Source of the DNA: Georgenia sp. SYP-B2076
GTDB taxonomy: Bacteria > Actinomycetota > Actinomycetes > Actinomycetales > Actinomycetaceae
Assembly: GCF_003991205.1 (NCBI RefSeq)
Contig: NZ_RXOZ01000002.1
Coordinates: forward strand, 1-64,000
Length of the DNA stretch: 64,000 bases
Direction of reading: 5' to 3'
In this document: positions 1-64,000 of the stretch, one piece after another
Position numbering within the stretch: the stretch's first letter is position 1
Layout of the letters: every line of letters starts with the position of its first letter
Notes under the pieces: generated by a model
Database searches by the model: none
Told to the model about the DNA's origin: nothing
What the model saw: only the letters and a program-made list of their open reading frames with translations
Position numbers and translations under genes: made by a program

Positions 1-469
1 AGACGAAGATGCTCGGCACGCCGGCCAGGACGTGGACGTTGCCGAGGCTGAAGCCCGGCGCGCCGGAGAGGTCGTTGACGATGAGGGTGGCGCCGTCGGG
101 GATGCGGGCCATCCGCAGCTGGTCCGCTGTGACGGTCATGCCGCGCGCGGCGAGCGCGTGCTCTAGGAGCTTGCGGGCGTCGTCGCGCACGTCGATGCCG
201 ACGCCGAAGGCCGCGGCGACGGCGTCGGCGGTGATGTCGTCGTGGGTGGGCCCGATGCCGCCCGAGGTGAACACGTGGGTGTGCGCGGAGCGGAGGGCGC
301 CCAGGGTGTCGACGATGACGTCGTGGTCGTCGGGCACGACGCGGATCTCGCGCAGGTCGATCCCGACGCGGGTCAGCTCGCCGGCGAGGTGGTAGGCGTT
401 CGCCTCGCGGGTGCGGCCGGAGAGGATCTCGTCCCCGATGACGAGGATGGCGGCGGTGGGGTCCGGCAC
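1..469 (-). CDS. cinA: CinA-like molybdopterin-binding domain protein, 5' part
   Basis: The first 156 codons of a gene that leaves the window at its left edge. The translation opens VPDPTAAILVIGDEILSGR and carries TSGGIGPTHDDITADA near residue 70. These are signatures of the MoaB/MogA-like molybdopterin-binding fold that forms the N-terminal half of CinA (competence/damage-inducible protein A). The GTG at 469 is chosen because AAGG lies nine bases upstream. CinA proteins often add a C-terminal nicotinamide-mononucleotide deamidase domain; that part would be outside the window, so a one-domain relative cannot be excluded. It is divergent from the NYN gene across about 107 bases. Confidence 0.85.
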   Translation of the reverse strand, partial: MPDPTAAILVIGDEILSGRTREANAYHLAGELTRVGIDLREIRVVPDDHDVIVDTLGALRSAHTHVFTSGGIGPTHDDITADAVAAAFGVGIDVRDDARKLLEHALAARGMTVTADQLRMARIPDGATLIVNDLSGAPGFSLGNVHVLAGVPSIFV

Positions 470-576
470 GAGAGCAACCTTTGGGGCTGTCGATGGACCA
501 TCCCCGACCGGCCATCTCGCCGAGCGAGGACGGCCCCCGTCGACGCGATGGCGACCGGCTCTCCTACGCTGGCTGG

Positions 577-1704
577 ATGGACACTGAAGAGCGACTGGCC
601 GTCTTCCTCGACTACGAGAACCTCGCACTCGGCGCCCGTGAGCACCTGGGCGGGATGACCTTCGACTTCGGGCCGATCGCTGACGCGCTCGCCGTGCGGG
701 GCAGGGTCCTTGTCCGTCGTGCTTACGCGGACTGGTCCTACTTCGACGAGGATCGGCGCGCCCTGACACGCCACCAGGTCGAGCTCATCGAGATGCCCCA
801 GCGGATGGGGGCGTCGAGGAAGAACGCCGCGGACATCAAGATGGTCGTCGACGCGATCGAGATGGCGTTCGAGCGCGAGTACGTCTCGACGTTCGTCATG
901 TGCACAGGGGACAGCGACTTCTCGCCCCTCGTGCACAAGCTCCGTGAGCTGAACAAGCGGGTGATCGGTGTCGGGGTCGAGCAATCCACGTCCCGTCTGC
1001 TGCCGCCGGCGTGCGACGAGTTCCTTTTCTACGACCGGCTCGAGGGGGTCGAGGTCCCCGAGGAGGTCGAGCCGCGCGAGCGGCGGCCCCGGGGCTCCCG
1101 GAGGGCCGTCGCGACGATTCGCGAGCCCGCACCCACGACATCCTCCGCGCCGGTGGGGCAGCCCGGGGGCCAGCCGGTGCCCGTCAAGCCGATCACGCCG
1201 ACCGAGCCGGACACCGTCGAGGCTGAGACACCAGCGGAGCCCCAGTCCCTTGAGGTGCTTGTCGCGCAGACGTTGGCCGGACTCGCGTCAGCATCGGGCG
1301 CGGTCAGCGCCTCGGTCCTCAAGCGGACGCTGCTGCGCAAGGACCCGACGTTCAGCGAGTCCGACTTCGGCTTCCGGTCCTTCGGTGAGATCCTCAAGCA
1401 TCTCGCCGAGCGTGGCATCGTCGAGCTCTCGCCCGGCCCTGCGGCTGGTGACCCGGAGGTGTCCCTGCCGGAGCGCGGCGAGCGCGACAGTGCGTTTGTG
1501 CTGCTCCGGGAGGTCGTCGCAAGCGCAGACGGGCCCGTGCTGCTCTCCGGCCTGAAGAACAGCCTGCGCAAGCGGCGCCCGGACTTCAGCGAGAAGGCCC
1601 TCGGATACCGAAACTTCCTGCAGTTCTGCAAGGCTGCGCAGCTCGATGAGCTCGTGACCCTGCGGTGGGACGACGCTGCCGAGGACTACATCCTTACTGA
1701 ATGA
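577..1704 (+). CDS. NYN-domain putative RNase with two OST-HTH/LOTUS domains
   Basis: A 375-residue cytosolic protein. Residues about 6-165 are an NYN (LabA/DUF88, PIN-like) nuclease fold, with VFLDYENLALGA at the start and MCTGDSDFSPLVHKL near residue 110; these hold the acidic residues expected to bind metal. A linker rich in Pro, Thr and Glu follows. Two OST-HTH (LOTUS) winged-helix domains fill the rest (about 226-295 and 305-375), each with a RKDPTFSESDFGFRSF- or RKRRPDFSEKALGYRNF-like segment; in other proteins such domains bind RNA. A role in RNA degradation or silencing is inferred from the family only. The ATG at 577 is preferred because the 32 codons upstream in frame look non-coding. 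The substrate is unknown. Confidence 0.85.
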   Translation: MDTEERLAVFLDYENLALGAREHLGGMTFDFGPIADALAVRGRVLVRRAYADWSYFDEDRRALTRHQVELIEMPQRMGASRKNAADIKMVVDAIEMAFEREYVSTFVMCTGDSDFSPLVHKLRELNKRVIGVGVEQSTSRLLPPACDEFLFYDRLEGVEVPEEVEPRERRPRGSRRAVATIREPAPTTSSAPVGQPGGQPVPVKPITPTEPDTVEAETPAEPQSLEVLVAQTLAGLASASGAVSASVLKRTLLRKDPTFSESDFGFRSFGEILKHLAERGIVELSPGPAAGDPEVSLPERGERDSAFVLLREVVASADGPVLLSGLKNSLRKRRPDFSEKALGYRNFLQFCKAAQLDELVTLRWDDAAEDYILTE

Positions 1705-1744
1705 GCCGCGCGGATCTGCATGACCGGTGATCGTGCCGTCCTGG

Positions 1745-2095
1745 CTGAGACCGCCAGCTCGACGGCGTGAACCTCCAGACGCTGGCCCGCGGCCGTCCGA
1801 CCGATGCGGCTGCTGCCCCGGGCGCTGGAATGAGCGGCGATCGAGGCAGCGCGCTCCGGCGGACATCCCGCTAGCAGGCGCCGGATCTCCTCGGCCAGCC
1901 GGTAGGCGAGCTCGCTGTCGGCGGCGCGCCGCCGCTCCTCGTCGCGGTCGTGACGGCGAGCGCGCGCCGCCAGTGGTCCCGATGCACGGGCTGCAGCCAA
2001 CCCATGCCGATGAGCACGTCGACGGGCGCGATGTAGCCGTGCTCCCGCAACGCCGCCTCGGCCGCGCGGGCGACCCGCTCCTCGATCGACGCCAT
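1745..2095 (-). pseudogene. Truncated DUF2293 gene with internal deletion
   Basis: A broken paralogue of the intact DUF2293 gene at 18153-19196. Reading from the ATG at 2095, the first 41 codons (MASIEERVARAAEAALREHG...) match the intact copy to HRDHWR. The sequence then jumps, in another frame, to a segment matching residues near 240 of the intact protein (RDRDEERRR...LAEEIRRLLAGCPPERAA, then RTAAGQ). About 590 bases present in the intact copy are missing, and similarity stops again after VHAVELAV near 1750, before the usual C-terminus. The short sequence just upstream of both start codons is also alike (TCCCTATCG). The relic's tail abuts the end of the NYN gene. It cannot encode a full-length product. 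Confidence 0.85.
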
Positions 2096-2131
2096 GCCGG
2101 TCCCTATCGACGTGCCAAGTCGACGTGTCGG

Positions 2132-3676
2132 CTAGGCGACCGTCGGCTCCATGTGGGGGAGGGGCCGGGTCGCTGGGCCCTGGATGACAGTGCCGTCCAC
2201 GGCGAACCGCGAGCCGTGGCACGGGCACTCCCACGCGACCTCGGCGTCGTTGAACCCCACGGTGCAGCCGAGGTGGGTGCACCGTGCCGAGAGGACGTAC
2301 GCGGCGCCGTCCTCGTCGCGGTACACGGCGCAGTCCCCGCCGTCGAGCGTGAGCACGGCGCCCGTGCCGGCAGCGACGTCGTCGACGGCGACGGGCGGGC
2401 GCTCGCCGTCGCCGGCGCCGTCGCCGTCGCCTGCGGCGGGCGTGCTCCGCGCCGCCGGTCTCGGCTCGGTCTTCACCGTCGGCGTGGCCCTGCGCGGCTC
2501 GTGCAGCCGGCGCGGGTCGTACAGCCGCGCCCACTCCAGCTCCTCGCCGGCGATCGACGCCGTGAGGAGCTGCCCCGCCATCACCCCGGTGCTCATGCCC
2601 CAGCCGCCGAACCCGGTGGCGACCCACAGGTGCTTCGCCTCGGGGTGGAACGGCCCGACGTAGGGGACGTGATCGGGGGTGCTGTGGTCCTGGGTCGCCC
2701 ACCAGCAGGCGATCTCGGCCACGGGGAAGTGCCCGCGGGTCCAGGCGGTGAGCCGCTCGTACCGGGCGGTGGTGCGACCGGCGCCCGGTCGGTAGTGCTC
2801 GCCGGTGACGATCAGCAGCCGCCGGCCGTCGTCGTAGGGGGCCGTGCGCACCGAGCGGATGTCCTGCTCCCGGGTGAGGGAGATTCCGTGCGGGTCGTGC
2901 TCGGCCGGGATCGGCCAGGCGACGGCGAACTCACGCTTCGGGGCCATCCCGGAGTAGATCGTCGCCTGGTCGAAGACGGGGTAGTGCGTGGCGACGACGA
3001 CGTCACGCACCGTCACGACGCGCCCCTGCTCGGTGGTCACCCGGCAGGGGTCGCCCTCGTCGAGCTCCGTCGCCCGAGTGCGCTCAAAGATGCGGCCACC
3101 GCGGCGGACGAGGTCCTCGGCCAGGCCGAGGAGGTACTTGCGCGGGTGGAACTGCGCCTGGTCCTCCATGCGGATGGCCCCGGCCACGGGGAAGGGCAGC
3201 CCGGTCGCGGTCACAAACGAGACGTCGAGCCCGGCCTCGGCCGCGGCGTCGACCTCCTCGCGGATCTCCCCGAGACCGTCCTCGGCCTCGACGTACGTGA
3301 ACCCGGGCAACCGCTCGAGGTCGCAGTCGATCCCCAGCTCGGCGCTCACGCTCGCGGCGTGCTCGACGGCGTCCTGCTGGGACTGCGCGTACAGGCGGGC
3401 GCCGTCCGGGCCGAAGGCGGCGCGGATCCGCGCGTAGTTGAGCCCGTGCAGCGCCGACAGCTTGGCGGTGGTGTGCCCGGTCACACCGGCGACGATCCGG
3501 CCCGCCTCGAGCAGCGCGACGCTGCGCCAGGCGGCTGCGAGCTCCCATGCCGCGGACATCCCGGCGATCCCGGCGCCGATCACGGCGACGTCGACCTCGA
3601 GGTCCTCGGTGAGCTGCGGGTAGGCCGTGGTGGGGGTGGTGCGCATCCAGTACGACTCTGCGGTGCCGGGCAGCAT
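2132..3676 (-). CDS. FAD-dependent oxidoreductase with C-terminal Rieske domain
   Basis: A 514-residue protein. Residues about 28-390 form a DAO-type FAD oxidoreductase: the dinucleotide motif VAVIGAGIAGMSAA sits near residue 30 and ATGFGGWGMSTGVMAG, typical of the second FAD contact, near residue 365. An acidic, Gly/Ala-rich linker leads to a Rieske [2Fe-2S] domain at about 435-505 with CTHLGC and CPCHGSRF, the two Cys-His pairs that bind the cluster. Genes of this layout are often annotated as glycine/D-amino-acid oxidase plus Rieske proteins; the substrate is not known. The start at 3676 (MLPGTAESYW) gives the usual N-terminus of this family. No operon partner is evident. Confidence 0.9.
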   Translation of the reverse strand: MLPGTAESYWMRTTPTTAYPQLTEDLEVDVAVIGAGIAGMSAAWELAAAWRSVALLEAGRIVAGVTGHTTAKLSALHGLNYARIRAAFGPDGARLYAQSQQDAVEHAASVSAELGIDCDLERLPGFTYVEAEDGLGEIREEVDAAAEAGLDVSFVTATGLPFPVAGAIRMEDQAQFHPRKYLLGLAEDLVRRGGRIFERTRATELDEGDPCRVTTEQGRVVTVRDVVVATHYPVFDQATIYSGMAPKREFAVAWPIPAEHDPHGISLTREQDIRSVRTAPYDDGRRLLIVTGEHYRPGAGRTTARYERLTAWTRGHFPVAEIACWWATQDHSTPDHVPYVGPFHPEAKHLWVATGFGGWGMSTGVMAGQLLTASIAGEELEWARLYDPRRLHEPRRATPTVKTEPRPAARSTPAAGDGDGAGDGERPPVAVDDVAAGTGAVLTLDGGDCAVYRDEDGAAYVLSARCTHLGCTVGFNDAEVAWECPCHGSRFAVDGTVIQGPATRPLPHMEPTVA

Positions 3677-3845
3677 GGGGGTCTCCGCTCGTGCGGCGCA
3701 CCGGCGACGGTGCCGGTGTGACGACCGTAGCGGCCCCTAGGGGCCGGAGCACGGCGAGGGCGAGGCGGGTGCACCCCTCGGCGACGACGGCGGCGCCGGA
3801 CCTCACCGAACGTTTGCCATCTCGCGCTTCACCAGTGCAGGCGCG

Positions 3846-4251
3846 ATGCTTGTGCGGGTGGGCATCGACGACGTGCTGGCCGGCCGCACGAGCGGGCGTG
3901 AAGCGGCTCGAGCCGCGGGAGCTGATCGCGGCGGTCGCGGCCGGAACGCTGCTGGTCGACACCCGCACGGAGTCTCAGCGAGGTAAGCAGGGCGAGCTCC
4001 CGGGGGCGCTGGTGATCGACCGCACGGTGCTGGAGTGGCGCCTGGACTCGGCCTGCGTCGCGGATCCCCGAGGCCACCAGCTACGACCCGCAGGTCGTGG
4101 TGGCCTGCCGCCACGGTACAGCTCGAGCCTGGCGGTCGCGTCGCTGCGGGCGGTCGGTCTGCACCGGGCCACCGACCTGATCGGCTGGGTGCAGGCTTGG
4201 CGTGCCGCTGGCCTGCCGGTGAGCCGGGGCCCAGCCGACGTACGGCCATGA
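3846..4251 (+). pseudogene. Rhodanese-like sulfurtransferase, frameshifted
   Basis: The remains of a small single-domain rhodanese. Starting at the ATG at 3846 the frame reads MLVRVGIDDVLAG, then shifts near 3895 to KRLEPRELIAAVAAGTLLVDTRTE (seen as KRLEPRELIAAVAAG followed by TLLVDTRTE) and ALVIDRTVLEWRL. It shifts again near 4055, where the other frame gives VVVACRHG, and shifts back before YSSSLAVASLRAVGLHRATD. The two later shifts put the active-site loop, including its cysteine, out of frame, so the continuous frame lacks the catalytic residue. Either the gene is dead or single-base errors are present. It is unrelated to the sulfurtransferase at 39874-40750 except by fold. Confidence 0.75.
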
Positions 4252-4264
4252 TCCGACTACCCGC

Positions 4265-4284
4265 ATGATGTGGCGTTACATCAT
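4265..4284. promoter_or_regulatory. Inverted repeat over the RHH start codon, candidate operator
   Basis: ATGATGT and ACATCAT form perfect 7-base arms around GGCGTT. The right arm runs into the ATG start codon at 4283 of the ribbon-helix-helix gene. RHH antitoxins usually bind short palindromes in their own promoter region, so this is a likely autoregulatory site; that is inference. Confidence 0.5.
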
Positions 4285-4474
4285 GGTTCGTACCCAGATC
4301 TCGCTGACGGAAGCGGACCGGCGTCTCCTCGTCGCGGAGGCCGCGCGGACGGGTCGATCGATCTCCGCCCTCATCGAGGATGCCGTCGCCAAGGTCTGGG
4401 AGACAGCTCGATTCGGCACGAGGATCAACAGGTCACGCGAGGCTCTGGCGGGAACGGTGAGGTACAGCTCGTGA
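4283..4474 (+). CDS. Ribbon-helix-helix DNA-binding protein, orphan VapB-like antitoxin
   Basis: A 63-residue protein starting MVRTQISLTEADRRLLVAEA, the beta-strand and first helix of a ribbon-helix-helix (CopG/Arc-type) fold, followed by TGRSISALIEDAVAKV, its second helix. Such proteins act as dimeric repressors and, in VapBC systems, as antitoxins. I prefer the ATG at 4283 to the in-frame ATG at 4265 because the protein then begins directly at the RHH strand and the upstream ATG lies inside an inverted repeat. No toxin gene follows: the downstream 140 bases hold only a frame of about 20 codons before the DUF2075 gene. It is therefore an orphan antitoxin or a stand-alone regulator. Confidence 0.75.
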   Translation: MVRTQISLTEADRRLLVAEAARTGRSISALIEDAVAKVWETARFGTRINRSREALAGTVRYSS

Positions 4475-4616
4475 GTCAGCCCTGCACGCGAGGTGGACTC
4501 GCGGCCGCCGTGGAAGCGTCTGAAAGGCGATAACCTGGTCCGAAAGCGGTTCGACGGACTTCTGATCGCAGATATGTCCCCTCCGCACGTTGATTCGTGC
4601 TGCGTAAGGGACAATC

Positions 4617-6515
4617 GTGGGCAACGTCCGTCTTGCTGCTCGAGCGCTCGATGAGGGCACTCGCAGTGGCTTCTCAGTGATCGAGGACGCGCTGGAGAAT
4701 TACCTGGTGGTCGAGGGTGCAGGGCGGCCCGGTCCAGGGGAGCGCCGATCCTGGCGCGGTAGCCTGCCAGTTCTCGCTCGGGATCTCGCCGACGCGGGGC
4801 TTTCCGACGTTGAAGTCATCCTTGAGTACCGGCTTCCTCTGTCCAGCAAGCGCGCCGACGCGATCCTCGCCGGCATCCATCCCAAGACCGGACGCCCCAG
4901 CTACGTCGTCGTCGAGCTTAAGCAGTGGAGCGCGGCTACGCGCTGGGAGGACAGTGACACCCTCGTAGACGTAACGGCGGCGCCCTACCGGCCCTCGCTG
5001 CACCCGGGGCTGCAGGTGGCCGGCTATGGCGACTATCTGCGCGATTTTGTGCGCGTGCTGGCCGACGAACCGGATCCGCTTGCCGGGGTCGCGTACCTGC
5101 ACAACGCCACGGACGGCACGGTCGCCGATCTGTGGGGGCGTCCCCAGACACCTCTCAGCCGCGTCTTTACAGGACAGCGACGGGGTGACTTCATCGAGTT
5201 CCTCCGCTCGCGGCTCGCACCCGAGTCGGGACGCAGCGCAGCCGACGTTCTGCTCTCATCCTCGATCGCTCCCTCCAAGCAGCTGCTCAGCGTCGCGGCA
5301 AAGGAGATCCAGGAACGCGAGCAGTTCACCCTGCTGGATGAGCAGCGCGTGGCGTATGAACTCGTCCCGCGCGCCGTGGAGAGAGCACGACGGGCCGACC
5401 AGAAGAATGTCGTCGTCGTGACGGGCGCGCCCGGGAGTGGCAAGAGCGTTATCGCACTGTCGTTGCTTGGTGAGCTCGCCCGGCAAGGCCGCACTGTCCT
5501 GCACGCGACAGGGTCCAAGTCGTTTACGCAGACGATGCGTGAGGTCGCCGGCAAGGGTTCGATTCGCACGAAGAGCCTTTTCAAGTACTTCAACTCCTTC
5601 ATGGAGGCCGAGCCAAACGACCTCGACGTGGTCGTCCTCGACGAGGCCCACCGGATCCGTGAGAAGTCGGTGAACCGATACACGCCCAAGCAGATCCGGG
5701 AACGCGCCCGCCCCCAGGTGGAGGAACTGCTCGACGTCGCGCGGGTGCCGGTCTTCCTGCTGGATGAACACCAAGTGGTGCGGCCCGGGGAGATGGGGAC
5801 CGTTGCGGACATCAAGGCGCATGCAGCTGCCCGTGGCATCCCCGTCACGCAGGTCGATCTCAATGGGCAGTTTCGGTCGGGTGGTAGCGACAAGTACCTC
5901 GAGTGGGTGCACGTGCTCCTCGGGCTCCGGAATGAAGTGGCCACTGACGGCGAGAGCACGCCGCCTGTCTGGCGCGACGAGCCCACGTTCTCGGTGGACG
6001 TCGTCGACTCGGTTGGAGAACTTGAGGCACGGCTGCGCGCCCATTTCCATGCGGGCGAGAACGCCCGGATGACGGCCGGCTACTGCTGGCCGTGGAGCAA
6101 CCCCAACAAGGATGGGTCGCTGGTTCCAGACGTGCAGATCGGTTCGTGGTCGAAGCCGTGGAACGTCAAGAGTGATCGGGCGATCGGTGGCGCGCCGCCG
6201 TCCTGGTTGTGGGCATACGACCCCGCCGGCTTTGAGCAGGTCGGGTGCGTGTACACCGCGCAGGGCTTCGAGTACTCGTGGAACGGGGTCATCATCGGTC
6301 CGGACTTGGTGTGGCGGGACGACCGATGGGTCTCGCGACGCGAGTTCAACAGAGATCCGGATTTTAGGTCGCGCAAGACAGTTGACGACGCCACTTTCGA
6401 CCGTCTCGTTCGGCACGTATACAAGGTGTTGATGACGCGCGGCCTGCGAGGGACCCTGCTTTACTCGACCGACGAGGAGACCCAGGCGATGCTCCGGTCT
6501 GTAACCAATCCCTAA
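4617..6515 (+). CDS. DUF2075 (Schlafen-3-like) nuclease-helicase
   Basis: A 632-residue cytosolic ATPase. The N-terminal 200 residues contain KRADAIL and, about 15 residues on, YVVVELKQW; an Asp followed by Glu-x-Lys is the layout of a PD-(D/E)XK nuclease site. The P-loop GAPGSGKSVIALSLL is near residue 270 and the Walker B box DVVVLDEAHRIRE near 338. QFRSGGSDKYLEWVHVLL and AQGFEYSWNGVIIGPDLV further on are typical of DUF2075, the helicase domain shared with Schlafen group 3. GTG at 4617 follows AAGGGACAATC. Relatives occur beside restriction and other defence genes, but here the neighbours are an orphan RHH gene and a frameshifted protease, so a defence role is only possible. Its stop overlaps the convergent protease frame by three bases. 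Confidence 0.85.
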   Translation: MGNVRLAARALDEGTRSGFSVIEDALENYLVVEGAGRPGPGERRSWRGSLPVLARDLADAGLSDVEVILEYRLPLSSKRADAILAGIHPKTGRPSYVVVELKQWSAATRWEDSDTLVDVTAAPYRPSLHPGLQVAGYGDYLRDFVRVLADEPDPLAGVAYLHNATDGTVADLWGRPQTPLSRVFTGQRRGDFIEFLRSRLAPESGRSAADVLLSSSIAPSKQLLSVAAKEIQEREQFTLLDEQRVAYELVPRAVERARRADQKNVVVVTGAPGSGKSVIALSLLGELARQGRTVLHATGSKSFTQTMREVAGKGSIRTKSLFKYFNSFMEAEPNDLDVVVLDEAHRIREKSVNRYTPKQIRERARPQVEELLDVARVPVFLLDEHQVVRPGEMGTVADIKAHAAARGIPVTQVDLNGQFRSGGSDKYLEWVHVLLGLRNEVATDGESTPPVWRDEPTFSVDVVDSVGELEARLRAHFHAGENARMTAGYCWPWSNPNKDGSLVPDVQIGSWSKPWNVKSDRAIGGAPPSWLWAYDPAGFEQVGCVYTAQGFEYSWNGVIIGPDLVWRDDRWVSRREFNRDPDFRSRKTVDDATFDRLVRHVYKVLMTRGLRGTLLYSTDEETQAMLRSVTNP

Positions 6516-7401
6516 GCTGGAATCGGGCCTTGCCCGCCCGCGCGCGACGACGGCGGAGCGAGGATCGCCGTCGCCGCAGTGCCGCGATCGAGCATGGCCT
6601 TGCGGTTGACAACGGCGACCACGACGGCCGTCGCGACGAACAGCCACATGTCCCAGGGTTGGGCGTCGGGCCAGACGGGGTTGTTCATCTGCGCGTGGAA
6701 CAGGAAGGCGACCAGCAGGCTGCCCCGGGCGGTGTTGAACATGGGCGTAAGGATGACGCTGATCGCGACGACGCCGAAGAAGAACGGCCAGAAGTCCCAG
6801 GCAGACTGCTTGTCCCGCTCAGTAGGAACGACGGGGTGTGCCAGAAGGCAACAGCGAGGCCGAGCAGCAGGCTCGCCCACAGCGGGGCCAGCCGTCGCTG
6901 GAGCAGCGGCAGCGGCAGCGGCAGCGCCAGCCCGCGCCAGCCGAGCTCCTCGATGGGACCGATGAGCAGCATCGGCAGCAGGGCGGGCAGCACGGTGTAC
7001 CAGGGCGTGAAGGGGAACGGGTCGGTCAGGATGCCGTTGACCGCGGCGCCGGCGTAGAACACCGCGGGCATGCCGACGACCAGCAGCACCCACCACGCCT
7101 GCGACATCCGCCACAGCACGAAGCGGCGGAAGAACGGCCCTAGTCCGCGCAGTCCGTAGTGACGGGTCACCATGAACACGCCCACCATGCAAGGGGAGTA
7201 GACCATGAAGATGAAGACCGGGTTGGTGTACGCCATCGGCCAGAGGACGGCGTCGACCTGCTCCTGGAAGAACACGTAGAACATGCCCGCACCCCAGGAC
7301 AGCCCGAAGGTCGCGAGGAAGTAGGTCCCCAGCGAGCGGACCGTCAGTTCTTTTCGCCGCGCAGTCGGGGCGCTGCTTCGCTCGGGGACTTGGATGGTCA
7401 T
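6512..7401 (-). pseudogene. CPBP (CAAX-type) membrane protease, frameshifted
   Basis: Encodes a multi-pass protein of the CPBP intramembrane metalloprotease family. From the ATG at 7401 the frame runs through several hydrophobic segments, the EELGWRG motif (EExxxR) and FWHTPSFLLSGT (FxxxH), both needed for zinc binding. Near 6815-6830 it leaves the correct frame; the continuation DKQSAWDFWPFFFGVVAI and a last pair of membrane helices are in another frame ending at 6512. One base change in length would restore one protein of about 290 residues. GAAGG six bases before the ATG at 7401 supports that start over the GTG at 7416. It may be a recent pseudogene or a sequence error. Confidence 0.75.
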
Positions 7402-7412
7402 GTCTGCCTTCG

Positions 7413-7613
7413 TCACGGCTCAGCGGGGGACGACGTCGTCGACCGCCAGGCGGATGAATGCGCCCTGGCCGCGTAGTCGTCGCCGAATCCGGCCACGAGC
7501 CGCGTGGGTACGGTGAACCCGGTGAAAGTCGCTCCGAGTGGGCGCGCGATGTCGTCCCGGTCGGACCGGGCGGCGTGAGTCACGGCTGGGAGCGGCTTGG
7601 TCGCCGTGGTCAT
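7413..7613 (-). CDS. Small hypothetical protein
   Basis: A 66-codon frame from the ATG at 7611-7613 upstream of the protease gene, same strand. It reads MTTATKPLPAVTHAARSDR, then FTGFTVPTRLVAGFGDDYAA, which looks protein-like, but the last 20 codons are Ser/Thr-rich and less convincing. Another frame over the same bases ends in AFIRLAVDDVVPR, which looks more natural, so a frameshift near 7460 is possible. I recognise no family. Confidence 0.3.
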   Translation of the reverse strand: MTTATKPLPAVTHAARSDRDDIARPLGATFTGFTVPTRLVAGFGDDYAARAHSSAWRSTTSSPAEP

Positions 7614-7776
7614 CGCTCCTCCGCTCGCCGGTTGCCTCCCCGTGCCCTCGGGCGGCATCCGGGCGCAACGGGCGAACGTCCCGCGCCTCTCCGGCCGAAC
7701 AGGGGGAGGGCGGCCTGCGGGACGTCTCGGCGCCGGTCGCGAAGCTCGGCGCGCTCGCCGCCCGGCGGCCGACAGC

Positions 7777-8763
7777 CTAGAGAAGCTCGGCGCGCAGCGT
7801 CTCCGGCGACTTCGGGGACAGCAGCCCCGGCGGCACGTCGAGGACCGTCCGGGCGCCCACCTCGCCTCGGGCGTTGAGCCGGTACGTGGCCCGGGCGAAG
7901 GCGACGAGCACGCTGGCGGTGAACTCTGGGTTGCTCTCCAGCTGCAGGCGGTACTCCACCACCTGCGCGTGGCCGCCGCCGGTGGTGCCGGAGCGGATGA
8001 CGAAGCCCCCGTGAGGCATCGCGCCGTGGTCGCGCTCGAGCTCCTCCGCGCTGATGACACGCACCTCGGTGTCGTAGTCGGCGAAGTAGTCCGGCATCGT
8101 GACGATGGCCTGCTCCACGGCGGCGGCGTCGGCCCCCTCCCCGAGCACGACGTAGCACTCGCGCCGGTGCTTCTCGCGCGTGGTCAGCACGGGGCGCCGG
8201 CCGCTGCGGACGGCGTCGATCGCCGCGGGGGAGGGGACGGTGTACTGCACGCCGCCGGCGACGCCGGGCACCCGGCGAAGCGCGTCGGAGTGGCCCTGGC
8301 TCAGGCCCTTGCCCCAGAAGGTGTACGTGTCCCCGTCCGGCAGCAACGCCTCGCCGTACAGGCGGTTGAGGGAGAACATGCCAGGGTCCCAGCCGGTCGA
8401 GATCAGCGCCGTCGTCCCGCCCGCGCGAGCCGGCCCGTCCACCGCGGCGAAGTACTCCGGGATGCGGGCGTGGGTGTCGAAGCTGTCGACGGTGTTGAAG
8501 TGTGCCGCCAGCGCCGGGCCCTGCTCGGGCAGGTCGTCCTTGGACCCTCCGCACAGGATGAGCACGTCGATGTCGCCGCGCCGGTCGGCCAGGCCGTCGA
8601 GGGGCAGTACGGGTGTGCCGGGGTCGGGCGCGTCGAGCTCGGCCGGTGCGCGACGGCTGAAGATTCCCACAAGCTCCATGTCCGGGTTCTGCCGGACCGC
8701 AAGCGCGACGCCGCGTCCCAGGTTGCCGTACCCGACGATGCCGATCCGGATGTTCTCGCTCAC
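7777..8763 (-). CDS. ddh: meso-diaminopimelate D-dehydrogenase
   Basis: A 328-residue NADPH-dependent enzyme that reductively aminates L-tetrahydrodipicolinate to meso-diaminopimelate, a one-step branch of lysine and peptidoglycan precursor synthesis. The N-terminus IRIGIVGYGNLGRGVALAV is the Rossmann motif. VDSFDTHARIPEYF, STGWDPGMFSLNRLYGEAL and FWGKGLSQGHSDALRRVPGV match the conserved substrate-binding regions of Ddh. The length is normal and the frame is intact. It stands alone on the minus strand, without other lysine genes nearby. Occurrence in only some actinobacteria is consistent with an accessory location. Confidence 0.93.
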   Translation of the reverse strand: MSENIRIGIVGYGNLGRGVALAVRQNPDMELVGIFSRRAPAELDAPDPGTPVLPLDGLADRRGDIDVLILCGGSKDDLPEQGPALAAHFNTVDSFDTHARIPEYFAAVDGPARAGGTTALISTGWDPGMFSLNRLYGEALLPDGDTYTFWGKGLSQGHSDALRRVPGVAGGVQYTVPSPAAIDAVRSGRRPVLTTREKHRRECYVVLGEGADAAAVEQAIVTMPDYFADYDTEVRVISAEELERDHGAMPHGGFVIRSGTTGGGHAQVVEYRLQLESNPEFTASVLVAFARATYRLNARGEVGARTVLDVPPGLLSPKSPETLRAELL

Positions 8764-9114
8764 TGCCGCGCCTCTCCCTGCTCCTCGAATGCCGTGCCCC
8801 TGGACCGTAGTTCCGGTCGGCGCGAGCTGCGGTACGCGACCACCTGTCGGAGGCGCTGGGCCTACGCAGGTCCGCCGGCGAGTTCGCCTCGGGCAGGAGC
8901 GGCCGGGCGAGCAGCGTCGGCCGCGGCCCCCATCAGCCCCCAGGGGAGCTGCGACCCTGGGGCTGACGTCGACGTCGATCTCGAGCCCGGTCAGCAGGGC
9001 TCCGGCGAACGACTCCTTCGTCAGCGGGATCTACCGGAGCCGCCACGCTCGGAGGTACGGCGGACGGCGAAGTTAGGTGGTATGGAAGTATGACGCCCGT
9101 CTAGAGTCGGGATC
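8764..9114. other. Intergenic stretch with gene relic
   Basis: No intact gene. It holds the first copy of the repeated relic described at 8945-9060. It also holds a hairpin near 8935-8967 (CAGCCCCCAGG against CCTGGGGCTG) and, at its end, the probable promoter region of the broken vapBC pair. Confidence 0.6.
8945..9060 (-). pseudogene. Relic fragment A, copy 1 of an unknown gene
   Basis: The minus strand reads LRAWRLR, an amber codon, IPLTKESFAGALLTGLEIDV and then VS. It matches the fragment at 10271-10385 (RAWQHRQIPLTKEAFAG, then ARLTGLEIDVDVNG) at protein and DNA level, but contains a stop codon. The parent family is not recognised. Both copies have lost the rest of the gene. Confidence 0.6.
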
Positions 9115-9369
9115 GTGGCGCTCAGCATCAAGGACCCCGAAGCGGACAGGTTGGCGCGGGAGATTGCGGCGCGGACCGGTTAGTCGCTCAACGGTGCCGT
9201 GGTGACGGCGCTCCGGGAGCGGCTGGACAGACTGAGCAGGACGAGGAAGTCCCTGCCGCTCGCCGCAGAGCTGGCGACCATCCGCCGCCGCTGCGCCGCC
9301 CTGCCGGTGCTCGACGGCCGGACGCCGGAGGAGATCCTCGGCTACGACGTGCATGGCCTGCCGCGCTGA
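9115..9369 (+). pseudogene. VapB-type antitoxin interrupted by a stop codon
   Basis: The frame from the GTG at 9115 reads VALSIKDPEADRLAREIAAR, then Thr-Gly, then TAG at 9181-9183. It continues [19 protein letters not shown] and onward to [14 protein letters not shown] before TGA at 9367-9369. The whole is a normal Rv0623/VapB-type antitoxin of about 84 residues except for the amber codon, which replaces what is usually Glu (GAG) in RTGES. A shortened product could start at the GTG codons near 9199 and would keep the toxin-binding tail without the DNA-binding strand. The stop overlaps the vapC ATG (TGATG), the usual translational coupling. Confidence 0.8.
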
Positions 9370-9770
9370 TGGCGATCGAGACCTCCGCCCTGGTCGCGAT
9401 GCTGAGCGACGAGCCCGAGGCGGAGGCATTCGAGGCTGCTGTCGAAGCCGGCTCGGTGCGAGTGATGTCCACCGCATCGTTCCTCGAGACCGCAATCGTG
9501 GTCGAAAGTCGCTTCGGCGAGCTTGGCGGACGCGAGCTCGATCTGTGGATGCACCGCGCCGAGGTCGAACTCGTGCCGGTCGACGCCGAGCAGGCCCAGC
9601 TCGCCCGAGCCGCGTACCGGCGCTACGCCAGGGGCCGCCACCCTGCCGGCCTGAACTTCGGCGACTGCTTCGCCTACGCACTCACCGCCGTCACCGGTGA
9701 GCCGCTGCTCTTCAAAGGAAAAGACTTCTCCGCGACCGACGTCCACTCGGTCATGGCTCACCCGACCTGA
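9369..9770 (+). CDS. vapC: VapC-type PIN-domain toxin, altered active site
   Basis: A 133-residue PIN-domain protein, normally a Mg2+-dependent endoribonuclease held inactive by VapB. The family fold is complete: MSTASFLETAIVVESRF and GRHPAGLNFGDCFAYALTAV hold the conserved Glu and the C-terminal acidic pair. LLFKGKDFSATDV is the usual end. The first catalytic aspartate is replaced: the N-terminus reads MAIETSALVAML where VapC proteins have I-D-T/A-S-A. A Glu there may weaken or abolish cleavage. Because the partner antitoxin carries a nonsense codon, loss of toxicity would be expected for the gene to persist. Translation is coupled to vapB. Confidence 0.8.
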   Translation: MAIETSALVAMLSDEPEAEAFEAAVEAGSVRVMSTASFLETAIVVESRFGELGGRELDLWMHRAEVELVPVDAEQAQLARAAYRRYARGRHPAGLNFGDCFAYALTAVTGEPLLFKGKDFSATDVHSVMAHPT

Positions 9771-9952
9771 CCGGGCGTTGATCTGCACGGCCCCTCGCCC
9801 TCGCGGCGGGCGCGTTGACGTGGCCGCTTATGCCGCGGCGGGCGCTCCTGTTTGCGGCCTCGTGGACGTGATGACCTGCGCCCATGGACACCGCCGGCCA
9901 TTCCCCGGAAGGCCTACGGCGGTTGTCACACCCGCGAACTAGAGTCGCGGGC

Positions 9953-10170
9953 GTGAGCATGCTCCGCACGGCGCTGACCGCTCAGCGGCTCTCCGAGGCG
10001 AGCCCGGCCTGGTCCCTGCTGCGCGCGCCCAGCACGCCGGCCCTATCGTCGCGATCCTCGGCGCCCACCTTGCGGGCGAGGACAGGCGGCTGCCGGCACC
10101 GGTGCTGTTCGAACGCGTCGGGGAGGACCTCGCGACCCTCCGGGACCACGGGTTCGACCTGCCGCGCACG
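9953..10170 (+). pseudogene. 5' fragment of a DUF3375 gene (Wadjet JetA-like)
   Basis: GTG at 9953 opens VSMLRTALTAQRLSEASPAW, then SLLRA. After a one-base shift near 10025 the next frame gives AILGAHLAGEDRRLPAPVLF and then ERVGEDLATLRDHGFDLPRT. This is the typical N-terminus of DUF3375 proteins, which include JetA, the kleisin-like subunit of Wadjet SMC anti-plasmid systems. Those proteins are several hundred residues long; similarity here stops after about 70 and no jetB, jetC or jetD sequence is visible. The family call is from recognised pattern, not a search. Confidence 0.6.
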
Positions 10171-10270
10171 ACTGGCCGAGCAGCCTGGCGGCACTGCGGG
10201 CGCGCGTGAGCTCATTGCCGCAGTAGCGCCGGCGGGCGCGACCTCGCCCGGTCAGCCGCCCGGCGTCGCC

Positions 10271-10385
10271 GCCACCGGAACGGGCCGTTGACGTCCACGT
10301 CGATCTCGAGCCCGGTCAGCCGGGCGCCGGCGAAGGCCTCCTTCGTCAGCGGGATCTGCCGGTGCTGCCACGCCCGGAGGCAAGA
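10271..10385 (-). pseudogene. Relic fragment A, copy 2 of an unknown gene
   Basis: The minus strand reads RAWQHRQIPLTKEAFAG and then ARLTGLEIDVDVNG without a stop in the shared part. It is the better preserved twin of the fragment at 8945-9060, about 1.3 kb away in the same orientation. No start codon or further homologous sequence is evident. The gene family is unknown to me. Confidence 0.55.
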
Positions 10386-10682
10386 CCAGCACCGGCTCGC
10401 TACGGCGGTGGGTCGGCCACGGACGGCGGCGCGCCGAGCGTGAGCCCCGCGGACTCGGACATCTGGCTCGTCGAGTCGGCCGGCCCCGGCGCCCCGGGCG
10501 GCGGTGACCGACCTCGCGACCGGCCGCTGGGTCATGGTCATGATGAACCCCGACGGCACCGCCGGACTCGCCGTGGCCATCGACGCCGGCGCGACCGTGC
10601 CATGGCTGCCGAGCCGCGCGAGCCCGTGCCGTCGACGGCCTGCGCGACCGTCGACGGCGGACCGCGCCAGGTGCGGGCGAGG

Positions 10683-11075
10683 CTACTTCGCCTGTTCGTC
10701 GGGCTGGTGGATCCCGAAGACGTTCCCCTCGGTGTCGAGGTAGTACCCCTGCCAGGCCATGCCAGGCAGCGCGTGCTTGCCGAGCGCTTCCGTGCCGCCC
10801 GCCTTGAGGATCGCGGCCTCGGTGGTGTCGTAGTCGTCGACGCCGACGGTCAGCACCGCCCCCATCACCGGTTGGCCGGGGGCCGGAGCCTCGCCCTGGC
10901 GCCGCATGATGGCCCCGTCGATACCCGGCTGTTCCTCGCCGGTCCTGACGCCGATGTACGGCGTCCCGGCGTACTCGCTCCAGTCCTCAAAGGCCCAGCC
11001 GAACGCGGCGCCGTAGAACGCCTGGGCGCGAGCGACGTCGCTCGCGTGGATCTCGAAGTGCACGGGACGGGGCAT
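10683..11075 (-). CDS. VOC family (glyoxalase-like) protein
   Basis: A 130-residue protein of the vicinal oxygen chelate superfamily. It starts MPRPVHFEIHASDVARAQAF, the first beta-alpha module in which H6 is the likely first metal ligand. It then has FYGAAFGWAF, and near the end GYYLDTEGNVFGIHQPDEQ, in which Glu is the usual last metal ligand. Two paired modules fill the length. Members isomerise, cleave or simply bind small molecules; this subfamily has no assigned substrate. It is followed on the opposite strand by the frameshifted SRPBCC gene. Confidence 0.88.
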   Translation of the reverse strand: MPRPVHFEIHASDVARAQAFYGAAFGWAFEDWSEYAGTPYIGVRTGEEQPGIDGAIMRRQGEAPAPGQPVMGAVLTVGVDDYDTTEAAILKAGGTEALGKHALPGMAWQGYYLDTEGNVFGIHQPDEQAK

Positions 11076-11201
11076 GGCTTCTCCTTGTGAACGGCGTGCA
11101 GTGCCCGCCTTCGGGTCAAGGCGGCTGCCTCCGGCAGACTAAGGGATCGCGCGGCGTGCCGGTGGTAGGACGCCCACCCCGAAGGATCGCCGGAGATTCC
11201 C

Positions 11202-11688
11202 ATGGCACCCGGGCCCACCGGCGCGCGCACCAGGGCCAGAGAGCGGCGCGACCTGGCGATTCGACGCGCGATCGCCGACCGGCCCGAGGCGGTCTGGGCC
11301 ACCCTCACAGACCCCGACCGCACGGCCATCTGGTTCGGCCCGTGGACGGGGACGCCGGGCGCCGGCAACACCGTGCAGGTGGGGTTCACGCACGAGGAGG
11401 GCGAGGCCACCACCGACGTCGGGATCCTGCGTGCGAGGCACCGCGTCGCCCGACGTGCGTACGGATGAGGCCGCCGGCGGCTGGCGCTTCGAGGTGACCG
11501 TGCCGCCGTCCGACGGCGGCACGGTGCTCCAGCTCGTCCACCACCTCACCGGTGATGCGGACCCGCGCGAGGTGGGCCCGGGCTGGGAGTACTACCTGGA
11601 CAACCTCGCCGCGCGCCACGGGCGCCCGCTCGTGAGCTTCGACGACTACTACGCGGCCCAGCGGGAGTATGACGCGTCGCTCGCCTGA
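11202..11688 (+). pseudogene. SRPBCC (AHSA1-type) protein, frameshifted
   Basis: From the ATG at 11202 the frame encodes an AHSA1/SRPBCC beginning: LAIRRAIADRPEAVWATLTD, then PDRTAIWFGPWTG and VQVGFTHEEGEATTDVGIL. Near 11430-11455 the reading frame changes, and the remaining half continues in another frame as DVRTDEAAGGWRFEVTV, VLQLVHHLTGDADPREVGPG and WEYYLDNLAARHGRPL, ending at 11688. Together they give one normal protein of about 160 residues that would bind a hydrophobic ligand. One small insertion or deletion separates it from an intact gene. Confidence 0.8.
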
Positions 11689-11897
11689 GCGCGCCGCGGC
11701 TTCGGCCGCCTCGTTGTGCGCCGCTCGTCCATCCCGGAGACGGCGGCCGGACCGCACGGCCGGAGTGGCTGGAGGACGGGGCCGGTGACCGGGCGGGAGC
11801 TGCGTTTGATTTCGGGGCGGCTGATAGGCGCCGACGTCGTGCCTGCGGTATGCGCGATACCGGTGGCCCTCGCTGGCCTGCGATCGCCTCGGATGAG

Positions 11898-12890
11898 TCA
11901 GACCGGCTCGAGGGTGCGCCCGACTTCGAGGGCCGCGTCAATCAGCCCCTCGGCGACATCGATGGTCTGACGGTCGCGGATACGGCACTCGACGCCGAAT
12001 CGCGCGTGAGCCGAGAGCGTTGCGATATCCCGGAGATGACCGGGAATCTGTGGTCCGGCAAGGCGCACGGAGACCTTGCCGGACCAATGCACATAGGCGA
12101 TGGCGGAGGATTGGCCGTCGACCGTGAGGTCGTGGACGCGTAGATAATCCGTCGGGGTTCCGTCACGACGCTTCCCGGGGAGGAAGACGACCTCCTCGCC
12201 GTCATATCGATCGATGAGCTCGCGCAGGAGGGCCGCGATCGGTCGGGCGTGCTGATCGATCAGCTCACGGACGGATGCCGCCGCAGGTTCTGTCATCGAA
12301 GGAATCGGGTGAGTGTCTGCAATCCGCGGCTGGAGGGTTTGAGTCACTGGCCCCGCTTCCGCTCGTGGCCAAGGAGATTTGAACGGCGCGCCGGGCGCGT
12401 GGGCAGGCTCCTCGCTCAGCACATCCACCACCTCGATCCCGGCCTCCGTGTAGCGGTCCCATCCTCGGCCGTCGCCGAGACGGCCATGTTCTTCGACCGT
12501 CACGACACAGCCCACGCCGTAGGTGTCCAGAAATGCCCAAAGATCGCCCTCTGACCATGCGGTGCGCGCGAGCAGCTGGTCGATCAACCAGGCACGCGGC
12601 CACACGTGCTCGTGATGAACATCGGCTGTGCGCCAGACTTCCATCGCCGCTCTCGACCGGTACCTGATGTGGTACTTCGAATACGGCGAAACGCCGGTCG
12701 CCTCGGTCCATTTCCACAACGCGATGGTGAGCATGTGGCGGCGGTGGGCGACGGACACCTGGCTGGGGAGCTCAAGCAGATGTCGGACGATCGCGTAGGC
12801 GCTAATCCGTCGTCCTCCCATCCCGGGGTCCGGCAGGTAGGGCCTGTCCAGCGCGATAGCGGTGTTCGTCGGCATCGGCGGCTTTCTCAT
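11898..12890 (-). CDS. Unknown protein with HHEHVWP motif, possible third component of TIR locus
   Basis: A 330-residue protein that I cannot assign to a named family. The N-terminal half is rich in aromatic and basic residues and contains ADVHHEHVWPRAWLIDQLL, followed by CVVTVEEHGRLGDG. This spacing of His-Glu-His and Glu-His resembles HNH-like proteins found beside conflict genes, but no full HNH motif is evident. The C-terminal half (about 200-330) is a separate alpha/beta region with FLPGKRRDGTPTDYLRVHDL. It is divergent from the TIR gene across 113 bases, a layout in which two transcription units often share regulation. Start codons at 12890 (used here) and 12875 are both possible; neither has a strong ribosome site. 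Confidence 0.6.
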   Translation of the reverse strand: MRKPPMPTNTAIALDRPYLPDPGMGGRRISAYAIVRHLLELPSQVSVAHRRHMLTIALWKWTEATGVSPYSKYHIRYRSRAAMEVWRTADVHHEHVWPRAWLIDQLLARTAWSEGDLWAFLDTYGVGCVVTVEEHGRLGDGRGWDRYTEAGIEVVDVLSEEPAHAPGAPFKSPWPRAEAGPVTQTLQPRIADTHPIPSMTEPAAASVRELIDQHARPIAALLRELIDRYDGEEVVFLPGKRRDGTPTDYLRVHDLTVDGQSSAIAYVHWSGKVSVRLAGPQIPGHLRDIATLSAHARFGVECRIRDRQTIDVAEGLIDAALEVGRTLEPV

Positions 12891-13003
12891 CTCGGTGTCT
12901 TGTCTCGCAATCGCGACATCGGTGGCGATTCCCGAGCAGTTGGAGCCTACGGAGGTTCTCGGGCCCTAACCTGCGTATCAGCAGCCAACCGAAGGAGCTC
13001 ACG

Positions 13004-13897
13004 TTGCCGAAGCATCGCGTCTTTATCAGCCACAGCAGCACGGACGCGGAAGTAGCCCTGTCCACGGCCCAGGCACTCGAGGCATCCGGCGTGCCGGCTT
13101 GGGTCGCGCCGCGAGATGTCCCAGCAGGCGCGGACTTCATGACCTCGATCATGCACGCCATCGGTGCATGCGACGCGCTCGCCGTGATCCTCTCTCCCGA
13201 CGCCGTGGCGTCCCCTCACGTGCTGCGGGAGGTCACCGTAGCGGTCGCGAATCACCGCCCACTGTTCGTGTTTGCGACCGACCGATCGACGGTGAACTAC
13301 GCATCGCTGCCACCGAACTGGCAGTTCATGCTCGCCGTCGCCCAGATCGCTCCTCTCACGAGCGCGCAATTGGCTGCCGGCGTCATGGCGGCGGCGCTTC
13401 CAGGAGCCCGCACGTCGTTGCCGGGAGCGGGGCCCGCAGCGACGAGCGAGGTTCCGTCCACCGGCCAACCCGATCAGAACGTGTTCGCCAGCGTCGCTGG
13501 CGACGCGGCGGCGGCCGCCGCACGTGCGGTCGACCAGCGTCTGACCTTGGCAGAGTCCCTCAAGGAGCTCCGGGCCGCACCGGCGATCGCGGAGCTTCTC
13601 GGCACGCTCGCCGTCAGAGCGACCATGCATCACCGATATCTGGCCTCAGCCAAGTACCTGACGCTGCACCCACAGCGCGGTGGCCCGGTGAGCGCCTACG
13701 TGAAGCGGTCGTCCATCTCCATCCCCATGTGGGAAGCCGACGCGGCGGTGCTGATGTCGGAGGGCATCGGCGAGCTCGAGCGGAAGCAAGGGCGGCGTCA
13801 CTACGTCCGGGTGCGCGCAGAGGACCTGGGCACCGACGTTCAGCGTGATCGGGTGGAGGATGCGATTTCCCGGGCCCTCGCCAGTCAGGAGAACTGA
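13004..13897 (+). CDS. TIR-domain protein, putative NAD+-consuming effector or signal enzyme
   Basis: A 297-residue protein. Residues 3-125 form a TIR domain: HRVFISHSSTDAEVALSTAQ is the first strand and box 1, VPAWVAPRDVPAGADF the second conserved loop, and ILSPDAVASPHVLREVTVA carries Glu76, at the position of the catalytic glutamate of NAD+-cleaving TIR enzymes. A flexible linker (about 130-165) precedes an unrecognised alpha-helical domain with YVKRSSISIPMWEADAAVL. TTG at 13004 is the start because GAAGGAG lies seven bases upstream. Three bases separate its stop from the next gene, so the two are surely cotranscribed. The pairing with a membrane RyR protein suggests a nucleotide-signalling or membrane-killing conflict system. 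Confidence 0.85.
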   Translation: MPKHRVFISHSSTDAEVALSTAQALEASGVPAWVAPRDVPAGADFMTSIMHAIGACDALAVILSPDAVASPHVLREVTVAVANHRPLFVFATDRSTVNYASLPPNWQFMLAVAQIAPLTSAQLAAGVMAAALPGARTSLPGAGPAATSEVPSTGQPDQNVFASVAGDAAAAAARAVDQRLTLAESLKELRAAPAIAELLGTLAVRATMHHRYLASAKYLTLHPQRGGPVSAYVKRSSISIPMWEADAAVLMSEGIGELERKQGRRHYVRVRAEDLGTDVQRDRVEDAISRALASQEN

Positions 13898-13900
13898 GGA

Positions 13901-16189
13901 ATGACTTCCGGGCGCGGGCGGGGCTCGACTCGGACGGTCGTCAGGCGCCGTTGGCCCTTCATCTTGGCGGTGGCGACATTCGTCGTCGTCACCGGTCTCA
14001 TCGCTGCGGCCAACGGACTGGTCGCCGGCGCGTTACCGGCTGCGGTCGCGCTCGCCTATGGGGGCACGATCGCGATCACGCTCGCCACGTACCGCCATCT
14101 CGCTCGGGGATCGGAACGGCACCTGTCGGTACTCGCCGCCGGCCTCGGCGTCGCCGGAACGACGATCCTCGCCGCCGGAGCGTACTGGCACTGCTCTGCG
14201 GGACAGCTGCCGGTGCTCACCCAGACCGTATGGATCGCTCAGCTCTTCCTCGGTGCCCCGGAGAATCCGTTCGGTAGCGCACCGGGCTGCCCCGCCCAGC
14301 AGCCCTTGGCCCTGCTCCTGGCGAGGAGCCTCGCGCTCGGCGTGGTGTTCCTGGGCGCTGCCAAACTCGTCCTTTCCCTCTCACGCCGGTACGTGACGAG
14401 CATGCGCATCCGATCCGCCCAGGACCTGGTCCTTGTCCTCGGCGCGGAGAGCGCCGGCGACTACGTCAGCGCCGTGGGCCGGGCAACCGGTCCGGGTACG
14501 ACGACCGCCGCCGTCATCGACCAGCCGCCGACCGGGCTGTTAGAGCGCTCGCAGGAAGTACTAGCCATTGACGGAGCCGTTGACGATCCGTCGTTCCTTG
14601 AGCGGCTGCTGCCGCTACGTGGAGCGTCACGGATCTCGTCGGTCCATTTGGTGGACCCAGACCCGGAGACAAACCTCCGCCGACTGGACGTGCTCCGCAC
14701 CATCGTCACGCCTCCTCGCCGAGGTGAGGCGCTGCGCGGAGTCGTGCGGATCGACGACCCGTGGGCGGCGGAGGAGTGGCGCCGCGGAGCGCTCTCTGAC
14801 GACGGCTGGGTAGTGGACAGTCTCAGCACGTACGAGGTCACGGCGCGCGCCCTGCTCAGGCAGACGGCTGGCGCAGATCACGACCACATCGTCGTGAGTG
14901 GTTCGGGTCCGCTCGCGCTCGCACTTTGCGCCGCAGCGGCGCAGGCGATGCGCGAACGCAAGGCCATCCGCGACCTCGTCACTGACGATTACGCGGACGA
15001 GGGGACGACGACCGACACGGCGCGGTTGACGGTGCTTGGCCCTCAAGCGGGCGACCTTACCGATAACCACGCGGTTCATCAGCGACGCTATGGCAACTCG
15101 TCCGAGACGCTGGTTGTCATGGAGACACCCGTCACCCGCGCGAGCGTGGAGCGGGCGGTCTCCGGGGCGCGGTCACCGGTCGTGATCTTCACCGAGGAGG
15201 CAGGGACGCTCCCCGCCGAGCTGGGCGCCCGGTATCCGTGGGCCATCTACGCCTACAGCTCCGCGGCCACTGGAATCGCCAAGCGGGCACTCGTGGGGCA
15301 GGTTCGATACTTCGGACTTGCCTTGTGGCACGACGACGCTGATGCCTCCGACACCTGGGCGCGGCTCGCGGAGCGGGCGCACAAGCTGTACTTAGCTCGG
15401 TACGGGGTTGGCCACTCGACGGCCGCTCGGCCGTGGGCGGAGCTGAGCCCCTTCTACCGCGGGAGCAACATCCGTCAAGTCACCACCGTGCTGGGCGGCG
15501 CCGCCAAGGTGGGGATCTCGTGGGGGCCAGTCCAGGAAGGCCCGGCCGGGGTTGCCGTCGTGACGCCTGAGCAGATCCGTGCGCTGGCGGAGACAGAGCA
15601 CGAGTCCTGGTGCTCGTACTACTTACGGCACGGCTGGAAGGCGGCAATGCACCGTGACGACGCCATGCGCACGCACCCCGCACTCGTGCCTTGGTCGGAA
15701 CTTCCGCCGGAGGCCAGAGACAAGGCCGAGAAGGGCGTCCGTGACGCACTCGTCATGTTGGACGCCTTCGGCTACCGGCCGCACCAGGCTGCCGCGGGGC
15801 CATGGCGCCGGTTCGTCCGAAGCGGCCGGGTGAAGGCTCAGCGACAGTCGACCGACTTCGCATGGCGGACGGACGACGGGCAGCGACTTCAGGGCCGCGC
15901 GGGGGATTGGTTGGTCACGGGGCCTGACGGGCGGCAGTGGTCCATCACCGACGTAAAGCTGCGCGCGACGTACACGTACGTCGAGGGCGAGACCTGGGCG
16001 CGCGTCGGCTCCGTTCTCGCGCGACCGGCCTTTGCTGGTGAGCGGATCGAGACTCTCGAGGGCGGGTACGTCGCCGTCGCGGGCGACTGGGTCGTACAGG
16101 ATGACGACGGTGCGCAGTGGGCAGTCCCGGCCGAGTACTTCGCCATCAACTATGTGGAGGTGCCGGCGGAGCCTGCGAAGACGGGGTGA
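13901..16189 (+). CDS. Membrane protein with Rossmann-like, RyR and repeated C-terminal domains
   Basis: A 762-residue protein. Four hydrophobic helices lie in the first 160 residues (about 18-36, 41-62, 75-95 and 136-158); the loop between helices 3 and 4 contains Cys98 and Cys130. Two Rossmann-like segments follow, at about 173-290 (DLVLVLGAESAGDYVS) and 330-470 (HIVVSGSGPLALALCAAAA), as in TrkA/RCK proteins. Residues about 560-630 match an RyR domain: TEHESWCSYYLRHGWKAAM, RDDAMRTHPALVPWSELP and ALVMLDAFGYR. The C-terminus (652-757) has two similar units around AGDWLVTGPDGRQWSI and AGDWVVQDDDGAQWAV. RyR domains are predicted to bind nucleotide-derived ligands, so this could be the membrane receptor for a product of the TIR enzyme. 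That link is inference. Confidence 0.8.
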   Translation: MTSGRGRGSTRTVVRRRWPFILAVATFVVVTGLIAAANGLVAGALPAAVALAYGGTIAITLATYRHLARGSERHLSVLAAGLGVAGTTILAAGAYWHCSAGQLPVLTQTVWIAQLFLGAPENPFGSAPGCPAQQPLALLLARSLALGVVFLGAAKLVLSLSRRYVTSMRIRSAQDLVLVLGAESAGDYVSAVGRATGPGTTTAAVIDQPPTGLLERSQEVLAIDGAVDDPSFLERLLPLRGASRISSVHLVDPDPETNLRRLDVLRTIVTPPRRGEALRGVVRIDDPWAAEEWRRGALSDDGWVVDSLSTYEVTARALLRQTAGADHDHIVVSGSGPLALALCAAAAQAMRERKAIRDLVTDDYADEGTTTDTARLTVLGPQAGDLTDNHAVHQRRYGNSSETLVVMETPVTRASVERAVSGARSPVVIFTEEAGTLPAELGARYPWAIYAYSSAATGIAKRALVGQVRYFGLALWHDDADASDTWARLAERAHKLYLARYGVGHSTAARPWAELSPFYRGSNIRQVTTVLGGAAKVGISWGPVQEGPAGVAVVTPEQIRALAETEHESWCSYYLRHGWKAAMHRDDAMRTHPALVPWSELPPEARDKAEKGVRDALVMLDAFGYRPHQAAAGPWRRFVRSGRVKAQRQSTDFAWRTDDGQRLQGRAGDWLVTGPDGRQWSITDVKLRATYTYVEGETWARVGSVLARPAFAGERIETLEGGYVAVAGDWVVQDDDGAQWAVPAEYFAINYVEVPAEPAKTG

Positions 16190-16322
16190 AGGCCACGCCG
16201 ACCGACACCAGACAATCGCACCACGGCATGCGACGTGGACGTGACTACCGGTCGCCAGCCGCGCCGCCGGGGCGACAACCAGGGACCGTGAAGTGGTTCT
16301 GGTGGCCGCCGGGGTACCAGGA

Positions 16323-16379
16323 TCAGCGAGCGAGGTAGCCGCCGTCCACCGGGATGTAGGAGCCCGTGAGGACGTCTCG
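16323..16379 (-). pseudogene. 3' fragment of an SDR gene
   Basis: The minus strand reads RDVLTGSYIPVDGGYLAR followed by TGA. This is the standard C-terminus of short-chain dehydrogenases (TG-x-IPVDGG), but no SDR sequence precedes it. It is not derived from the mycofactocin SDRs, whose ends differ. Confidence 0.65.
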
Positions 16380-16457
16380 GTCCAGGACTGCACCGAGTTC
16401 GTCCGTGACGGTGCCACGTACTCGGTGTTCCTGCCCGTCGCCCGTCGACCGGCCTGA
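16374..16457 (+). pseudogene. 3' fragment of a class I methyltransferase gene
   Basis: The plus strand reads VSVQDCTEFVRDGATYSVFL, then PVARRPA and TGA. The last 27 codons of the intact methyltransferase at 38453-39064 read almost the same (VSVRDCTEFVRDGVTYSVFL, AVARRPA). The similarity starts abruptly where the SDR tail ends, so this is a broken duplicate. Confidence 0.75.
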
Positions 16458-16497
16458 CGGGCGGTCCGCGCGGCGGGGAGGTGGGCCGATTACGGCT

Positions 16498-16809
16498 TCA
16501 GCGCCGCCCGACGTCGAGCAGCTCGATCCTCACCCGAGCGGTGTCGCCCGCCTGGATCCCCTCGGCGCGCCGCACCGCCTTCTTGATCGGCAGCACATAG
16601 GTGCGCTCCGCCTTGCTCGGGAAGATCGATGTCCGCCACACCGTGGCACCCACCGTGACCTCAACCCGCACCGAGCCGAAGCCGTGCGAGAACGGCGCGG
16701 TGAGCTCGTCGACCTCGTCGGCGATGTCTGTGGGGACGGAGACGAACATCCACGTGTCGGCCTGGCGGGCGTCCCACACCCACAGCGGCGCGTCGAACTC
16801 GTAGGTCAC
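16498..16809 (-). CDS. DUF1905 domain protein
   Basis: A 103-residue protein of the DUF1905 family. It begins VTYEFDAPLWVWDARQADTW and contains FVSVPTDIADEVDELT, GFGSVRVEVTVGATVWRTSI, FPSKAERTYVLPIKKAVRRA and a final RVRIELLD, the order typical of this beta-barrel domain. The family has no established biochemical role; members are sometimes fused to YdeI-type domains. GTG at 16809 is chosen because it begins the conserved first strand. It stands alone between the relic tails and an epimerase gene. Confidence 0.85.
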   Translation of the reverse strand: MTYEFDAPLWVWDARQADTWMFVSVPTDIADEVDELTAPFSHGFGSVRVEVTVGATVWRTSIFPSKAERTYVLPIKKAVRRAEGIQAGDTARVRIELLDVGRR

Positions 16810-16962
16810 CCCGGCATGCTGGCGCGCGCGCCGGCGCAGGTCAACGCGGTCCCGGGCCGCGACCGGAGCGGTCGGGTGCCCGCGCTCCCGCCACAACAAT
16901 TCTGGACACCCAGCTGCCAACCTTCGCTAACTTGGCGGCGACGTCCGATCCGAGGAGATGCC

Positions 16963-17907
16963 ATGAGGGTTGTGCTCGCCGGGGCGACCGGCGCCATCGG
17001 TCGGCCGCTCACGCGGCGGCTGCGCGCCGCGGGGCACGCGGTCGTCGGACTCACGCGGCACGCGGACGGTGTGCGCTGGCTGCGGGAGGTCGGCGCCGAG
17101 GGGATCGTCGCCGACGTCCTCGACCGCGACGCGCTCCTGCGCGCGCTGGCCGGCGTGCGGGCCGACGCCGTCATCCACGAGGGCACGGCGCTTCGCAAGA
17201 CGCCGACCCGGCACCGCGACCTCTACCCGACGGACCGCCTGCGCACGCGCGGCACGGCCAACCTGCTCGCCGCCGCCCGTGGGGTGGGTGCCCGCCGGTT
17301 CGTCACCCAGTCGTTCCTGTACGTCTACGGCTTCGTCGACCACGGCGAGCGGGCGCTGACCGAGGACGAGCCGTTCAGCCCCGGCGGGGGTGATCGCTTC
17401 GACGTCCACGCGGCCGCCATGCAGGCCAACGAGCGGCACGTGCTCGACGCCGCGGGCCTCGACGGCGTGGCGCTCCGGTACGGGTTCTTCTACGGGCCCG
17501 AGTCCGGGACCTACGGGCTCCTCGACCTCGCCGCGAGGCGCCGCATGCCCGCGCCACGGCGGGGGACCATGATGTCCGCCGTCCACGTCGACGACGCCGC
17601 GGCCGCCACGGTCGCGGCCCTCGAGCAAGGCCGGGCGGGGCACGCGTACAACGTCGCCGACGACCACCCGCTGTCCTGGACGGAGTACCTCGACGCCTTC
17701 GCCGAGGCCGCCGGCGCGCCGCGCCCGTGGCGGGTGCCGAACGCCGCGTTCCTCGTCTCGCCCTACCTCGGTGCGCTCATGACGCGGGCGAGCATCCGGC
17801 TCGTCACCGCCAAGGCCAAGCGCGAGCTCGACTGGGCGCCGGCGTACCCGAGCGCCCGGGATGGCCTGGCCGCCGTCGCGCAGACGTGGCGGGGCGAGCG
17901 GCACTGA
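16963..17907 (+). CDS. NAD-dependent epimerase/dehydratase family protein
   Basis: A 314-residue extended-SDR protein. VVLAGATGAIGRPLTRRL is the NAD(P)-binding TGxxGxxG motif. VTQSFLYVYGF holds the region of the catalytic Ser/Thr, but the canonical YxxxK is not clear. ALRYGFFYGPESGTYG and AYNVADDHPLSWTEYLDAFA match sugar-nucleotide epimerase-like and atypical SDR proteins. The likely role is redox or isomerisation of a small alcohol or sugar; the substrate is unknown. CGAGGAG seven bases before the ATG at 16963 fixes the start. It stands alone. Confidence 0.88.
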   Translation: MRVVLAGATGAIGRPLTRRLRAAGHAVVGLTRHADGVRWLREVGAEGIVADVLDRDALLRALAGVRADAVIHEGTALRKTPTRHRDLYPTDRLRTRGTANLLAAARGVGARRFVTQSFLYVYGFVDHGERALTEDEPFSPGGGDRFDVHAAAMQANERHVLDAAGLDGVALRYGFFYGPESGTYGLLDLAARRRMPAPRRGTMMSAVHVDDAAAATVAALEQGRAGHAYNVADDHPLSWTEYLDAFAEAAGAPRPWRVPNAAFLVSPYLGALMTRASIRLVTAKAKRELDWAPAYPSARDGLAAVAQTWRGERH

Positions 17908-18152
17908 CGGCCGCGCCGTCCCGCACGCGGGTCCGCAGGTCGGGACCGAACCCGCCCCGGCGGCTGATGCCGGGTGAGGTCGTGACGTTCGAGTCGGGTC
18001 GGTTCCCGTGGGACCGTGGCTACTCGGTGCCCGCCTGGCGCCAGCCCCGGCCCGGGACGTTCCGGGTATGGCGAGCGCGGTCCCGGGTCTCGGTAGGACC
18101 GACATGTCCGTGCCGGCCGGCCGATGGCATTGGGGACGCCGGTAGCCCGCGC

Positions 18153-19196
18153 TCACGTCGTCCGCCAGCGGGCGAGCACCGCCGCTACCCCCGCCCGGAC
18201 GCGCTCGCGGGCCTCGTCGCGAGGGACGCCGGCCATGAGCAGCTCATCGTACGGAGTGTCCTCGTGGCGGACGGAGGCCGTGACCGCCAGCTCGACGGCG
18301 TGGGAGTCCAGGTGCTGGCCCGTGGCGGTCCGACCGGAACGGCCAACGCCCCGGGCGCTGGCACGGGCGGCGACCGCGGCAGCGCGCTCGGGCGGACATC
18401 CCGGGAACACCCGTCTGATCTCCTCGGCCAGCCGGTCGGTGAGCTGGCTGTCGGCGTCGCGCCGCCGCTCCTCGTCACGGTCACGGCGGCGGACGCGCGC
18501 CTCGGCATCGGCGAGGCAGGACGCCTCGGCCTCAACCAGCGCCCGCTCCTCGACGAGGACTCCCTGGCGCTCGTAGCGCCGGCGGGAGCGGCTGAAACGC
18601 ACCACCACCGCCGACAGGCGGCTCGCCTTCCTTGCCCGGCGCGTGAGCATGGCGTCGCCCGCGGGCAGGTAGGTCAGGTGTTCGAGGTCGGCGCAGACCA
18701 GGCAGAGCGGGGCGTCGTCCTCCATCAGCAGCAGGTCGCCCGTGCCGCCGCACCCCGCGCAGGTCCAGTCTCCGAGCGGAGAGATGATGACGAGATCCGG
18801 CGGGCGGCTGGCCTTCTCCTGGAGACGCGCCCGTTTGGCCTCCGACAGGGCCGGAGAGACCCAGTGCGTGCGGTACGCCAGCTCTACGTCCGGCTCGCCA
18901 CTGGCGGAGAACTGCAGGTCCCTGCGGTCGCGGGTGCGTGCCACGTAGGCCGTCTCGCTCGGCTGCAGCCCCTCCTCACGGGCCCAACGCCGCAACGCCG
19001 CCATCGCCGTCGAGACCTTGCCCGAGCCTGCTTGCACCACCCCTTCGAGATGGGGCACGCGTCCCTGCCGCCAGTGGTCCCGGTGCACGGGCTGCAGCCA
19101 GCCCATGCCGACGAGCACATCGATCGGCGCGACGTAGCCCTGCTCACGCAACTGCGCCTCGGCCGCGCGGACGACCCGCTCCTCGATCGACGCCAT
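18153..19196 (-). CDS. DUF2293 domain protein
   Basis: A 347-residue protein. The first 115 residues (MASIEERVVRAAEAQLREQG, then YVAPIDVLVGMGWLQPVHRD) look like a helical nucleic-acid-binding region. A four-cysteine zinc-ribbon-like motif follows (CAGCGGTGD and LCLVCADLEHLTYLPAGD). After a highly charged helix the DUF2293 domain ends the protein: LAEEIRRVFPGCPPERAAAV, ARGVGRSGRTATGQHLD, VRHEDTPYDELLMAGVPRDE. The function is unknown; the Cys pairs and basic helix suggest nucleic-acid contact. It lies eight bases after the stop of the pRiA4b ORF-3-like gene and is probably cotranscribed with it. A deleted copy is at 1745-2095. Confidence 0.85.
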   Translation of the reverse strand: MASIEERVVRAAEAQLREQGYVAPIDVLVGMGWLQPVHRDHWRQGRVPHLEGVVQAGSGKVSTAMAALRRWAREEGLQPSETAYVARTRDRRDLQFSASGEPDVELAYRTHWVSPALSEAKRARLQEKASRPPDLVIISPLGDWTCAGCGGTGDLLLMEDDAPLCLVCADLEHLTYLPAGDAMLTRRARKASRLSAVVVRFSRSRRRYERQGVLVEERALVEAEASCLADAEARVRRRDRDEERRRDADSQLTDRLAEEIRRVFPGCPPERAAAVAARASARGVGRSGRTATGQHLDSHAVELAVTASVRHEDTPYDELLMAGVPRDEARERVRAGVAAVLARWRTT

Positions 19197-19204
19197 GCTG
19201 CTCC

Positions 19205-20569
19205 CTATCGCCGGGCCGCGAGGTCCGGCGCCGCCGCAGCGCCCAACGGGGTCACCGCTACCTCCCCGCCCCGCTGAACCGTCAACCCGTAGGCATCGGT
19301 GGTCGTCTCCACGCCGGTGACCTCGACGGCGCCGAGATCGGCGAGCACCTGGCAGATCCTCCGTACGTCGCTGTCGAGGACACGACGGTGCTGGAGCAGT
19401 TGCTCCTCGTCGAGGTCGTCGAGCACGAACGACGCCTCGACCAGCTGCCACAGCCGCTCCTGGAGGTCGACGAGCGGAACGGGTTGGCCGACGACCAGCA
19501 GGTGGGCCACCAGGCCGGGGACTTCGCCGTCAACGAGCTCCTTCCAGTAGGGGTCCATCCAGGTCGCGTGGGCATAGCGGTGCTGGAGGACGCCGAGGTC
19601 GAGCAGTCCCCTGAGGGTGGTCCGCCAGTCGGCGAGCGGGTCGCGTCCGAGTTGCGTTCCGTGCTTCGTCGCCGACACGGCGCCCTTGCGCACCTTGACG
19701 AACCCGGCCTGGCGGGCGAGGCGGAAGGTGAAATCGACCCCCGGGAGCTCCACCGTGCTCTTGGTCTTGAACACGCGGTCGCCGATCTGCTCGTCGAGGC
19801 GGTCGTCGGTACCGAGCAGGCCGATCAGCTCCCTGCCGGCCGCCATCGTCAGGTTGCCGGTGGCGGTGAGCTTGCGACCGCCGCCCGCCCACCCGGTGAA
19901 CACCCGGAGGCGGTCGAGCAGCTCGACGCCCTCGGCCGCCGCGCTCAACGCCGGTTGTGCGGCGGCGGGCACCTCCAGCCCGCCCAGGTGTGACGGGTGC
20001 GGGAAGCCCGGCAGGAGGAAGGCCGTGGGGGCCCGATCGGCATCGAAGGCCTGGCGGGTCGCGTCGAGGTCGAACCGCTCCGGAGTCCAGCTGCCGAGCC
20101 ACGTGCGCACGTTCTCGTCGTCATCCTTGCCACGGACGACGGCGACGCACTCCTCGTAGCCGGAGACGCCGCCGCAGTCCTCGGGCGGGAAGGCCAGGGC
20201 GCCGCCGACCAGGCGGCGGTGGTAGACCTCGTCGGACTCCACGAGGGCCTCGCGCCGGACGGTGTGCCGCCAGTGGTCGCCGAAGTCGTACACGTAGTGC
20301 AGCTCGGTCAGGTCCGCGCCGAGGACCGTGCTCAGCCAAACGGTGGAGGCATCGCGCACCGGCGCGTCGCTCTCGTCGCCTGGCAACCCGGCCAGGGGCA
20401 CCCCGGACGTGGCCGAGAACTCGAAGAGGTGGCGGTCCTCCCACCCGCACGCGTCCTGGATCGCCCGGTGCAGGTGAGCGAGCGTCGCCTCGGCGTCGAT
20501 GAGGAAGCGTCGCCACGGTGGGGTGTCCACGTGGTCCAGCGTCACAGTGAGGTCGTAGTAGCGGCGCAC
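19205..20569 (-). CDS. Plasmid pRiA4b ORF-3-like family protein
   Basis: A 454-residue protein. Residues 1-170 are the pRiA4b ORF-3-like domain: VRRYYDLTVTLDHVDTPPWR, AIQDACGWEDRHLFEF, ELHYVYDFGDHWRHTV and FPPEDCGGVSGYEECVAV. The remaining 270 residues are helical and unrecognised, with a lone GRELIGLLGTDDRLDEQIG segment. This fold is common in mobile-element passenger genes and in accessory regions, but it is not a transposase. GTG at 20569 is chosen because it starts the conserved first strand. It forms a two-gene unit with the DUF2293 gene downstream. Confidence 0.85.
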   Translation of the reverse strand: MRRYYDLTVTLDHVDTPPWRRFLIDAEATLAHLHRAIQDACGWEDRHLFEFSATSGVPLAGLPGDESDAPVRDASTVWLSTVLGADLTELHYVYDFGDHWRHTVRREALVESDEVYHRRLVGGALAFPPEDCGGVSGYEECVAVVRGKDDDENVRTWLGSWTPERFDLDATRQAFDADRAPTAFLLPGFPHPSHLGGLEVPAAAQPALSAAAEGVELLDRLRVFTGWAGGGRKLTATGNLTMAAGRELIGLLGTDDRLDEQIGDRVFKTKSTVELPGVDFTFRLARQAGFVKVRKGAVSATKHGTQLGRDPLADWRTTLRGLLDLGVLQHRYAHATWMDPYWKELVDGEVPGLVAHLLVVGQPVPLVDLQERLWQLVEASFVLDDLDEEQLLQHRRVLDSDVRRICQVLADLGAVEVTGVETTTDAYGLTVQRGGEVAVTPLGAAAAPDLAARR

Positions 20570-20709
20570 GTGACGCAGGATAGGTCGACCAGTGCGTGGC
20601 GACGACCGTCCAGCGTCGACTCTGCACGCCGTGGCCCTTGCCGTGCCGCCGTCGACGGCGACCCGGAGGGTGACGACATGCCGGGTTGCCACGCCGGTGC
20701 GCCACGGGA

Positions 20710-21933
20710 TCACTCAGCCAGCATCTCCGGGCTCGCGAGGAACTCATCCAGCGTCTCCAGGAACGCCGCACCGGGTGCGCCGTCGACCGCCTGGTGGTCG
20801 ATGGTCAGGCTGAGCGTGACCACCTTGCGCCAGAGAAGCCCGTCGCCGTCGCGGGCGGGCTGGTCGACGATCCGGCCCACGCCCAGGATGGCCACCTCCG
20901 GCGGGTTGATGATCGGGGTGAAAGCGTCGATGCCCTGGCCGCCGAGCGACGTGACCGTGAAGGTCGAGCCGGTGACGTCCTCGGCGCCGAAGGTGCCGGC
21001 GCGCACCTTCGCCACCAGGGCAGCGGACTCCTCGGCGATCCGGGCCAGCGGCGCGGCGTCCGCGTGCCGGATGACGGGTACGACGAGGCCGTCTGGCACG
21101 GCGGTGGCGACGCCGACGTGGATGTCGGGCAGCAGGTGGATCCGGTCGCCGTCGATCGTGGCATTCAGCCCCGGGTGCTCGCGCAGCGCCAGGGCGGCGG
21201 CCTTGACCACGAAGTCGGTGTAGGTCGGCCTCGCCTCCAGCGTCTCGCGATACTCGACCAGGTCGGTGACGTCCGCCGTCGTGACGAGCGTGAGCTGCGC
21301 CGTCGACTGCAACGAGCTGCGCATGCGCCGGGCGATCGTGCCGCGCATGCCCGTCAGCGCGATGGTGGTCCCGTCGCCGGGAGCGGGAGCGGGAGCGGGA
21401 GCGGGAGTCGTGGCGTCAGCGGTCGCGGCGGAGGAAGCGGCGGCCCGCTCGACGTCCTCCACCCCGATCCGCCCGCCAGGCCCGGTGCCCGTCACGATGG
21501 CCAGGTCCACGTCGAGCTGCTTCGCCCGCTGCCGGGCGCGCGGGACGACATTGCGCACTGTGCCGCCGGTCGGGGCCTCCGCCGCACCTCCCACGGCGGC
21601 GGCCGCCGGGACCAGGCCGCCGGCCGCCGTCGGGACCGGGCCGGGCTCCGCCGAGCCCTCGGGCGCCTCCGCCGCGGACGAGTCAGCGCCCTCGCCGTCG
21701 GCGGCGAGGATGGCCAGCACCTCCTGGACGGGCACCGTCGCGCCCTGGGGCACGACGATCCTCTGCAGGACCCCGGCGAAGGGGGCGACCAGGTCCTCGA
21801 CGGTCTTGGCGGCTTCGATCTCGGCGAGCGCCTCACCCTCCTCGACGGCGTCGCCCTCCTGCTTGTACCACTCGACGATGGTCCCCTCGAGCATGCCCAT
21901 GCCCCACATGGGCATCCGGATCTCCGTGGCCAC
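20710..21933 (-). CDS. Dihydrolipoamide acyltransferase (E2), 2-oxoacid/acetoin dehydrogenase type
   Basis: A 407-residue E2 core protein. The lipoyl domain (residues 3-77) carries the lysine to be lipoylated, Lys43, in EIEAAKTVEDLVAPFAG. An Ala/Pro-rich linker leads to a peripheral-subunit-binding domain (about 125-162, VPRARQRAKQLDVDLAIV). A second linker with an APAPAPAPG run precedes the catalytic domain (about 190-407), which ends with DHQAVDGAPGAAFLETL, containing the active-site His and Asp. It transfers the acyl group from E1 to CoA. It is the third gene of the E1alpha-E1beta-E2 set, nine bases after E1beta. No dihydrolipoamide dehydrogenase gene (E3) is in the window. Confidence 0.9.
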   Translation of the reverse strand: MATEIRMPMWGMGMLEGTIVEWYKQEGDAVEEGEALAEIEAAKTVEDLVAPFAGVLQRIVVPQGATVPVQEVLAILAADGEGADSSAAEAPEGSAEPGPVPTAAGGLVPAAAAVGGAAEAPTGGTVRNVVPRARQRAKQLDVDLAIVTGTGPGGRIGVEDVERAAASSAATADATTPAPAPAPAPGDGTTIALTGMRGTIARRMRSSLQSTAQLTLVTTADVTDLVEYRETLEARPTYTDFVVKAAALALREHPGLNATIDGDRIHLLPDIHVGVATAVPDGLVVPVIRHADAAPLARIAEESAALVAKVRAGTFGAEDVTGSTFTVTSLGGQGIDAFTPIINPPEVAILGVGRIVDQPARDGDGLLWRKVVTLSLTIDHQAVDGAPGAAFLETLDEFLASPEMLAE

Positions 21934-21942
21934 GGCGCCTCC

Positions 21943-22911
21943 TCAGGCCATGACGCGCTGGGCGGCGGTGACGATCCGCTCGGCGCTGGGGTAGAGGGGC
22001 CGCTCGAGCTGGGCGCTGAACGGGATGTGTGTGTGCGGGGTCGTCACGCGGACGATGGGCGCCTGCAGGTCCCAGAAGCCTTCCTGTGCGACGACGGCGG
22101 AGACCTCGGAGGCCACCGAGCCCATCTCGTGCGCGGGGTCGGCGACGACGAGCCGGCCGGTCTTGGCCACCGACGCCAGGATGGTCTCGCGGTCCAGCGG
22201 CACAATCGAGCGCAGGTCGATGACCTCCGCCGAGACGCCGTCGCCGTCGAGCTGCTCGGCGGCCCGGACGGCGTGCGGCACCGCACCGGCGACGGCGACG
22301 ATCGTCAGGTCCGTGCCCTCGCGGCGGACGGCCGCCTTGCCCAGCTCCACGATATAGTCCTCGTCCGGGATGTCCTCGCGGAGGCCGGCGAGGCCGAAGT
22401 CCTCGAAGGAGATCACCGGGTCGTCGTCCCGGATGGCCGCCTTGAGCATGCCCTTGGCGTCGAAGGGCGACGCGGGCGCGATGATCTTCAGCCCGGGGAT
22501 GGACATGAAGGTCGAGTACGGGCGGTCGGAGTGCTGCGCGGCGTTGCCGGCGCCGTAGATCATCGGGGCGCGCAGCGTGATGGGCATCTTCGACTGGCCG
22601 CCGTAGAGATAGGTCGACTTGGCGATGATCGAGGCGATCTGGTCGAAGGCCACGTACAGGAAGGGCGCGATGAGCATGTCGACCACCGGCCGCATGCCGA
22701 CCATCGCGGCGCCGGCACCCGCGCCGACGAACCCGGCCTCCGCGATGGGGGTGTTGCGCACCCGCTCGGTGCCGAACTCCTCCTTGAGCCCGCCGGTGGC
22801 GCCGAGCATGTTCCACCCGACGTCCTCGCCCATGATGAAGACCTTCTCGTCGCGGGCCATCTCCTCGTGCAGGGCCTCGTTGAGCGCCTGCAGGTAGGTC
22901 ACGGTGTGCAT
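21943..22911 (-). CDS. Thiamine-diphosphate dehydrogenase E1 beta subunit
   Basis: A 322-residue protein of the transketolase pyrimidine-binding type, with MGEDVGWNMLGATGGLKEEF, RVRNTPIAEAGFVGAGAGAA and PFLYVAFDQIASIIAKS in the first half. The C-terminal transketolase domain holds VAKTGRLVVADPAHEMGSVA. With the alpha subunit it forms the heterotetramer that decarboxylates a 2-oxoacid or cleaves acetoin. The sequence most resembles AcoB/PdhB; which of the two cannot be decided here. It follows E1alpha after 23 bases and precedes E2. Confidence 0.9.
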   Translation of the reverse strand: MHTVTYLQALNEALHEEMARDEKVFIMGEDVGWNMLGATGGLKEEFGTERVRNTPIAEAGFVGAGAGAAMVGMRPVVDMLIAPFLYVAFDQIASIIAKSTYLYGGQSKMPITLRAPMIYGAGNAAQHSDRPYSTFMSIPGLKIIAPASPFDAKGMLKAAIRDDDPVISFEDFGLAGLREDIPDEDYIVELGKAAVRREGTDLTIVAVAGAVPHAVRAAEQLDGDGVSAEVIDLRSIVPLDRETILASVAKTGRLVVADPAHEMGSVASEVSAVVAQEGFWDLQAPIVRVTTPHTHIPFSAQLERPLYPSAERIVTAAQRVMA

Positions 22912-22934
22912 CGTGTACTCCTCTCAGCCGGCGC

Positions 22935-23915
22935 TCAGCGCGCGATCGGGATGGGGTTGGTGAAGACGTTCGTGTAGGCCGCGTCCAGCGGCGGAGCGGC
23001 GCTCGAGCGCCCGAACTCGACGGCGGCGGCGATCTCGGCGGCGACCTCCTCGTCGATCTCCTTGAGCTCGATCGCGTCCCAGCCCCGCTCGGTGAGGGCG
23101 GCCCGGTAGAGCTCGAGCGGGTCGCGGTTGACCTTCCAGTCCTCGACCTCCTCGGCCGGGCGGTAGTTCTCGATCGGCAGCCCGATCGCGTGGTTCTCAA
23201 AGCGGTACGTCTTCGTCTCCACGAGCGACGGGCCCTGCCCGGCGCGGGCGCGGCGGACGGCGGCGTCGACGGCCTCGTAGACGGCGAGGACGTCCTGCCC
23301 GTCCACGGTGACGCCGGGCATGTTGTAGCCGGCGGCGCGGTCGGCGATGTGCTCGATCGCCACCGCGTCACGGGTGGCGGTCATCTCGCCGTAGCCGTTG
23401 TTCTCGCAGACGTAGACCACCGGCAGGGTCCACAGCGACGCGAGGTTGAGCGACTCGTGAAAGGTGCCCTCGGAGGAGGCGCCGTCGCCGAAGAAGCACA
23501 GGGTGACGCGGTCGTTGCCCTGCATCTTGGAGCCCAGCGCGGCGCCCGTGGCCACCGGCAGGCCGGAGCCGACGATCGACGTCTCACCGAGGGAGCCGAT
23601 GCCGAAGTCGGACAGGTGCATCGACCCGCCCTTGCCGTGGTTGATGCCCGTCTCCTTGCCCATGAGCTCAGCGAGCAGCCGGTCGACCTTGGCGCCCTTG
23701 CCGATCGGGTGCCCGTGGGAGCGGTGCGTGCCGACCATGTAGTCGTCCGGGCGCAGCGCCATGCAGGAACCGACGATGGATGCCTCCTGCCCGGTGGACG
23801 TGTGGAAGGCGCCGTAGAGGTCGCCCTTGAGCAGGAGCTCCTTGGTGGTGTTCTCGAACTGCCGGATGCGGGTCATCCGGCGGTACATCTCGCGCAGCTG
23901 GTCGTCGTCGGTCAT
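22935..23915 (-). CDS. Thiamine-diphosphate dehydrogenase E1 alpha subunit
   Basis: A 326-residue protein with MYRRMTRIRQFENTTKELLL at the start, HGKGGSMHLSD in the substrate channel, and the thiamine diphosphate motif GDGASSEGTFHESLNLASLW closing with ENN. It matches the alpha chain of acetoin and pyruvate-type dehydrogenases (AcoA/PdhA). The ATG at 23915 is chosen because it begins the family N-terminus, although the same frame stays open far upstream. It follows mftF in the mycofactocin operon after about 150 bases. Its placement suggests that the complex uses the carbonyl product of the mycofactocin-dependent dehydrogenases; that is inference. Confidence 0.9.
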   Translation of the reverse strand: MTDDDQLREMYRRMTRIRQFENTTKELLLKGDLYGAFHTSTGQEASIVGSCMALRPDDYMVGTHRSHGHPIGKGAKVDRLLAELMGKETGINHGKGGSMHLSDFGIGSLGETSIVGSGLPVATGAALGSKMQGNDRVTLCFFGDGASSEGTFHESLNLASLWTLPVVYVCENNGYGEMTATRDAVAIEHIADRAAGYNMPGVTVDGQDVLAVYEAVDAAVRRARAGQGPSLVETKTYRFENHAIGLPIENYRPAEEVEDWKVNRDPLELYRAALTERGWDAIELKEIDEEVAAEIAAAVEFGRSSAAPPLDAAYTNVFTNPIPIAR

Positions 23916-24061
23916 CGCACTTCCCCTCACCTTGGTGGTGCGGAGCGGGAGGACGGTTCCGCCGTCTGCCGCCGCTCCGTTGCGGTCGGATCGTTGACGT
24001 GCGGCCCGGTCGTGCCGGGCCATGTCGGGCAATGTCGAACCATGCGGGCCATGAACGGGAG

Positions 24062-25585
24062 TCAGCGGCGCCCTCCCGTGTTCCGGAACGGCAGCCGGAT
24101 ATCGGGTCGCAGGGGTCCGGCGCGCCCGGCGCGGGCCGCGCTGACGAGGACGCCGCTGCCGTAGGCGGCGTCCTCGACCAGGCGCAGGAGGGTGTACCGG
24201 AGCGGGTCGACGCCCGGACGGGTGGTGATCAGCTCGAGGATGATCGGTGCGAGCATGCTGACGGATGCGGCGGCGGCGACCCGGGAGCGCGGCGCGAGCG
24301 CCAGCGCCGCCCATCCCGCCGGCCACCACTCCCGCCGCAGCGCGTGCCCCACCGCGAGGGTGTCCGCGGCGAGGCCCTTGGCGATGATGCGCGCCGCCAG
24401 GTCCGGGCGGGCGCCGGTGCGGCGCAGCCGGTTGGCGAGCAGCCCCGTGGCGGCGGCCGCAACCGCCGTCGCGGCACCGGGCCGGTGCGCGAGGAGGAGC
24501 GCCACGGCCGCGACGTTCCAGGCGGACACCCGGGCGGGTGCGAGCCGGCCGGGGTGGCGGCGGTCGAGGGCCGCGGCGGACGTGCCGTACTCGTACCGGC
24601 GCCGCGCCCACTCCACCGGGCGCACCCGCGCCTCGTGCCCGACGTCGACGGCCGGGTCGTAGCGCACCAGCCAGCCGGCGTCGACCAGGCGCCACACCAG
24701 GTCGACGTCCTCGCCCACCCGCAGCGACGGCTCGAACGCCCCGCCGGCCAGCGCCTCGCGGCGGACGACGAGCGCGGCCGAGGGCAGGAAGCCCAGGGCG
24801 GCGCCGTGCCGGACGAGCTCGGGATGGCGCCCCATGTCGAGCGCGGAGCGGGCCTCCTCGTGGCGGGCGAGGAGGGAGCCGCCGTCGTGGTGCGGGCGCA
24901 CCCGTGGGGCCACCGCGCCGACCCGGGGGTCGTCGAAGTGGGGGAGCAGGGCGTCCAGCCAGCCCGGCTCGGCGGTGCAGTCGGAGTCGAGGAACGCGAC
25001 GACCGGGGCCTCCGTGTGCTCCAGCCCGGTGTTGCGCGCGGCTCCCGGCCCCCGGTTGGCGGCGTGCCGCACGAGCCGTGCGCCGTGGGAGTCCGCGATC
25101 CGGCGGACGCCGTCGGCGTCGCGGGAGGCGTCGTCGACGACGACGACGTCCAGGCCGCGCAGCCGGCTCAGGCAGGCGTCGAGCAGGTCGAGGCGGTCGT
25201 GCGCGGGGACGATCACCGTCACGCGGTGGGCCCGGGGACGGGCCGCGACGACGGGGTGGACGATGCCCCGCTCGAGGAGGAGGTCGGCGGTGCGGCGCTC
25301 CACGGGGCCGTTGGGCACCAGGCCGGTGGGTCCGGCGTCGCGCGCCCGGCGGGCGAACTGCTGGGCGGGCGCGCTGAGGCGGACCACGCCCCAGGGCGCG
25401 CCGCCCAGCACGAACGCCCCGCCCTGCCGGAGCCGGGCGCGTCTGTCCCAGGCGACCCGCGGGTCCGGCGCGCGGCTCGCCGCCGGCCGGGCCGCCGGGA
25501 GGGGCGTCGTCGGCCGCATGACGGGCTGCGTCGTCGGCCGGGCCGCGGGCTGCGCCGCCGTCCGGGGCTTTTCCGCCAGGTGCAC
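24062..25585 (-). CDS. mftF: Mycofactocin biosynthesis glycosyltransferase MftF
   Basis: A 507-residue GT2-family enzyme, which in mycobacteria attaches a beta-1,4-glucose chain to premycofactocin. The catalytic domain (about 120-330) has VTVIVPAHDRLDLLDACL, the metal-binding FLDSDCTAEPGW and GEDVDLVWRLVDAGW. The C-terminal 150 residues contain hydrophobic stretches that probably associate with the membrane. An N-terminal extension of about 45 residues is a low-complexity Ala-Arg-Pro-Thr repeat (PAARPTTQPVMRPTTPLPAA) before the usual start. It follows mftD after 30 bases on the same strand. Confidence 0.93.
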   Translation of the reverse strand: MHLAEKPRTAAQPAARPTTQPVMRPTTPLPAARPAASRAPDPRVAWDRRARLRQGGAFVLGGAPWGVVRLSAPAQQFARRARDAGPTGLVPNGPVERRTADLLLERGIVHPVVAARPRAHRVTVIVPAHDRLDLLDACLSRLRGLDVVVVDDASRDADGVRRIADSHGARLVRHAANRGPGAARNTGLEHTEAPVVAFLDSDCTAEPGWLDALLPHFDDPRVGAVAPRVRPHHDGGSLLARHEEARSALDMGRHPELVRHGAALGFLPSAALVVRREALAGGAFEPSLRVGEDVDLVWRLVDAGWLVRYDPAVDVGHEARVRPVEWARRRYEYGTSAAALDRRHPGRLAPARVSAWNVAAVALLLAHRPGAATAVAAAATGLLANRLRRTGARPDLAARIIAKGLAADTLAVGHALRREWWPAGWAALALAPRSRVAAAASVSMLAPIILELITTRPGVDPLRYTLLRLVEDAAYGSGVLVSAARAGRAGPLRPDIRLPFRNTGGRR

Positions 25586-25615
25586 GCGTCGTCCTCCGTT
25601 CGCTCGTGGGTCCCG

Positions 25616-26863
25616 TCAGTGCGCCCGCGCGGCCGCGTGCATCTCGTACGCGCCGAGCGAGGGTGCGCCGTACAGGTGGCCCTCGGGGGTGCCCAGGGTC
25701 CGGGCGAAGTTCGGCGGGATGAGGAGGTCGGCCGGCTCGAGGTCGTGGACGGACCTCTTGCCCAGGCCGAGCATCGCGGCGCTGAGCCCGTCGCGCATGA
25801 TGTCGAGGACGTTCTCCACGCCGGCCTGGCCGTTCGCGGCGACGCCCCACAGGTACGCGCGGCCGATGAGCACGGCGCGGGCGCCGAGGGCCAGGGCCTT
25901 GGCGACGTCGGAGCCGCGGCGGATGCCGCCGTCCATGAGCACCTCGACCTCGTGCCCGACCGCGTCGGCGATGGAGGGCAGGAGGCGGATCGTCGCCGGG
26001 GTGCCGTCGAGGTTGTTCCCGCCGTGGTTGGACACCGAGATCGCCGTGGCGCCGGTCTGGACGGCGGCCTTCGCGTCGTCCACGCGGGTGATGCCCTTGA
26101 TCATGAAGGGGCCGCCCCACTGCTCCCGCAGCCAGGCGATGTCGTCCCAGGTGGGCTGCGGCGTCTGCATCCACTCGCCGTAGGCTTCGAAGAACCCCGG
26201 CGCCGGCTGCCCCGGCAGCTGCATGTTCGGCACCGTCAGCGCCGGCGGCCGCATGGTCTTCGCGAAGTCCATGAGGTAGGAGAACTTTCGCCCGAAGACG
26301 ATCTCCGGCGCGAACTTGGCGATGGTCTTCAGATCCATCTGCGCGGGGATCTCCGGGCTGCCCCAGTCCCGCCCGTAACCGAAGGTCCAGTCCAGCGTGA
26401 CGATGAGGCCCTTCGCCCCGGCGGTCCGGGCGCGCTCGATGCGGTACAGCATCGCGTCCCTGGTGCCGGTCCAGTAGGTCTGGAAGAAGGTCTTGGGGTT
26501 GGCGGCGATGACCTCCTCCATCGGCTTGGACCCGAAGCCGCCGAGCCCCATCGCGACACCACGGTTGTTGGCGGCACGCGCGACGGCGACCTCGCCGTCG
26601 GGGTGGATCGCCTGGACGCCGGTGGGCGAGATCATCACCGGGAAGGAGACCTCCTGGCCCATGATCGTCGTCGCGAGCTCACGATCCGTCGGCAGGTTCG
26701 TCACGAACGGGGCGAACCCGAGCTCGGCGAACGCCTCGACGTTGTCCTTCAGCGTTATCCCACGCTCCGAACCGGCGACCAGCGCCTTGTAGACGGAGCT
26801 CGGCAGCCGGCGCTCGGCGCGGCGCCGGGCCTCCATCACGCTCTCGAACCAGGGGTTGGCCAT
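25616..26863 (-). CDS. mftD: Pre-mycofactocin synthase MftD
   Basis: A 415-residue flavoprotein of the FMN-dependent alpha-hydroxy-acid dehydrogenase family. MftD oxidatively deaminates the cyclised Val-Tyr-derived intermediate (AHDP) to premycofactocin, creating the redox centre. Seen here: FPVMISPTGVQAIHPDGEVA, MIKGITRVDDAKAAVQTGA, SNHGGNNLDGTPATIRLLP with the active-site His, and MDGGIRRGSDVAKALALGAR, the FMN phosphate site. Lactate-oxidising relatives read SNHGGRQLD at the third motif; the NN is expected for MftD. It is separated from mftC by four SDR genes, a MoxR gene and a VWA gene on the same strand. Confidence 0.93.
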   Translation of the reverse strand: MANPWFESVMEARRRAERRLPSSVYKALVAGSERGITLKDNVEAFAELGFAPFVTNLPTDRELATTIMGQEVSFPVMISPTGVQAIHPDGEVAVARAANNRGVAMGLGGFGSKPMEEVIAANPKTFFQTYWTGTRDAMLYRIERARTAGAKGLIVTLDWTFGYGRDWGSPEIPAQMDLKTIAKFAPEIVFGRKFSYLMDFAKTMRPPALTVPNMQLPGQPAPGFFEAYGEWMQTPQPTWDDIAWLREQWGGPFMIKGITRVDDAKAAVQTGATAISVSNHGGNNLDGTPATIRLLPSIADAVGHEVEVLMDGGIRRGSDVAKALALGARAVLIGRAYLWGVAANGQAGVENVLDIMRDGLSAAMLGLGKRSVHDLEPADLLIPPNFARTLGTPEGHLYGAPSLGAYEMHAAARAH

Positions 26864-26921
26864 GGGGGTGGTCCTTTCCTACGTCAGTGCCGTACGGGCG
26901 GGGCCTCGCGGCCCCGGTGGG

Positions 26922-27767
26922 TCAAGGGGCAAGAATCCGGGACAGGGCCGGGGCGATGTCTCGGTAGGTCCGAACGGTCTCGAGGCGCCCGCGCCCGTGC
27001 CGGGCGAGGTCGCGGCCGAGGTCGACATCCTTCTCCCCGGTCGTGTCGAGGAGGACGTCGAGCCGGGGCAGGGCGGCCGCGGCGGGGCGTGGGTCGGGGC
27101 CGGCGTTGTGCACGCAGTCCGACAGCAGGAGGACCCGCCCCTGCCCCGCGGGCACGCGTGCCAGCTGCTCACGCGCCACGCGCAGGGGCAGCTCGACATT
27201 GGTGAGCCCGCGGGCCGGGACCCGCACCAGGAGCTCCAGGATCTCGTCGCCGGCCACCGGTCTCCCGAGCGGCGCGAGCACCGCGGCGTCGGACCAGAAC
27301 GCGACGACGGCGAGGTGCTCCCGGGACAGCTCCGCCGCCAGGGCGCCGACCGTCGCGGCGGCCGAGCGCACCCGCTCGCCGCGCATGGACCCGGAGACGT
27401 CGACGAGCAGGACCACGGACCGCCGGGTCCTGGCCCGCTCCCGGACGACGACGTCGGCCGTCTCCGGCACGTGCTTGCCGGCGATGTTGTCCAGTGTGGC
27501 GTCGAGGTCGATGTCGTCGGCGGTGCCGCGGTACGGCACGCTGGCGAGGTCGCCGAACCCGCGCCGCATGTCGGCGTCGCGGGGCGGACGCGGGATCGAC
27601 AGCGCGGCCGCGATCTCCCGTGACCGCCGGAGGGTGTCGACGTCGGCCTCGTCATCGAGGTCCTCGAGGTCGAGGACGCGGGCGGGCTCGTCGGTCTCGC
27701 CCGCCCCGCCCGCGCCGCGCTGGGGGCCGACGGCCCGGTCACGGCCGCCACCGCCGGCGGTGAGCAC
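26922..27767 (-). CDS. VWA-domain protein, MoxR partner
   Basis: A protein of at least 281 residues. The C-terminal 180 residues are a von Willebrand factor A domain with the metal-binding MIDAS motif LLVDVSGSMRGERVRSAAAT, then ELSREHLAVVAFWSDAAV and LLLSDCVHNAGPDP. It is transcribed just after the MoxR ATPase, the usual partner; such pairs act as chaperones that insert metals or mature enzyme complexes. The GTG at 27767 is the only start I find after the last upstream in-frame stop. However, protein-like sequence (SPLTRRTDRATPLRRRPKQL) continues upstream to about 27893 in the same frame, so the true start may be earlier with a frameshift near the ATGA overlap at 27897-27900. Confidence 0.8.
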   Translation of the reverse strand: MLTAGGGGRDRAVGPQRGAGGAGETDEPARVLDLEDLDDEADVDTLRRSREIAAALSIPRPPRDADMRRGFGDLASVPYRGTADDIDLDATLDNIAGKHVPETADVVVRERARTRRSVVLLVDVSGSMRGERVRSAAATVGALAAELSREHLAVVAFWSDAAVLAPLGRPVAGDEILELLVRVPARGLTNVELPLRVAREQLARVPAGQGRVLLLSDCVHNAGPDPRPAAAALPRLDVLLDTTGEKDVDLGRDLARHGRGRLETVRTYRDIAPALSRILAP

Positions 27768-27896
27768 GGGCCCCGGCCCGCCGTTCCCGGCGGGCTGGTA
27801 GACCGCCGGCTCGGCGGTCAGCTGCTTGGGGCGACGGCGCAGCGGCGTGGCGCGGTCCGTGCGCCGCGTGAGCGGGGAGTCCGCCCCGACGTCCCT

Positions 27897-28892
27897 TCAT
27901 CCCGGCTCCGCGACGGCGCGGTCCAGGACGAAGTACTGCTCCCAGATCTCCCGGATGACGGCTTCGGGCGAGGTGGGGACCGACTCGTCGAGGTAGATGC
28001 GTCCGGAGAGGGCCACACCGGCGGCGTCGAGCACGCTGCGTGCGTACCGCCGCCGGTCGTCGTCGTCGGAGGTGACCCGGCCGCTGCCGGGATGGTCGAC
28101 GCCGCGCATCTCGCACAGCTGGGCGGCGACGAGGGCGAGGTCGATGGCCCCGCGCACGCTGCTGCCCTGGCGGAGGTCGGGGTGCTCGCGGGTGGCCCGG
28201 GTGAGGGCGACGGCGTCCGCCACAAGCGCCTCGCCGAGCGCCGCGGGAACCCGCCCGTCGGTCAACGAGGTGCGCATCGCGACGATCTCCCGCTCCGCGG
28301 CGGCGTCCTGGTACGTCACGGCGACCCGGTTGAACCGGTCGTGGACCGAGGTCGACAGGCGCGAGGTGCCGATGTTGTCGTGCGGGTTCATCGAGGCGAT
28401 GACCCGGAACGTCGGGGCGGCGACGACGCTGCCCAGGCGCGGGACAGCCACCTCGCGCTCGGCCATCGCGGTCAGGAGCGCGTTGAGCGCGTCGTCCGGG
28501 GCCCGGTTGAACTCCTCGATGTAGAGGAAGCCGCCCTCGCGCATGGCGCGCAGCAGCGGCCCGTCCACGAAGTTGTCGTCCCGGTACCCCTCCTTGAGCA
28601 CGCGCGCGGGGTCGTGGTGGCCGAGGAGCTTGGCCGGTGTGAGGTCGGCGTTGCCCTCGACGAGCACGAGCGGGATGTTCCACTCCGCGGCGATCGCCCG
28701 CAGCAGGGTCGACTTCGACGTGCCGGGCGGTCCCTCGAGGAGGATGTCGCGGCCGGCGGCGACGGCGGCGAGGATGAGGTCGAGCTCGTGCTCGCGGCCG
28801 ACCACCAGGTCCCTGACCCGCTCGCGGGTGCGCGCGACGTGCCGGCGGTCGCTGCTGGTCGTCATCGCTGGTGTCTCTTCTGTGGTCGTCAT
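27897..28892 (-). CDS. MoxR-family AAA+ ATPase
   Basis: A 331-residue AAA+ ATPase. VVGREHELDLILAAVAAGRD is followed by the P-loop LLEGPPGTSKSTLLRAIA. The Walker B and sensor region follow as GGFLYIEEFNRAPDDALNALL and RVIASMNPHDNIGTSRLSTS. MoxR proteins work with VWA partners in the maturation of metal- or cofactor-dependent enzymes. Its neighbours here are the mycofactocin dehydrogenases upstream and the VWA protein downstream (ATGA at the junction), so a role in activating one of those enzymes is plausible. Translation could also start at the second Met (28865). Confidence 0.9.
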   Translation of the reverse strand: MTTTEETPAMTTSSDRRHVARTRERVRDLVVGREHELDLILAAVAAGRDILLEGPPGTSKSTLLRAIAAEWNIPLVLVEGNADLTPAKLLGHHDPARVLKEGYRDDNFVDGPLLRAMREGGFLYIEEFNRAPDDALNALLTAMAEREVAVPRLGSVVAAPTFRVIASMNPHDNIGTSRLSTSVHDRFNRVAVTYQDAAAEREIVAMRTSLTDGRVPAALGEALVADAVALTRATREHPDLRQGSSVRGAIDLALVAAQLCEMRGVDHPGSGRVTSDDDDRRRYARSVLDAAGVALSGRIYLDESVPTSPEAVIREIWEQYFVLDRAVAEPG

Positions 28893-28953
28893 GCGCGTCC
28901 TCCGGGAGCGGTGTGGAGGGGCGACCCGGACCGGGTCGCCCCTCCGGGGCCGG

Positions 28954-29772
28954 TTAGTACATGCTCATGCCGGCGTCGACGGCCATCTCGAGCCCCGTGG
29001 TCATCTGCGACTCGTCCGAGGCGAGGTAGACGATGGCGTTGGAGATCTCCCGCGGGTCCATGAGGTCCACGTCCAGCCAGACGCCGAGCATCCCCATCAG
29101 ACGCGGGTTGACCTCAGCGAACTTCGCGAAGATCTCCTCGACCCCGCCCTCGGTCATCCCCGACCGCACGGGCCCGGGGTGGATGCTGTTCACCCGGATC
29201 CGGTCCTTCGCGAGCTCCATCGCGAAGGACTTCGCCAGCCCGGTCACGCCGAACTTCGCGGCGTTGTACGCGACGTTGAACGGGCCCGCCTTGATGCCGT
29301 TGGCGGAGCTGATGAGGACGATGGACCCGCCGTTGCCGGCCTCGACCATGTGCGGCGCCGTCGCCATCACGGTGTTCCACACGCCGGTGAGGTTGATGCC
29401 GATGGTGTTGTGCCAGTCCTCCTCCGAGATGTCGTCCCAGTTCTTCAGGATGTCGATGCCGGCGTTGGCGACGACGATGTCGAGCCGGCCGAGCTGGGCG
29501 ATCCCGCCCGAGACGACCTCCTTGAGCCGCGCGAGGTCGCGGACGTCGGCGCGCTCGGCGATGATGCGCCGGTCCAGGGCCTCGACCTGGCGGACGGTCT
29601 CCTCAAGATCCTCGGGAGTGGCGGGCGCGTAGTGGGGGCCGGGGATCCCCTCGCAGATGTCGATCGCGATGATGTCGGCGCCCTCCTCGGCGAGGCGGAC
29701 CGCGTGGCTGCGGCCCTGCCCCCGCGCGGCGCCGGTGATGAAGGCGACCTTGCCCTCGAGACGTCCAGTCAT
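28954..29772 (-). CDS. Mycofactocin-coupled SDR oxidoreductase 1
   Basis: A 272-residue short-chain dehydrogenase of the mycofactocin-dependent subfamily, marked by KVAFITGAARGQGRSHAVRL and EEGADIIAIDIC. Members keep NAD tightly bound and pass the hydride to mycofactocin instead of free NAD. The catalytic set is NAG (VVANAGIDIL), Ser in VLISSANG and the YxxxK motif in AYNAAKFGVTGLAKSFAMEL. Its C-terminal substrate region (VNPRLMGMLGVWLDVDLM) differs from the other three copies, suggesting another substrate. GAGGAG lies before the ATG at 29772. The leader upstream contains the 33-base repeats. Confidence 0.92.
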   Translation of the reverse strand: MTGRLEGKVAFITGAARGQGRSHAVRLAEEGADIIAIDICEGIPGPHYAPATPEDLEETVRQVEALDRRIIAERADVRDLARLKEVVSGGIAQLGRLDIVVANAGIDILKNWDDISEEDWHNTIGINLTGVWNTVMATAPHMVEAGNGGSIVLISSANGIKAGPFNVAYNAAKFGVTGLAKSFAMELAKDRIRVNSIHPGPVRSGMTEGGVEEIFAKFAEVNPRLMGMLGVWLDVDLMDPREISNAIVYLASDESQMTTGLEMAVDAGMSMY

Positions 29773-29796
29773 GAGCTCTCTCCTCTTCGTTGTGGA

Positions 29797-29911
29797 GCGA
29801 TGTCGTGTGCGGAGCAACTACGTGGTGGGGCGATGTCGTGTGCGGAGCAACTACGTGGTGGGGCGATGTCGTGTGCGGAGCAACTACGTGGTGGAGCGAC
29901 TTCGTGGTGAA
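29797..29911. repeat. 33-base tandem repeat in the leader of SDR 1
   Basis: Copies begin at 29797, 29830 and 29863, exactly 33 bases apart, and a fourth, divergent part-copy starts at 29896. Each begins GCGATGTCGTGTGCGGAGCA and continues ACTACGTGGTGG. The first three are almost identical. They lie between the stop of SDR 2 and the start of SDR 1. There are no unique spacers. A length of 11 codons would allow translation, but no gene fits on either strand. Confidence 0.9.
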
Positions 29912-29920
29912 GTGATATGG

Positions 29921-29952
29921 GCGGTGGTGCGGTGGTGCGGTGGTGCGGTGGT
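29921..29952. repeat. Four perfect copies of an 8-base repeat
   Basis: GCGGTGGT occurs four times head to tail, ending two bases before the stop codon of SDR 2 (read on the minus strand). It may simply be slippage-prone sequence; on the mRNA it reads ACCACCGC and has no obvious structure. Confidence 0.85.
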
Positions 29953-29954
29953 GC

Positions 29955-30797
29955 TCAGTGGACGGCGGCGGCGCCGTCCACCGGGATCTGGCCGCCGGAG
30001 ACGTAGTAGGACTCGTCGGAGGCCAGCCAGGCCACGGCGTTGGAGACGTGCACCGGCTCGATCCAGGCCTTGCCCATCGGGTTGAGCCCGGCGAAGGCCG
30101 CCTCGGCGTCGTCGGCCTGCGGGTTCTCCAGGTCCGGGCGGAAGAGCCGGTAGGTGGCTCGGTTCTTGACCATCGGGGTGTCGATCGAATTGGGGTGGAT
30201 GGTGTTGACGCGGATGCCGTGCTGTCCCAGCTCGTTGGCGAGCACCTTCATGAGGCCGACGATCGCGTGCTTGGCCGTGGTGTAGGCGGCGACGTTCGCC
30301 AGCCCCTTGAAGCCGGCGAGCGAGGAGATGATGATGACCGACCCGCCGGGCCCGGCGGCCAGGAGGTGCTCGGCGGCGGCCGCGTAGGTGTGCCAGACGC
30401 CCGTGGTGTTGACGTCCTGGATGTCCTGCCAGGACTGTTCGGCGATCTTGTGGGTCTCGTCGCCGAAGGTGAAGATGCCCGCGTTGGCCACCACGATGTT
30501 GACCCCGCCGAGCTCGGCCGCTCCCGCGTCGACCACCGCGCGCAGCGCCTCGAGGTCCCGGACGTCCGCCGTCCGTGCGTAGATGCGCCGGTCCAGCGCC
30601 TCCACCTGACGCACGGTCTCGGCGAGGTCCGCCTCGGTGGCCGGCTCGTAGAACGGCTCGACGCTGGCGACCGGCGCGCACAGGTCGACGGCGATGATGT
30701 CCGCGCCCTCCTGGGCGAGGCGGACCGCGTGGCTGCGGCCCTGGCCCCGCGCGGCCCCGGTGATGAGGGCGACCTTGCCCTCGAGGCGTCCTGTCAT
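29955..30797 (-). CDS. Mycofactocin-coupled SDR oxidoreductase 2
   Basis: A 280-residue member of the same subfamily as SDR 1, with KVALITGAARGQGRSHAVRL, IVVANAGIFTFGDETHK, SVIIISSLAGFKGLANVA and AYTTAKHAIVGLMKVLANEL carrying Ser, Tyr and Lys of the active site. The insert after IHPNSIDTPMVKNRATYRLF is close to that of SDR 3. It is probably a dehydrogenase for a primary or secondary alcohol coupled to mycofactocin. It begins MTGRLEGK like SDR 1, while SDR 3 and 4 begin MAGRLEGK, so two pairs may have arisen by successive duplication. Confidence 0.92.
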   Translation of the reverse strand: MTGRLEGKVALITGAARGQGRSHAVRLAQEGADIIAVDLCAPVASVEPFYEPATEADLAETVRQVEALDRRIYARTADVRDLEALRAVVDAGAAELGGVNIVVANAGIFTFGDETHKIAEQSWQDIQDVNTTGVWHTYAAAAEHLLAAGPGGSVIIISSLAGFKGLANVAAYTTAKHAIVGLMKVLANELGQHGIRVNTIHPNSIDTPMVKNRATYRLFRPDLENPQADDAEAAFAGLNPMGKAWIEPVHVSNAVAWLASDESYYVSGGQIPVDGAAAVH

Positions 30798-30849
30798 GGC
30801 TACACGTCCCCTCTGTGCGTCGTCGCGCCGGCCTGCGCCGTCGAGGTCG

Positions 30850-31689
30850 TCACTTCGTGCCCGCGCCCGCGTCGATGGGCAGGGTCATGCCGGTGATGTA
30901 CCGGGCCTCGTCCGAGGCCAGGAACAGCACGGCGTTGGAGATGTCGATGGCCTCGACCCAGGGCACCGGCAGGGCGTTCATGGTGCGGGACGCCTCGGCG
31001 AAGTCGTCGACGGTGGGGTTCTCCAGGTCGGGCCGGAAGAGGCGCACCGTGGCGTCGTTCATGATCATCGGGGTGTCGACCGTCGTCGGGTGAACCGAGT
31101 TGACGCGGATCGAGTGTGGTGCGAGCTCGAGGGCCATCGTCCGCATGAGACCGACCACGCCGTGCTTGGCGGCGACGTAGTGGGCGATGTTCTCGTTCGC
31201 CTGCAGCCCCGCCAGCGAGCTCGTGATGACGATCGAGCCGCCGTTGCCGGCCGCGATCATGTGCGGGATCGCCGCCTTGCACGTCAGCCACACGCCCGTG
31301 AGGTTGATGTCGATCATCTGGCGCCAGTCGTCCTCGTCCAGCTCGTGGGCCTTGGCCATGGGGCCGGAGATCCCGGCGTTGGCCGAGACGATGTCGAGCC
31401 GCCCGCCGAGCTGGGCGACGCCGTCGTCCACGGCGGCCCTGAGGGCGGCGTGGTCGCGCACGTCGGCCCTCGTGGCGATGATCCGCCGGTCGAGCGCCTC
31501 GACCTGCTTGACGGTCTCCGCCAGGTCCTCCTGCGTCGCACCCGCGTACGGGATGTGCGGGATGTCCTCGCAGATGTCGACGGTGATGATGTCGGCGCCC
31601 TCCTGGGCCAGGCGGACCGCGTGGCTGCGGCCCTGCCCCCTCGCGCCGCCGGTGATGAACGCGACCTTGCCCTCGAGTCGTCCTGCCAT
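30850..31689 (-). CDS. Mycofactocin-coupled SDR oxidoreductase 3
   Basis: A 279-residue enzyme, very similar to SDR 4. It has FITGGARGQGRSHAVRLAQE for the tightly bound NAD, IVSANAGISGPMAKAHELDE, IVITSSLAGLQANENIAH and HYVAAKHGVVGLMRTMALEL with the catalytic Ser, Tyr and Lys. The end reads RYITGMTLPIDAGAGTK. Co-location with the mft genes and this N-terminal signature support use of mycofactocin as electron acceptor. About 50 bases separate it from SDR 2. Confidence 0.92.
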   Translation of the reverse strand: MAGRLEGKVAFITGGARGQGRSHAVRLAQEGADIITVDICEDIPHIPYAGATQEDLAETVKQVEALDRRIIATRADVRDHAALRAAVDDGVAQLGGRLDIVSANAGISGPMAKAHELDEDDWRQMIDINLTGVWLTCKAAIPHMIAAGNGGSIVITSSLAGLQANENIAHYVAAKHGVVGLMRTMALELAPHSIRVNSVHPTTVDTPMIMNDATVRLFRPDLENPTVDDFAEASRTMNALPVPWVEAIDISNAVLFLASDEARYITGMTLPIDAGAGTK

Positions 31690-31751
31690 GGTCTTCTCCT
31701 CGTCGTCGTGGGAAGCGTGGATGGAACTACGTGCGGGAAGCGCGGGACGGG

Positions 31752-32588
31752 CTACTTGATCGTGGCGCCGGCGTCGACGGGCAGCGTCACGCCCGTGAGG
31801 TAGCGACCTTCGTCCGACGCCAGGAAGACGATCGCGTTGGAGATGTCGACCGAGTCCACCCAGGGGATCGGCAGGGCGTTCATCGACTGGGAGACGGGCG
31901 CGAAGGTCTCCCGCGACGGGTTGACCGCCTCGGGGTCGAACAGCCTGAACGTCGCCTCGTTCATGATCATCGGGGTGTCCACCTGCGTCGGGTGGATGCT
32001 GTTGACCCGGATGCTGTCCGGTGCGAGCTCCAGCGCCAGCGTGCGCATGAGGCCGACCACGCCGTGCTTGGCGGCGACGTAATGGGCGATGTTGCCGTAG
32101 GCCTGGAGACCCGCGGCCGAGCTCGTGATGACGATCGACCCGCCCCGTCCGCCGGCCTTGATGTGCGGGATCGACGCCTTGCACGTCAGCCACACGCCCG
32201 TGAGGTTGATGTCGATCATCGTCGACCAGGCGTCCTCGTCCAGCTCGTGGGCCGGGGCCATCTGGCCGGAGATCCCCGCGTTCGCGCTGACGATGTCGAG
32301 CCGGCCGAGCTGCGCGACGCCGTCGTCCACCGCCGCCCTGAGGGCGGCGTAGTCGCGGACGTCGGCCTTGGTCGCCACGATCCGCCGGTCCAGCGCCTCG
32401 ACCTGCTTGACGGTCTCCGCGAGGTCCTCCTCCGTCGGCCCCGGGTAGGGGACGTAGTCGACGTCCTCGCAGACGTCGACGGTGATGATGTCGGCGCCCT
32501 CCTCGGCCAGCCGGATGCAGTGGCTGCGCCCCTGGCCCCGGGCTCCGCCGGTGATGAAGGCAACCTTGCCCTCGAGTCGTCCTGCCAT
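31752..32588 (-). CDS. Mycofactocin-coupled SDR oxidoreductase 4
   Basis: A 278-residue enzyme and the first dehydrogenase after mftC. FITGGARGQGRSHCIRLAEE, IVSANAGISGQMAPAHELDE, IVITSSAAGLQAYGNIAH and HYVAAKHGVVGLMRTLALEL give the cofactor and catalytic sites. It shares most residues with SDR 3, so the two are tandem duplicates. ATG at 32588 is used; an in-frame ATG 22 codons upstream overlaps the intergenic region and lacks the family start. About 78 bases separate it from mftC. Confidence 0.92.
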   Translation of the reverse strand: MAGRLEGKVAFITGGARGQGRSHCIRLAEEGADIITVDVCEDVDYVPYPGPTEEDLAETVKQVEALDRRIVATKADVRDYAALRAAVDDGVAQLGRLDIVSANAGISGQMAPAHELDEDAWSTMIDINLTGVWLTCKASIPHIKAGGRGGSIVITSSAAGLQAYGNIAHYVAAKHGVVGLMRTLALELAPDSIRVNSIHPTQVDTPMIMNEATFRLFDPEAVNPSRETFAPVSQSMNALPIPWVDSVDISNAIVFLASDEGRYLTGVTLPVDAGATIK

Positions 32589-32666
32589 GGTCCTCGTCCT
32601 CCTTGACTCGGATGTGCCAGCCGCCTGTGCCTCGTTGCCCAGGCGGACATTCAAGAGGGCGGCGGG

Positions 32667-34013
32667 TCAGCCGCAACCGCCGGCGCCGCAGGCGCAGCCG
32701 CCGCCGGACTGGCCGGTGCTCGTCCCGGCCGCCGGGTCGGCCGTGGGCGCGCCCACGGGCGGCCGGTCTGGGACGAAACCCGCCAGCGGGTTCTCCTCGC
32801 ACGCGCTGACCGGCGGACGGCCGGGGTTGGCGCGCCCGATCGTCACCGGTACCGGGCGGCTCGTCGCCCTGGGGCGCGGGGGCGAGGTGAGGTGGCTGTG
32901 GTCGCCGGTGGGCCTGGGCGGCCGATCGGAGTCGTCCCGGGCGCCCAGGAGCTGCTCCCCGAAGCCCCGCACGCACTCCGGGTCCGGCCCGTCGAGGGGC
33001 AGGCCGGTGAAGAACTTCGCGGCCATGCACCCGCCGCGGCAGGAGTCGAAGAAGTGGCAGCTCGCGCAGGCGCCGCCCTTCTGGGGGGTGCGCAGCTCGG
33101 CGAAGAGCTCCGCGTCGCGCCAGACGTTCTGGAAGCCGCCGTCGGTGGTGATGTTGCCGGCCTTGAACTCGTCGTGGATGGCGAACGGGCAGGCGTAGAC
33201 GTCGCCGACCGGGTCGATGAGGCAGACCACCCGCCCGGCGCCGCACAGGTTCAGGCCGGGGAGGGCCTCGCCGTAGGCGGAGAGGTGGAAGAACGAGTCG
33301 CCGGTGAGGACACCCTCGCCGTGCGCGACCAGCCACTCGTAGAGCTCGCGTTGCTGCCTGGGGCGGGGGTGGAGGTCGTCCCACACGTCCGCGCCGCGGC
33401 CCGACGGGCGCAGCCGGGTGATCCGCAGCGTGGCGCCGTACTCGTCGGCGAGGGCTTTGAACCGGTCGAGCTGGGGGACGTTGTGCCGGGTCATGACCAC
33501 GGAGATCTTGAAGCCCTCGACCCCGGCCTCGCGCAGGTTCTCCATCGCCCGGACGGCGAGGTCGAAGGAACCCCGGCCGCGGACGGCGTCGTTGACCTCG
33601 GCCGTGGCGCCGTCGAGGGAGATCTGCACGTCGATGTAGCCGTTGTCGGCGATGCGCCGGGCGGCCTCGGGGGTGATCCGCACTCCGTTCGTGGAGAACT
33701 TGACCCCCACGTCGTGGGCGGTGGCGTACTCGACGATCTCCCAGAAGTCGGGCCGGACCGTGGGCTCGCCGCCGCCGATGTTGACGTAGAAGACCTGCAT
33801 GCGCTGCAGCTCGTCGACGATCGCCTTGCACTCCTCGGTGCTCAGCTCGTTCGGGTCGCGCCGGCCGGACGCCGAGAGGCAGTGCGTGCACGAGAGGTTG
33901 CAGGCGTACGTCAGCTCCCAGGTCAGGCAGATGGGGGAGTCCAGCCCCTTCTCGAAGTGGTCGATCAGGCTGGGCCGGGGCGGCGCGCCGGGATGGGCGG
34001 GGGCGATGGTCAT
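32667..34013 (-). CDS. mftC: Mycofactocin radical SAM maturase MftC
   Basis: A 448-residue radical SAM/SPASM enzyme that decarboxylates and then cross-links the C-terminal Val-Tyr of MftA. The SAM-cluster motif is CNLSCTHC (residues about 38-45), followed by YVNIGGGEPTVRPDF. SPASM cysteines lie in GLNLCGAGRVVC, DVYACPF and GGACASCHFFDSCRGGC. After the usual end of the family (about residue 385) it continues with a Pro/Arg-rich stretch, ACEENPLAGF, and an unusual Cys-Gly tail SGGGCACGAGGCG. ATGA at 34010-34013 couples it to mftB. Confidence 0.95.
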   Translation of the reverse strand: MTIAPAHPGAPPRPSLIDHFEKGLDSPICLTWELTYACNLSCTHCLSASGRRDPNELSTEECKAIVDELQRMQVFYVNIGGGEPTVRPDFWEIVEYATAHDVGVKFSTNGVRITPEAARRIADNGYIDVQISLDGATAEVNDAVRGRGSFDLAVRAMENLREAGVEGFKISVVMTRHNVPQLDRFKALADEYGATLRITRLRPSGRGADVWDDLHPRPRQQRELYEWLVAHGEGVLTGDSFFHLSAYGEALPGLNLCGAGRVVCLIDPVGDVYACPFAIHDEFKAGNITTDGGFQNVWRDAELFAELRTPQKGGACASCHFFDSCRGGCMAAKFFTGLPLDGPDPECVRGFGEQLLGARDDSDRPPRPTGDHSHLTSPPRPRATSRPVPVTIGRANPGRPPVSACEENPLAGFVPDRPPVGAPTADPAAGTSTGQSGGGCACGAGGCG

Positions 34014-34336
34014 CGAGCGAGCACCTCGGTCTCGGCAGGGGCGAGCATGTCGACGTCGACGAGCCGCTGCAGTGCGGCGTCGAACCCCGGCTGCTCGGCC
34101 GGTTCGATCCCCGCGGCCGCACAGGCCTCGCGGGCGGAGCCATACGAGTCGAGCGTGGTGACGACGGTGAGGAGTCGCCGGTCCTTGAGGAAGGTCAGCC
34201 GCCGTGTGCCGAAGTGGTAGAGGAGCGCGCCGAACGGCTCCGGCCGGACGGCGACCGAGGGATCCAGCCGCCACCTCGCCCGGGGGTCGAACGCGACGCC
34301 CGCCGGGCTGCCATCGGTGCCCGCGTCAGTAGACAC
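34010..34336 (-). CDS. mftB: Mycofactocin precursor chaperone MftB
   Basis: A 108-residue PqqD-like RiPP recognition protein that binds the MftA leader and presents it to MftC. FDPRARWRLDPSVAVRPEPF and GALLYHFGTRRLTFLKDRRL match the beta-strand and helix region of the family. The C-terminal helices carry CAAAGIEPAEQPGFDAALQR. The GTG at 34336 overlaps the last 11 bases of mftA, and its stop overlaps the mftC start, so all three are translationally coupled. Confidence 0.93.
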   Translation of the reverse strand: MSTDAGTDGSPAGVAFDPRARWRLDPSVAVRPEPFGALLYHFGTRRLTFLKDRRLLTVVTTLDSYGSAREACAAAGIEPAEQPGFDAALQRLVDVDMLAPAETEVLAR

Positions 34337-34421
34337 CGCACATACCGTCGATCGAGACGTCCTCGAGGAGGTCCTCGGCCTGGACCGTCTCCGTGTCCTG
34401 GTTCTCGATGGGGTTGCTCAT
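34326..34421 (-). CDS. mftA: Mycofactocin precursor peptide MftA
   Basis: A 31-residue peptide. It ends EDVSIDGMCGVY: the conserved core IDGMCGVY, whose final Val and Tyr become the redox-active pyrrolidinone ring of mycofactocin after MftC, MftE and MftD act. The leader MSNPIENQDTETVQAEDLLE is acidic as usual. GGGAGGACAGC immediately before the ATG at 34421 is a strong ribosome site. It is the first gene of the long minus-strand unit and overlaps mftB. Confidence 0.97.
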   Translation of the reverse strand: MSNPIENQDTETVQAEDLLEDVSIDGMCGVY

Positions 34422-34482
34422 GCTGTCCTCCCTTGGACTGCAAGTCGCTCGGCGCCGGTGCCGATCACGAGGTGCGACGCAC

Positions 34483-34510
34483 GTTATATGGCACCCGGTG
34501 CCAAATGCAA
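34483..34510 (-). promoter_or_regulatory. mftA promoter with palindromic operator in the spacer
   Basis: On the minus strand TTGCAT (34510-34505) and TATAAC (34488-34483) are separated by 16 bases, a good -35/-10 pair. The spacer contains the perfect palindrome TGGCACCGGGTGCCA (34489-34503; 6-base arms around 3). It lies 62-89 bases upstream of mftA in the gap shared with the divergent mftR gene. A TetR repressor bound there would block polymerase directly; MftR is the obvious candidate. Confidence 0.7.
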
Positions 34511-34532
34511 TGACTTCTGGTGAGATGGGCGC

Positions 34533-35183
34533 ATGCCGTTCATGCCACCCGCGGACGACGACGGGGACAGCGGGCCTCGGCACGGCCGTCCGCCGTCGAC
34601 GACGCACCACGACCTCGAGCGCCTCGGCATCGAGATGTTCACGCGGTTCGGCTACGCCAAGACGAGCGTCGAGGAGATCGCCGGCAGCGCCGGCATCTCC
34701 CGTCGGACCTTCTTCCGGTACTTCCCGACCAAGGCCGACGTCGTCTGGGGCGACTTCGAGCGCGAGATCGAGCGACTGCGCGCGTCCCTCGAGGCCGTGC
34801 CGGCGACCGTGCCGATGATGACGGCCCTGCGGCACGCCGTCGTCGACTTCAACCGCGTGCCCCCGGAGGAGACGGAGCACCACCGCGCCCGGCTCCGGCT
34901 CATCCTCGGCGAACCGGATCTCATCGCCCGCTCCATGGTCAAGTTCGCGGGCTGGCGGCAGGTGATCGCCGAGTTCGCCGGTGGGCGGCTCGGTCAGGAA
35001 CCGACGGACCTGTTCCCACAGGTGGTGGGGGAGTGCGCCCTGGGAGCGTCGGTGGCCGCCTACCGGCGGTGGTTCGTCGACGAGGGCGCCCACCTGTCCG
35101 CCCTCATGGACGAGGCGTTCCGGATGCTGGAGCTCATGGGTCCCACTGCCTCCTCCGTGTCCGTCCACGAGGACCGCGAGTGA
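34533..35183 (+). CDS. mftR: TetR-family regulator MftR
   Basis: A 216-residue TetR/AcrR-type regulator of mycofactocin clusters. The N-terminal HTH reads LGIEMFTRFGYAKTSVEEIA, then GSAGISRRTFFRYFPTKADV, which is strongly conserved in MftR. The C-terminal ligand domain has RARLRLILGEPDLIARSMVK. In mycobacteria MftR represses mft genes until an acyl-CoA ligand binds; regulation here is assumed to be similar. It is divergent from mftA and shares the palindromic gap. Its stop overlaps the GTG of mftE (GTGA). Confidence 0.93.
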   Translation: MPFMPPADDDGDSGPRHGRPPSTTHHDLERLGIEMFTRFGYAKTSVEEIAGSAGISRRTFFRYFPTKADVVWGDFEREIERLRASLEAVPATVPMMTALRHAVVDFNRVPPEETEHHRARLRLILGEPDLIARSMVKFAGWRQVIAEFAGGRLGQEPTDLFPQVVGECALGASVAAYRRWFVDEGAHLSALMDEAFRMLELMGPTASSVSVHEDRE

Positions 35184-35872
35184 GGCTCGCCGACCTCACC
35201 TGGCCGGAGGTCGAGGAGGGCGGCCGCGGCGTCCTCGTGCTGCCGGTCGGGTCGATCGAGCAGCACGGCCCGCACCTGCCGCTGAGCACCGACGCACTCA
35301 TCGCCGAGCGGGTGTCCGCCGCTCTCGCCGCCGAGCGGCCAGAAGCCGGGCTGGCGCCGCCGATCGTGTACGGCGCCAGCGGCGAGCACGCGGACTTCCC
35401 CGGCACGATGTCGGTCGGCGAGCGGGCCCTGCACGACGTCGTCGTCGAGCTGGTCCGGCACGTCTCCCCGGTCTGGCGGGCGGTGCTGGTCATCAACGCG
35501 CACGGCGGGAACGCGCGGGCGCTGGCCCGGGCGCGCGAGCTGTGCACGTACGAGGGGCGGCACCTCGGCATCCATCACGTGGGCCTGCCGGGCATGGACG
35601 GCCACGCCGGGCGGTCCGAGACGGCCCTCATGCTGCACCTCGAACCGGACCTGGTGCGGCCGGACCGCATCAGCGCGGGAGTGACGCAACCCCTCCGCCA
35701 GCTCCTGCCGCGGTTGCACGCCGAGGGCGTGCGCGCCGTCAGCCCCACCGGGGTGCTCGGCGACCCGCGGGGGGCGACCGCGCAGGAGGGCGCCCAGCTC
35801 TTCGGCGAGCTCGTCGAGCGTGCGCTCGCCGCCCACGACCGCGCCTCCGGAGGGACCGACGATGCCCGCTAG
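35180..35872 (+). CDS. mftE: Mycofactocin precursor peptide peptidase MftE
   Basis: A 230-residue creatininase-family metallopeptidase that releases the modified C-terminal dipeptide (AHDP) from MftA after MftC acts. VLPVGSIEQHGPHLPLSTDA provides Glu and His ligands; INAHGGNARALARARELC and DGHAGRSETALML supply the others. GTG at 35180 overlaps the mftR stop by four bases. The following mftG start is eight bases away. The three plus-strand genes form one unit. Confidence 0.95.
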   Translation: MRLADLTWPEVEEGGRGVLVLPVGSIEQHGPHLPLSTDALIAERVSAALAAERPEAGLAPPIVYGASGEHADFPGTMSVGERALHDVVVELVRHVSPVWRAVLVINAHGGNARALARARELCTYEGRHLGIHHVGLPGMDGHAGRSETALMLHLEPDLVRPDRISAGVTQPLRQLLPRLHAEGVRAVSPTGVLGDPRGATAQEGAQLFGELVERALAAHDRASGGTDDAR

Positions 35873-35880
35873 GAGAGCCT

Positions 35881-37428
35881 GTGCGTGAGGGGATCACGGC
35901 CGACTACATCGTCGTCGGAGCCGGCGCGGCGGGTTGCGCCCTGGCCCAGCGGCTGAGCGAGGACGGGACGCGGACGGTCCTCCTCCTCGAGGCGGGGAGG
36001 TCGGGGCACCCGCTCCTCGCCGTGCCCAAGGCCTTCATCGTCACGATGCGGTCCCCCCGGCTCACCTATCGGTACGTCACGGAGCCCCTCGCCAACGGGC
36101 AGGCGCAGAGCTGGATCCGGGGGCGCGCCCTGGGCGGCTCGACGGCGATCAACGGGTCCATGTACCTGCGCGGCGAGCGGGAGCACTACGACGAGCTCGC
36201 TGCCGAGCTCGGCCATCGGTGGGCGTGGCCGGCGTGGGCGCGGGCCTTCCACGCCGTCGAACGGCGTCTTCCGGTGAGCCCGACACCGATGGAGGACGGC
36301 GTCGCGACGGCCGTGCTGCGCGCCTTCGCCACCGCCGGGATGCCGAGCGTCGCCGACCTGAACGGCTCCTCCGGGCAGCGCTCCGGCGCCACCCCGACGA
36401 CGATCCGGCGCGGACGACGGGTGACCGCCACGGCGTTCCTGTCGCACGCGCGACGGCGCGCCACCCTCCGCGTCGTGACGGGTTCTCCCGCCGTCCGGGT
36501 GCACCTCGAGGGCAAGCGGGCGGCCGGCGTCGTGGTCGCCGACGACGGCCGGGCGGTGCTCCACCGCGCCAGGCGGGAGGTCGTGGTGTGCGGGGGAGCG
36601 CTCGAGACGCCGCTGCTGCTCGAGCGATCCGGCATCGGTGACCCCGCCGTGCTGCGCCGGGCGGGGATCGAGCCGCTGGTCGAGTCCCCGGCCGTGGGCG
36701 AAGGCCTGGTCGAGCAACGCTCGGTCATCGTCAAGGCGCGGCTGCGCCCGGGAACGGGGACGGGCCCGCTGCTGGACAGCCGGACGAAGGTGGCCGCGCA
36801 GGCGGTGCGCTATCTCCTCACCCGGGGTGGGCCGATCGCCACCGGGCCGTACGAGGTGGCCGCGCTCGCCGCGAGCACGGGGCAGGTGCCGGATCTCCAG
36901 CTCCTCGCCACGATGCTCGCCACCGACGACAGCGGGCTGCGTGTGGGCGACCACGCGGGCATGATGCTGCAGGGTTATCCCCTGCGGCCGAGCACCGCGG
37001 GCTCCATCCACGTCAGCGGCCCCCTCCCGGGCGACCCGCCGCGCATCGACGCCGCGTCGCTCGCCACCGCGGACGATCGGCGCCTGACGGGGGCGGTCCT
37101 GGAACGCATGCGCGAGGTGCTCGCCTCGCCCCCGCTGGCCGACCTCGTCCTCGGCGAGGAGGTGCCCGGCCCGTGGGTGCGGAGCCGGGAGGACGCCGTG
37201 CGGCACGCGCTCGATGCCGGGGCCGGGATCTTCCATGCCGTCGGGTCCTGCGCCGTCGGTCGCTCGGCGGAGTCGGTGGTGGACACGCGGCTGCGGGTGC
37301 GCGGCGTGCGAGCGCTTCGGGTGGCAGACACGTCCGTGTTCCCGACGCAACCCTCCGGCGGCACCGCCGCGCCCACCATGGCGTTGGGCCACATGGCCGC
37401 CGAGATGGTGCTCGAGGACGGCGAGTAG
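35881..37428 (+). CDS. mftG: Mycofactocin-associated GMC oxidoreductase MftG
   Basis: A 515-residue flavoprotein of the glucose-methanol-choline oxidoreductase family. YIVVGAGAAGCALAQRLSED binds FAD, GRALGGSTAINGSMYLRGER is the GMC signature 1, and VCGGALETPLLLERSGIG is signature 2. Near the end FHAVGSCAVG contains the active-site His and PSGGTAAPTMALGHMAAE the last FAD contact. In mycobacteria MftG reoxidises mycofactocinol and delivers electrons to the respiratory chain. AGGAGAGCCT precedes the GTG at 35881. It closes the plus-strand unit. Confidence 0.95.
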   Translation: MREGITADYIVVGAGAAGCALAQRLSEDGTRTVLLLEAGRSGHPLLAVPKAFIVTMRSPRLTYRYVTEPLANGQAQSWIRGRALGGSTAINGSMYLRGEREHYDELAAELGHRWAWPAWARAFHAVERRLPVSPTPMEDGVATAVLRAFATAGMPSVADLNGSSGQRSGATPTTIRRGRRVTATAFLSHARRRATLRVVTGSPAVRVHLEGKRAAGVVVADDGRAVLHRARREVVVCGGALETPLLLERSGIGDPAVLRRAGIEPLVESPAVGEGLVEQRSVIVKARLRPGTGTGPLLDSRTKVAAQAVRYLLTRGGPIATGPYEVAALAASTGQVPDLQLLATMLATDDSGLRVGDHAGMMLQGYPLRPSTAGSIHVSGPLPGDPPRIDAASLATADDRRLTGAVLERMREVLASPPLADLVLGEEVPGPWVRSREDAVRHALDAGAGIFHAVGSCAVGRSAESVVDTRLRVRGVRALRVADTSVFPTQPSGGTAAPTMALGHMAAEMVLEDGE

Positions 37429-37531
37429 GCGCGACGCTCGACCATCGTGGCGGCAGGCGTCGTTCCGGCGCGATGGCGCGCGCAGGTTGTCCGGGCCCCC
37501 GCGGTCGCCCGGGAGGCGGCTCCGCCCGTCG

Positions 37532-38245
37532 TCAGGCAGGCAGGTGCTTGAGCGCCTCGCGGCGCGACAGCGGCGACAACCGGTCGCCGAGGGCGTCGAC
37601 GTGGGCGAGCACCCAGGGCATGTCGGTGCGGGCGTAGTCGCGCAGCGCCCACCCGATCGCCTTGCGGATGAAGAACTCGCGCCCGAACGCGCTGCCGAGA
37701 ACGTTCGCCTCCACGACGTCGACGAGCAGACCCGTGTCGGTGCGCCCGCGGGCGCCGAGCTGGCAGAGGACCGCGGCCCGCCGGACCCACATGTCCTCAT
37801 GGCGCGCCCACGAGCGCATGAGCTCGGCCTCCTCCGGGTGGGCCCGCAGCACCGGTCCGACGAGGTGGACGGCGACGTCGTCGACGTAGTCCCACCACGC
37901 GCCCGAGACGAGCAGGTGCCGGTAGAGCGGCAGCGCCGCCGGGTCGGTGGCCCAGACCGCGTAGGCGCGGTGCCGGGCGAGGGCGATCGCGGCGTAGCGC
38001 TCCTCGCGGTACCCGGCCCCGTCCCAGAGGGCGCGGACGGTGGCCTCCCAGGCTCCGGCGTCGCCAAGGGCGTGCGCGGGATCGGTGAGGAGGGGCCGCA
38101 GCACGGCCCGGAGCTCGGGGGAACGCAGCCCACGGAACGGCATCTCCGAGCGCATGTACCGTTGCTGGCCGGCCGCGCGGGCGGGGTCGGCGGCGTCGCC
38201 GAGCACGCGGCGGACCGCGACGACGAGGGGTTCGTGCGTCGGCAC
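37532..38245 (-). CDS. AlkD-like DNA alkylation repair protein
   Basis: A 237-residue all-helical HEAT-repeat-like protein of the AlkD DNA glycosylase family, which removes alkylated purines such as 3-methyladenine and 7-methylguanine. It has YMRSEMPFRGLRSPELRAVL, ALWDGAGYREERYAAIALAR and WWDYVDDVAVHLVGPVL. WVRRAAVLCQLGARGRTDTG and FFIRKAIGWALRDYARTDM follow, with the Trp, Asp and Arg residues typical of the DNA-facing groove. GTG at 38245 starts the family sequence. It stands alone, convergent with mftG. Confidence 0.9.
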   Translation of the reverse strand: MPTHEPLVVAVRRVLGDAADPARAAGQQRYMRSEMPFRGLRSPELRAVLRPLLTDPAHALGDAGAWEATVRALWDGAGYREERYAAIALARHRAYAVWATDPAALPLYRHLLVSGAWWDYVDDVAVHLVGPVLRAHPEEAELMRSWARHEDMWVRRAAVLCQLGARGRTDTGLLVDVVEANVLGSAFGREFFIRKAIGWALRDYARTDMPWVLAHVDALGDRLSPLSRREALKHLPA

Positions 38246-38452
38246 TCTCGGGCCCTTCCTGCTCCGTCCCGGACGGGGCGAGACCATCGGTCGGTCGCGG
38301 CTCCGCACGCCACGGAACCTCTGACGTGAGGGCGCGCCTCTCGTCCGCGACCACGGTAGCGGGACGGCACACGGGCTGACCGCGCGCGGCCGGTCAGCGC
38401 GCGTCATCTCGGCGGCTTCTCTCAGGTGCGGGACTCCTGGCAAGGTGGCGCG

Positions 38453-39064
38453 ATGGGAACCGAGCACTTCGACGCGACGGCGGCGGACTGGGACCGTGAC
38501 GAGCAGAAGGTGGTCCGGGCGCAGGAGGTCGCGCGGTCGGTGGCGACGACGGTGCCGCTGAGCCAGGGCACGCGTGTGCTCGACTACGGCGCCGGGACCG
38601 GGCTGGTGACGCAGGCGCTCGTCGGGCAGATCGGCCCGGCGACCCTGGCGGACAGCTCCTCGGGGATGCGCGGCGTCATCCGGGACAAGGTCGCCGCCGG
38701 CGTGCTGCCCGGCGCGCGGGTGTGGGACCTGGACCTGGAGGCCCAGCCGGCACCGGACGAGCGGTTCGACCTCATCGTCACCTCGCTCGTGCTGCACCAC
38801 ATCCGTGCGCTGGAGCGGGTGCTCGCCGGCTTCGCCGAGCTTCTGGAGCCCGGCGGCTACCTGTGCATCGCCGACCTGGACCGGGAGGACGGCTCCTTCC
38901 ATGGGCACGACTTCGACGGCCACCACGGCTTCGACCGCGTGGAGCTGGCCGGGCAGCTGACGGACGCCGGCCTGGTCGACGTCTCGGTCCGGGACTGCAC
39001 CGAGTTCGTCCGCGACGGCGTCACCTACTCCGTGTTCCTGGCCGTGGCCCGCCGTCCGGCCTGA
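38453..39064 (+). CDS. SAM-dependent class I methyltransferase
   Basis: A 203-residue Methyltransf_11/UbiE-like enzyme. GTRVLDYGAGTGLVTQALVG is SAM motif I, TLADSSSGM the acidic loop after strand 2, and FDLIVTSLVLHHIRALERVL motifs II-III. LLEPGGYLCIADLDREDGSF and a HGHDFDGHHGF segment follow. Motif I replaces the usual G-x-G-x-G only slightly (YGAGTG). The substrate is unknown. Its C-terminal coding sequence is duplicated as a fragment at 16374-16457. Confidence 0.9.
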   Translation: MGTEHFDATAADWDRDEQKVVRAQEVARSVATTVPLSQGTRVLDYGAGTGLVTQALVGQIGPATLADSSSGMRGVIRDKVAAGVLPGARVWDLDLEAQPAPDERFDLIVTSLVLHHIRALERVLAGFAELLEPGGYLCIADLDREDGSFHGHDFDGHHGFDRVELAGQLTDAGLVDVSVRDCTEFVRDGVTYSVFLAVARRPA

Positions 39065-39181
39065 GGACCACGGCCGGAGGTGTCACGGGCGACCTCGACC
39101 CGCGCGGCGATGGCACCCGGGCCCCGGTGAGCCGCACGCGCCACTACCATCGGCCGATGGCGTCGGTCAGGCAGGTTGCCG

Positions 39182-39817
39182 TCAGTCGGCGCCGACGTTC
39201 TTGGTCACCCAGTCCGCCAGCGGGCGGATCTGCTCCCACATCGCCCGCACGTGGTCGAGGGCGGCGGGTGTCGCCAGCCACGGCGGCGTGCCGACGTTCG
39301 TGATGGCCATGAGCTCCTTGCGGCGCAGGAGGACGATGCGCGGGTGGTCGGCCGGGTAGCCCCGCGGCTGCGTCTTCAGGGACGCGCCCTCGATCGTGAA
39401 GCCCTGCTGCTGCAGCGTCGCGACGATGCCCGGCAGGACGCCGTCGTCGTCGGCGTCGACCGCCCGGCGGAAGCGGTCGGTCTGCTCCGCCGAGTGCGTG
39501 CGGAAGCCGCCGCCGGCGAGGAGCCCGTCGGCGTCGAGGCCGACGTAGAACCCGAACCCCGGCGCCGGGCCCGAGATGGCGCCCTGGTGCGTCTTGTACG
39601 GCGACTTGTCGGCGCTGAACCGGAGGTCGCGGTACGGCCGGAACACGCGTGCCGGGCCGAACTCCGGCTCCAGTGCGGCGACGAGCGCGAGCATCGGCTC
39701 GCGCACGTCGCGCTCCCACTGTGCCTTGTGCTCGTCCCAGAACTCGCGCGTGTTGTGACGCTCGAGCTGGGCGTAGAACTGCGGCCCCCACAGCGGGAAG
39801 CCGGTGAAGTCGGCCAT
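39182..39817 (-). CDS. DUF2461 (TIGR02453) family protein
   Basis: A 211-residue protein of unknown function, conserved in many bacteria. It shows FPLWGPQFYAQLERHNTREF, VFRPYRDLRFSADKSPYKTH, GFGFYVGLDADGLLAGGGF and NVGTPPWLATPAALDHVRAM in the usual order. Starts at 39817, 39826 and 39829 are all in frame; 39817 begins MADFTGFP as in relatives. It is cytosolic, without a signal or membrane helix. It shares its orientation with the frameshifted sulfurtransferase upstream but has its own gap. Confidence 0.88.
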   Translation of the reverse strand: MADFTGFPLWGPQFYAQLERHNTREFWDEHKAQWERDVREPMLALVAALEPEFGPARVFRPYRDLRFSADKSPYKTHQGAISGPAPGFGFYVGLDADGLLAGGGFRTHSAEQTDRFRRAVDADDDGVLPGIVATLQQQGFTIEGASLKTQPRGYPADHPRIVLLRRKELMAITNVGTPPWLATPAALDHVRAMWEQIRPLADWVTKNVGAD

Positions 39818-39873
39818 GGTCGCCATCATGCCGGGCGACGGCGTCGCCCGGACCGCTCTGGCGGGGTCCGTCC

Positions 39874-40750
39874 TCAGCCCCGCTTCGGCGCGCCCACCTC
39901 CAGCGGCAGCGACTCGTCGGCGGCCCACTCCGTCATCGACCCGTCGTAGACGGCGACGTCGTCGCGGCCGAGGCGGGCGAGGTTGAACGCGAGGTAGGTC
40001 GCGGCGATGCCGCTGCCGCAGTAGGTGACGACCTTCGTGTCCTCCTCCAGCGCGCCGGCCGCCGCGAACGCCGGGCGGAGCTCCTCGGCGTCGCGGGCGC
40101 CGCCGTCGGGGGAGAGGAGCTCGCCGACGAAGACGTTGCTGCTGCCGGGGATACGGCCGGGGCGGGCGTACGTGACGCGGGTGCCCTCGAAGGTGGCGCG
40201 GTCGAGGGAGTTGACGAGCTGAAGTCGTCCCGGCCCAGCGCGGCGACGACGTCGTCCTTCAGGGCGAGCAGCTCGGGGCGGCGGCGGGCGGTGAACCGCG
40301 CCGGCGGGAGGTTCTCCTCGCCGGTGGCCACGGCGCGGCCGGCGGTACGCCAGGCGCTGAAGCCGCCGTCGAGCACGGCAACGTCGTCGAAGCCCTCGAG
40401 GCGGAGGTTCCACCACAGGCGGGTCGCCCACATGTTGGCGCCCTGGTCGTAGACGACCACTCGGGCGCCGTCGCCGATGCCAAGGGCGCCGATCCGCTCG
40501 GCGAACGTCTCGGAGTCGAGCGCGGTGAAGGTGGTCGGGGCGCCGGTGTCGGCGAGATCGGTGAGCAGGTCGGCGAAGACCGCGCCGGGGATGTGGCCCT
40601 TGCGGTAGGCGTCGCGGCCGGACGCGACGTCGTAGTAGCCGTCGCCCTCGGGCTGGGCGAGAACGTGGTGGCGTCGACGACGATCAGGTCGGCGTCGTCC
40701 AGGCGAGCCTGGAGCCAGGCGGTGTCGACGAGGAGCGGCAGAGTAGTCAT
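39874..40750 (-). pseudogene. SseA-like two-domain sulfurtransferase, frameshifted twice
   Basis: Encodes a two-domain thiosulfate/3-mercaptopyruvate sulfurtransferase, split over three frames. From the ATG at 40750: MTTLPLLVDTAWLQARLDDA to VVDATTFS. After a shift near 40660 a second frame gives VVVYDQGANMWATRLWWNLR and FDDVAVLDGGFSAW. After a shift near 40222 a third gives LVNSLDRATFEGTRVTYARP, VVTYCGSGIAATYLAFNLAR with the active-site Cys, and DGSMTEWAADESLPLEVG. Each junction can be repaired by one base (for example TTCAG instead of TTCCAG at the second). The sequence is otherwise well kept, so decay is recent or these are sequencing errors. Confidence 0.85.
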
Positions 40751-40875
40751 GGCTCCCACGTTACGGAACGGCCCCGTCGGGCCGGGCCCCGGCTCTGGTG
40801 ACGTCTCGGCTCCTGGACGACGCGGCCCGCGCCGGTCACGCAGCGGAGGCAGGGCCGCCACCTAGACTTCGGGCC

Positions 40876-41583
40876 GTGAATGCCTTCGAGTTCATCGGCA
40901 ACTACTGGTGGCTCGTCTTCCCGATCGGCGGCGCCCTCGGTGGGTCCGTCCGTGCCTTCACGTACAACGCGCGCAAGTGGGACGAACGCCGTCGCCAGGA
41001 CAAGATCGAGCTCGCCCGGATCAAGTACGGCGCCCGGGCCGTCGCCGCCGAGCAGGCCGAGGCCACGCAGCACGAGATCGAGCGGACCCTCGCCCGGCAC
41101 CACGCGGTCAGCGAGCGGTGGCTGAGCTACGAGCTCGACGTCGCCAAGCTCATCGACTACCCGCTGATGACCGACATGCGCGAGCCCCTCACGCTCGACT
41201 TCCACCGCGCCAAGCGGGACGCGGACGCCCTGCGGCCGGACGACGCGGCGGAGCTGAAGGACCCGGGCCTGCTGGCGGAGTACCGGGACGCCGTGCGCCG
41301 CTACGAGACCGCGTTCGACCTGGCCGAGCAGGAGGCGCGGCGGCGCCGCACGTCGGACTTCACCGTGGCCGAGCAGCAGGCGCTGGTCCGCGCCAAGAAG
41401 TTCATCGCGCTCGCGGACGACCCGGCGGCCACCCACGCCGAGCGGCAGTCCGCCTACCTGCGTGCGACGCGAGAGCTCGAGGGGCTCGTGGTGCTGCCGA
41501 CCGCGACAACCGACGCGTTCGAGCAGCGCATCGCCGGCGCCATCGACGCGCCGCCGCCCGAGGAGGCCGCGGGCACCGCGTGA
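40876..41583 (+). CDS. Hypothetical membrane-anchored helical protein
   Basis: A 235-residue protein. One hydrophobic segment near the N-terminus (FIGNYWWLVFPIGGALGGSV, residues about 5-24) probably anchors it in the membrane. The rest is highly charged and helical, with ARKWDERRRQDKIELARIK and RRYETAFDLAEQEARRRRTS, likely coiled coils on the cytosolic side. I recognise no enzyme motif. GTG at 40876 is used because it places the helix at the very start. It is divergent from the sulfurtransferase. Confidence 0.75.
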   Translation: MNAFEFIGNYWWLVFPIGGALGGSVRAFTYNARKWDERRRQDKIELARIKYGARAVAAEQAEATQHEIERTLARHHAVSERWLSYELDVAKLIDYPLMTDMREPLTLDFHRAKRDADALRPDDAAELKDPGLLAEYRDAVRRYETAFDLAEQEARRRRTSDFTVAEQQALVRAKKFIALADDPAATHAERQSAYLRATRELEGLVVLPTATTDAFEQRIAGAIDAPPPEEAAGTA

Positions 41584-41640
41584 GGTCGGGGCAGGAGGCG
41601 CACTGCCTCCCTCGTCGTGCTCCCGGCCGAGCCGGTGGAG

Positions 41641-42378
41641 TCATGCGGGCGGGACCTCGGCGAGGTCGGCCCGCTCCGGACCGGGCGGGATCTCGATGCG
41701 TTCCTCGCCGGTGCGCAGTGCCCGCAGGATGACCTTTCCGACGTAGTCGGCGCTGTGCACGACCACTCCAGGCGCGACCTCCTGGCCGGGAGCCAGGTGC
41801 CGCCCGGCGAACTCGGTCGCCGTGATCGCCGGTGTCACCAGCGAGACGAGGATGCCGTCGCCGCGGAGCTCTTCGCGAGCCACCGCGGTGAGCATGTTGA
41901 CTGCTGACTTCGTTGCGGCGTAGGCGCCGACCCCGGGGATCGGACGCCTCGTCGTCCCGGATCCGACATTGACGATCCGGCCCGATCCCTGCTCGCGCAT
42001 GGCGGGCAGGACCGCCTGCATCAGCGCCACGACGCTGACCACGTTGACGGTCAGAACCCGGGTGAACTCCTCGAGATCGAGCTGGTCGAGCGGCGCGTGC
42101 AGAGCAGCCCCGGCGTTGTTGACGAGCCCGTCGATCGTGCCGAAGCGCTCCAGGGTGGCGTCGACCAGCCTCCTGACGGCGTCGGGGTCGCTGACGTCCG
42201 TCTCGAGCGCCAGCGCGCCATCGAGGCTGCCGCTCAGCCGCCGGAGCCGATCCCCGCGGCGAGCGGCAAGGACCGGGTGCGCGCCGTTGGCGTGGAGCAG
42301 TCGCGCTGTCGCCTCGCCGATGCCGGAGGACGCGCCGGTGACGATGACGACCTTGCCCGCGAGATCCAGCAGATCCAT
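41641..42378 (-). CDS. Short-chain dehydrogenase/reductase
   Basis: A 245-residue classical SDR. VVIVTGASSGIGEATARLLH binds NAD(P); GLVNNAGAALHAPLDQLDLE, GRIVNVGSGTTRRPIPGVGA and AYAATKSAVNMLTAVAREEL supply NNAG, Ser and YxxxK. It is not of the mycofactocin subfamily. AGGA eight bases before the ATG at 42378 supports that start over 42387. Its substrate is unknown. The gap to the divergent DUF1697 gene holds several inverted repeats. Confidence 0.9.
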   Translation of the reverse strand: MDLLDLAGKVVIVTGASSGIGEATARLLHANGAHPVLAARRGDRLRRLSGSLDGALALETDVSDPDAVRRLVDATLERFGTIDGLVNNAGAALHAPLDQLDLEEFTRVLTVNVVSVVALMQAVLPAMREQGSGRIVNVGSGTTRRPIPGVGAYAATKSAVNMLTAVAREELRGDGILVSLVTPAITATEFAGRHLAPGQEVAPGVVVHSADYVGKVILRALRTGEERIEIPPGPERADLAEVPPA

Positions 42379-42458
42379 GGAGCTCATCCTGCCCGCGTTG
42401 ACCGTTGGCGGGGACCCGACCTGCGCCGCTCGCGCCCCCGGCATCGTGCCGTCGTGCG

Positions 42459-42548
42459 GATCGCGCCACAATCGCCCTTGGCCGTGGCGCTGGAACGCCG
42501 GCACTCCCGGCGTGTCGCGCCTCGATTGCGCGCGGTTGTGGCGCGATC
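42459..42548. promoter_or_regulatory. Nested inverted repeats between divergent genes
   Basis: GATCGCGCCACAA (42459-42471) is matched by its exact complement TTGTGGCGCGATC (42536-42548). A third site, GTGGCGC at 42484-42490, can also pair with the GCGCCAC inside the first arm, so the two pairings exclude each other. Between them CGCCGG/CCGGCG (42496-42512) forms a tight hairpin. It may serve regulators of the divergent genes or an RNA structure; nothing decides. Confidence 0.5.
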
Positions 42549-42593
42549 GCCGTGCCGGCGACGCAGACGTCGCGGTTGGCTACGCTCGGCGCC

Positions 42594-43139
42594 GTGACCA
42601 GGTACGCGGCCCTGCTCCGCGGGATCGCTCCGAGCAACCCAGCCATGACCAACGACAAGCTGCGCGGGGTGTTCGAGGCGCTCGGGTTCGGGCAGGTCGC
42701 CTCCGTGCTGGCCAGCGGCAACATCGTGTTTCGCAGCGCCGAGGCCGACGTCCCCGCGCTGGAGCGGCGGATCCAGCGCGCGCTCGCCAGCGAGCTCGGC
42801 ATCGCCGGCGGCACGATCGTCCGCGAGCACTCCGAGCTGCGCGCTCTCCTGGACGCCGATCCTTTCCCCGGACTCACGCACGGCCGCGGCACCTACCTGA
42901 CCGTGACCTTCCTCAAGGACGGCGCCAGGGCCCCCGGGCGGCTGCCGGAGCAGCCCGACCCGCTGACCCGGATCGTCGGGTACGACCCGGCGGCCCGCGT
43001 CTTCCTCGCGATCATCGACAACAGCGTCCTCGGCAGGACGCCGGACTTCATGGCCTGGCTGGACAAGACCTACGGCAAGGACATCACCACCCGCACCTGG
43101 CTCACCGTCCAGCGCATCGTCAAGAAGCTCGAGACCTGA
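42594..43139 (+). CDS. DUF1697 family protein
   Basis: A 181-residue DUF1697 protein: YAALLRGIAPSNPAMTNDKL, EALGFGQVASVLASGNIVF and ERRIQRALASELGI lie in the first half, and GRGTYLTVTFLKDG and NSVLGRTPDFMAWLDKTYGK in the second. This two-module ferredoxin-like fold has no known biochemical activity. GTG at 42594 starts the conserved strand RYAALLRG. The frame ends in WLTVQRIVKKL, matching the usual tail. Confidence 0.88.
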   Translation: MTRYAALLRGIAPSNPAMTNDKLRGVFEALGFGQVASVLASGNIVFRSAEADVPALERRIQRALASELGIAGGTIVREHSELRALLDADPFPGLTHGRGTYLTVTFLKDGARAPGRLPEQPDPLTRIVGYDPAARVFLAIIDNSVLGRTPDFMAWLDKTYGKDITTRTWLTVQRIVKKLET

Positions 43140-43281
43140 GGTAGCGACTCGCCACGCGTCCGCGCGGCCCGGCCGTGCCGTCGCGGCACGAGCGTCGTCG
43201 GCCCAAAGCCCCTTCCGTCGCGCTCGCCGCCGCGCCAGAGTGGAGCCACACGGCAACCACGGATACGCGAAGGAGCGGACC

Positions 43282-43785
43282 ATGCGGGCTCAGCGTGGAG
43301 ACCACATCGTGCTCGCCGGAGGGCACGTCGGCCAGACGGTGCCCGACGGCGAGATCATCGAGGTGCGCGGCGAGGACGGGGCGCCGCCGTACCTGGTGCG
43401 CTGGAGCGACGGGCGGGAGGTGCTGATCTTCCCCGGTCCCGACGCCGAGCTGCGCGTCGCGCACTCCCGCGAGGAGGCCGCTGCGGCCGGAGCTGACCGG
43501 CCGGCCGAGGCCCGGCCCGTGCAGGAGTGGCAGATCCGGGTCTCGCTCTTCCCGTCCGGCGATGACACCACCGCGCGGGTCGCGCTGATCAGCGACGCGA
43601 TCGGTGAGCTGGACGCCCAGGGGGCGAGCCACCGCGGCGCCCACGACCCGGCGGTGGCGCGGATCGGCGACGAGGTCGCGCTGGCGCGGGCGCTGCGTCA
43701 CCTCGCGGACCAGCTCCTCGCCAGGGCGGGCCACGACGTCGAGAACGTCACCGGCGAGGCCGACGTGACGATCCGGCCGAGCTGA
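43282..43785 (+). CDS. DUF1918-DUF1876 fusion protein
   Basis: A 167-residue protein joining two small actinobacterial domains. Residues 1-60 are DUF1918 (AQRGDHIVLAGGHVGQTVPD, PPYLVRWSDGREVLIFPGPD), an SH3-like barrel. Residues 80-160 are DUF1876 (WQIRVSLFPSGDDTTARVAL, VARIGDEVALARALRHLADQ). Both usually occur as separate short proteins, DUF1876 often in stress-induced sets. AAGGAG lies before the ATG at 43282. It stands alone. Function is unknown. Confidence 0.85.
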   Translation: MRAQRGDHIVLAGGHVGQTVPDGEIIEVRGEDGAPPYLVRWSDGREVLIFPGPDAELRVAHSREEAAAAGADRPAEARPVQEWQIRVSLFPSGDDTTARVALISDAIGELDAQGASHRGAHDPAVARIGDEVALARALRHLADQLLARAGHDVENVTGEADVTIRPS

Positions 43786-43938
43786 GCGCCCCGGGCACGG
43801 ATGGTGCGGCGGGCGGGGACCTTGGTCGCTGTTCGCTGGCGGAGGCCGGCGCCACAGTGGAGGTGAGCGCACGCGTTCAGCGCAGGTGCCCCGGGTGGGC
43901 CCGTCGGCACCGCTCCGCGCTCGTCGGAGGTGAGGGAG

Positions 43939-44188
43939 ATGGCAGAGGCCACCGCTCCTCCGCGCGTACGGTCCTCGGCGTCGCGCACAACGCCCACCCT
44001 GCTGCTGGCGTGCGGCATCGCCGCGCCCCTGGTCTATGTGTCCGCCGACGTGGGATGCCGACGCCCGCCTGGGCGCCCTGGAACGCGTGAACATCTACGC
44101 CACGATGCTGTGGCTCCTCCTTCTCGCCGCGGCCCTGGTCCGCGCCGAGACCCACGCGCAACCCGACCGTGAAGGGACGAGATCATGA
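43939..44188 (+). pseudogene. DUF998 membrane protein with internal deletion
   Basis: The ATG at 43939 opens a normal DUF998 beginning: a charged leader, then TLLLACGIAAPLVYVSAD, the first membrane helix. Directly after it, in another frame, comes the family's C-terminus, LGALERVNIYATMLWLLLLA and AALVRAE, the last helix. The four or so helices between are missing, leaving about 250 bases of a gene that is normally about 600-700. Its stop overlaps the ATG of the flavodoxin gene (ATGA), so the operon link survives the deletion. Confidence 0.7.
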
Positions 44189-44682
44189 GCATCACCTACT
44201 GCCACGCCTCGAAGTTCGGCAACGGCGCCGCCGTCGCCGAGCACTTCACCCAGGCCATGGCCGCCAAAGGCATCACGGTCGACGTCAGTCACGTGCGTGA
44301 CGCCGATCCCAGGCACCTGCCGCGCGCGGACCTGTACATATTCAGCTCGCCGGGCCGGATGGGCAGGCCGATCGGCGCCGCGCGGCGGTTCCTGCGGAAG
44401 GTGCAGCTTCCCCCGGGCACGCCCTACGCCCTCCTCACCACCGCGTCCACGCCCCAGCCGGACAAGAAGACCGGCGAGATGCCCAGCGAGGAGAGCATGG
44501 CCCGGTGGCGCCGCGTGCGGCCGATCATGACCGAGCTGCTCGACGCGAAGGGCCTGCGAAAGGTCGCCGAGGACACCGTGCAGGTGACCGGGCTCAAGGG
44601 GCCGCTGGAGGCCGGGTGGGAGGAGAAGGTCGACGCCTTCGCCGACCGCGTCGCGCCGCTCACCGGTCTCCACCGGAGCTGA
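44185..44682 (+). CDS. Flavodoxin-like protein
   Basis: A 165-residue protein with the flavodoxin fold: ITYCHASKFGNGAAVAEHFT takes the place of the FMN phosphate loop, DLYIFSSPGRMGRPIGAA the second loop, and YALLTTASTPQPDKKTGEMP the region around the third. The first loop departs from the usual T/S-x-T-G-x-T, so FMN binding may be weakened or different. It could serve as an electron carrier or a flavodoxin-like reductase. It is coupled to the DUF998 relic upstream. GGGACGAG precedes the ATG. Confidence 0.85.
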   Translation: MSITYCHASKFGNGAAVAEHFTQAMAAKGITVDVSHVRDADPRHLPRADLYIFSSPGRMGRPIGAARRFLRKVQLPPGTPYALLTTASTPQPDKKTGEMPSEESMARWRRVRPIMTELLDAKGLRKVAEDTVQVTGLKGPLEAGWEEKVDAFADRVAPLTGLHRS

Positions 44683-44871
44683 CCGCCCCGGCGGTCGTGG
44701 GCGCCCGGCCCCGGCGCTCGTGGGGCGGCCGCCCCGCGGCCGCCGTCGCGCGCGCCGTCCCACGGACAGGGCCTGCCTCGCAGAAGTGGGGCAGATGGCT
44801 GCAGCCTTATGTGCGGCGCGTTTATGGACCGATAGGGTCGAAACCCGTCGTCCAGCCAGAAGGGTTTCACC

Positions 44872-45246
44872 ATGATCGATTTCCAGAACGCGTCGTACAT
44901 CAAGCTCGGGCCGTGGGAGACCACTAAAGCGCAGTCCGACCTCGCGGAGATTCTCATCGAGAATGAGACGGTCCACCTCGCATTCAAGGGCATGCGGGAC
45001 TCGGTGACGTTCACCAACAAGCGGATCATCGCCCTGAACGTGCAGGGCATGACCGGTAAGAAGAAGGACTACACCTCGTTGCCGTACAGCCGTATCCAGG
45101 CGTTCTCCGTGGAGACCGCGGGAACGTTCGACCTCGACTCCGAGATCGAGCTGTGGTTCAGCGGCCTCGGCCGGATCAAGCTCGAGTTCACCCGCGGCGT
45201 CGACATCCGGGGTCTCAACCGGCTCATCGGGGACCACGTCCTCTAG
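44872..45246 (+). CDS. Bacterial PH-domain protein (bPH_1/DUF1696-like)
   Basis: A 124-residue protein of the bacterial pleckstrin-homology type: KLGPWETTKAQSDLAEILIE, ENETVHLAFKGMRDSVTFTN, KRIIALNVQGMTGKKKDYTS and LPYSRIQAFSVETAGTFDLD, then ELWFSGLGRIKLEFTRGVDI. Such proteins form ring-like oligomers; their ligands are unknown. AGAAGGGTTTCACC before the ATG at 44872 supports the start. It has lower GC than its neighbours, with ATC/AAG-rich codons, so it may have been acquired. Confidence 0.85.
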   Translation: MIDFQNASYIKLGPWETTKAQSDLAEILIENETVHLAFKGMRDSVTFTNKRIIALNVQGMTGKKKDYTSLPYSRIQAFSVETAGTFDLDSEIELWFSGLGRIKLEFTRGVDIRGLNRLIGDHVL

Positions 45247-45362
45247 GCGCCCGGCTCAACGCGCGGACGCCACAGGAACGTTTCCCTGGGCGCTTCCGGG
45301 AGGCGGGGAGCGCGCGGGGCTCGTACGGTCGAAGAGATCCCACCGAACGAGAGGAGCACAGA

Positions 45363-45911
45363 ATGACGGACCTCACAGGCAAGCGCATCGCCTTCCTCGC
45401 CACGAACGGCTTCGAGGACTCGGAGTTGACGTCGCCCTGGGAGGCGGTGACCTCGGCCGGCGCGACGGCGACCCTCGTCTCGCCCGAGCCGGGCAGCATC
45501 ACCGGCAAGAACGGGCACGAGGCCAGGGTCGACGCGGCCGTGGGCCAGGCGAAGGGCGACGACTTCGACGGACTCGTCCTGCCGGGCGGCGTCGCCAACG
45601 GTGACACGATCCGCATGGACGAAGACGCGGTCGCGTTCGCCCGGTCCTTCTTCGACCAGCACAAGCCGGTCGGGGTGATCTGCCACGGCGGCTGGATCCT
45701 CACGGACGCCGACGTGGTCAAGGGGCGCACCATGACCTCGTGGCCGAGCCTGCGCACCGACCTGCGCAACGCCGGCGCCACCTGGGTTGACGAGGAGGTG
45801 GTCGTCGACGCCGGGCTGGTGAGCAGCCGGAAGCCCGACGACCTGCCCGCGTTCAACGCCAAGATCGTCGAGGAGTTCGCCGAGGGCAAGCACGAGGCGC
45901 AGGTGGCCTGA
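45363..45911 (+). CDS. DJ-1/PfpI family protein (YhbO-like)
   Basis: A 182-residue DJ-1/PfpI-superfamily protein. RIAFLATNGFEDSELTSPWE carries the conserved Glu that activates the nucleophile. DGLVLPGGVANGDTIRMDED is the central loop, and PVGVICHGGWILTDADVVKG contains the nucleophile Cys in the typical A/I-C-H-G-x-W elbow. The family includes deglycase or chaperone-like stress proteins such as YhbO. AGAGGAG before the ATG at 45363. The gene ends before a strong hairpin. Confidence 0.92.
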   Translation: MTDLTGKRIAFLATNGFEDSELTSPWEAVTSAGATATLVSPEPGSITGKNGHEARVDAAVGQAKGDDFDGLVLPGGVANGDTIRMDEDAVAFARSFFDQHKPVGVICHGGWILTDADVVKGRTMTSWPSLRTDLRNAGATWVDEEVVVDAGLVSSRKPDDLPAFNAKIVEEFAEGKHEAQVA

Positions 45912-45970
45912 TGCGCCCCGCGACGTCGGGCGGCCCAATCGTCGCCGTAGCGCGGACGTAGACGAGCCCA

Positions 45971-46017
45971 GGGTGTGGGCCTGGTGCCGAGGTGACCTCG
46001 GCACCAGGCCCACACCC
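45971..46017. terminator. Perfect 47-base palindrome, bidirectional terminator
   Basis: Arms of 23 bases (45971-45993 and 45995-46017) are exactly complementary around one G. The left arm starts GGGTGTGGGCCTGGTGCCGA. It lies 60 bases after the DJ-1 gene and 43 bases after (on the other strand) the end of the convergent HxlR gene. There is no T-run, as often in actinobacteria. It can stop transcription from both sides. Confidence 0.75.
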
Positions 46018-46059
46018 ATGCCGTCCCATGACCGACGGCGGACGACCCTGACCGGAACC

Positions 46060-46722
46060 TCACGCGGCGGGCGCCGGCTCCGCTGCGAGGTGGAACGTGG
46101 CGGCGAAGCGGTCCAGCAACGCCGGGTCGCCGTCGAGCACCTCCACGACTCCCCGCTCGATCGCCTCGGCGGGGGAGACCTCGCCCGAGATGACCGAGTG
46201 GATCCCGGGCCCGGCGGCGAAGGTGAGGCCGGCGCCGGGCCGCGGTCCGGGCGTCACGGTGAGGGCGCCGTCGGCGACGTCGAGCGCGAGCACGACGTCG
46301 CCGATGCGTGCCTCGTAGGAGGCGGCCGGCAGGGCGGCGGCAACGCCTGGTCGGAACGCGGTGCGCAGCGCGATGGTCAGCGAGTCGGCGGTGACGACGT
46401 CGGCCGGGTCGGGCTCGCCCATGGCCCGGAAGCCCCACCGCCCCAGCGCCAGGACGACGTCCTCGAGCCCGCGCCCGAACTCGGTGAGCTGGTAGACCAG
46501 GCCGTGGGCGAGCGGGACGCGGCGGATGACGCCGCCCGCCTGCAGCTCCTTGAGCCGCGCGGCCAGGATGTTCGTCGGGATGCGGGGGAGGCCCGCCTTG
46601 AGGTCGGTGTAGCGCCGCGGCCCCACGAGCAGGTCGCGGACGATGAGCAGGGCCCATCGTTCGCCGACCAGCTCGAGGGCCGTGACGACGCCGCAGTACT
46701 GCCCGTAGCTACGTGCGCCCAT
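46060..46722 (-). CDS. HxlR-family regulator with C-terminal SCP2-like domain
   Basis: A 220-residue protein. Residues 5-100 are an HxlR winged helix: YCGVVTALELVGERWALLIV, RDLLVGPRRYTDLKAGLPRI, PTNILAARLKELQAGGVIRR and VYQLTEFGRGLEDVVLALGR. The C-terminal 115 residues resemble SCP2 sterol-carrier-like domains (VVLALDVADGALTVTPGPRP), suggesting that a hydrophobic effector controls DNA binding. The adjacent VOC gene, four bases upstream on the same strand, is the likely target; the pair would form an operon. Confidence 0.88.
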   Translation of the reverse strand: MGARSYGQYCGVVTALELVGERWALLIVRDLLVGPRRYTDLKAGLPRIPTNILAARLKELQAGGVIRRVPLAHGLVYQLTEFGRGLEDVVLALGRWGFRAMGEPDPADVVTADSLTIALRTAFRPGVAAALPAASYEARIGDVVLALDVADGALTVTPGPRPGAGLTFAAGPGIHSVISGEVSPAEAIERGVVEVLDGDPALLDRFAATFHLAAEPAPAA

Positions 46723-46725
46723 CCG

Positions 46726-47178
46726 TCAGGCGCCCGCCTCCTGCTGTCCCTGCTGCGCCATGTAGGCCTCGGGGCCCTTCTCGGCGGCGACGGGATCCAT
46801 CCACAGCGCGCTGAAGTTGTTGCCGTCGGGGTCCTCGAAGTCGCGCGAGTACATGAACCCGTAGTCCTGGGCCTCGCGGGGCTCGGTGCCGCCGGAAGCG
46901 AGCGCCTTCTCGAGGAGCGCGTCGACCTCCGGGCGGCTCTCCCGGCTCAGCGCCACCTCGACCTGCGCGGAGGTGTGCGGGTCGGCGATCGGCTTGTCGG
47001 TGAACGTCGCGAAGAACTCGCGGGTGAGGATCATGAGGTACAGGTGCTCGTCGATGACGACGCAGGCGGCGTTCTCATCGGTGAAGTTGGGGTTGATGTG
47101 CCAGCCGAGCCCGGTGAAGAACGCCTTCGCTCGCTCGAGGTCGGAGGTGGGCAGGTTGACGAAGATGTCAGTGGTCAT
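46726..47178 (-). CDS. VOC family protein (glyoxalase/bleomycin-resistance type)
   Basis: A 150-residue VOC protein: IFVNLPTSDLERAKAFFTGL, GWHINPNFTDENAACVVIDE, LMILTREFFATFTDKPIADP and FMYSRDFEDPDGNNFSALWM, whose Asp/Asn-rich end matches members annotated as lactoylglutathione lyase-like. GGGAG eleven bases before the ATG at 47178 supports this start; an ATG three codons upstream is too close to it. It lies upstream of the HxlR gene. A likely role is detoxification or binding of a small compound. Confidence 0.88.
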   Translation of the reverse strand: MTTDIFVNLPTSDLERAKAFFTGLGWHINPNFTDENAACVVIDEHLYLMILTREFFATFTDKPIADPHTSAQVEVALSRESRPEVDALLEKALASGGTEPREAQDYGFMYSRDFEDPDGNNFSALWMDPVAAEKGPEAYMAQQGQQEAGA

Positions 47179-47364
47179 GATGAACATGTCTCCCTTGACT
47201 GTTTGAACCTGACCGCTCGTGCGGACGAGAACTACACTTGCAAAAAGCAAGTACGACTGTCAAGAGGCCGTTCGGCTCCTTCGGCGGGCGGCAGATCCGC
47301 CGGGTGGGCCGACTGGCGGGGTAGGCAGATCGGCTGGACAGGCCGATCAGCTGGGCAGCGGGAC

Positions 47365-47919
47365 TCAGCCGGCGGCGCGGCCGAGCTCCTCGTGCAGCCT
47401 CGCCCGCACGTCCGCCGGCGCCACGCCCAGCCACTGCAGGGTGCGGGCCGTGGGGGTGTCGTCGGCCACCAGGGCGAGCAGCAGGTGCTCGGTGCCGATG
47501 TAGCCGTGCCCGAGCGCGAGGGCCTCGCGGAGGGACTGCTCCAACGCCTTCCTCGCGCTCGCGGTGAACGGCAGACGGTCACCCTTCCTGCGGAGGAACC
47601 CGCGGCGCGGCGCGCGCGGCTTGTCCAGGGCGCCGGGGCCGAAGGTGGCCTCGGCCTGGCGGCGCACCGCCTCGAGGTCGATCCCGATGCTCGCGAGCGC
47701 CTCCCCGTCGGCGTGGCCGAGGACGGCGAGCTCGCGCTCGAGCGCCGCCCGGTCGAGGCCCAGCTCGGCCAGCACCCGTGGCGCGAGGTCGTCGTCGTTC
47801 GCCAGGAGGCCGAGGAGGAGGTGCTCGGCGCCGATGTGGTCGTGCCGGAGCCGCCTGGCCTCCTCCTGCGACCGGACGACCGTGGTGCGTGCCGCCTCGG
47901 TGAACCGCTCGAACATCAT
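47365..47919 (-). CDS. Clp N-terminal domain protein without ATPase
   Basis: A 184-residue protein made of the two repeats of a Clp-N domain: MFERFTEAARTTVVRSQEEA and HDHIGAEHLLLGLLANDDDL, then LPFTASARKALEQSLREALA and HGYIGTEHLLLALVADDTPT. ClpC-type chaperones have these before their ATPase modules, which are absent here. It could act as an adaptor, competing for Clp substrates or binding arginine-marked proteins. It overlaps the stop of the upstream HTH gene (ATGATG), so the two are translationally coupled. Confidence 0.92.
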   Translation of the reverse strand: MMFERFTEAARTTVVRSQEEARRLRHDHIGAEHLLLGLLANDDDLAPRVLAELGLDRAALERELAVLGHADGEALASIGIDLEAVRRQAEATFGPGALDKPRAPRRGFLRRKGDRLPFTASARKALEQSLREALALGHGYIGTEHLLLALVADDTPTARTLQWLGVAPADVRARLHEELGRAAG

Positions 47920-48152
47920 CGCCTCCCGTCCGCGGCGGGACCGACCCGCCCGGCGTGCTTCTTGTGGACCGCCTGCTTCGAGACCCCCATCACGGCGGCG
48001 ACCTCGGCCCAGGACCAGCCCTGCTCCCGCGCGTTGCGGACCTGGAGGTCCTCCAGCTGCTCGACCAGCCGGCGCAACGCCGCGACGGCGCGCAGGCCGA
48101 CGGCTGGGTCCTTGTCCGTGCCACTCGCGACGAGGTCGCTCTCCTCATTCAC
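47916..48152 (-). CDS. Small HTH regulator coupled to the Clp-N gene
   Basis: A 78-residue protein. The middle has AVAALRRLVEQLEDLQVRNA, an amphipathic helix, then WSWAEVAAVMGVSKQAVHKK, a helix-turn-helix of the sigma-factor-like type often found beside ClpN genes. It begins at GTG 48152, seven bases after a -10 box, so its mRNA is probably leaderless. The C-terminus is short and basic. It likely controls its own operon through the inverted repeat upstream. Confidence 0.85.
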   Translation of the reverse strand: MNEESDLVASGTDKDPAVGLRAVAALRRLVEQLEDLQVRNAREQGWSWAEVAAVMGVSKQAVHKKHAGRVGPAADGRR

Positions 48153-48153
48153 A

Positions 48154-48191
48154 ATCGTCAGCCTAGGTTGACGGAGCGACCGCGTCAACCT
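48154..48191 (-). promoter_or_regulatory. Promoter and inverted repeat of the HTH/Clp-N operon
   Basis: On the minus strand TTGACG and TAGGCT are separated by 17 bases, and the -10 box ends seven bases before the GTG start. An inverted repeat, AGGTTGACG and CGTCAACCT (9-base arms, 9-base gap, 48165-48191), covers the -35 and most of the spacer. A dimeric regulator such as the encoded HTH protein could bind it. Confidence 0.65.
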
Positions 48192-48217
48192 TTGTTGCCG
48201 GAAGGGGTACCTGGTGG

Positions 48218-48790
48218 TCACCCGCCGGCGGGGCGCTGCACGGCATAGACGAGATGGACGAACTGGCCGTGCCTCTCCGCGCTCGTCAGCGCCAGCCGAT
48301 CCGGCCCGACCCGCCGGGGCAGGAGCGCGGCGCCGCCGGGCAGCGTCGCCGGCGCGACCGACACCTGGATCTCGTCGAGCGCGTCGACGTCCAGGAACTG
48401 GCCGGCCAGGTCGCCGCCGCCGAGCAGCCACAGGTCCCGGTCCCCGGCCGCCGCCGCGAGGTCGGGCAGCCGGTCGGCGACGGCGCCCCGGACGAGGCGC
48501 ACGTCGGCGCCCTCCGGCGTCGGCAGCCGGCGGGTGGTGAAGACGAACGCCGGGCGGCCGCCGACGTACTCGAGCTCCTGCCACCGCCCGGGCCGCTCGA
48601 GGATCCGCTCCTCGCGCAGCACCCACTCGTACGTCGTCGAGCCCATCACCAGCGCGCCGATCCCGCGCAGGAACGCCGCGTTGTCGGGGGCGCCCGCGCT
48701 CTCGACGGCGAACAGCCAGCTCAGCGAGTCCTCGTCGTCGGCGATGAATCCGTTCAACGTCGCCGCGGCGTTGTAGATGACCCTCGCCAC
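48218..48790 (-). CDS. RibD-type dihydrofolate reductase family protein
   Basis: A 190-residue protein of the RibD C-terminal/DHFR-like family. It starts VARVIYNAAATLNGFIADDE, with GALVMGSTTYEWVLREERIL, PAFVFTTRRLPTPEGADVRL and LWLLGGGDLAGQFLDVDALD, the NADPH-binding Gly loop. Most such proteins reduce unknown pterin or sugar-like substrates; few are true DHFR enzymes. GTG at 48790 begins the conserved first strand. It stands alone. Confidence 0.88.
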   Translation of the reverse strand: MARVIYNAAATLNGFIADDEDSLSWLFAVESAGAPDNAAFLRGIGALVMGSTTYEWVLREERILERPGRWQELEYVGGRPAFVFTTRRLPTPEGADVRLVRGAVADRLPDLAAAAGDRDLWLLGGGDLAGQFLDVDALDEIQVSVAPATLPGGAALLPRRVGPDRLALTSAERHGQFVHLVYAVQRPAGG

Positions 48791-48804
48791 GCCCGCGCTC
48801 CGCC

Positions 48805-49380
48805 TCAGCCGGTGTGCCGTCCGGTCAGCTTGTCGCGGAGCCGGTCGACCATGCCGACGCCCGGCCCAAGGGTCTTGTGGAACAGCTCGGAGTGCGGGGC
48901 GTGGGGGTGCGGGCGGGTCGGTGCCAGCTTCTTGGCCGTCTCCACCTTCTCGCCCAGCTTGACCAGCTTCTCGGCGGGAATGCTGGCCCGGAGCTTCGGG
49001 AACTGGTCGGCCTCCTCCTCGCCCGCGTGGTGGCGCAGCTGCGCCTCCAGCTCCCTGACGAGCCCCATGAACGTCGGATCGCCGGCCTCGACGTCCTCCA
49101 TCCGCTTCATCAGCTGGACGATCTCGTCGTGCTCCTTCTTGTCCTGCTCCACCTCCGCGGCCCCGTCCGGCACGTGCTCCTTGATCGCGGGGTAGACGTA
49201 CATCTCCTCGGCGACGGCGTGACGCATCACCTCCGCGATCACGGTGTCGGCCAGGTCCCGGCGCCGGCCGGCGTCGGGCGTGCCCTCGATCTGGCCGAGC
49301 AGCTCCAGCATCTCCTGGTGGTCGGCGGTGAGGATGTCGACGACATCCCGGCCCTGGCCGCCACTTCGGGTCTCGGTCAT
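48805..49380 (-). CDS. Hemerythrin-like domain protein
   Basis: A 191-residue four-helix protein. DVVDILTADHQEMLELLGQI gives the first His, VMRHAVAEEMYVYPAIKEHV the next His and Glu ligands, KKEHDEIVQLMKRMEDVEAG a further His, and LRHHAGEEEADQFPKLRASI the last pair for a di-iron centre. Hemerythrins bind O2 or sense redox state. The C-terminal 40 residues are basic and unstructured, ending RPHPHAPHSELFHKTLG. GAAGGAGGGTC lies just before the ATG at 49380. Confidence 0.92.
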   Translation of the reverse strand: MTETRSGGQGRDVVDILTADHQEMLELLGQIEGTPDAGRRRDLADTVIAEVMRHAVAEEMYVYPAIKEHVPDGAAEVEQDKKEHDEIVQLMKRMEDVEAGDPTFMGLVRELEAQLRHHAGEEEADQFPKLRASIPAEKLVKLGEKVETAKKLAPTRPHPHAPHSELFHKTLGPGVGMVDRLRDKLTGRHTG

Positions 49381-49572
49381 GAGACGACCCTCCTTCGCGT
49401 CGTTGTGACCCGAGCCTAGGAAGGAAGCGAGGGCGCGGCATCCTCAGCCACGCCACGCCGCGCCGGATGGTCAGGGGAGAAGGTGTGTGCGTCCCCGGCG
49501 GCGTCGGCACCGCGCCGACGGCGGTGACCTTCGGCCCGGGTGGCCCGCCGCCCCCGCGGCCAGGCTGGAGGC

Positions 49573-49975
49573 ATGGACGACGACGACGTCGAACGGGCGC
49601 CGCACGGCCGACGTCGAGCACCCGCCCGCCCCGGTCGCCCGGTGGCGGCGGTTCGCGATCACCCCCCGCTGCTGCGCACCGCGCTCCTGGCCATGCACGG
49701 GGAGATCCTGGTCGGCCGGTGGCGGCCCTTCACCGCGCTGCAGGTCCTCGCGCCGCCCGAGGGGTTCGTCTGGGCGGGGCCAGCGGGTCGCGGCGCCACG
49801 CGGCCCCGGGGCTTCGACCGGTTCACCCGGGGCGAGATGCGTCGGCGGCTGGGTGGCCTCCTGCCAGTGATGTCCGCCCGGAACGCCAAGTCACCCGCAG
49901 CGCCGCCGGCCGACTCGCGGGCGAGACGATGCTCCTCCCGGCCGCGGCGCTGAACCCGGCGGTCACCCGGCCCCA
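49573..49975 (+). pseudogene. DUF6544-like gene remnant, several frameshifts
   Basis: Three frames in order resemble one protein. DVEHPPAPVARWRRFAI is near 49605-49660. LLRTALLAMHGEILVGRWRP, FTALQVLAPPEGFVWAGPAG and FDRFTRGEMRRRLGGLLPVM run at 49670-49880. VTRSAAGRLAGETMLLPAAA and LNPAV run at 49890-49965. This order matches a DUF6544 (DUF6920)-type protein, of which the C-terminal part is lost where the divergent regulator gene ends. Small indels separate the pieces, so no product of full length is possible. The family call rests on recognised motifs. Confidence 0.6.
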
Positions 49976-49978
49976 GGC

Positions 49979-50662
49979 TCAGCCCGGCCCGATGGCTGCC
50001 TGCATGCGGGTCATCGCGCCCTCGAGGTGCTCACGCATGGCGCGCTCCGCGGCGGCGGGGTCACCCGCGCGGTACGCCTGGAGTATTCGCATGTGCTCGT
50101 CGTGGCTGCGATGAGGGTCCGAGTCGCCGCGGCGGGCGCTGAAGCGGTACCGCTCGCTGTTCTGCCAGACGGGCTCGATCGCCCGGACGAGCCAGCGCGA
50201 GCCCGAGGCGCGGTAGAGGCCGAAGTGGAAGTCGCTGTGTGCCCCTCGCGCCTGCTCGAGCTCGCCGGCGTCGAGGTGCCGCTCGTGGCGGTCGAGCGCC
50301 TCCAGCGCACGCTGGGCGACGGTCTCGTCGCTCCGGTCGGCGGCGAGCGACACGGCGAGCGGCTCGAGCGTGAGCCGCATCCGGTAGGTGTCCTCGAGGT
50401 CGCTGAGTGTCAGGTCGCGCACGCGCGCGCCCTTGTGCGCCGCGATGTCGACCAGGCCCAGGGCGGCCAGGCGGCGCAGCGCCTCGCGCACCGGCATGGC
50501 GCTCGTGGCGAAGCGCTCGGCGAGCTCCTGGATCGGGAGCGCGGAGCCGGCCGGCAGCACGCCGATCAGGATGAGGCGGTGAAGCTCGGCGGTGACCCTG
50601 TCCGACAGCGTGTCGTGCAGGCCAGCGCTCCGATTGGGGGAGAGCTCGAAGCCGATGGTCAC
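49979..50662 (-). CDS. GntR/FCD-family regulator 1
   Basis: A 227-residue regulator. The N-terminal winged helix has DRVTAELHRLILIGVLPAGS, ALPIQELAERFATSAMPVRE and ALRRLAALGLVDIAAHKGAR. The C-terminal FCD domain has DTYRMRLTLEPLAVSLAADR, HSDFHFGLYRASGSRWLVRA and AIEPVWQNSERYRFSAR, with the His and Asp residues that bind metal or carboxylate ligands. GTG at 50662 is used, since the bases farther upstream look like promoter. It is a close paralogue of regulator 2 and has a TGTGATCACA site in its promoter. Confidence 0.88.
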   Translation of the reverse strand: MTIGFELSPNRSAGLHDTLSDRVTAELHRLILIGVLPAGSALPIQELAERFATSAMPVREALRRLAALGLVDIAAHKGARVRDLTLSDLEDTYRMRLTLEPLAVSLAADRSDETVAQRALEALDRHERHLDAGELEQARGAHSDFHFGLYRASGSRWLVRAIEPVWQNSERYRFSARRGDSDPHRSHDEHMRILQAYRAGDPAAAERAMREHLEGAMTRMQAAIGPG

Positions 50663-50765
50663 AAGGTCCCCCACGTTGGTCGCAGCGCTGCCCGAGGGCG
50701 GGCCGGTGGCGGCGCTGATGCGCGCCGCTCGTCGTCCCGAATGGGGCGACGTCACCCAGCGTGAA

Positions 50766-50787
50766 GAATCTGTGATCACATGTCAAG
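50766..50787. promoter_or_regulatory. TGTGATCACA site 1, promoter of GntR/FCD regulator 1
   Basis: TGTGATCACA at 50771-50780 lies directly after a minus-strand TTGACA (-35). The whole block from 50766 to 50787 is the exact reverse complement of 51829-51850, 22 of 22 bases. A CACGCT 17 bases beyond TTGACA can serve as -10. Autoregulation by a FCD protein is likely. Confidence 0.7.
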
Positions 50788-50860
50788 CATGGGCGACGAA
50801 CAGGCCCGTGCCCGGCGCCGACGTTCGCTCACGAGGCGTTCCGTCCCGGCGCCCGGGCGC

Positions 50861-51556
50861 TCAGTCGCGGTGGGCCAGCATCGCCGTGCGAATCCGGCCG
50901 AGCGCGCCCTCGAGGTGACGTCGCATTGCTCCCTCGGCGGCGGCCGGGTCGTGCGCTCGGCACGCCTCGAGGATCTCGGTGTGCTCGGCGCGGCTCCGGT
51001 CCTTCTCGCCACCGGGCGCGGCGAAGCGGTACCGGTCGCTGTTCTGCCAGACGGGTTCGATGGCCCGCTGGAGCCACCGTGAGCCGGCACCCTGGTACAG
51101 CAGGAAGTGGAACTCCGTGTGTGCCGTGCGCGCCCGGTCGAGGTCGCCGGCGTCCATCGCGGCGTTGTGCCGAGCGAGGGCGTCCGCGGCGCGCTCGAGC
51201 TGCGCCTCGTCGACCACCTCGGCGGCGGAGGCGACCGCGAGCGGCTCGAGGACGAGCCTGACCCGGTAGGTGTCCTCGAGGTCCTCGACCGAGATCTCCG
51301 CGACGCGCGCCCCGCGGTGCGGCGTGATCTCCACGAGCCCGAGGCCACCGAGCCGGCGCAGGGCCTCGCGTACCGGCATCGCGCTGGTCCCGAAGCGGTC
51401 CGCGAGGTCGCGGATGGGCAGCGCGGAGCCGGGCTCGATCTCGCCCATGATGATCAGCCGGTGGATCTCGACCGTGACCCTGTCCGCCATGGTGCGCTGG
51501 ATGCCGGCGGTGGAGTCGGGTGAGAGCTCGAACAGGTCGTGATCGATCGAAGTCAT
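50861..51556 (-). CDS. GntR/FCD-family regulator 2
   Basis: A 231-residue paralogue of regulator 1: DRVTVEIHRLIIMGEIEPGS, ALPIRDLADRFGTSAMPVRE and ALRRLGGLGLVEITPHRGAR form the DNA-binding domain, DTYRVRLVLEPLAVASAAEV and HTEFHFLLYQGAGSRWLQRA the FCD domain. The recognition-helix regions of both proteins are almost identical (SAMPVREALRRL), so they probably read the same operator. It lies between the first regulator and the divergent molybdenum hydroxylase operon. ATG at 51556. The effector may be the pathway substrate or product. Confidence 0.9.
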   Translation of the reverse strand: MTSIDHDLFELSPDSTAGIQRTMADRVTVEIHRLIIMGEIEPGSALPIRDLADRFGTSAMPVREALRRLGGLGLVEITPHRGARVAEISVEDLEDTYRVRLVLEPLAVASAAEVVDEAQLERAADALARHNAAMDAGDLDRARTAHTEFHFLLYQGAGSRWLQRAIEPVWQNSDRYRFAAPGGEKDRSRAEHTEILEACRAHDPAAAEGAMRRHLEGALGRIRTAMLAHRD

Positions 51557-51628
51557 GTGCGCCGACCCCCGGAGCGGCGTGCAACGAAGGAGACCCCGGG
51601 GATCCCGGGCGTGTCTGGAGTTTACACA

Positions 51629-51644
51629 AGGTGTGATCACACCT
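51629..51644. promoter_or_regulatory. TGTGATCACA site 2, upstream of regulator 2
   Basis: AGGTGTGATCACACCT is a perfect 16-base palindrome, the longest of the four sites. It lies about 73 bases before the start of regulator 2. The region between it and site 3 (51645-51830) shows no coding sequence. Confidence 0.7.
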
Positions 51645-51828
51645 CGCGGCCGTGGACGCCCCCGGCACCCGGGCCGTGGGCGCTCCTGCGAGCCTGGGCG
51701 GCTCCTCGCAGCCTGCACCGAGGGCTTCTCGCAGCCTGGACGCCCCGCGGGTTGACGCGCCAGCAGGGGGAGCCTTACGCCGCTGCGACGGTGAAGAGAA
51801 GCGTGCGGAACGCGTGTATCTGATCCTC

Positions 51829-51850
51829 TTGACATGTGATCACAGATTCG
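51829..51850. promoter_or_regulatory. TGTGATCACA site 3, promoter of the molybdenum hydroxylase operon
   Basis: TGTGATCACA (51835-51844) follows TTGACA (51830-51835), with CAGGCT 17 bases downstream as -10. The operator therefore sits on the -35/spacer of the operon promoter. The 22-base block is the reverse complement of site 1. Confidence 0.75.
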
Positions 51851-51919
51851 ACAGGCTTCCGATCACTCGAGTCGACGACGACTATCCGAGCCCGTTCGGG
51901 CTCGAAGGAGGGTCCCTCC

Positions 51920-52786
51920 ATGATTCTTCCGCCCTTCCGCTATCTGCGGGCTGACAGCGTCAGCCACGCGGCCGACCTGCTGCGCGAGGTGCCCGGCTCC
52001 ACGGTCCTCGCCGGCGGCCAGACCCTGGTCAACGCGCTCAAGCTCGACCTCGTCTCGCCCACGGCACTGGTGGACGTCCACGCCCTCGAGGAGCTGCGTC
52101 GCGTCGAGCGCTCCGCCGGCGGCCTCCGCATCGGCGCCGCCATGACGTACGCCGAGCTTGCGGCTCATCCGCTCGTGCGGGAGGTCCTGCCCTCCGTCGC
52201 GGAGATGGCGGCGGGGCTCGTGGACCGTCAGGTCCGCAACCGGGGGACGATCGGGGGCAACGTCTCCCTGAACGACCCGACCAACAACTTCCCGCCGCTG
52301 CTCTCCGCTCTCGGCGCCTCGTTCGAGGTCATCACGGCCGACGGCGCGGCCACCCTCTCGGCGGCGCAGTTCTTCCGTGGCGCGCTCTTCACCGCGGTGA
52401 CGGGCGGCGGCCTGCTCACGGCCGTCCACGTCCCGGCGCTCCCAGCGACCGACGTCGTCGTGCACCGCCACCTGCAGCTCGCCCGCGACTCCTGGGCGCT
52501 CGCCCGCGTAGTGGTCCGGGCGGACGTCTCGGGCGGGACGCTCACGGGCCCGCGGGTCTTCCTCGGCGCGGTCCCCGGCTCGCCGCTGCGCCTGGCGGCC
52601 GTCGAGGCCGTGCTCGAGGGCCGCCCGCGCGACCCCGCGGTGATCCCTGGCGCCCTCAAGGCCTTCGACACCGAACCCGTCGAGACCATCTCGGACGCGC
52701 ACGGCAGCGCCCACTACCGGCGGGCGATGGCGCGCGTGCAGGTGCGCCGCGCCCTCGTCGACCTCATCGAGAAGGAGCAAGCATGA
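51920..52786 (+). CDS. Molybdenum hydroxylase FAD subunit (CoxM/XdhB-like)
   Basis: A 288-residue FAD-binding subunit. FRYLRADSVSHAADLLREVP is followed by GSTVLAGGQTLVNALKLDLV, which contacts FAD pyrophosphate. VDRQVRNRGTIGGNVSLNDP is the second FAD motif. The C-terminal CO-dehydrogenase flavoprotein domain has RARVFLG-like and AHYRRAMARVQVRRALVDL segments. It moves electrons from the 2Fe-2S subunit to an acceptor. GGAGGG before the ATG at 51920. It is the first gene of the operon, and its stop overlaps the next start (ATGA). Confidence 0.92.
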   Translation: MILPPFRYLRADSVSHAADLLREVPGSTVLAGGQTLVNALKLDLVSPTALVDVHALEELRRVERSAGGLRIGAAMTYAELAAHPLVREVLPSVAEMAAGLVDRQVRNRGTIGGNVSLNDPTNNFPPLLSALGASFEVITADGAATLSAAQFFRGALFTAVTGGGLLTAVHVPALPATDVVVHRHLQLARDSWALARVVVRADVSGGTLTGPRVFLGAVPGSPLRLAAVEAVLEGRPRDPAVIPGALKAFDTEPVETISDAHGSAHYRRAMARVQVRRALVDLIEKEQA

Positions 52787-53337
52787 CCCAGCAGACCGTG
52801 GAGGACCTGCTCGCGGGCCCCGACGTCCACGCCATCACCGTCACCGTCGACGGCGAGCAGCACACCGGCACCGTGTCCTCGCGCAAGCTCCTCGTGCACT
52901 TCCTGCGCGACGACCTGGACCGCCGCGGGCCGAAGATCGGCTGCGACACCGGCAACTGCGGCGCCTGCACCGTCAAGTGGGACGGCACGCTCGTGAAGTC
53001 GTGCATGGTGCTCGCCGTGCAGGCGGACGGCACAGAGGTCGAGACCGCCGCGTCGCTCGCCGAGGAGGACGGCACCCTCAACGACCTTCAGCGCAGCTTC
53101 AAGGAGCACCACGCCCTGCAGTGCGGCTACTGCACCTCGGGGATGCTCATGACCGCCACGGACTTCCTCGCCTCCGGCGAGGAGGTCAGCAACGCCAGCG
53201 TGCGCCGGGCCCTCAAGGGCAACATCTGCCGCTGCACCGGCTACGAGAACATCGTCAACGCCATCTGCGCCGCCGGCGGCGCAGACGCCCCGCTGCCCCA
53301 CGGGCGCGAGGCCGGCCACGAGGAGGTGACGGCATGA
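52783..53337 (+). CDS. Molybdenum hydroxylase 2Fe-2S subunit (CoxS-like)
   Basis: A 184-residue iron-sulfur subunit. The plant-type cluster is bound by GCDTGNCGACTVKWDG and a following Cys (KSCMVL); the second cluster by CGYCTSGMLM and KGNICRCTGYENIVNAI. Together they form the electron path from the Mo site to FAD. An N-terminal extension of about 20 residues (MTQQTVEDLLAGPDVHAITV) precedes the usual start. ATGA overlaps on both sides couple it to the FAD and Mo subunit genes. Confidence 0.94.
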   Translation: MTQQTVEDLLAGPDVHAITVTVDGEQHTGTVSSRKLLVHFLRDDLDRRGPKIGCDTGNCGACTVKWDGTLVKSCMVLAVQADGTEVETAASLAEEDGTLNDLQRSFKEHHALQCGYCTSGMLMTATDFLASGEEVSNASVRRALKGNICRCTGYENIVNAICAAGGADAPLPHGREAGHEEVTA

Positions 53338-55781
53338 CCGCGACGGACGCGCGCCCCCAGGCCCAGCAGAAGTACGAGGGCCAGGCGATGCTTCGCCGGG
53401 AGGACGACCGCCTGCTGCGGGCGGAGGGCGAGTTCGCCGACGACACCCCGGTCTTCCGCCTCGCCTACGTCCAGTTCGTGCGCTCCCCGTTCGCTCACGC
53501 GAGGATCACCAAGATCGACGTCTCCGGCGCGAGCAAGGTCCAGGGCTTCGTCGGGTGCCTGACACCGGACGACGTCGAGGAGCTCTCAGACCCGTTCATC
53601 GAGTACCAGGCCGGCCCGGGCGCCGCCGAGATCGACCGGCCTCTCGCCAGCGGGGGCAAGGTCCGCTACGCCGGCGAGCCCGTCGTCGCCGTCGCCGCCG
53701 ACAGCCGCGAGGCCGCCCGCGACGCGGCGGCCGCCGTCGTCGTGGAGTACGAGCCGCTGCCCGTGGTCGTCGAGACGAAGAAGGCCGTCGAGCCGGGCGC
53801 CCCGCTCCTGCACGAGGCCATCGGGGAGAACGTCTCCTGGCAGGGCCAGTTCGACTTCGGCGACATCGACTTCGCCCTCGAGAACGCCGACCACGTCATC
53901 GAGGTCGACGAGCTGCACTTCCACCGCTTCTCCCCGACGCCGCTGGAGACCTTCGTGATCTCCGTCGACTACGACCCCGGCATGGACACCTTCACCATCC
54001 AGAGCGGCTGCGCCCAGCCCCAGCTGAGCCTGCTGATGATCGGCGCAGCCCTGCGCCACCCGGTGGAGAAGATCCGCCTGCTGAGCAAGGACATCGGCGG
54101 CTCCTTCGGCGTCAAGGTCGGCATGTTCATCCCGATGGTGGCGCTGTGCCTCATGGCGCGGAAGTTCCGCCGGCCCATGCGCTGGGTGCAGACCCGCTCG
54201 GAGGCGCACTCCGAGGGCGGCCACTCCAACGAGCGCACTTTCACCAACCTCAAGATGGCCGTGCAGAACGACGGCACCGTCCTCGGCGTCACCTACGACG
54301 CCCTCGACGACCACGGTGCCTACACCCGGTACGAGCCGCTCGGCGCCCCCATCTGGTCCCAGGTCACCAACGCCTGCTACCAGATCAAGCACCTGCGCGT
54401 GAACTGGAAGTCCGTCTACACCAACAAGGGCCCGACGCTCCCGGTCCGTGGGTACTCCCGCATGCAGCACCTGTGGGCGATGGAGCGGCTCTTCGACATC
54501 GCGGCCACCAAGCTCGGCATGGACCCGGTGGAGTTCCGCCTGAAGAACTACATCCAGCCGGACCAGTACCCGTACACCACCGTCAACGAGTGCGTGTACG
54601 ACTCCGGCAACCTGCCGCTGAGCCTGCGCAAGGCCCTCGACCTCATCGACTACGAGGACGCCAAGCGGCTGCAGGCCGAGGCGGTCGGTACGGGCAGGCG
54701 CATCGGCATCGGCATCGGCTCCACGCTCGACTCCGGGACCAACAACTTCGGTCAGTCCCGGTTCATCAACCCCAACTCGGGCATGAGCGGCAACACCGAG
54801 GCCGGCCTGGTCCGGATGGGCAGCGACGGCTCCGTGTACGTCGTCACCGGCGGCGTCGCCTACGGGCAGGGCCACGAGACCACGATGGCCCAGGTCGTCG
54901 CGGACATGCTCGGCGTGACCCCGGACGAGCTCGTGACCCACCGCGGCGGCGACTCGATCCTCGGGACCCAGACGGGCTTCTCCGGCTCGTACGCCTCCCA
55001 GTTCGCCGTCACCGGCATCGGCGCCCTCATCGACGCCACCAACAAGCTCATCACCGACATCAAGCTCGTGGCCGGCGCCGTGCTCGGCGCCGAGCCGGAC
55101 GAGCTCGTGCTCGAGGACCACATGGTCAGGGTCGCCGCGGACCCGGAGCGGCAGATGCCGCTCAAGGCCGTCGGCTGGCTCGTGCACATGTCCCCGGCGG
55201 AGCTGCCCAAGGAGGTGCAGGACGTCGTCACGCTCGTCGGTCGCGGCGTCTACGCCGCCCCCTTCACCGTGCCCGACGTCGAGACCAAGAAGGGCAACCT
55301 CACCCTCACGTACTCGACCCAGGTCCACGCGGCCGTCGTCGAGATCGACGAGGAGACGGGCCAGATCGAGCTGCTCCGTTACGGCATGGTCGACGACTGT
55401 GGCACGCCCATCAACCCGCTCATCGTCCAGGGGCAGGTCCACGGCGCCACCGCGCACGGCATCTCGGCGACCCTCTTCGAGAACATGCACTACACGCCGG
55501 ACGGCCAGCTCCTGGGCGCCAACTTCTACGACTACCACGCGGCCACCGCCTACGACCTGCCGCAGTTCGCGTACGACAACGTCATCAGCCCCTCGCCCTT
55601 CACGCCCACCGGCGCCAAGGGCATGGGGGAGGGCGGCGGCGCCCCGCAGCACACCATCGGCGCCGCCGTGCAGAACGCCCTCGGTGACACGGGCATCGTC
55701 ATCGACTCCCACATCCCCGCCGAGTCAGTCCTCGAGCTCCTCGCCGGGGCGAACTCCGAGCACGTGAAGGTGGTCCGATGA
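53334..55781 (+). CDS. Molybdenum hydroxylase large subunit (xanthine dehydrogenase family)
   Basis: An 815-residue molybdopterin-cytosine-dinucleotide-type subunit. It has ARGEF-like RAEGEFADDTPVFRLAYVQF, then IGGSFGVKVGMFIPMVALCL. The site where CO dehydrogenase has AYxCSFR reads LPVRGYSRMQHLWAMERL, so it is not a CO-oxidising enzyme. KGMGEGGGAPQHTIGAAVQN carries the catalytic Glu (Glu of GMGEG). Such enzymes hydroxylate carbon next to nitrogen in aromatic heterocycles, or aldehydes. The substrate here is unknown. It overlaps the 2Fe-2S gene and the CoxG-like gene. Confidence 0.93.
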   Translation: MTATDARPQAQQKYEGQAMLRREDDRLLRAEGEFADDTPVFRLAYVQFVRSPFAHARITKIDVSGASKVQGFVGCLTPDDVEELSDPFIEYQAGPGAAEIDRPLASGGKVRYAGEPVVAVAADSREAARDAAAAVVVEYEPLPVVVETKKAVEPGAPLLHEAIGENVSWQGQFDFGDIDFALENADHVIEVDELHFHRFSPTPLETFVISVDYDPGMDTFTIQSGCAQPQLSLLMIGAALRHPVEKIRLLSKDIGGSFGVKVGMFIPMVALCLMARKFRRPMRWVQTRSEAHSEGGHSNERTFTNLKMAVQNDGTVLGVTYDALDDHGAYTRYEPLGAPIWSQVTNACYQIKHLRVNWKSVYTNKGPTLPVRGYSRMQHLWAMERLFDIAATKLGMDPVEFRLKNYIQPDQYPYTTVNECVYDSGNLPLSLRKALDLIDYEDAKRLQAEAVGTGRRIGIGIGSTLDSGTNNFGQSRFINPNSGMSGNTEAGLVRMGSDGSVYVVTGGVAYGQGHETTMAQVVADMLGVTPDELVTHRGGDSILGTQTGFSGSYASQFAVTGIGALIDATNKLITDIKLVAGAVLGAEPDELVLEDHMVRVAADPERQMPLKAVGWLVHMSPAELPKEVQDVVTLVGRGVYAAPFTVPDVETKKGNLTLTYSTQVHAAVVEIDEETGQIELLRYGMVDDCGTPINPLIVQGQVHGATAHGISATLFENMHYTPDGQLLGANFYDYHAATAYDLPQFAYDNVISPSPFTPTGAKGMGEGGGAPQHTIGAAVQNALGDTGIVIDSHIPAESVLELLAGANSEHVKVVR

Positions 55782-56224
55782 AGCTCGACGGCACGTTCGA
55801 CACCCCCGCCGGTCCCGACGCGCTGCGCGCTCTCGCCACCTCGCCGGAGGTGCTGGCCGCGGTCCCCGCCTTCCGTGACGTGGAGGTGGCCGACGACGGC
55901 GCCCTGAGGGTGGCGTACTACCCGGTGATCTCGCTCGGCCCGATCCGGTTCGTGACGACGATCACCGCCGGCGAGGTCACCGACACCACGGCCGAGGTGG
56001 CCGTCCGCGCGCTTCGCGGCAGCAACCTCGTCGACGCCGACCTCCTGCTCACCTTCGAGGCAGCCGACGGTGGCTCGCGGGTGCGCTGGGAGGCCGAGGT
56101 CATGCTCGGGGGCACCGCCGCCAGCGTCGGCCAGCGCGTGGGCGCCGAGATCGTCACCCGCGCCATCGACGACGTGCTCCGGGCGGCGGCAGGCGCGGCC
56201 GCCGGCGCGGGCGTGCCCGCATGA
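55778..56224 (+). CDS. CoxG-like SRPBCC protein
   Basis: A 148-residue SRPBCC-fold protein of the CoxG (carbon monoxide dehydrogenase subunit G) type. MKLDGTFDTPAGPDALRALA is the usual start and YYPVISLGPIRFVTTITAGE, RALRGSNLVDADLLLTFEAA and VRWEAEVMLGGTAASVGQRV follow. In CO-oxidisers CoxG anchors or assists the enzyme. Here it lacks a C-terminal membrane helix; it ends in an Ala-Gly-rich tail. It overlaps the Mo subunit and the amidohydrolase gene by four bases each. Confidence 0.85.
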   Translation: MKLDGTFDTPAGPDALRALATSPEVLAAVPAFRDVEVADDGALRVAYYPVISLGPIRFVTTITAGEVTDTTAEVAVRALRGSNLVDADLLLTFEAADGGSRVRWEAEVMLGGTAASVGQRVGAEIVTRAIDDVLRAAAGAAAGAGVPA

Positions 56225-57183
56225 CGCTACCCGGCTCGGTGGACGTGCACACCCACCTCGCCCCCGTGCTCCCGGACGGGGCCGACGGCGTGGCCGCGGA
56301 CGGCGAGCGGCTCGTCGTCGACGGGCACGCCGTCGGGCCGCTGGGCCTGTACCGCCCCGACGCCCTCGAGGCCTATCTCGACGACGCCGGTCTGGAGTCC
56401 GCCGTCGTCTCGCCGCCGCCGCCGTTCTTCCGCCAGGAGCTCGACCCGGCCGCCGCGGCCGCCTGGGTGCGCGCCCTCAACGACGGCGTGCTGCGCTCCG
56501 TGGCCGGACGGACCAGGCTGCTGCCGCTGGCCTACCTCCCGCTCGAGCATCCCGACGTCGCCGTCGCGGAGTACGCGGCGCTGCGCGGCGACGCCCGCTG
56601 GGCGGGTGTCACGGCCTCCGCCGGGGGCCGCTCGCAGCCGCTCGACGGCGAGGCGCTCGCGCCGCTGTGGCGCATGCTGGACGAGGACGGCCGCACCCTC
56701 CTGCTCCACCCGGGCACGAGCGCCGACGCCCGGCTCGACCGGCACTACCTCGCCAACCTCCTCGGCAACCCCGCCGAGACGGGGATGGCCGCCGCCGAGC
56801 TCGTGTTCGGCGCCGTGCTCAGCACCTACCCGCGCGTGCGCGTCGTGCTGTCCCACTGCGGCGGCGTCGTGCCCTCGGTCGTCGGCCGCTGGCAGCGCGG
56901 CTACGACACCGACCGTCCCGGCGTCGCGCGCCTCGAGCTGCCCCCACGGGAGGCCGTCCGGCGCCTTTACGTCGACGACCTCGCCCACGACCCGGCCGTC
57001 GTGGACCTCGCCGTAGAGGTCTTCGGGGCCGACCGGCTGCTCGTCGGCAGCGACTGGCCCTTCCCCATGGGCTCGTCCGACCCGCTGGCCCTCATCGCCC
57101 ACCGCGGCGCCGAGGCGCAGCGCCGCGCGGCCGTCGACAACGCCGCCGCCGCCCTCGGCCGGCGCGCCACCCAGACCGCCTGA
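56221..57183 (+). CDS. Amidohydrolase-2 (ACMSD-like) family metal-dependent hydrolase or decarboxylase
   Basis: A 320-residue TIM-barrel protein. VDVHTHLAPVLPDG has the metal-binding H-x-H, LLLHPGTSADARLDRHYLAN the third His, VRVVLSHCGGVVPSVVGRWQ the fourth His and RLLVGSDWPFPMGSSDPLA the catalytic Asp. Members decarboxylate or hydrolyse ring-cleavage products (ACMSD, OMPDC, and others). It is therefore probably a step after oxygenation in the same pathway. The overlap with the CoxG-like gene and a 25-base gap to the monooxygenase place it firmly in the operon. Confidence 0.9.
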   Translation: MTLPGSVDVHTHLAPVLPDGADGVAADGERLVVDGHAVGPLGLYRPDALEAYLDDAGLESAVVSPPPPFFRQELDPAAAAAWVRALNDGVLRSVAGRTRLLPLAYLPLEHPDVAVAEYAALRGDARWAGVTASAGGRSQPLDGEALAPLWRMLDEDGRTLLLHPGTSADARLDRHYLANLLGNPAETGMAAAELVFGAVLSTYPRVRVVLSHCGGVVPSVVGRWQRGYDTDRPGVARLELPPREAVRRLYVDDLAHDPAVVDLAVEVFGADRLLVGSDWPFPMGSSDPLALIAHRGAEAQRRAAVDNAAAALGRRATQTA

Positions 57184-57208
57184 CCTTCCACACGCGAGGA
57201 GACCTGTG

Positions 57209-58333
57209 ATGACCCAGACGCTCGACACCATCCAGACGCGCCCGATGCTGACCGACACGGGCCTGAAGCTCGGGATCTTCAGCGCCAACTGCTCCGGAGG
57301 GTTCGCCGTCACCAAGATCGACGAGCGCTGGTCCGCGAGCTGGGACGACAACGAGCGGATGGCGCTGCTCGCGGACGAGGTCGGCATCGACTTCCTCCTG
57401 CCGATCGCCCGGTGGATCGGCTACGGCGGCGACACCGACTTCCACGGCAGCGTGCTGGAGACCGTCACCTGGGCGGCCGGGCTGCTGGCCAAGACGAAAA
57501 ACATCACCGTCTTCTCCACCGTGCACACCGCCTTCAACCACCCGGTCGTCGTCGCCAAGCAGTTGGCCACCATCGACCAGATCAGCCACGGCCGCGCCGG
57601 CCTCAATGTCGTCGCCGGCTGGAACCAGCCCGAGTACGAGATCTTCGGCGTCGACCTGCCCACCGAGCACGACGACCGCTACGCCCTCGCGCAGGAGTGG
57701 TTCGACCTCGTCGAGCGCATCTGGACCGAGGACAAGCCCTTCGACCACAACGGCAGGTTCTACTCCGGCAAGCACATCATCGGCAGCCCCAAGCCCTTCG
57801 CGGGCCGGATGCCCATCCTCAACGCGGGCTCGTCCGGCCAGGGCCGGGAGTTCGGCGCCCGCAACGCCGACTACGTCTTCACCAACGTCTTCGGGCCCGA
57901 CGACGGCGCGGGCGTCGTCTCGAAGCTGACGACCCACGCCAAGGACGCCTACGGGCGCAAGTTCGGCGTGTTCACCCCCGCCCACGTGGTCTGCCGGCCC
58001 ACCCGCAAGGAGGCCGAGGACTACCTCCGCTACTACGCGCAGGAGAACGCCGACTGGTCGGCCGTCGACAACCTCATGCGCCTGCAGAACCTCCACGCAA
58101 AGTCCTTCACCCCGGAGATGCTCGCCACCTACCGCGCCCGCTTCGCCGCCGGGCACGGCTCCGTGCCCCTGTACGGCACGCCCGACGACATCGCCGACGA
58201 GCTCGAGCGCTACTACCGGGCCGGCTTCTCCGGCCTGACCATGGCCTTCGTCGACTACGTCTCCGAGCTCGAGTACTTCGCCCAGGAGGTCCTCCCGCGC
58301 CTGGAGCGCAAGGGCGTGCGGAAGCCCCGATGA
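57209..58333 (+). CDS. LLM-class flavin-dependent monooxygenase (RutA-like)
   Basis: A 374-residue TIM-barrel monooxygenase of the luciferase-like (bacterial luciferase/SsuD/RutA) class. LKLGIFSANCSGGFAVTKID, ERMALLADEVGIDFLLPIAR, ATIDQISHGRAGLNVVAGWN and QPEYEIFGVDLPTEHDDRYA match RutA and related ring-opening enzymes. It uses FMNH2 from a separate reductase and O2. The reductase is not in the window. GTG at 57206 and ATG at 57209 are both possible; AGGAG seven bases before the ATG favours 57209. It may open the ring of the compound oxidised by the Mo enzyme. Confidence 0.9.
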   Translation: MTQTLDTIQTRPMLTDTGLKLGIFSANCSGGFAVTKIDERWSASWDDNERMALLADEVGIDFLLPIARWIGYGGDTDFHGSVLETVTWAAGLLAKTKNITVFSTVHTAFNHPVVVAKQLATIDQISHGRAGLNVVAGWNQPEYEIFGVDLPTEHDDRYALAQEWFDLVERIWTEDKPFDHNGRFYSGKHIIGSPKPFAGRMPILNAGSSGQGREFGARNADYVFTNVFGPDDGAGVVSKLTTHAKDAYGRKFGVFTPAHVVCRPTRKEAEDYLRYYAQENADWSAVDNLMRLQNLHAKSFTPEMLATYRARFAAGHGSVPLYGTPDDIADELERYYRAGFSGLTMAFVDYVSELEYFAQEVLPRLERKGVRKPR

Positions 58334-58373
58334 CCAGACCTGCCGCCGCCGCCCGCACCGCGGGACGGGCCGC

Positions 58374-59999
58374 ATGAGCGCGCCGCACGGCGCCGACGCC
58401 GTCGTCGTCGGGGCCGGCGTGAACGGCATGGTCGCCGCCGCCGTGCTCGCCAGGGCGGGCTGGGACGTCGTCCTGGTCGACCGCAACGAGCGCATCGGCG
58501 GCTTCATCGCCTCGGGCGAGGCGACCACGCCCGGGTACGTCGACGACCTGTACTCCTCCTGGCACCCGCTCTTCGTCACCTCGCCCGCGTTCGCCGAGCT
58601 CGGCCCCGACCTCGCCCGGCACGGCCTGGCGTACCGCAACACCGACGGGCCCCTCACTGCCAGCATCGCCGACGACGGCCGCGTCGCCCTCGCCCACCGC
58701 GACCCCGAGCTCACCGCCCGGGGCCTCGCCGACCGGGCGGACCGCCGCGCCTACCTCGCCATGGTCGAGGGCTTCGGCCGCAGCGCCGACCGCATCGGCG
58801 CGCTCATGGGTGCCGACCTGCGCTCGCCGGGCGGCGCGCTGGCGGCGCTCGGCCTCGGCGGTCGCCTCGGCCGTCGAGGCTCGGAGGCCCTTGCCCGCGA
58901 CCTGCTCGCCTCGGGCCGGTCCTGGGCCGCGCGGACCTTCCGCGGCGGCGAGGTCGACCACCTGTGGGTCCCGTGGCTGCTGCACGCAGGGCTGTCCCCG
59001 GACAGCGCCTCGGGAGGCTTCATGCTGCCGGTCTTCGCCGCCTCCACCCACCTGGCGGGGCTGCCCGTCGTCGAGGGCGGCGCCGGCAACTTCGTCGCCG
59101 CCTTCGAGGGCCTGCTCGCCGAGCTCGGCGTCCAGGTGCGCACCGGCGTGAGCGTCGACCGCGTCCTCGTCCGTGCCGGGCGGGCGGTCGGCGTCCAGGC
59201 GGACGGCGAGCGCATCCCGGCCCGCCGTGCCGTCCTCGCGTCGGTCTCCCCGCAGGCCCTCTACGGGGACCTCCTCGGCCCTGCCGCGCCGCCCGCGCAC
59301 CGCGCGGCGGCGGCCACCTACCGGCCCGGCCGGGCCGCGATGCACGTCCACGTCACGCTCGACAGTCCCCTCGCCTGGACCGACGAACGCCTCGCCGACG
59401 TCCCGCTCGTGCACGTGAGCGACGGGTCGGCGTCCACCGGGATCGCCTGCGCCGAGGCGGAGGCCGGCCTGCTGCCGCGGCGCCCCACCGTGGTCGTGGG
59501 GCGCCAGCACGTGCTCGACCCCTCCCGCGTGCCCGCCGGGGCCGGGGCGCTGTGGCTCCAGCTCCAGGAGGTGCCGTTCGCCCCCCTCGGCGACGCGGCG
59601 GGGGAGCTGCCCACCGGCGGCGGCTGGAACCCGGAGCTGGCGCGCGCCTACGCCGACCGGGTCCTGCGCCGCGTCGCCGCGCACGCGCCCGGGTTGCTCG
59701 CCTCGGTCCGCGACGTGCGGGTGACCACGCCGCTCGACCTGGTCGGGCGCAACCCCAACGCGGTGGCCGGCGACCCGTACGGCGGCTCCGCAGAGCTTGA
59801 CCAGAACCTGTGGTGGCGCCCGTTCCCCGACGGCGCCGGCCGCACCGGCGTGGACGCGCTGGTGCACATCGGCGCGGCCGTGCACCCCGGGCCCGGCCTC
59901 GGCGCCGGGTCCGGCTACCGGGCGGCCACCCGGCTGGCCCGGCGCGCACGCGTGAGCCGGCCGGCTCCGCGCACCGTGAAGGAGAGGGTCCACGCATGA
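58374..59999 (+). CDS. FAD-dependent oxidoreductase (PYROXD2/phytoene desaturase-like)
   Basis: A 541-residue FAD protein. ADAVVVGAGVNGMVAAAVLA binds the cofactor and GGFIASGEATTPGYVDDLYS is the second signature; a late GGSAELDQNLWWRPFPDGAG and PGPGLGAGSGYRAATRLARR close the FAD site. It resembles the pyridine nucleotide-disulphide oxidoreductase domain protein 2 (PYROXD2) family, which dehydrogenates lipophilic or ring compounds. It lies between the LLM monooxygenase and an SDR; its stop overlaps the SDR start (ATGA). A 15-codon frame (58330-58377) precedes it and is probably noise. Confidence 0.88.
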   Translation: MSAPHGADAVVVGAGVNGMVAAAVLARAGWDVVLVDRNERIGGFIASGEATTPGYVDDLYSSWHPLFVTSPAFAELGPDLARHGLAYRNTDGPLTASIADDGRVALAHRDPELTARGLADRADRRAYLAMVEGFGRSADRIGALMGADLRSPGGALAALGLGGRLGRRGSEALARDLLASGRSWAARTFRGGEVDHLWVPWLLHAGLSPDSASGGFMLPVFAASTHLAGLPVVEGGAGNFVAAFEGLLAELGVQVRTGVSVDRVLVRAGRAVGVQADGERIPARRAVLASVSPQALYGDLLGPAAPPAHRAAAATYRPGRAAMHVHVTLDSPLAWTDERLADVPLVHVSDGSASTGIACAEAEAGLLPRRPTVVVGRQHVLDPSRVPAGAGALWLQLQEVPFAPLGDAAGELPTGGGWNPELARAYADRVLRRVAAHAPGLLASVRDVRVTTPLDLVGRNPNAVAGDPYGGSAELDQNLWWRPFPDGAGRTGVDALVHIGAAVHPGPGLGAGSGYRAATRLARRARVSRPAPRTVKERVHA

Positions 60000-60721
60000 G
60001 GGCAACGTTCGACGCGACCGGGGAGGTCCTCGTCGTGACCGGGGGAGCCTCCGGCATCGGCGCCGCGCTCGCGCGGACCTTCGCCGCCGCCGGGGGGCGC
60101 TCGGTCGTCCTCGACCTCGCCGAGGGCGAGCCCGCCGACGGCGTCGAGCACCTGCGCGTGGACGTCTCCGACCGCGACGCCGTCGTGGCCGCCGCGGACG
60201 ACGTCGTCGCCCGCCACGGCCGGATCGACGGTCTCGTCGCCGGCGCCGCGGTCCAGCCCCGGGTTCCCGTCCTCGACACGGACCCGCAGACCTGGCGGCG
60301 CACGCTCGGCATCAACCTCGACGGTGTCGTGTGGGCCTGCCAGGCGGTCGTGCCCCACATGGTGCGCCGGCGCTCCGGGTCGGTGCTCGCGTTCGCCTCC
60401 GGCCTGGCACGCACCGGCCACCCCGAGGCCGCCGCCTACGCGGCGAGCAAGGCCGCCATCGTGGCGTTCCTGCAGTCCCTGGCCGCCGAGGTCGCGGAGC
60501 ACCGCGTGCGCGTCAACGCCGTGTTCCCCGGGGTCATCGACACCCCCCAGATGCGGGCGGCGAACCCGCCCGGCCCCGAGTACGACCGCTGGATGCGCTC
60601 GACCGGCGTCGGCGTCCCCGACGACGTCGTCGGGCCGCTGATGTACCTGCTGTCCGACGCCGCCACCATGACCGGTTCCACCCTCACCCGCGACCGGGTG
60701 TTCAGCAAGGAGGACATGTGA
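59996..60721 (+). CDS. Short-chain dehydrogenase in the catabolic operon
   Basis: A 241-residue SDR. VLVVTGGASGIGAALARTFA binds NAD(P); DGLVAGAAVQPRVPVLDTDP replaces the usual NNAG with GAA; SGSVLAFASGLARTGHPEA and AYAASKAAIVAFLQSLAAEV hold the Ser and YxxxK. It is not a mycofactocin SDR. The AGA of the usual NNAG is altered, so the cofactor geometry may differ. ATG overlaps the stop of the PYROXD2-like gene and its stop overlaps the GTG of the next gene (GTGA), showing tight coupling. Confidence 0.88.
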   Translation: MRATFDATGEVLVVTGGASGIGAALARTFAAAGGRSVVLDLAEGEPADGVEHLRVDVSDRDAVVAAADDVVARHGRIDGLVAGAAVQPRVPVLDTDPQTWRRTLGINLDGVVWACQAVVPHMVRRRSGSVLAFASGLARTGHPEAAAYAASKAAIVAFLQSLAAEVAEHRVRVNAVFPGVIDTPQMRAANPPGPEYDRWMRSTGVGVPDDVVGPLMYLLSDAATMTGSTLTRDRVFSKEDM

Positions 60722-62301
60722 GCAACGAACATCCTGTCGCCGTCGTGGGCGGCGGCCCCATCGGGCTGGTCACCGCCATCGGCCTGGCCCACTACGGAGT
60801 GCCCGTGGTCGTCTTCGAGGAGGACGACCGGCTGTCGCTGGACACGAAGGCGGGCACGATCCTCACGCGCACCCTCGAGGTACTCCATCGCTACGGCGCG
60901 CTGGACGACGTTCTGCGCAACGCTGTCCGGGTGGACGAGATCGGGGAGCTGGACCGGGCCACGAACACCTCCACCCTGTCCGTCCGCACCGGCGACCTCA
61001 CCGAGGACACCCGCTACCCGTTCGTCATCAACATCCCGCAGCACGAGCTCGAGCCGCTCCTGCGCGAGGCCCTCGAGCGCAAGGCGCCCGGCTCGCTGCG
61101 CATGGGACACCGGCTGCGCGAGTTCACCGACCACGGGGACGGCGTCGAGCTCGTCCTCGACGGGCCCGCCGGCGAGGTCCGCCAGGAGGCGAGCTACCTC
61201 CTCGGCTGCGACGGCGGCCGGTCGACGGTCCGCGAGAGGCTCGGCATCACGGTCGAGGGCAAGACGCTCGAGGAGCGCTACACCCTCGTGGACCTCAAGG
61301 TGGACCTCGATCTCGCCAACCCCCGCGACTACCCCTACCTCGCCTACTTCGGCGACCCCCAGGAGTGGATGGTGCTGGTCCGCCAGCCGCACTGCTGGCG
61401 GTTCCTCTTCCCCCTGGGCCCGGGCAAGCCGGAGCCCACGCGCGAAGAGCTGGCCGAGAAGGTCGCCCGGTTCATCGGGGAGACCGACACGGTGGTGGTA
61501 CTCGGCACCAACGTCTACTCCGTCCACCACCGCGTGGCCGGGACGTGGAACGTGGGCCGGGTCTTCCTCATGGGCGACGCCGCGCACCTCATCACCCCGA
61601 TGTGGGCCCTCGGGCTCAACACCGGGATCCTCGACGCCTCCAACCTGCCCTGGCGCCTGGCCTGGCTGTTCCGGGGCTGGGCGGACGAAAAGGTCCTCGC
61701 CGGGTACGAGCAGGAGCAGGCGCCCGTGGCGATCAAGGGCTCGGGTGCCCTCGCGGAGGCGGCGCGCGCCAACATGGGCCGGCGCACCGACGGCGTCTCC
61801 CTGATGGGCGCGGGCAACTGGGGCAACGCGTTCACCCGCGCGCTGCTCGGGGTCCGGCTCGACGTGGACGGTGACGGCGACTGGTCGATGGCCAAGTCCG
61901 GCGACGCACCGGTGCCCGTGGTGGCGGGGGACCGCGCGCCCGACCTGCCGGTCTTCGGTCCCGACGGGCTGACCTATCTCCACGACCTGGTGGCCGACTC
62001 CTTCGTCGCGCTGCACTTCACCGACGCCCGGCGCCAGCCGGAGATCCCGGCCCCGACGGTCCCGGGCCTGCGGCACTACGTCGTCAGCCGTTGGGACGCC
62101 CCGCACGACTCCGGCCTGCGCGACCGTGCGCTGTTCGACCCCGCCGACCGGGTGAGGCGCCGGTTCGGCGTGGGGGAGGGCACCGTGGTGCTGCTGCGCC
62201 CCGACGCGCACGTGGCCGCAATCCTCCCCGCGGGCACCCCCGAGGAGGTCACCGCGAAGTACGTCGGCATCGTCGGGCAGCCGGTGCTCAGCCCGACCTG
62301 A
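60718..62301 (+). CDS. FAD-dependent aromatic monooxygenase (MhpA/PheA-like)
   Basis: A 527-residue single-component FAD monooxygenase. PVAVVGGGPIGLVTAIGLAH is the FAD-binding GxGxxG. YLLGCDGGRSTVRERLGITV is the DG motif, and VFLMGDAAHLITPMWALGLN, followed by TGILDASNLPWRLAWL, the GD motif and last FAD contact. The last 110 residues are thioredoxin-like (APDLPVFGPDGLTYLHDLVA), as in MhpA/phenol hydroxylase. It hydroxylates an aromatic ring with NAD(P)H and O2. It is the last gene of the operon; a GC-rich hairpin follows. Confidence 0.92.
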   Translation: MSNEHPVAVVGGGPIGLVTAIGLAHYGVPVVVFEEDDRLSLDTKAGTILTRTLEVLHRYGALDDVLRNAVRVDEIGELDRATNTSTLSVRTGDLTEDTRYPFVINIPQHELEPLLREALERKAPGSLRMGHRLREFTDHGDGVELVLDGPAGEVRQEASYLLGCDGGRSTVRERLGITVEGKTLEERYTLVDLKVDLDLANPRDYPYLAYFGDPQEWMVLVRQPHCWRFLFPLGPGKPEPTREELAEKVARFIGETDTVVVLGTNVYSVHHRVAGTWNVGRVFLMGDAAHLITPMWALGLNTGILDASNLPWRLAWLFRGWADEKVLAGYEQEQAPVAIKGSGALAEAARANMGRRTDGVSLMGAGNWGNAFTRALLGVRLDVDGDGDWSMAKSGDAPVPVVAGDRAPDLPVFGPDGLTYLHDLVADSFVALHFTDARRQPEIPAPTVPGLRHYVVSRWDAPHDSGLRDRALFDPADRVRRRFGVGEGTVVLLRPDAHVAAILPAGTPEEVTAKYVGIVGQPVLSPT

Positions 62302-62339
62302 GGCGCCGTGCCGCCGCCCGCCCCCGGGCGGCGGCTGAC

Positions 62340-62386
62340 GTGCGCGGGCGGCCGACGTGCGCGGGCGGCCGACGTGCCGCCCGCGC
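62340..62386. terminator. Repeat and hairpin after the catabolic operon
   Basis: A 17-base unit (GACGTGCGCGGGCGGCC) occurs twice and then partly a third time. The last copy forms GCGCGGGCGGC and GCCGCCCGCGC, perfect 11-base arms around CGACGT (62359-62386). It follows the monooxygenase stop by about 60 bases and probably ends transcription; there is no T-run. Confidence 0.6.
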
Positions 62387-62483
62387 GATGGCGCGCGCCC
62401 CACGGCCTCCACGCCTCTGGCCCGGCTTCACGGCCGTGATCCGGAAACTTAACAAGTTCGTGATGCAAAGGGCTGGTCATATC

Positions 62484-62493
62484 TGTGATCACA
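62484..62493. promoter_or_regulatory. TGTGATCACA site 4, upstream of the transporter
   Basis: The same ten-base palindrome as sites 1-3, about 90 bases before the ABC substrate-binding gene. The flanks (ATC and GTGG) differ from the other sites. It extends the proposed regulon from the hydroxylase operon to the transporter. Confidence 0.65.
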
Positions 62494-62583
62494 GTGGCAA
62501 GATCTCCAATCACACCGCCGCAAGGTCGCGGCGCCCAGTCCCTCCAGATGGTCTGCGGACCTCAACCGAAACCCGGTGGTGAC

Positions 62584-63804
62584 ATGTCCCTCCCTCGCAA
62601 AGCCCTTCCCCTCGTGGGTCTTCTCGGCGCAGCCCTCGCGCTCGCCGGCTGCGTCTCCAGTGCACCGACGGACGACGCCTCCGCCGCCGGCAGCCCGGAC
62701 GCCTCGACCGCTGCCGGGAACGTGACCATCGGCGTCGTCATGGCCAGCTCCGGCTTCATGGGGCCGATCGACACCCCGCCGCTCAACGCCATGAAGCTGG
62801 AGGCCGACAAGATCAACGCCGAGGGCGGGATCGGCGGCCAGCAGGTCGAGCTGAAGATCATCGACACCGGCACGAAGCTCGACCGGTACGCCTCCGCGGC
62901 GACCGAGGTGATCGACGCCGGAGCGAAGGCGCTCGTCGTCACGTGCGACTACGACGTGTCCTCGCCCGCCGCCCTCGTCGCGGAGGGCGCGAACATGCTC
63001 AACATCGCCCCGTGCATCGGTGACCCGATCTACGGGCCGGCCGGCGGGCTCAAGAACGGCTTCTCGATGGGCAGCGGCACGCCGGGCGAGGCCACGATCC
63101 AGGCCGAGTTCGCCTACGAGAAGGGCTGGACCACCGCGGTCCTGCTCACCGACACGACGCTGAAGTACACGCAGAACCAGTGCGAGATCTTCGAGAAGCG
63201 CTTCACCGAGCTCGGCGGCCGGATCATCTCCAAGCACGACTACAAGCAGGGCGACTCCGTCCGGGAGACCGTCTCCGCCGTCGCGGCCGGCGAGGCGCCG
63301 GGCGTCATCGCGAACTGCGGCTACTCCCCGGGCGGAGCGACCGTCGCCAAGGAGATGCGCGACGGCGGCGTCACGGCCCCGATCATCTCCGGCTTCGGCA
63401 TGGACGGCGACTTCTGGACCGGCGGCATCCCCGGCCTGAGCGACTACTACGTCGTCACCTACGCCGCGAAGAACGGCGACGACCCCGACCCCGCCGTCAA
63501 CGAGGCCGCCGCCGCCTACGAGAAGGCCTACAAGGAGCGTCCCTCCGTCGGCGCCTTCGTCGCCGGCCACTCCACCCTCCAGGCCATCAAGGCGGCCTAC
63601 GACAAGGCGGGCAGCTGGGACGGCGACAAGCTCACCGCCGCCCTGGAGACGATGGGCAGCCTCGACCTCCTCGCCGGCCCGACGGAGTTCTCCAAGGACC
63701 TGCACATCTCGGTCGAGCGCCCCATGCGGGTCCTCGAGGTCAAGGACGGCAAGCTCGCGTTCGTCGAGGAGCGGACGCCCGAGAAGGTGACCTTCGCGGG
63801 ATGA
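62584..63804 (+). CDS. ABC transporter substrate-binding lipoprotein (LivK-type)
   Basis: A 406-residue lipoprotein. The signal peptide has KALPLVGLLGAALALAGC, with LAGC as the lipobox; the Cys (residue 21) is the lipid anchor. The mature protein is a type I periplasmic-binding fold of the branched-chain amino-acid (Peripla_BP_6) group: VTIGVVMASSGFMGPIDTPP, AEGGIGGQQVELKIIDTG and GHSTLQAIKAAYDKAGSWDG. Many LivK relatives take aromatic acids and amides, fitting the neighbouring pathway. The promoter has site 4. The ATP-binding gene follows with an ATGA overlap. Confidence 0.92.
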   Translation: MSLPRKALPLVGLLGAALALAGCVSSAPTDDASAAGSPDASTAAGNVTIGVVMASSGFMGPIDTPPLNAMKLEADKINAEGGIGGQQVELKIIDTGTKLDRYASAATEVIDAGAKALVVTCDYDVSSPAALVAEGANMLNIAPCIGDPIYGPAGGLKNGFSMGSGTPGEATIQAEFAYEKGWTTAVLLTDTTLKYTQNQCEIFEKRFTELGGRIISKHDYKQGDSVRETVSAVAAGEAPGVIANCGYSPGGATVAKEMRDGGVTAPIISGFGMDGDFWTGGIPGLSDYYVVTYAAKNGDDPDPAVNEAAAAYEKAYKERPSVGAFVAGHSTLQAIKAAYDKAGSWDGDKLTAALETMGSLDLLAGPTEFSKDLHISVERPMRVLEVKDGKLAFVEERTPEKVTFAG

Positions 63805-64000
63805 GCGAGCAGGCAGCCACCTCGGGAACGTTGACCGCCACCGGCATCACCCGGTCCTTCCGTGGGGTCAAGGCGCTCTCCGGCGTCGACCTCTCGGTCA
63901 CCAAGGGCGCCGTCCTCGGGCTCATCGGCCCCAACGGAGCCGGGAAGTCCACGCTGGTGAACATCATCAGCGGGTACGACCGGCCGGACACCGGGACCGT
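63801..64000 (+). CDS. ABC transporter ATP-binding protein, 5' part (LivG-type)
   Basis: The first 66 codons of a gene leaving the window at its right edge. GITRSFRGVKALSGVDLSVT is followed by the Walker A motif LIGPNGAGKSTLVNIISGYD, RPDTGT. The motif NGAGKSTL with FRGVKAL matches LivG-like ATPases of branched-chain amino-acid-type importers. The ATG overlaps the stop of the substrate-binding gene (ATGA). Permease genes probably follow outside the window. Confidence 0.9.
   Translation, partial: MSEQAATSGTLTATGITRSFRGVKALSGVDLSVTKGAVLGLIGPNGAGKSTLVNIISGYDRPDTGT

Follow-up and report, generated by a model that had tools for sequence, protein, structure and literature searches.

Among the described systems, Thoeris resembles the locus considered here in having two genes, with a TIR enzyme standing beside a separate receptor-effector of the nucleotide-binding type. 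Some TIR signalling effectors use caspase-like parts. Those described for Thoeris carry a SIR2-SLOG or a macro domain (PMC11204291). A preprint of May 2026 has reported that phage RyR-domain proteins bind or cleave the 2'/3'cADPR made by TIR enzymes, and that RyDEP, a 138-residue phage glycosidase with the catalytic dyad His75-Asp117, performs the cleavage (PMC13232231). In that work, the ligand residues are stated to be conserved in animal ryanodine receptors. These observations agree with the initial annotation of our locus, in which the RyR domain was taken to be a nucleotide-ligand domain.

The TIR and RyR gene pair

In the window, by which we mean the whole analysed stretch of 64,000 nucleotides, the gene of a TIR-domain protein of 297 aa (13004..13897, + strand) is followed by that of a putative RyR receptor/effector of 762 aa (13901..16189, + strand), characterized by Pfam RyR (5.4e-12), AF2, Foldseek and hhalign. 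The TIR ORF starts with a TTG codon with GAAGGAG just before it; its stop ends at 13897 and the ATG of the RyR gene lies at 13901, which leaves a spacer of three bases. This succession of a TIR gene and, three bases later, a gene for a multi-domain RyR membrane protein had been recognized in the initial annotation and is confirmed by Pfam, AF2 and the ORF coordinates. The span proposed there (11898-16189) holds for 13004-16189 and has to be shortened at its left end, which is occupied by a divergent gene (11898-12890, - strand, 330 aa) with no Pfam match. At E 1e-8 this gene found no relative but itself in 297 genomes of the order, and no gene resembling it appeared in the neighbourhoods of relatives that were compared; being an orphan, it was rejected as a component of the system. 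The stretch that holds the pair is accessory and somewhat low in GC (0.687 against a mean of 0.720, with lower values at 24 of 304 window positions). Its right flank, from about 16494, is common to the two same-genus genomes compared, and insertion edges were not found because no counterpart of the left flank was seen at the corresponding place in these two genomes.

The TIR domain covers about residues 3-88 of the first protein (Pfam TIR_2 at residues 6-88, 2.1e-16, 61 bits against a cut-off of 28) and precedes a C-terminal part that matches no known family. Glu76, already assigned to the catalytic position from the sequence, falls in an alignment column that holds Glu in 27 of the 27 aligned TIR partners. 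Matches to the Thoeris models are weak (PADLOC ThsB, 2.2e-4), and the curated-model match fails, the best NCBIfam score being 19.9 bits for ThcB4 against a cut-off of 220. The effector also departs from Thoeris, since Pfam detects in it neither a SIR2 nor a SLOG nor a macro domain, and it is built instead of RyR, RCK-like and membrane parts. It is absent from the defence libraries (PADLOC 0/23, NCBIfam 0/11), and a search of the accessible literature brought up no description of a system made of a TIR and an RyR membrane protein, in line with the initial annotation, which knew of none with exactly this pair; priority is uncertain.

Domain architecture of the RyR protein

The membrane part of the RyR protein (13952..14413, + strand, residues about 18-171) is predicted by AF2 to contain four helices, TM1 18-37, TM2 45-67, TM3 72-95 and TM4 136-171, and a short helix at 104-117 between TM3 and TM4, placed at low pLDDT and flanked by the conserved C98 and C130. 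The model has an overall pLDDT of 79.6, with values mostly of 56-73 in the membrane block before TM4, and the same layout is found in a second structure model, that of a relative. In agreement with the four membrane helices initially proposed, the family-averaged hydropathy peaks near 28, 54, 84 and 152; with the same threshold, the window sequence alone passes at 28, 84 and 145, and at one further peak, 338, in the soluble part. No TxGYG-like motif of a K+ selectivity filter was seen between residues 118 and 135 when the alignment was read by eye.

Behind the membrane part, a first Rossmann/RCK domain of TrkA_N type (14426..14824, + strand, residues about 176-308) is predicted by AF2, Foldseek and hhalign, and a second RCK-like one (14885..15313, + strand, residues about 329-471) by AF2 and Foldseek. 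Besides RyR, the top structural matches are the TrkA gating ring (1.2e-4) and MthK (1.2e-3) for the window model, and Slo1 (1.2e-7), GsuK (2.3e-7), TrkA (1.5e-6) and MthK (4.5e-5) for that of the relative, all with low Foldseek TM-scores to RCK proteins (query 0.14-0.27, target 0.22-0.45); both models also match the RyR Repeat12 domain, again with low TM-scores. By hhalign, window residues 102-619 are alignable with the TrkA_N-RyR protein L042 at a probability of 98.8. Pfam TrkA_N has no match at E 0.1 in the window protein and is matched in 11 of 23 relatives (best 0.0066). The RCK assignment, which upholds the resemblance noted at first sight, is founded on folds and hhalign because a search of PDB sequences with residues 141-473 alone gave a single match at 0.75. 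Both structure models point, at low TM-scores, to a tandem RCK-type, channel-like architecture. With GsuK, MthK, Slo1 and the TrkA gating ring the protein would share tandem Rossmann domains of gating-ring type behind a membrane part, and it differs from RCK-gated channels in the missing K+ filter signature, the extra TM1-TM2 and the added RyR and PGDYG-like units. Two proteins of other Actinomycetes, L042 and L057, likewise combine TrkA_N and RyR, but are shorter (632-641 aa) and have no PGDYG match; L057 adjoins a PP2C-like gene.

The RyR domain itself (15578..15778, + strand, Pfam range residues 560-626) scores 46.2 bits with PF02026 against a gathering score of 27.4, and PF02026 is matched at E 0.1 or better by 23/23 family members (best 8.1e-13). 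It is homologous to Repeat12 of the animal ryanodine receptors, and the family profile reaches 2.4e-23 with the RyR1 chimera 6uhi and about 1e-16 to 1e-15 with RyR2/RyR3; unlike the window protein, these receptors measure 3500-5000 aa, the sequence match is confined to the RyR domain and their pore part has no match. Compared with RyDEP, the RyR/R12 domain keeps the positions of His75, Trp78 and His100 with identical spacing (H567, W570 and H592), and their equivalents are retained in 22/23, 23/23 and 23/23 family members; it differs in its setting within a large membrane protein encoded beside a TIR gene. The C-terminus is formed by two PGDYG-like beta units (15806..16159, + strand, residues about 636-753; AF2, Pfam), the repeated units of the initial annotation. 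In the window protein their match to Pfam PGDYG is weak and under the cut-off (0.0052); of 23 family members, 22 reach E 0.1 or better, with 1.1e-7 as the best value.

TIR partners across the RyR family

The long RyR family is strongly coupled to TIR proteins and the pairing is non-random. In loci collected irrespective of TIR, a TIR ORF lies within 8 kb in 26 of 27 long-family cases, the window included, L092 being the one with no TIR in range, and adding L042, counted separately as a shorter, distant type, makes 27 of 28. The gap is below 700 bp in 22/28, and gene orders and orientations vary. The same TIR profile found a TIR within range at 2 of 23 distant RyR loci used as control, some on short contigs (L054, 7.0 kb; L055, 3.8 kb; L063, 5.1 kb); in L061-L065 the RyR ORF was absent at E 1e-6 in the final count and TIR was judged by the earlier scan alone. 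The profile was built from the TIRs of these same loci, with five RyR-adjacent partners added before the final count; the earlier version, without those five, gave 25/27. The neighbourhoods are thus far from the random ones that the initial annotation had named as grounds for giving up its interpretation.

The TIR partners fall into at least seven architectures: TIR with an unknown tail, TIR-ConA-like (L002), TIR-PknH_C, TIR-nSTAND1-WD40, TIR-NACHT, TIR-LRR and TIR-WD40. PknH_C is present in 11 partner proteins, those of L037 and L038 among them, and in L035 on the next gene, and the TIRs of L032 and L094, at 27.3 and 20.9 bits, fall slightly short of the Pfam cut-off of 28. By eye, a hydrophobic stretch was noticed ahead of the extracellular-type domain of TIR partners. 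In the tree, one clade makes up 12 of 24 rows; L093-L095 were excluded from it and from alignment A3 for partial or split effector ORFs, and L032 is in the tree and excluded from the structure alignments. Partner swapping on the tree was dropped as evidence: the eight labels (one being 'none' and two distinguishing groups of TIRs that have no recognized extra domain) gave 7 changes, the minimum that arithmetic allows for eight labels, and the count therefore says no more than how many partner classes there are.

The effector was found in 1/9 genomes of the genus, namely the one with the window, in 3/396 of the order, one of these by a match to the C-terminal unit only, and in 5/198 of a phylum-wide search, all five from the window's class; a plasmid search returned one record. 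Among phage records, the whole protein matched two, in the RyR part only, and the RyR domain as query gave 23 at E up to 1, with DyoEdafos RyDEP at 0.9. One scan of IMG/VR viral contigs left 10 candidate stretches, in which no effector relative was confirmed.

A proposed signalling operon and its alternatives

We consider it probable that the two genes form a two-component, Thoeris-like operon for immune-type signalling with an RyR-gated, channel-like effector. Once triggered, the TIR protein would make from NAD+ a signal of ADP-ribose type, most probably a cyclic ADPR isomer. The RyR protein would combine the roles of receptor and effector. Its cytosolic RyR domain would bind the signal without cleaving it, the tandem-RCK gating ring would relay the ligand-induced movement, and the four-helix membrane part would open or deform, so that depolarisation or leak would arrest the growth of the infected cell. 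The identity of the signal, the channel activity and the role of the pair in phage defence are what we infer from these proteins. The initial interpretation, in which infection triggers the TIR enzyme and the membrane protein responds to its product, gains partial support from the TIR and RyR signatures, the RCK-like domains and the non-random pairing. It has to be relaxed as to the trigger, which need not always be an intracellular phage because many TIR partners carry extracellular-type or STAND/NACHT/LRR/WD40 parts.

The extracellular-type domains (PknH_C in 11 partners, ConA-like in L002) also suit a different explanation, compatible with the signalling part of the immune reading, in which the pair serves envelope or stress signalling, the TIR receptors sensing cues and the channel-like RyR protein altering ion flow or turgor. 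The failure of PADLOC and NCBIfam to recognize the effector goes in the same direction. We regard this as rather unlikely given the patchy distribution (1/9 genomes of the genus, 3/396 of the order), the STAND/NACHT/LRR/WD40 partners and the DUF4062 and patatin genes among the neighbours of relatives, all of which are typical of conflict systems.

It is improbable that the TIR kills simply by depleting NAD+ and that the RyR protein acts upstream of it as a sensor or activator, responding for example to membrane or nucleotide changes. In most of the scanned relatives the TIR partner itself brings candidate sensor parts, whereas what stays constant is the RyR protein, with its likely site for an ADPR-type ligand. 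In favour of NAD+ depletion, DUF4062, a family of TIR-like NADases that deplete NAD+ (PMC13174449), is present near two relatives, L032 and L097.

The precedent of RyDEP, which cleaves 2'/3'cADPR, and of other phage RyR homologues, which sequester it (PMC13232231), raises the question of whether the RyR protein has a negative regulatory role, acting at the membrane as a sink or hydrolase that clears the TIR product against self-intoxication. The catalytic Asp117 of RyDEP corresponds to A609 by counts from both sides of the site, and such counts also agree for L002 (Thr), L033 (Ala) and L090 (Val). With the conserved Gly as starting point the position is non-acidic in 23/23 family members, and with the His in 20/23, the latter count giving Asp in L038 and L091 and Glu in L096. 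Loss of the catalytic residue with the ligand residues kept is as expected of a receptor. Asp is found at this position in the TIR-free L057, and L042 retains Asp, has Ser for His100 and yet adjoins a TIR. By our count one animal RyR chain has Asn at this position in its first repeat, at odds with the statement that the ligand residues are conserved in animal RyRs (PMC13232231), so that the assignment of the position is tentative. Tandem RCK domains and a four-helix membrane part would be needless for a sink, and a constant RyR protein with varying TIR partners fits a shared receptor downstream of them; a clearing role thus appears quite improbable.

TIR genes are uncommon: 11 genomes contain 22 TIR_2 matches, and in 5 of the 11 the sole match adjoins the RyR gene. 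We therefore estimate chance TIR-RyR proximity at about 1% per genome, or 2% for the genome with six. That the genes are adjacent by chance or merely travel together in defence islands, as the accessory, somewhat low-GC stretch (0.687 against 0.720) might suggest, is very improbable in view of this rarity, the 26/27 loci with TIR against 2/23 in the control, the gaps below 700 bp in 22/28 and the three-base spacing in the window.

Within the preferred reading of a Thoeris-like signalling operon, a more specific proposal can be advanced tentatively. The RyR protein could be a bacterial RyR-RCK ion channel gated by a cADPR-type ligand and opened by a cyclic ADP-ribose isomer of TIR origin, a prokaryotic counterpart of the link between cADPR and the ryanodine receptor, which in animals has long been debated. 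It could be a common exit for many TIR sensors in Actinomycetes, and possibly a natural target of the mycobacteriophage RyDEP anti-signal proteins, whose RyR domain could come from such a receptor. If true, the union of an RyR receptor with an RCK-type membrane protein would define a new class of TIR effector, the RyR domain would gain a positive role in bacterial immunity beyond phage counter-defence, and the direct action of cADPR-type molecules on RyR domains would become testable in a small soluble domain. The system also suggests an explanation for the RyR-domain proteins of actinomycete phages, and bacteria may open a membrane channel by a nucleotide signal as an immune response.

The TIR-RyR gene pair and its recurrence

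In the window, a TIR gene on the forward strand (13004-13897; Pfam TIR_2, 2.1e-16) is followed on the same strand, only three bases after its stop at 13897, by a gene of 762 codons (13901-16189) whose product carries an RyR domain at residues 560-626 (Pfam RyR, 5.4e-12). Both domain signatures and the spacing had been proposed in the initial annotation and are borne out here. The range that it assigned to the system began at 11898 and does not hold in that part, as the divergent gene at 11898-12890 is probably a mere neighbour of the pair; it has no Pfam match, and a search of 297 genomes from the order at E 1e-8 recovered only the gene itself. Genes for a Schlafen group 3 helicase-type protein (4617-6515; Pfam 1.5e-83) and a PIN-domain protein (9369-9770; Pfam 4.9e-17) precede the pair by a few kb and may be additional accessory or conflict genes.

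The search for relatives used similarity to the RyR protein itself, blind to TIR genes. A TIR ORF is present within 8 kb in 26 of the 27 loci of the long family (close relatives of the window protein, window included), versus 2/23 control loci with distant RyR homologues only, a set in which distance was measured for 18 and a TIR scan alone was made for 5, some contigs being short. The neighbourhoods are therefore not random. The sole long-family exception is L092, and the second copy in the same genome, L093, has a TIR neighbour. An earlier TIR profile had recovered 25/27 and missed L097; a subsequent Pfam scan identified TIR_2 in the TIR protein of this locus (4.5e-7). When the shorter and more distant L042 is added, 27 of 28 loci have a TIR ORF, at a gap below 700 bp in 22 of the 28. 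Gene arrangements vary, with TIR-then-RyR, RyR-then-TIR, divergent and convergent orders. TIR_2 is rare (22 matches in total in 11 scanned genomes), and in five of these genomes the sole match adjoins the RyR gene; at a density of roughly two TIR genes in 5 Mb, we estimate that a TIR gene would lie within 8 kb by chance in about 1% of genomes, rising to 2% for a genome with six TIR genes. The L057 locus (7974-11600) has no TIR neighbour; the gene for its TrkA_N-RyR protein adjoins a PP2C phosphatase-like gene, possibly as a separate RyR signalling pair, and neighbours comparable in size occur in L059 and L061.

Architecture of the putative RyR effector

An AlphaFold2 model of the window protein (23 sequences, mean pLDDT 79.6, pTM 0.68) contains, in this order, four long N-terminal helices, two Rossmann-type domains, the RyR domain and two PGDYG-like beta units, in agreement with the helices, Rossmann-like segments and C-terminal units previously claimed from the sequence. 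A short helix (104-117) lies between the third and fourth long helices. The four long helices match family-averaged hydropathy peaks, the second being below threshold in the window sequence alone. A second model with the relative L040 as first row displays the same domain order (pLDDT 83.0, pTM 0.72). PGDYG matches at E 0.1 or better were obtained in 22/23 family members, that of the window protein (E 0.0052) being below the cut-off. In the split effectors of L094 (7728-10312) and L095 (7845-10240), the PGDYG-like units are encoded by an ORF of their own, with a four-base overlap at the end of the channel-RyR ORF; this arrangement suggests that these units are able to act as a separate subunit. 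The L041 effector (1550-4833) has an additional RyR-like stretch, and a small separate RyR-like ORF (160 aa) adjoins it.

Foldseek searches of the PDB with the window model retrieved RyR1 (6.1e-5), RyR Repeat12 (7.1e-5), the TrkA gating ring (1.2e-4), the potassium channel entry 8hir (7.0e-4) and MthK (1.2e-3), and those with the L040 model human Slo1 (1.2e-7), GsuK (2.3e-7), TrkA (1.5e-6) and MthK (4.5e-5). By hhalign, the family aligned with the TrkA_N-RyR protein L042 at 98.8% over window residues 102-619. On these models the protein is described as channel-like and not as a channel, because TM-scores by query are low (0.11-0.27 across both match lists, whose output lacks aligned ranges), model confidence in the membrane part is low, Pfam TrkA_N has no match at E 0.1 in the window protein alone, and the family alignment shows no potassium filter motif.

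The putative ligand site of the RyR domain

The site was compared with that of RyDEP, the mycobacteriophage DyoEdafos glycosidase acting on 2'/3'cADPR, using the sequence in its phage record (L098:461-3138), where its gene lies between annotated ribose-phosphate pyrophosphokinase and nicotinamide phosphoribosyl transferase genes. RyDEP His75, Trp78 and His100 correspond with identical spacing to window H567, W570 and H592, and these positions are kept in 22, 23 and 23 of the 23 family members; the one exception is L041, with Trp at the His75 position. Asp117, in contrast, is Ala609 in the window protein, whether the position is counted from the His or from the last helix's conserved Gly; L002 (Thr), L033 (Ala) and L090 (Val) likewise give a single residue by either count, and an insertion makes the counts differ in the 19 other members. 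The position is non-acidic in 23/23 members counted from the Gly and in 20/23 counted from the His, the acidic residues by the latter count being Asp in L038 and L091 and Glu in L096. Asp is found there in L057, which has no TIR neighbour, and in L042, which has one and carries Ser in place of His100. Taken together, the kept positions and the replacement of Asp117 fit an RyR domain that would bind its ligand without cleavage and thus act as a receptor, a reading that is firmest for the window protein and its nearest relatives. According to the RyDEP preprint (PMC13232231, May 2026), animal RyRs conserve the ligand residues, whereas by our count the first repeat of one animal RyR chain has Asn at the Asp117 position.

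TIR partners and the proposed signalling role

The catalytic Glu noted in the window TIR is kept in all 27 aligned partners, which otherwise differ in architecture. The window partner has a tail matching no known Pfam family, and that of L002 a ConA-like domain. TIR-PknH_C partners occur in L037, L038 and nine more scanned loci (L085 divergent among these nine), and in L035 the domain is encoded by the next gene. The PknH_C domain presumably points to mycobacteria; RyR effectors were found in 22/401 genomes of one family, whose TIR partners often carry it. TIR-nSTAND1-WD40 partners are found in L034, L036, L042 and L096, with nSTAND1 listed in all four, and L091 and L041 were assigned to them solely from the similarity and length of their TIR proteins. 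TIR-NACHT (L093), TIR-LRR (L090) and TIR-WD40 (L095) complete the fused forms. In L097, asparaginase-like and DUF4062-STAND-TPR genes come after a small TIR gene, and the L094 TIR scores below the Pfam cut-off (20.9 versus 28 bits). The Rhodococcus qingshengii plasmid NZ_CP054208.1 carries a DUF4062 gene in divergent orientation to the RyR gene; 3.5 kb further on lies a gene with a TIR protein annotation, which scores 27.3 bits versus 28. Patatin-like phospholipase genes sit between the effector and the long TIR gene in L034 (5171-6205; Pfam 1.7e-30) and L041 (6217-7359; 6.7e-26). In L033 (8587-10166), from a relative within the same taxonomic order, the TIR frame runs into an overlapping region beside a DeoR-like ORF that is followed by a PfkB-like kinase gene, both likenesses being judged by eye. 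In a tree of 24 effector proteins, partner classes track branches, and the 12 PknH_C rows form one clade; seven changes are required for the eight partner labels, which is the arithmetical minimum, and the tree thus reveals clustering and no additional swaps. Keeping one receptor while the TIR enzymes change between lineages is how a signal-and-effector system would be organised.

PADLOC models matched none of 23 effector-family members and NCBIfam models none of 11 effector proteins. In line with the initial annotation, no bacterial TIR-RyR pair was found in the literature searched, judged by titles and abstract openings; the nearest work is the RyDEP preprint, the available part of which mentions none (PMC13232231). 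The pair is classed as TIR signalling, a kind already known, with an apparently new receptor-effector. We propose that a trigger would activate the TIR enzyme, which would turn NAD+ into an ADPR-type signal; binding of this signal by the RyR domain would move the tandem RCK ring and, in turn, open the membrane part. Since many TIR partners carry extracellular-type domains, sensing from outside the cell is possible. Given the gene company (STAND, NACHT, LRR, DUF4062 and patatin) and the patchy distribution, with the effector in one of nine genomes of the genus, the TIR-RyR pair likely defends its hosts against phage.
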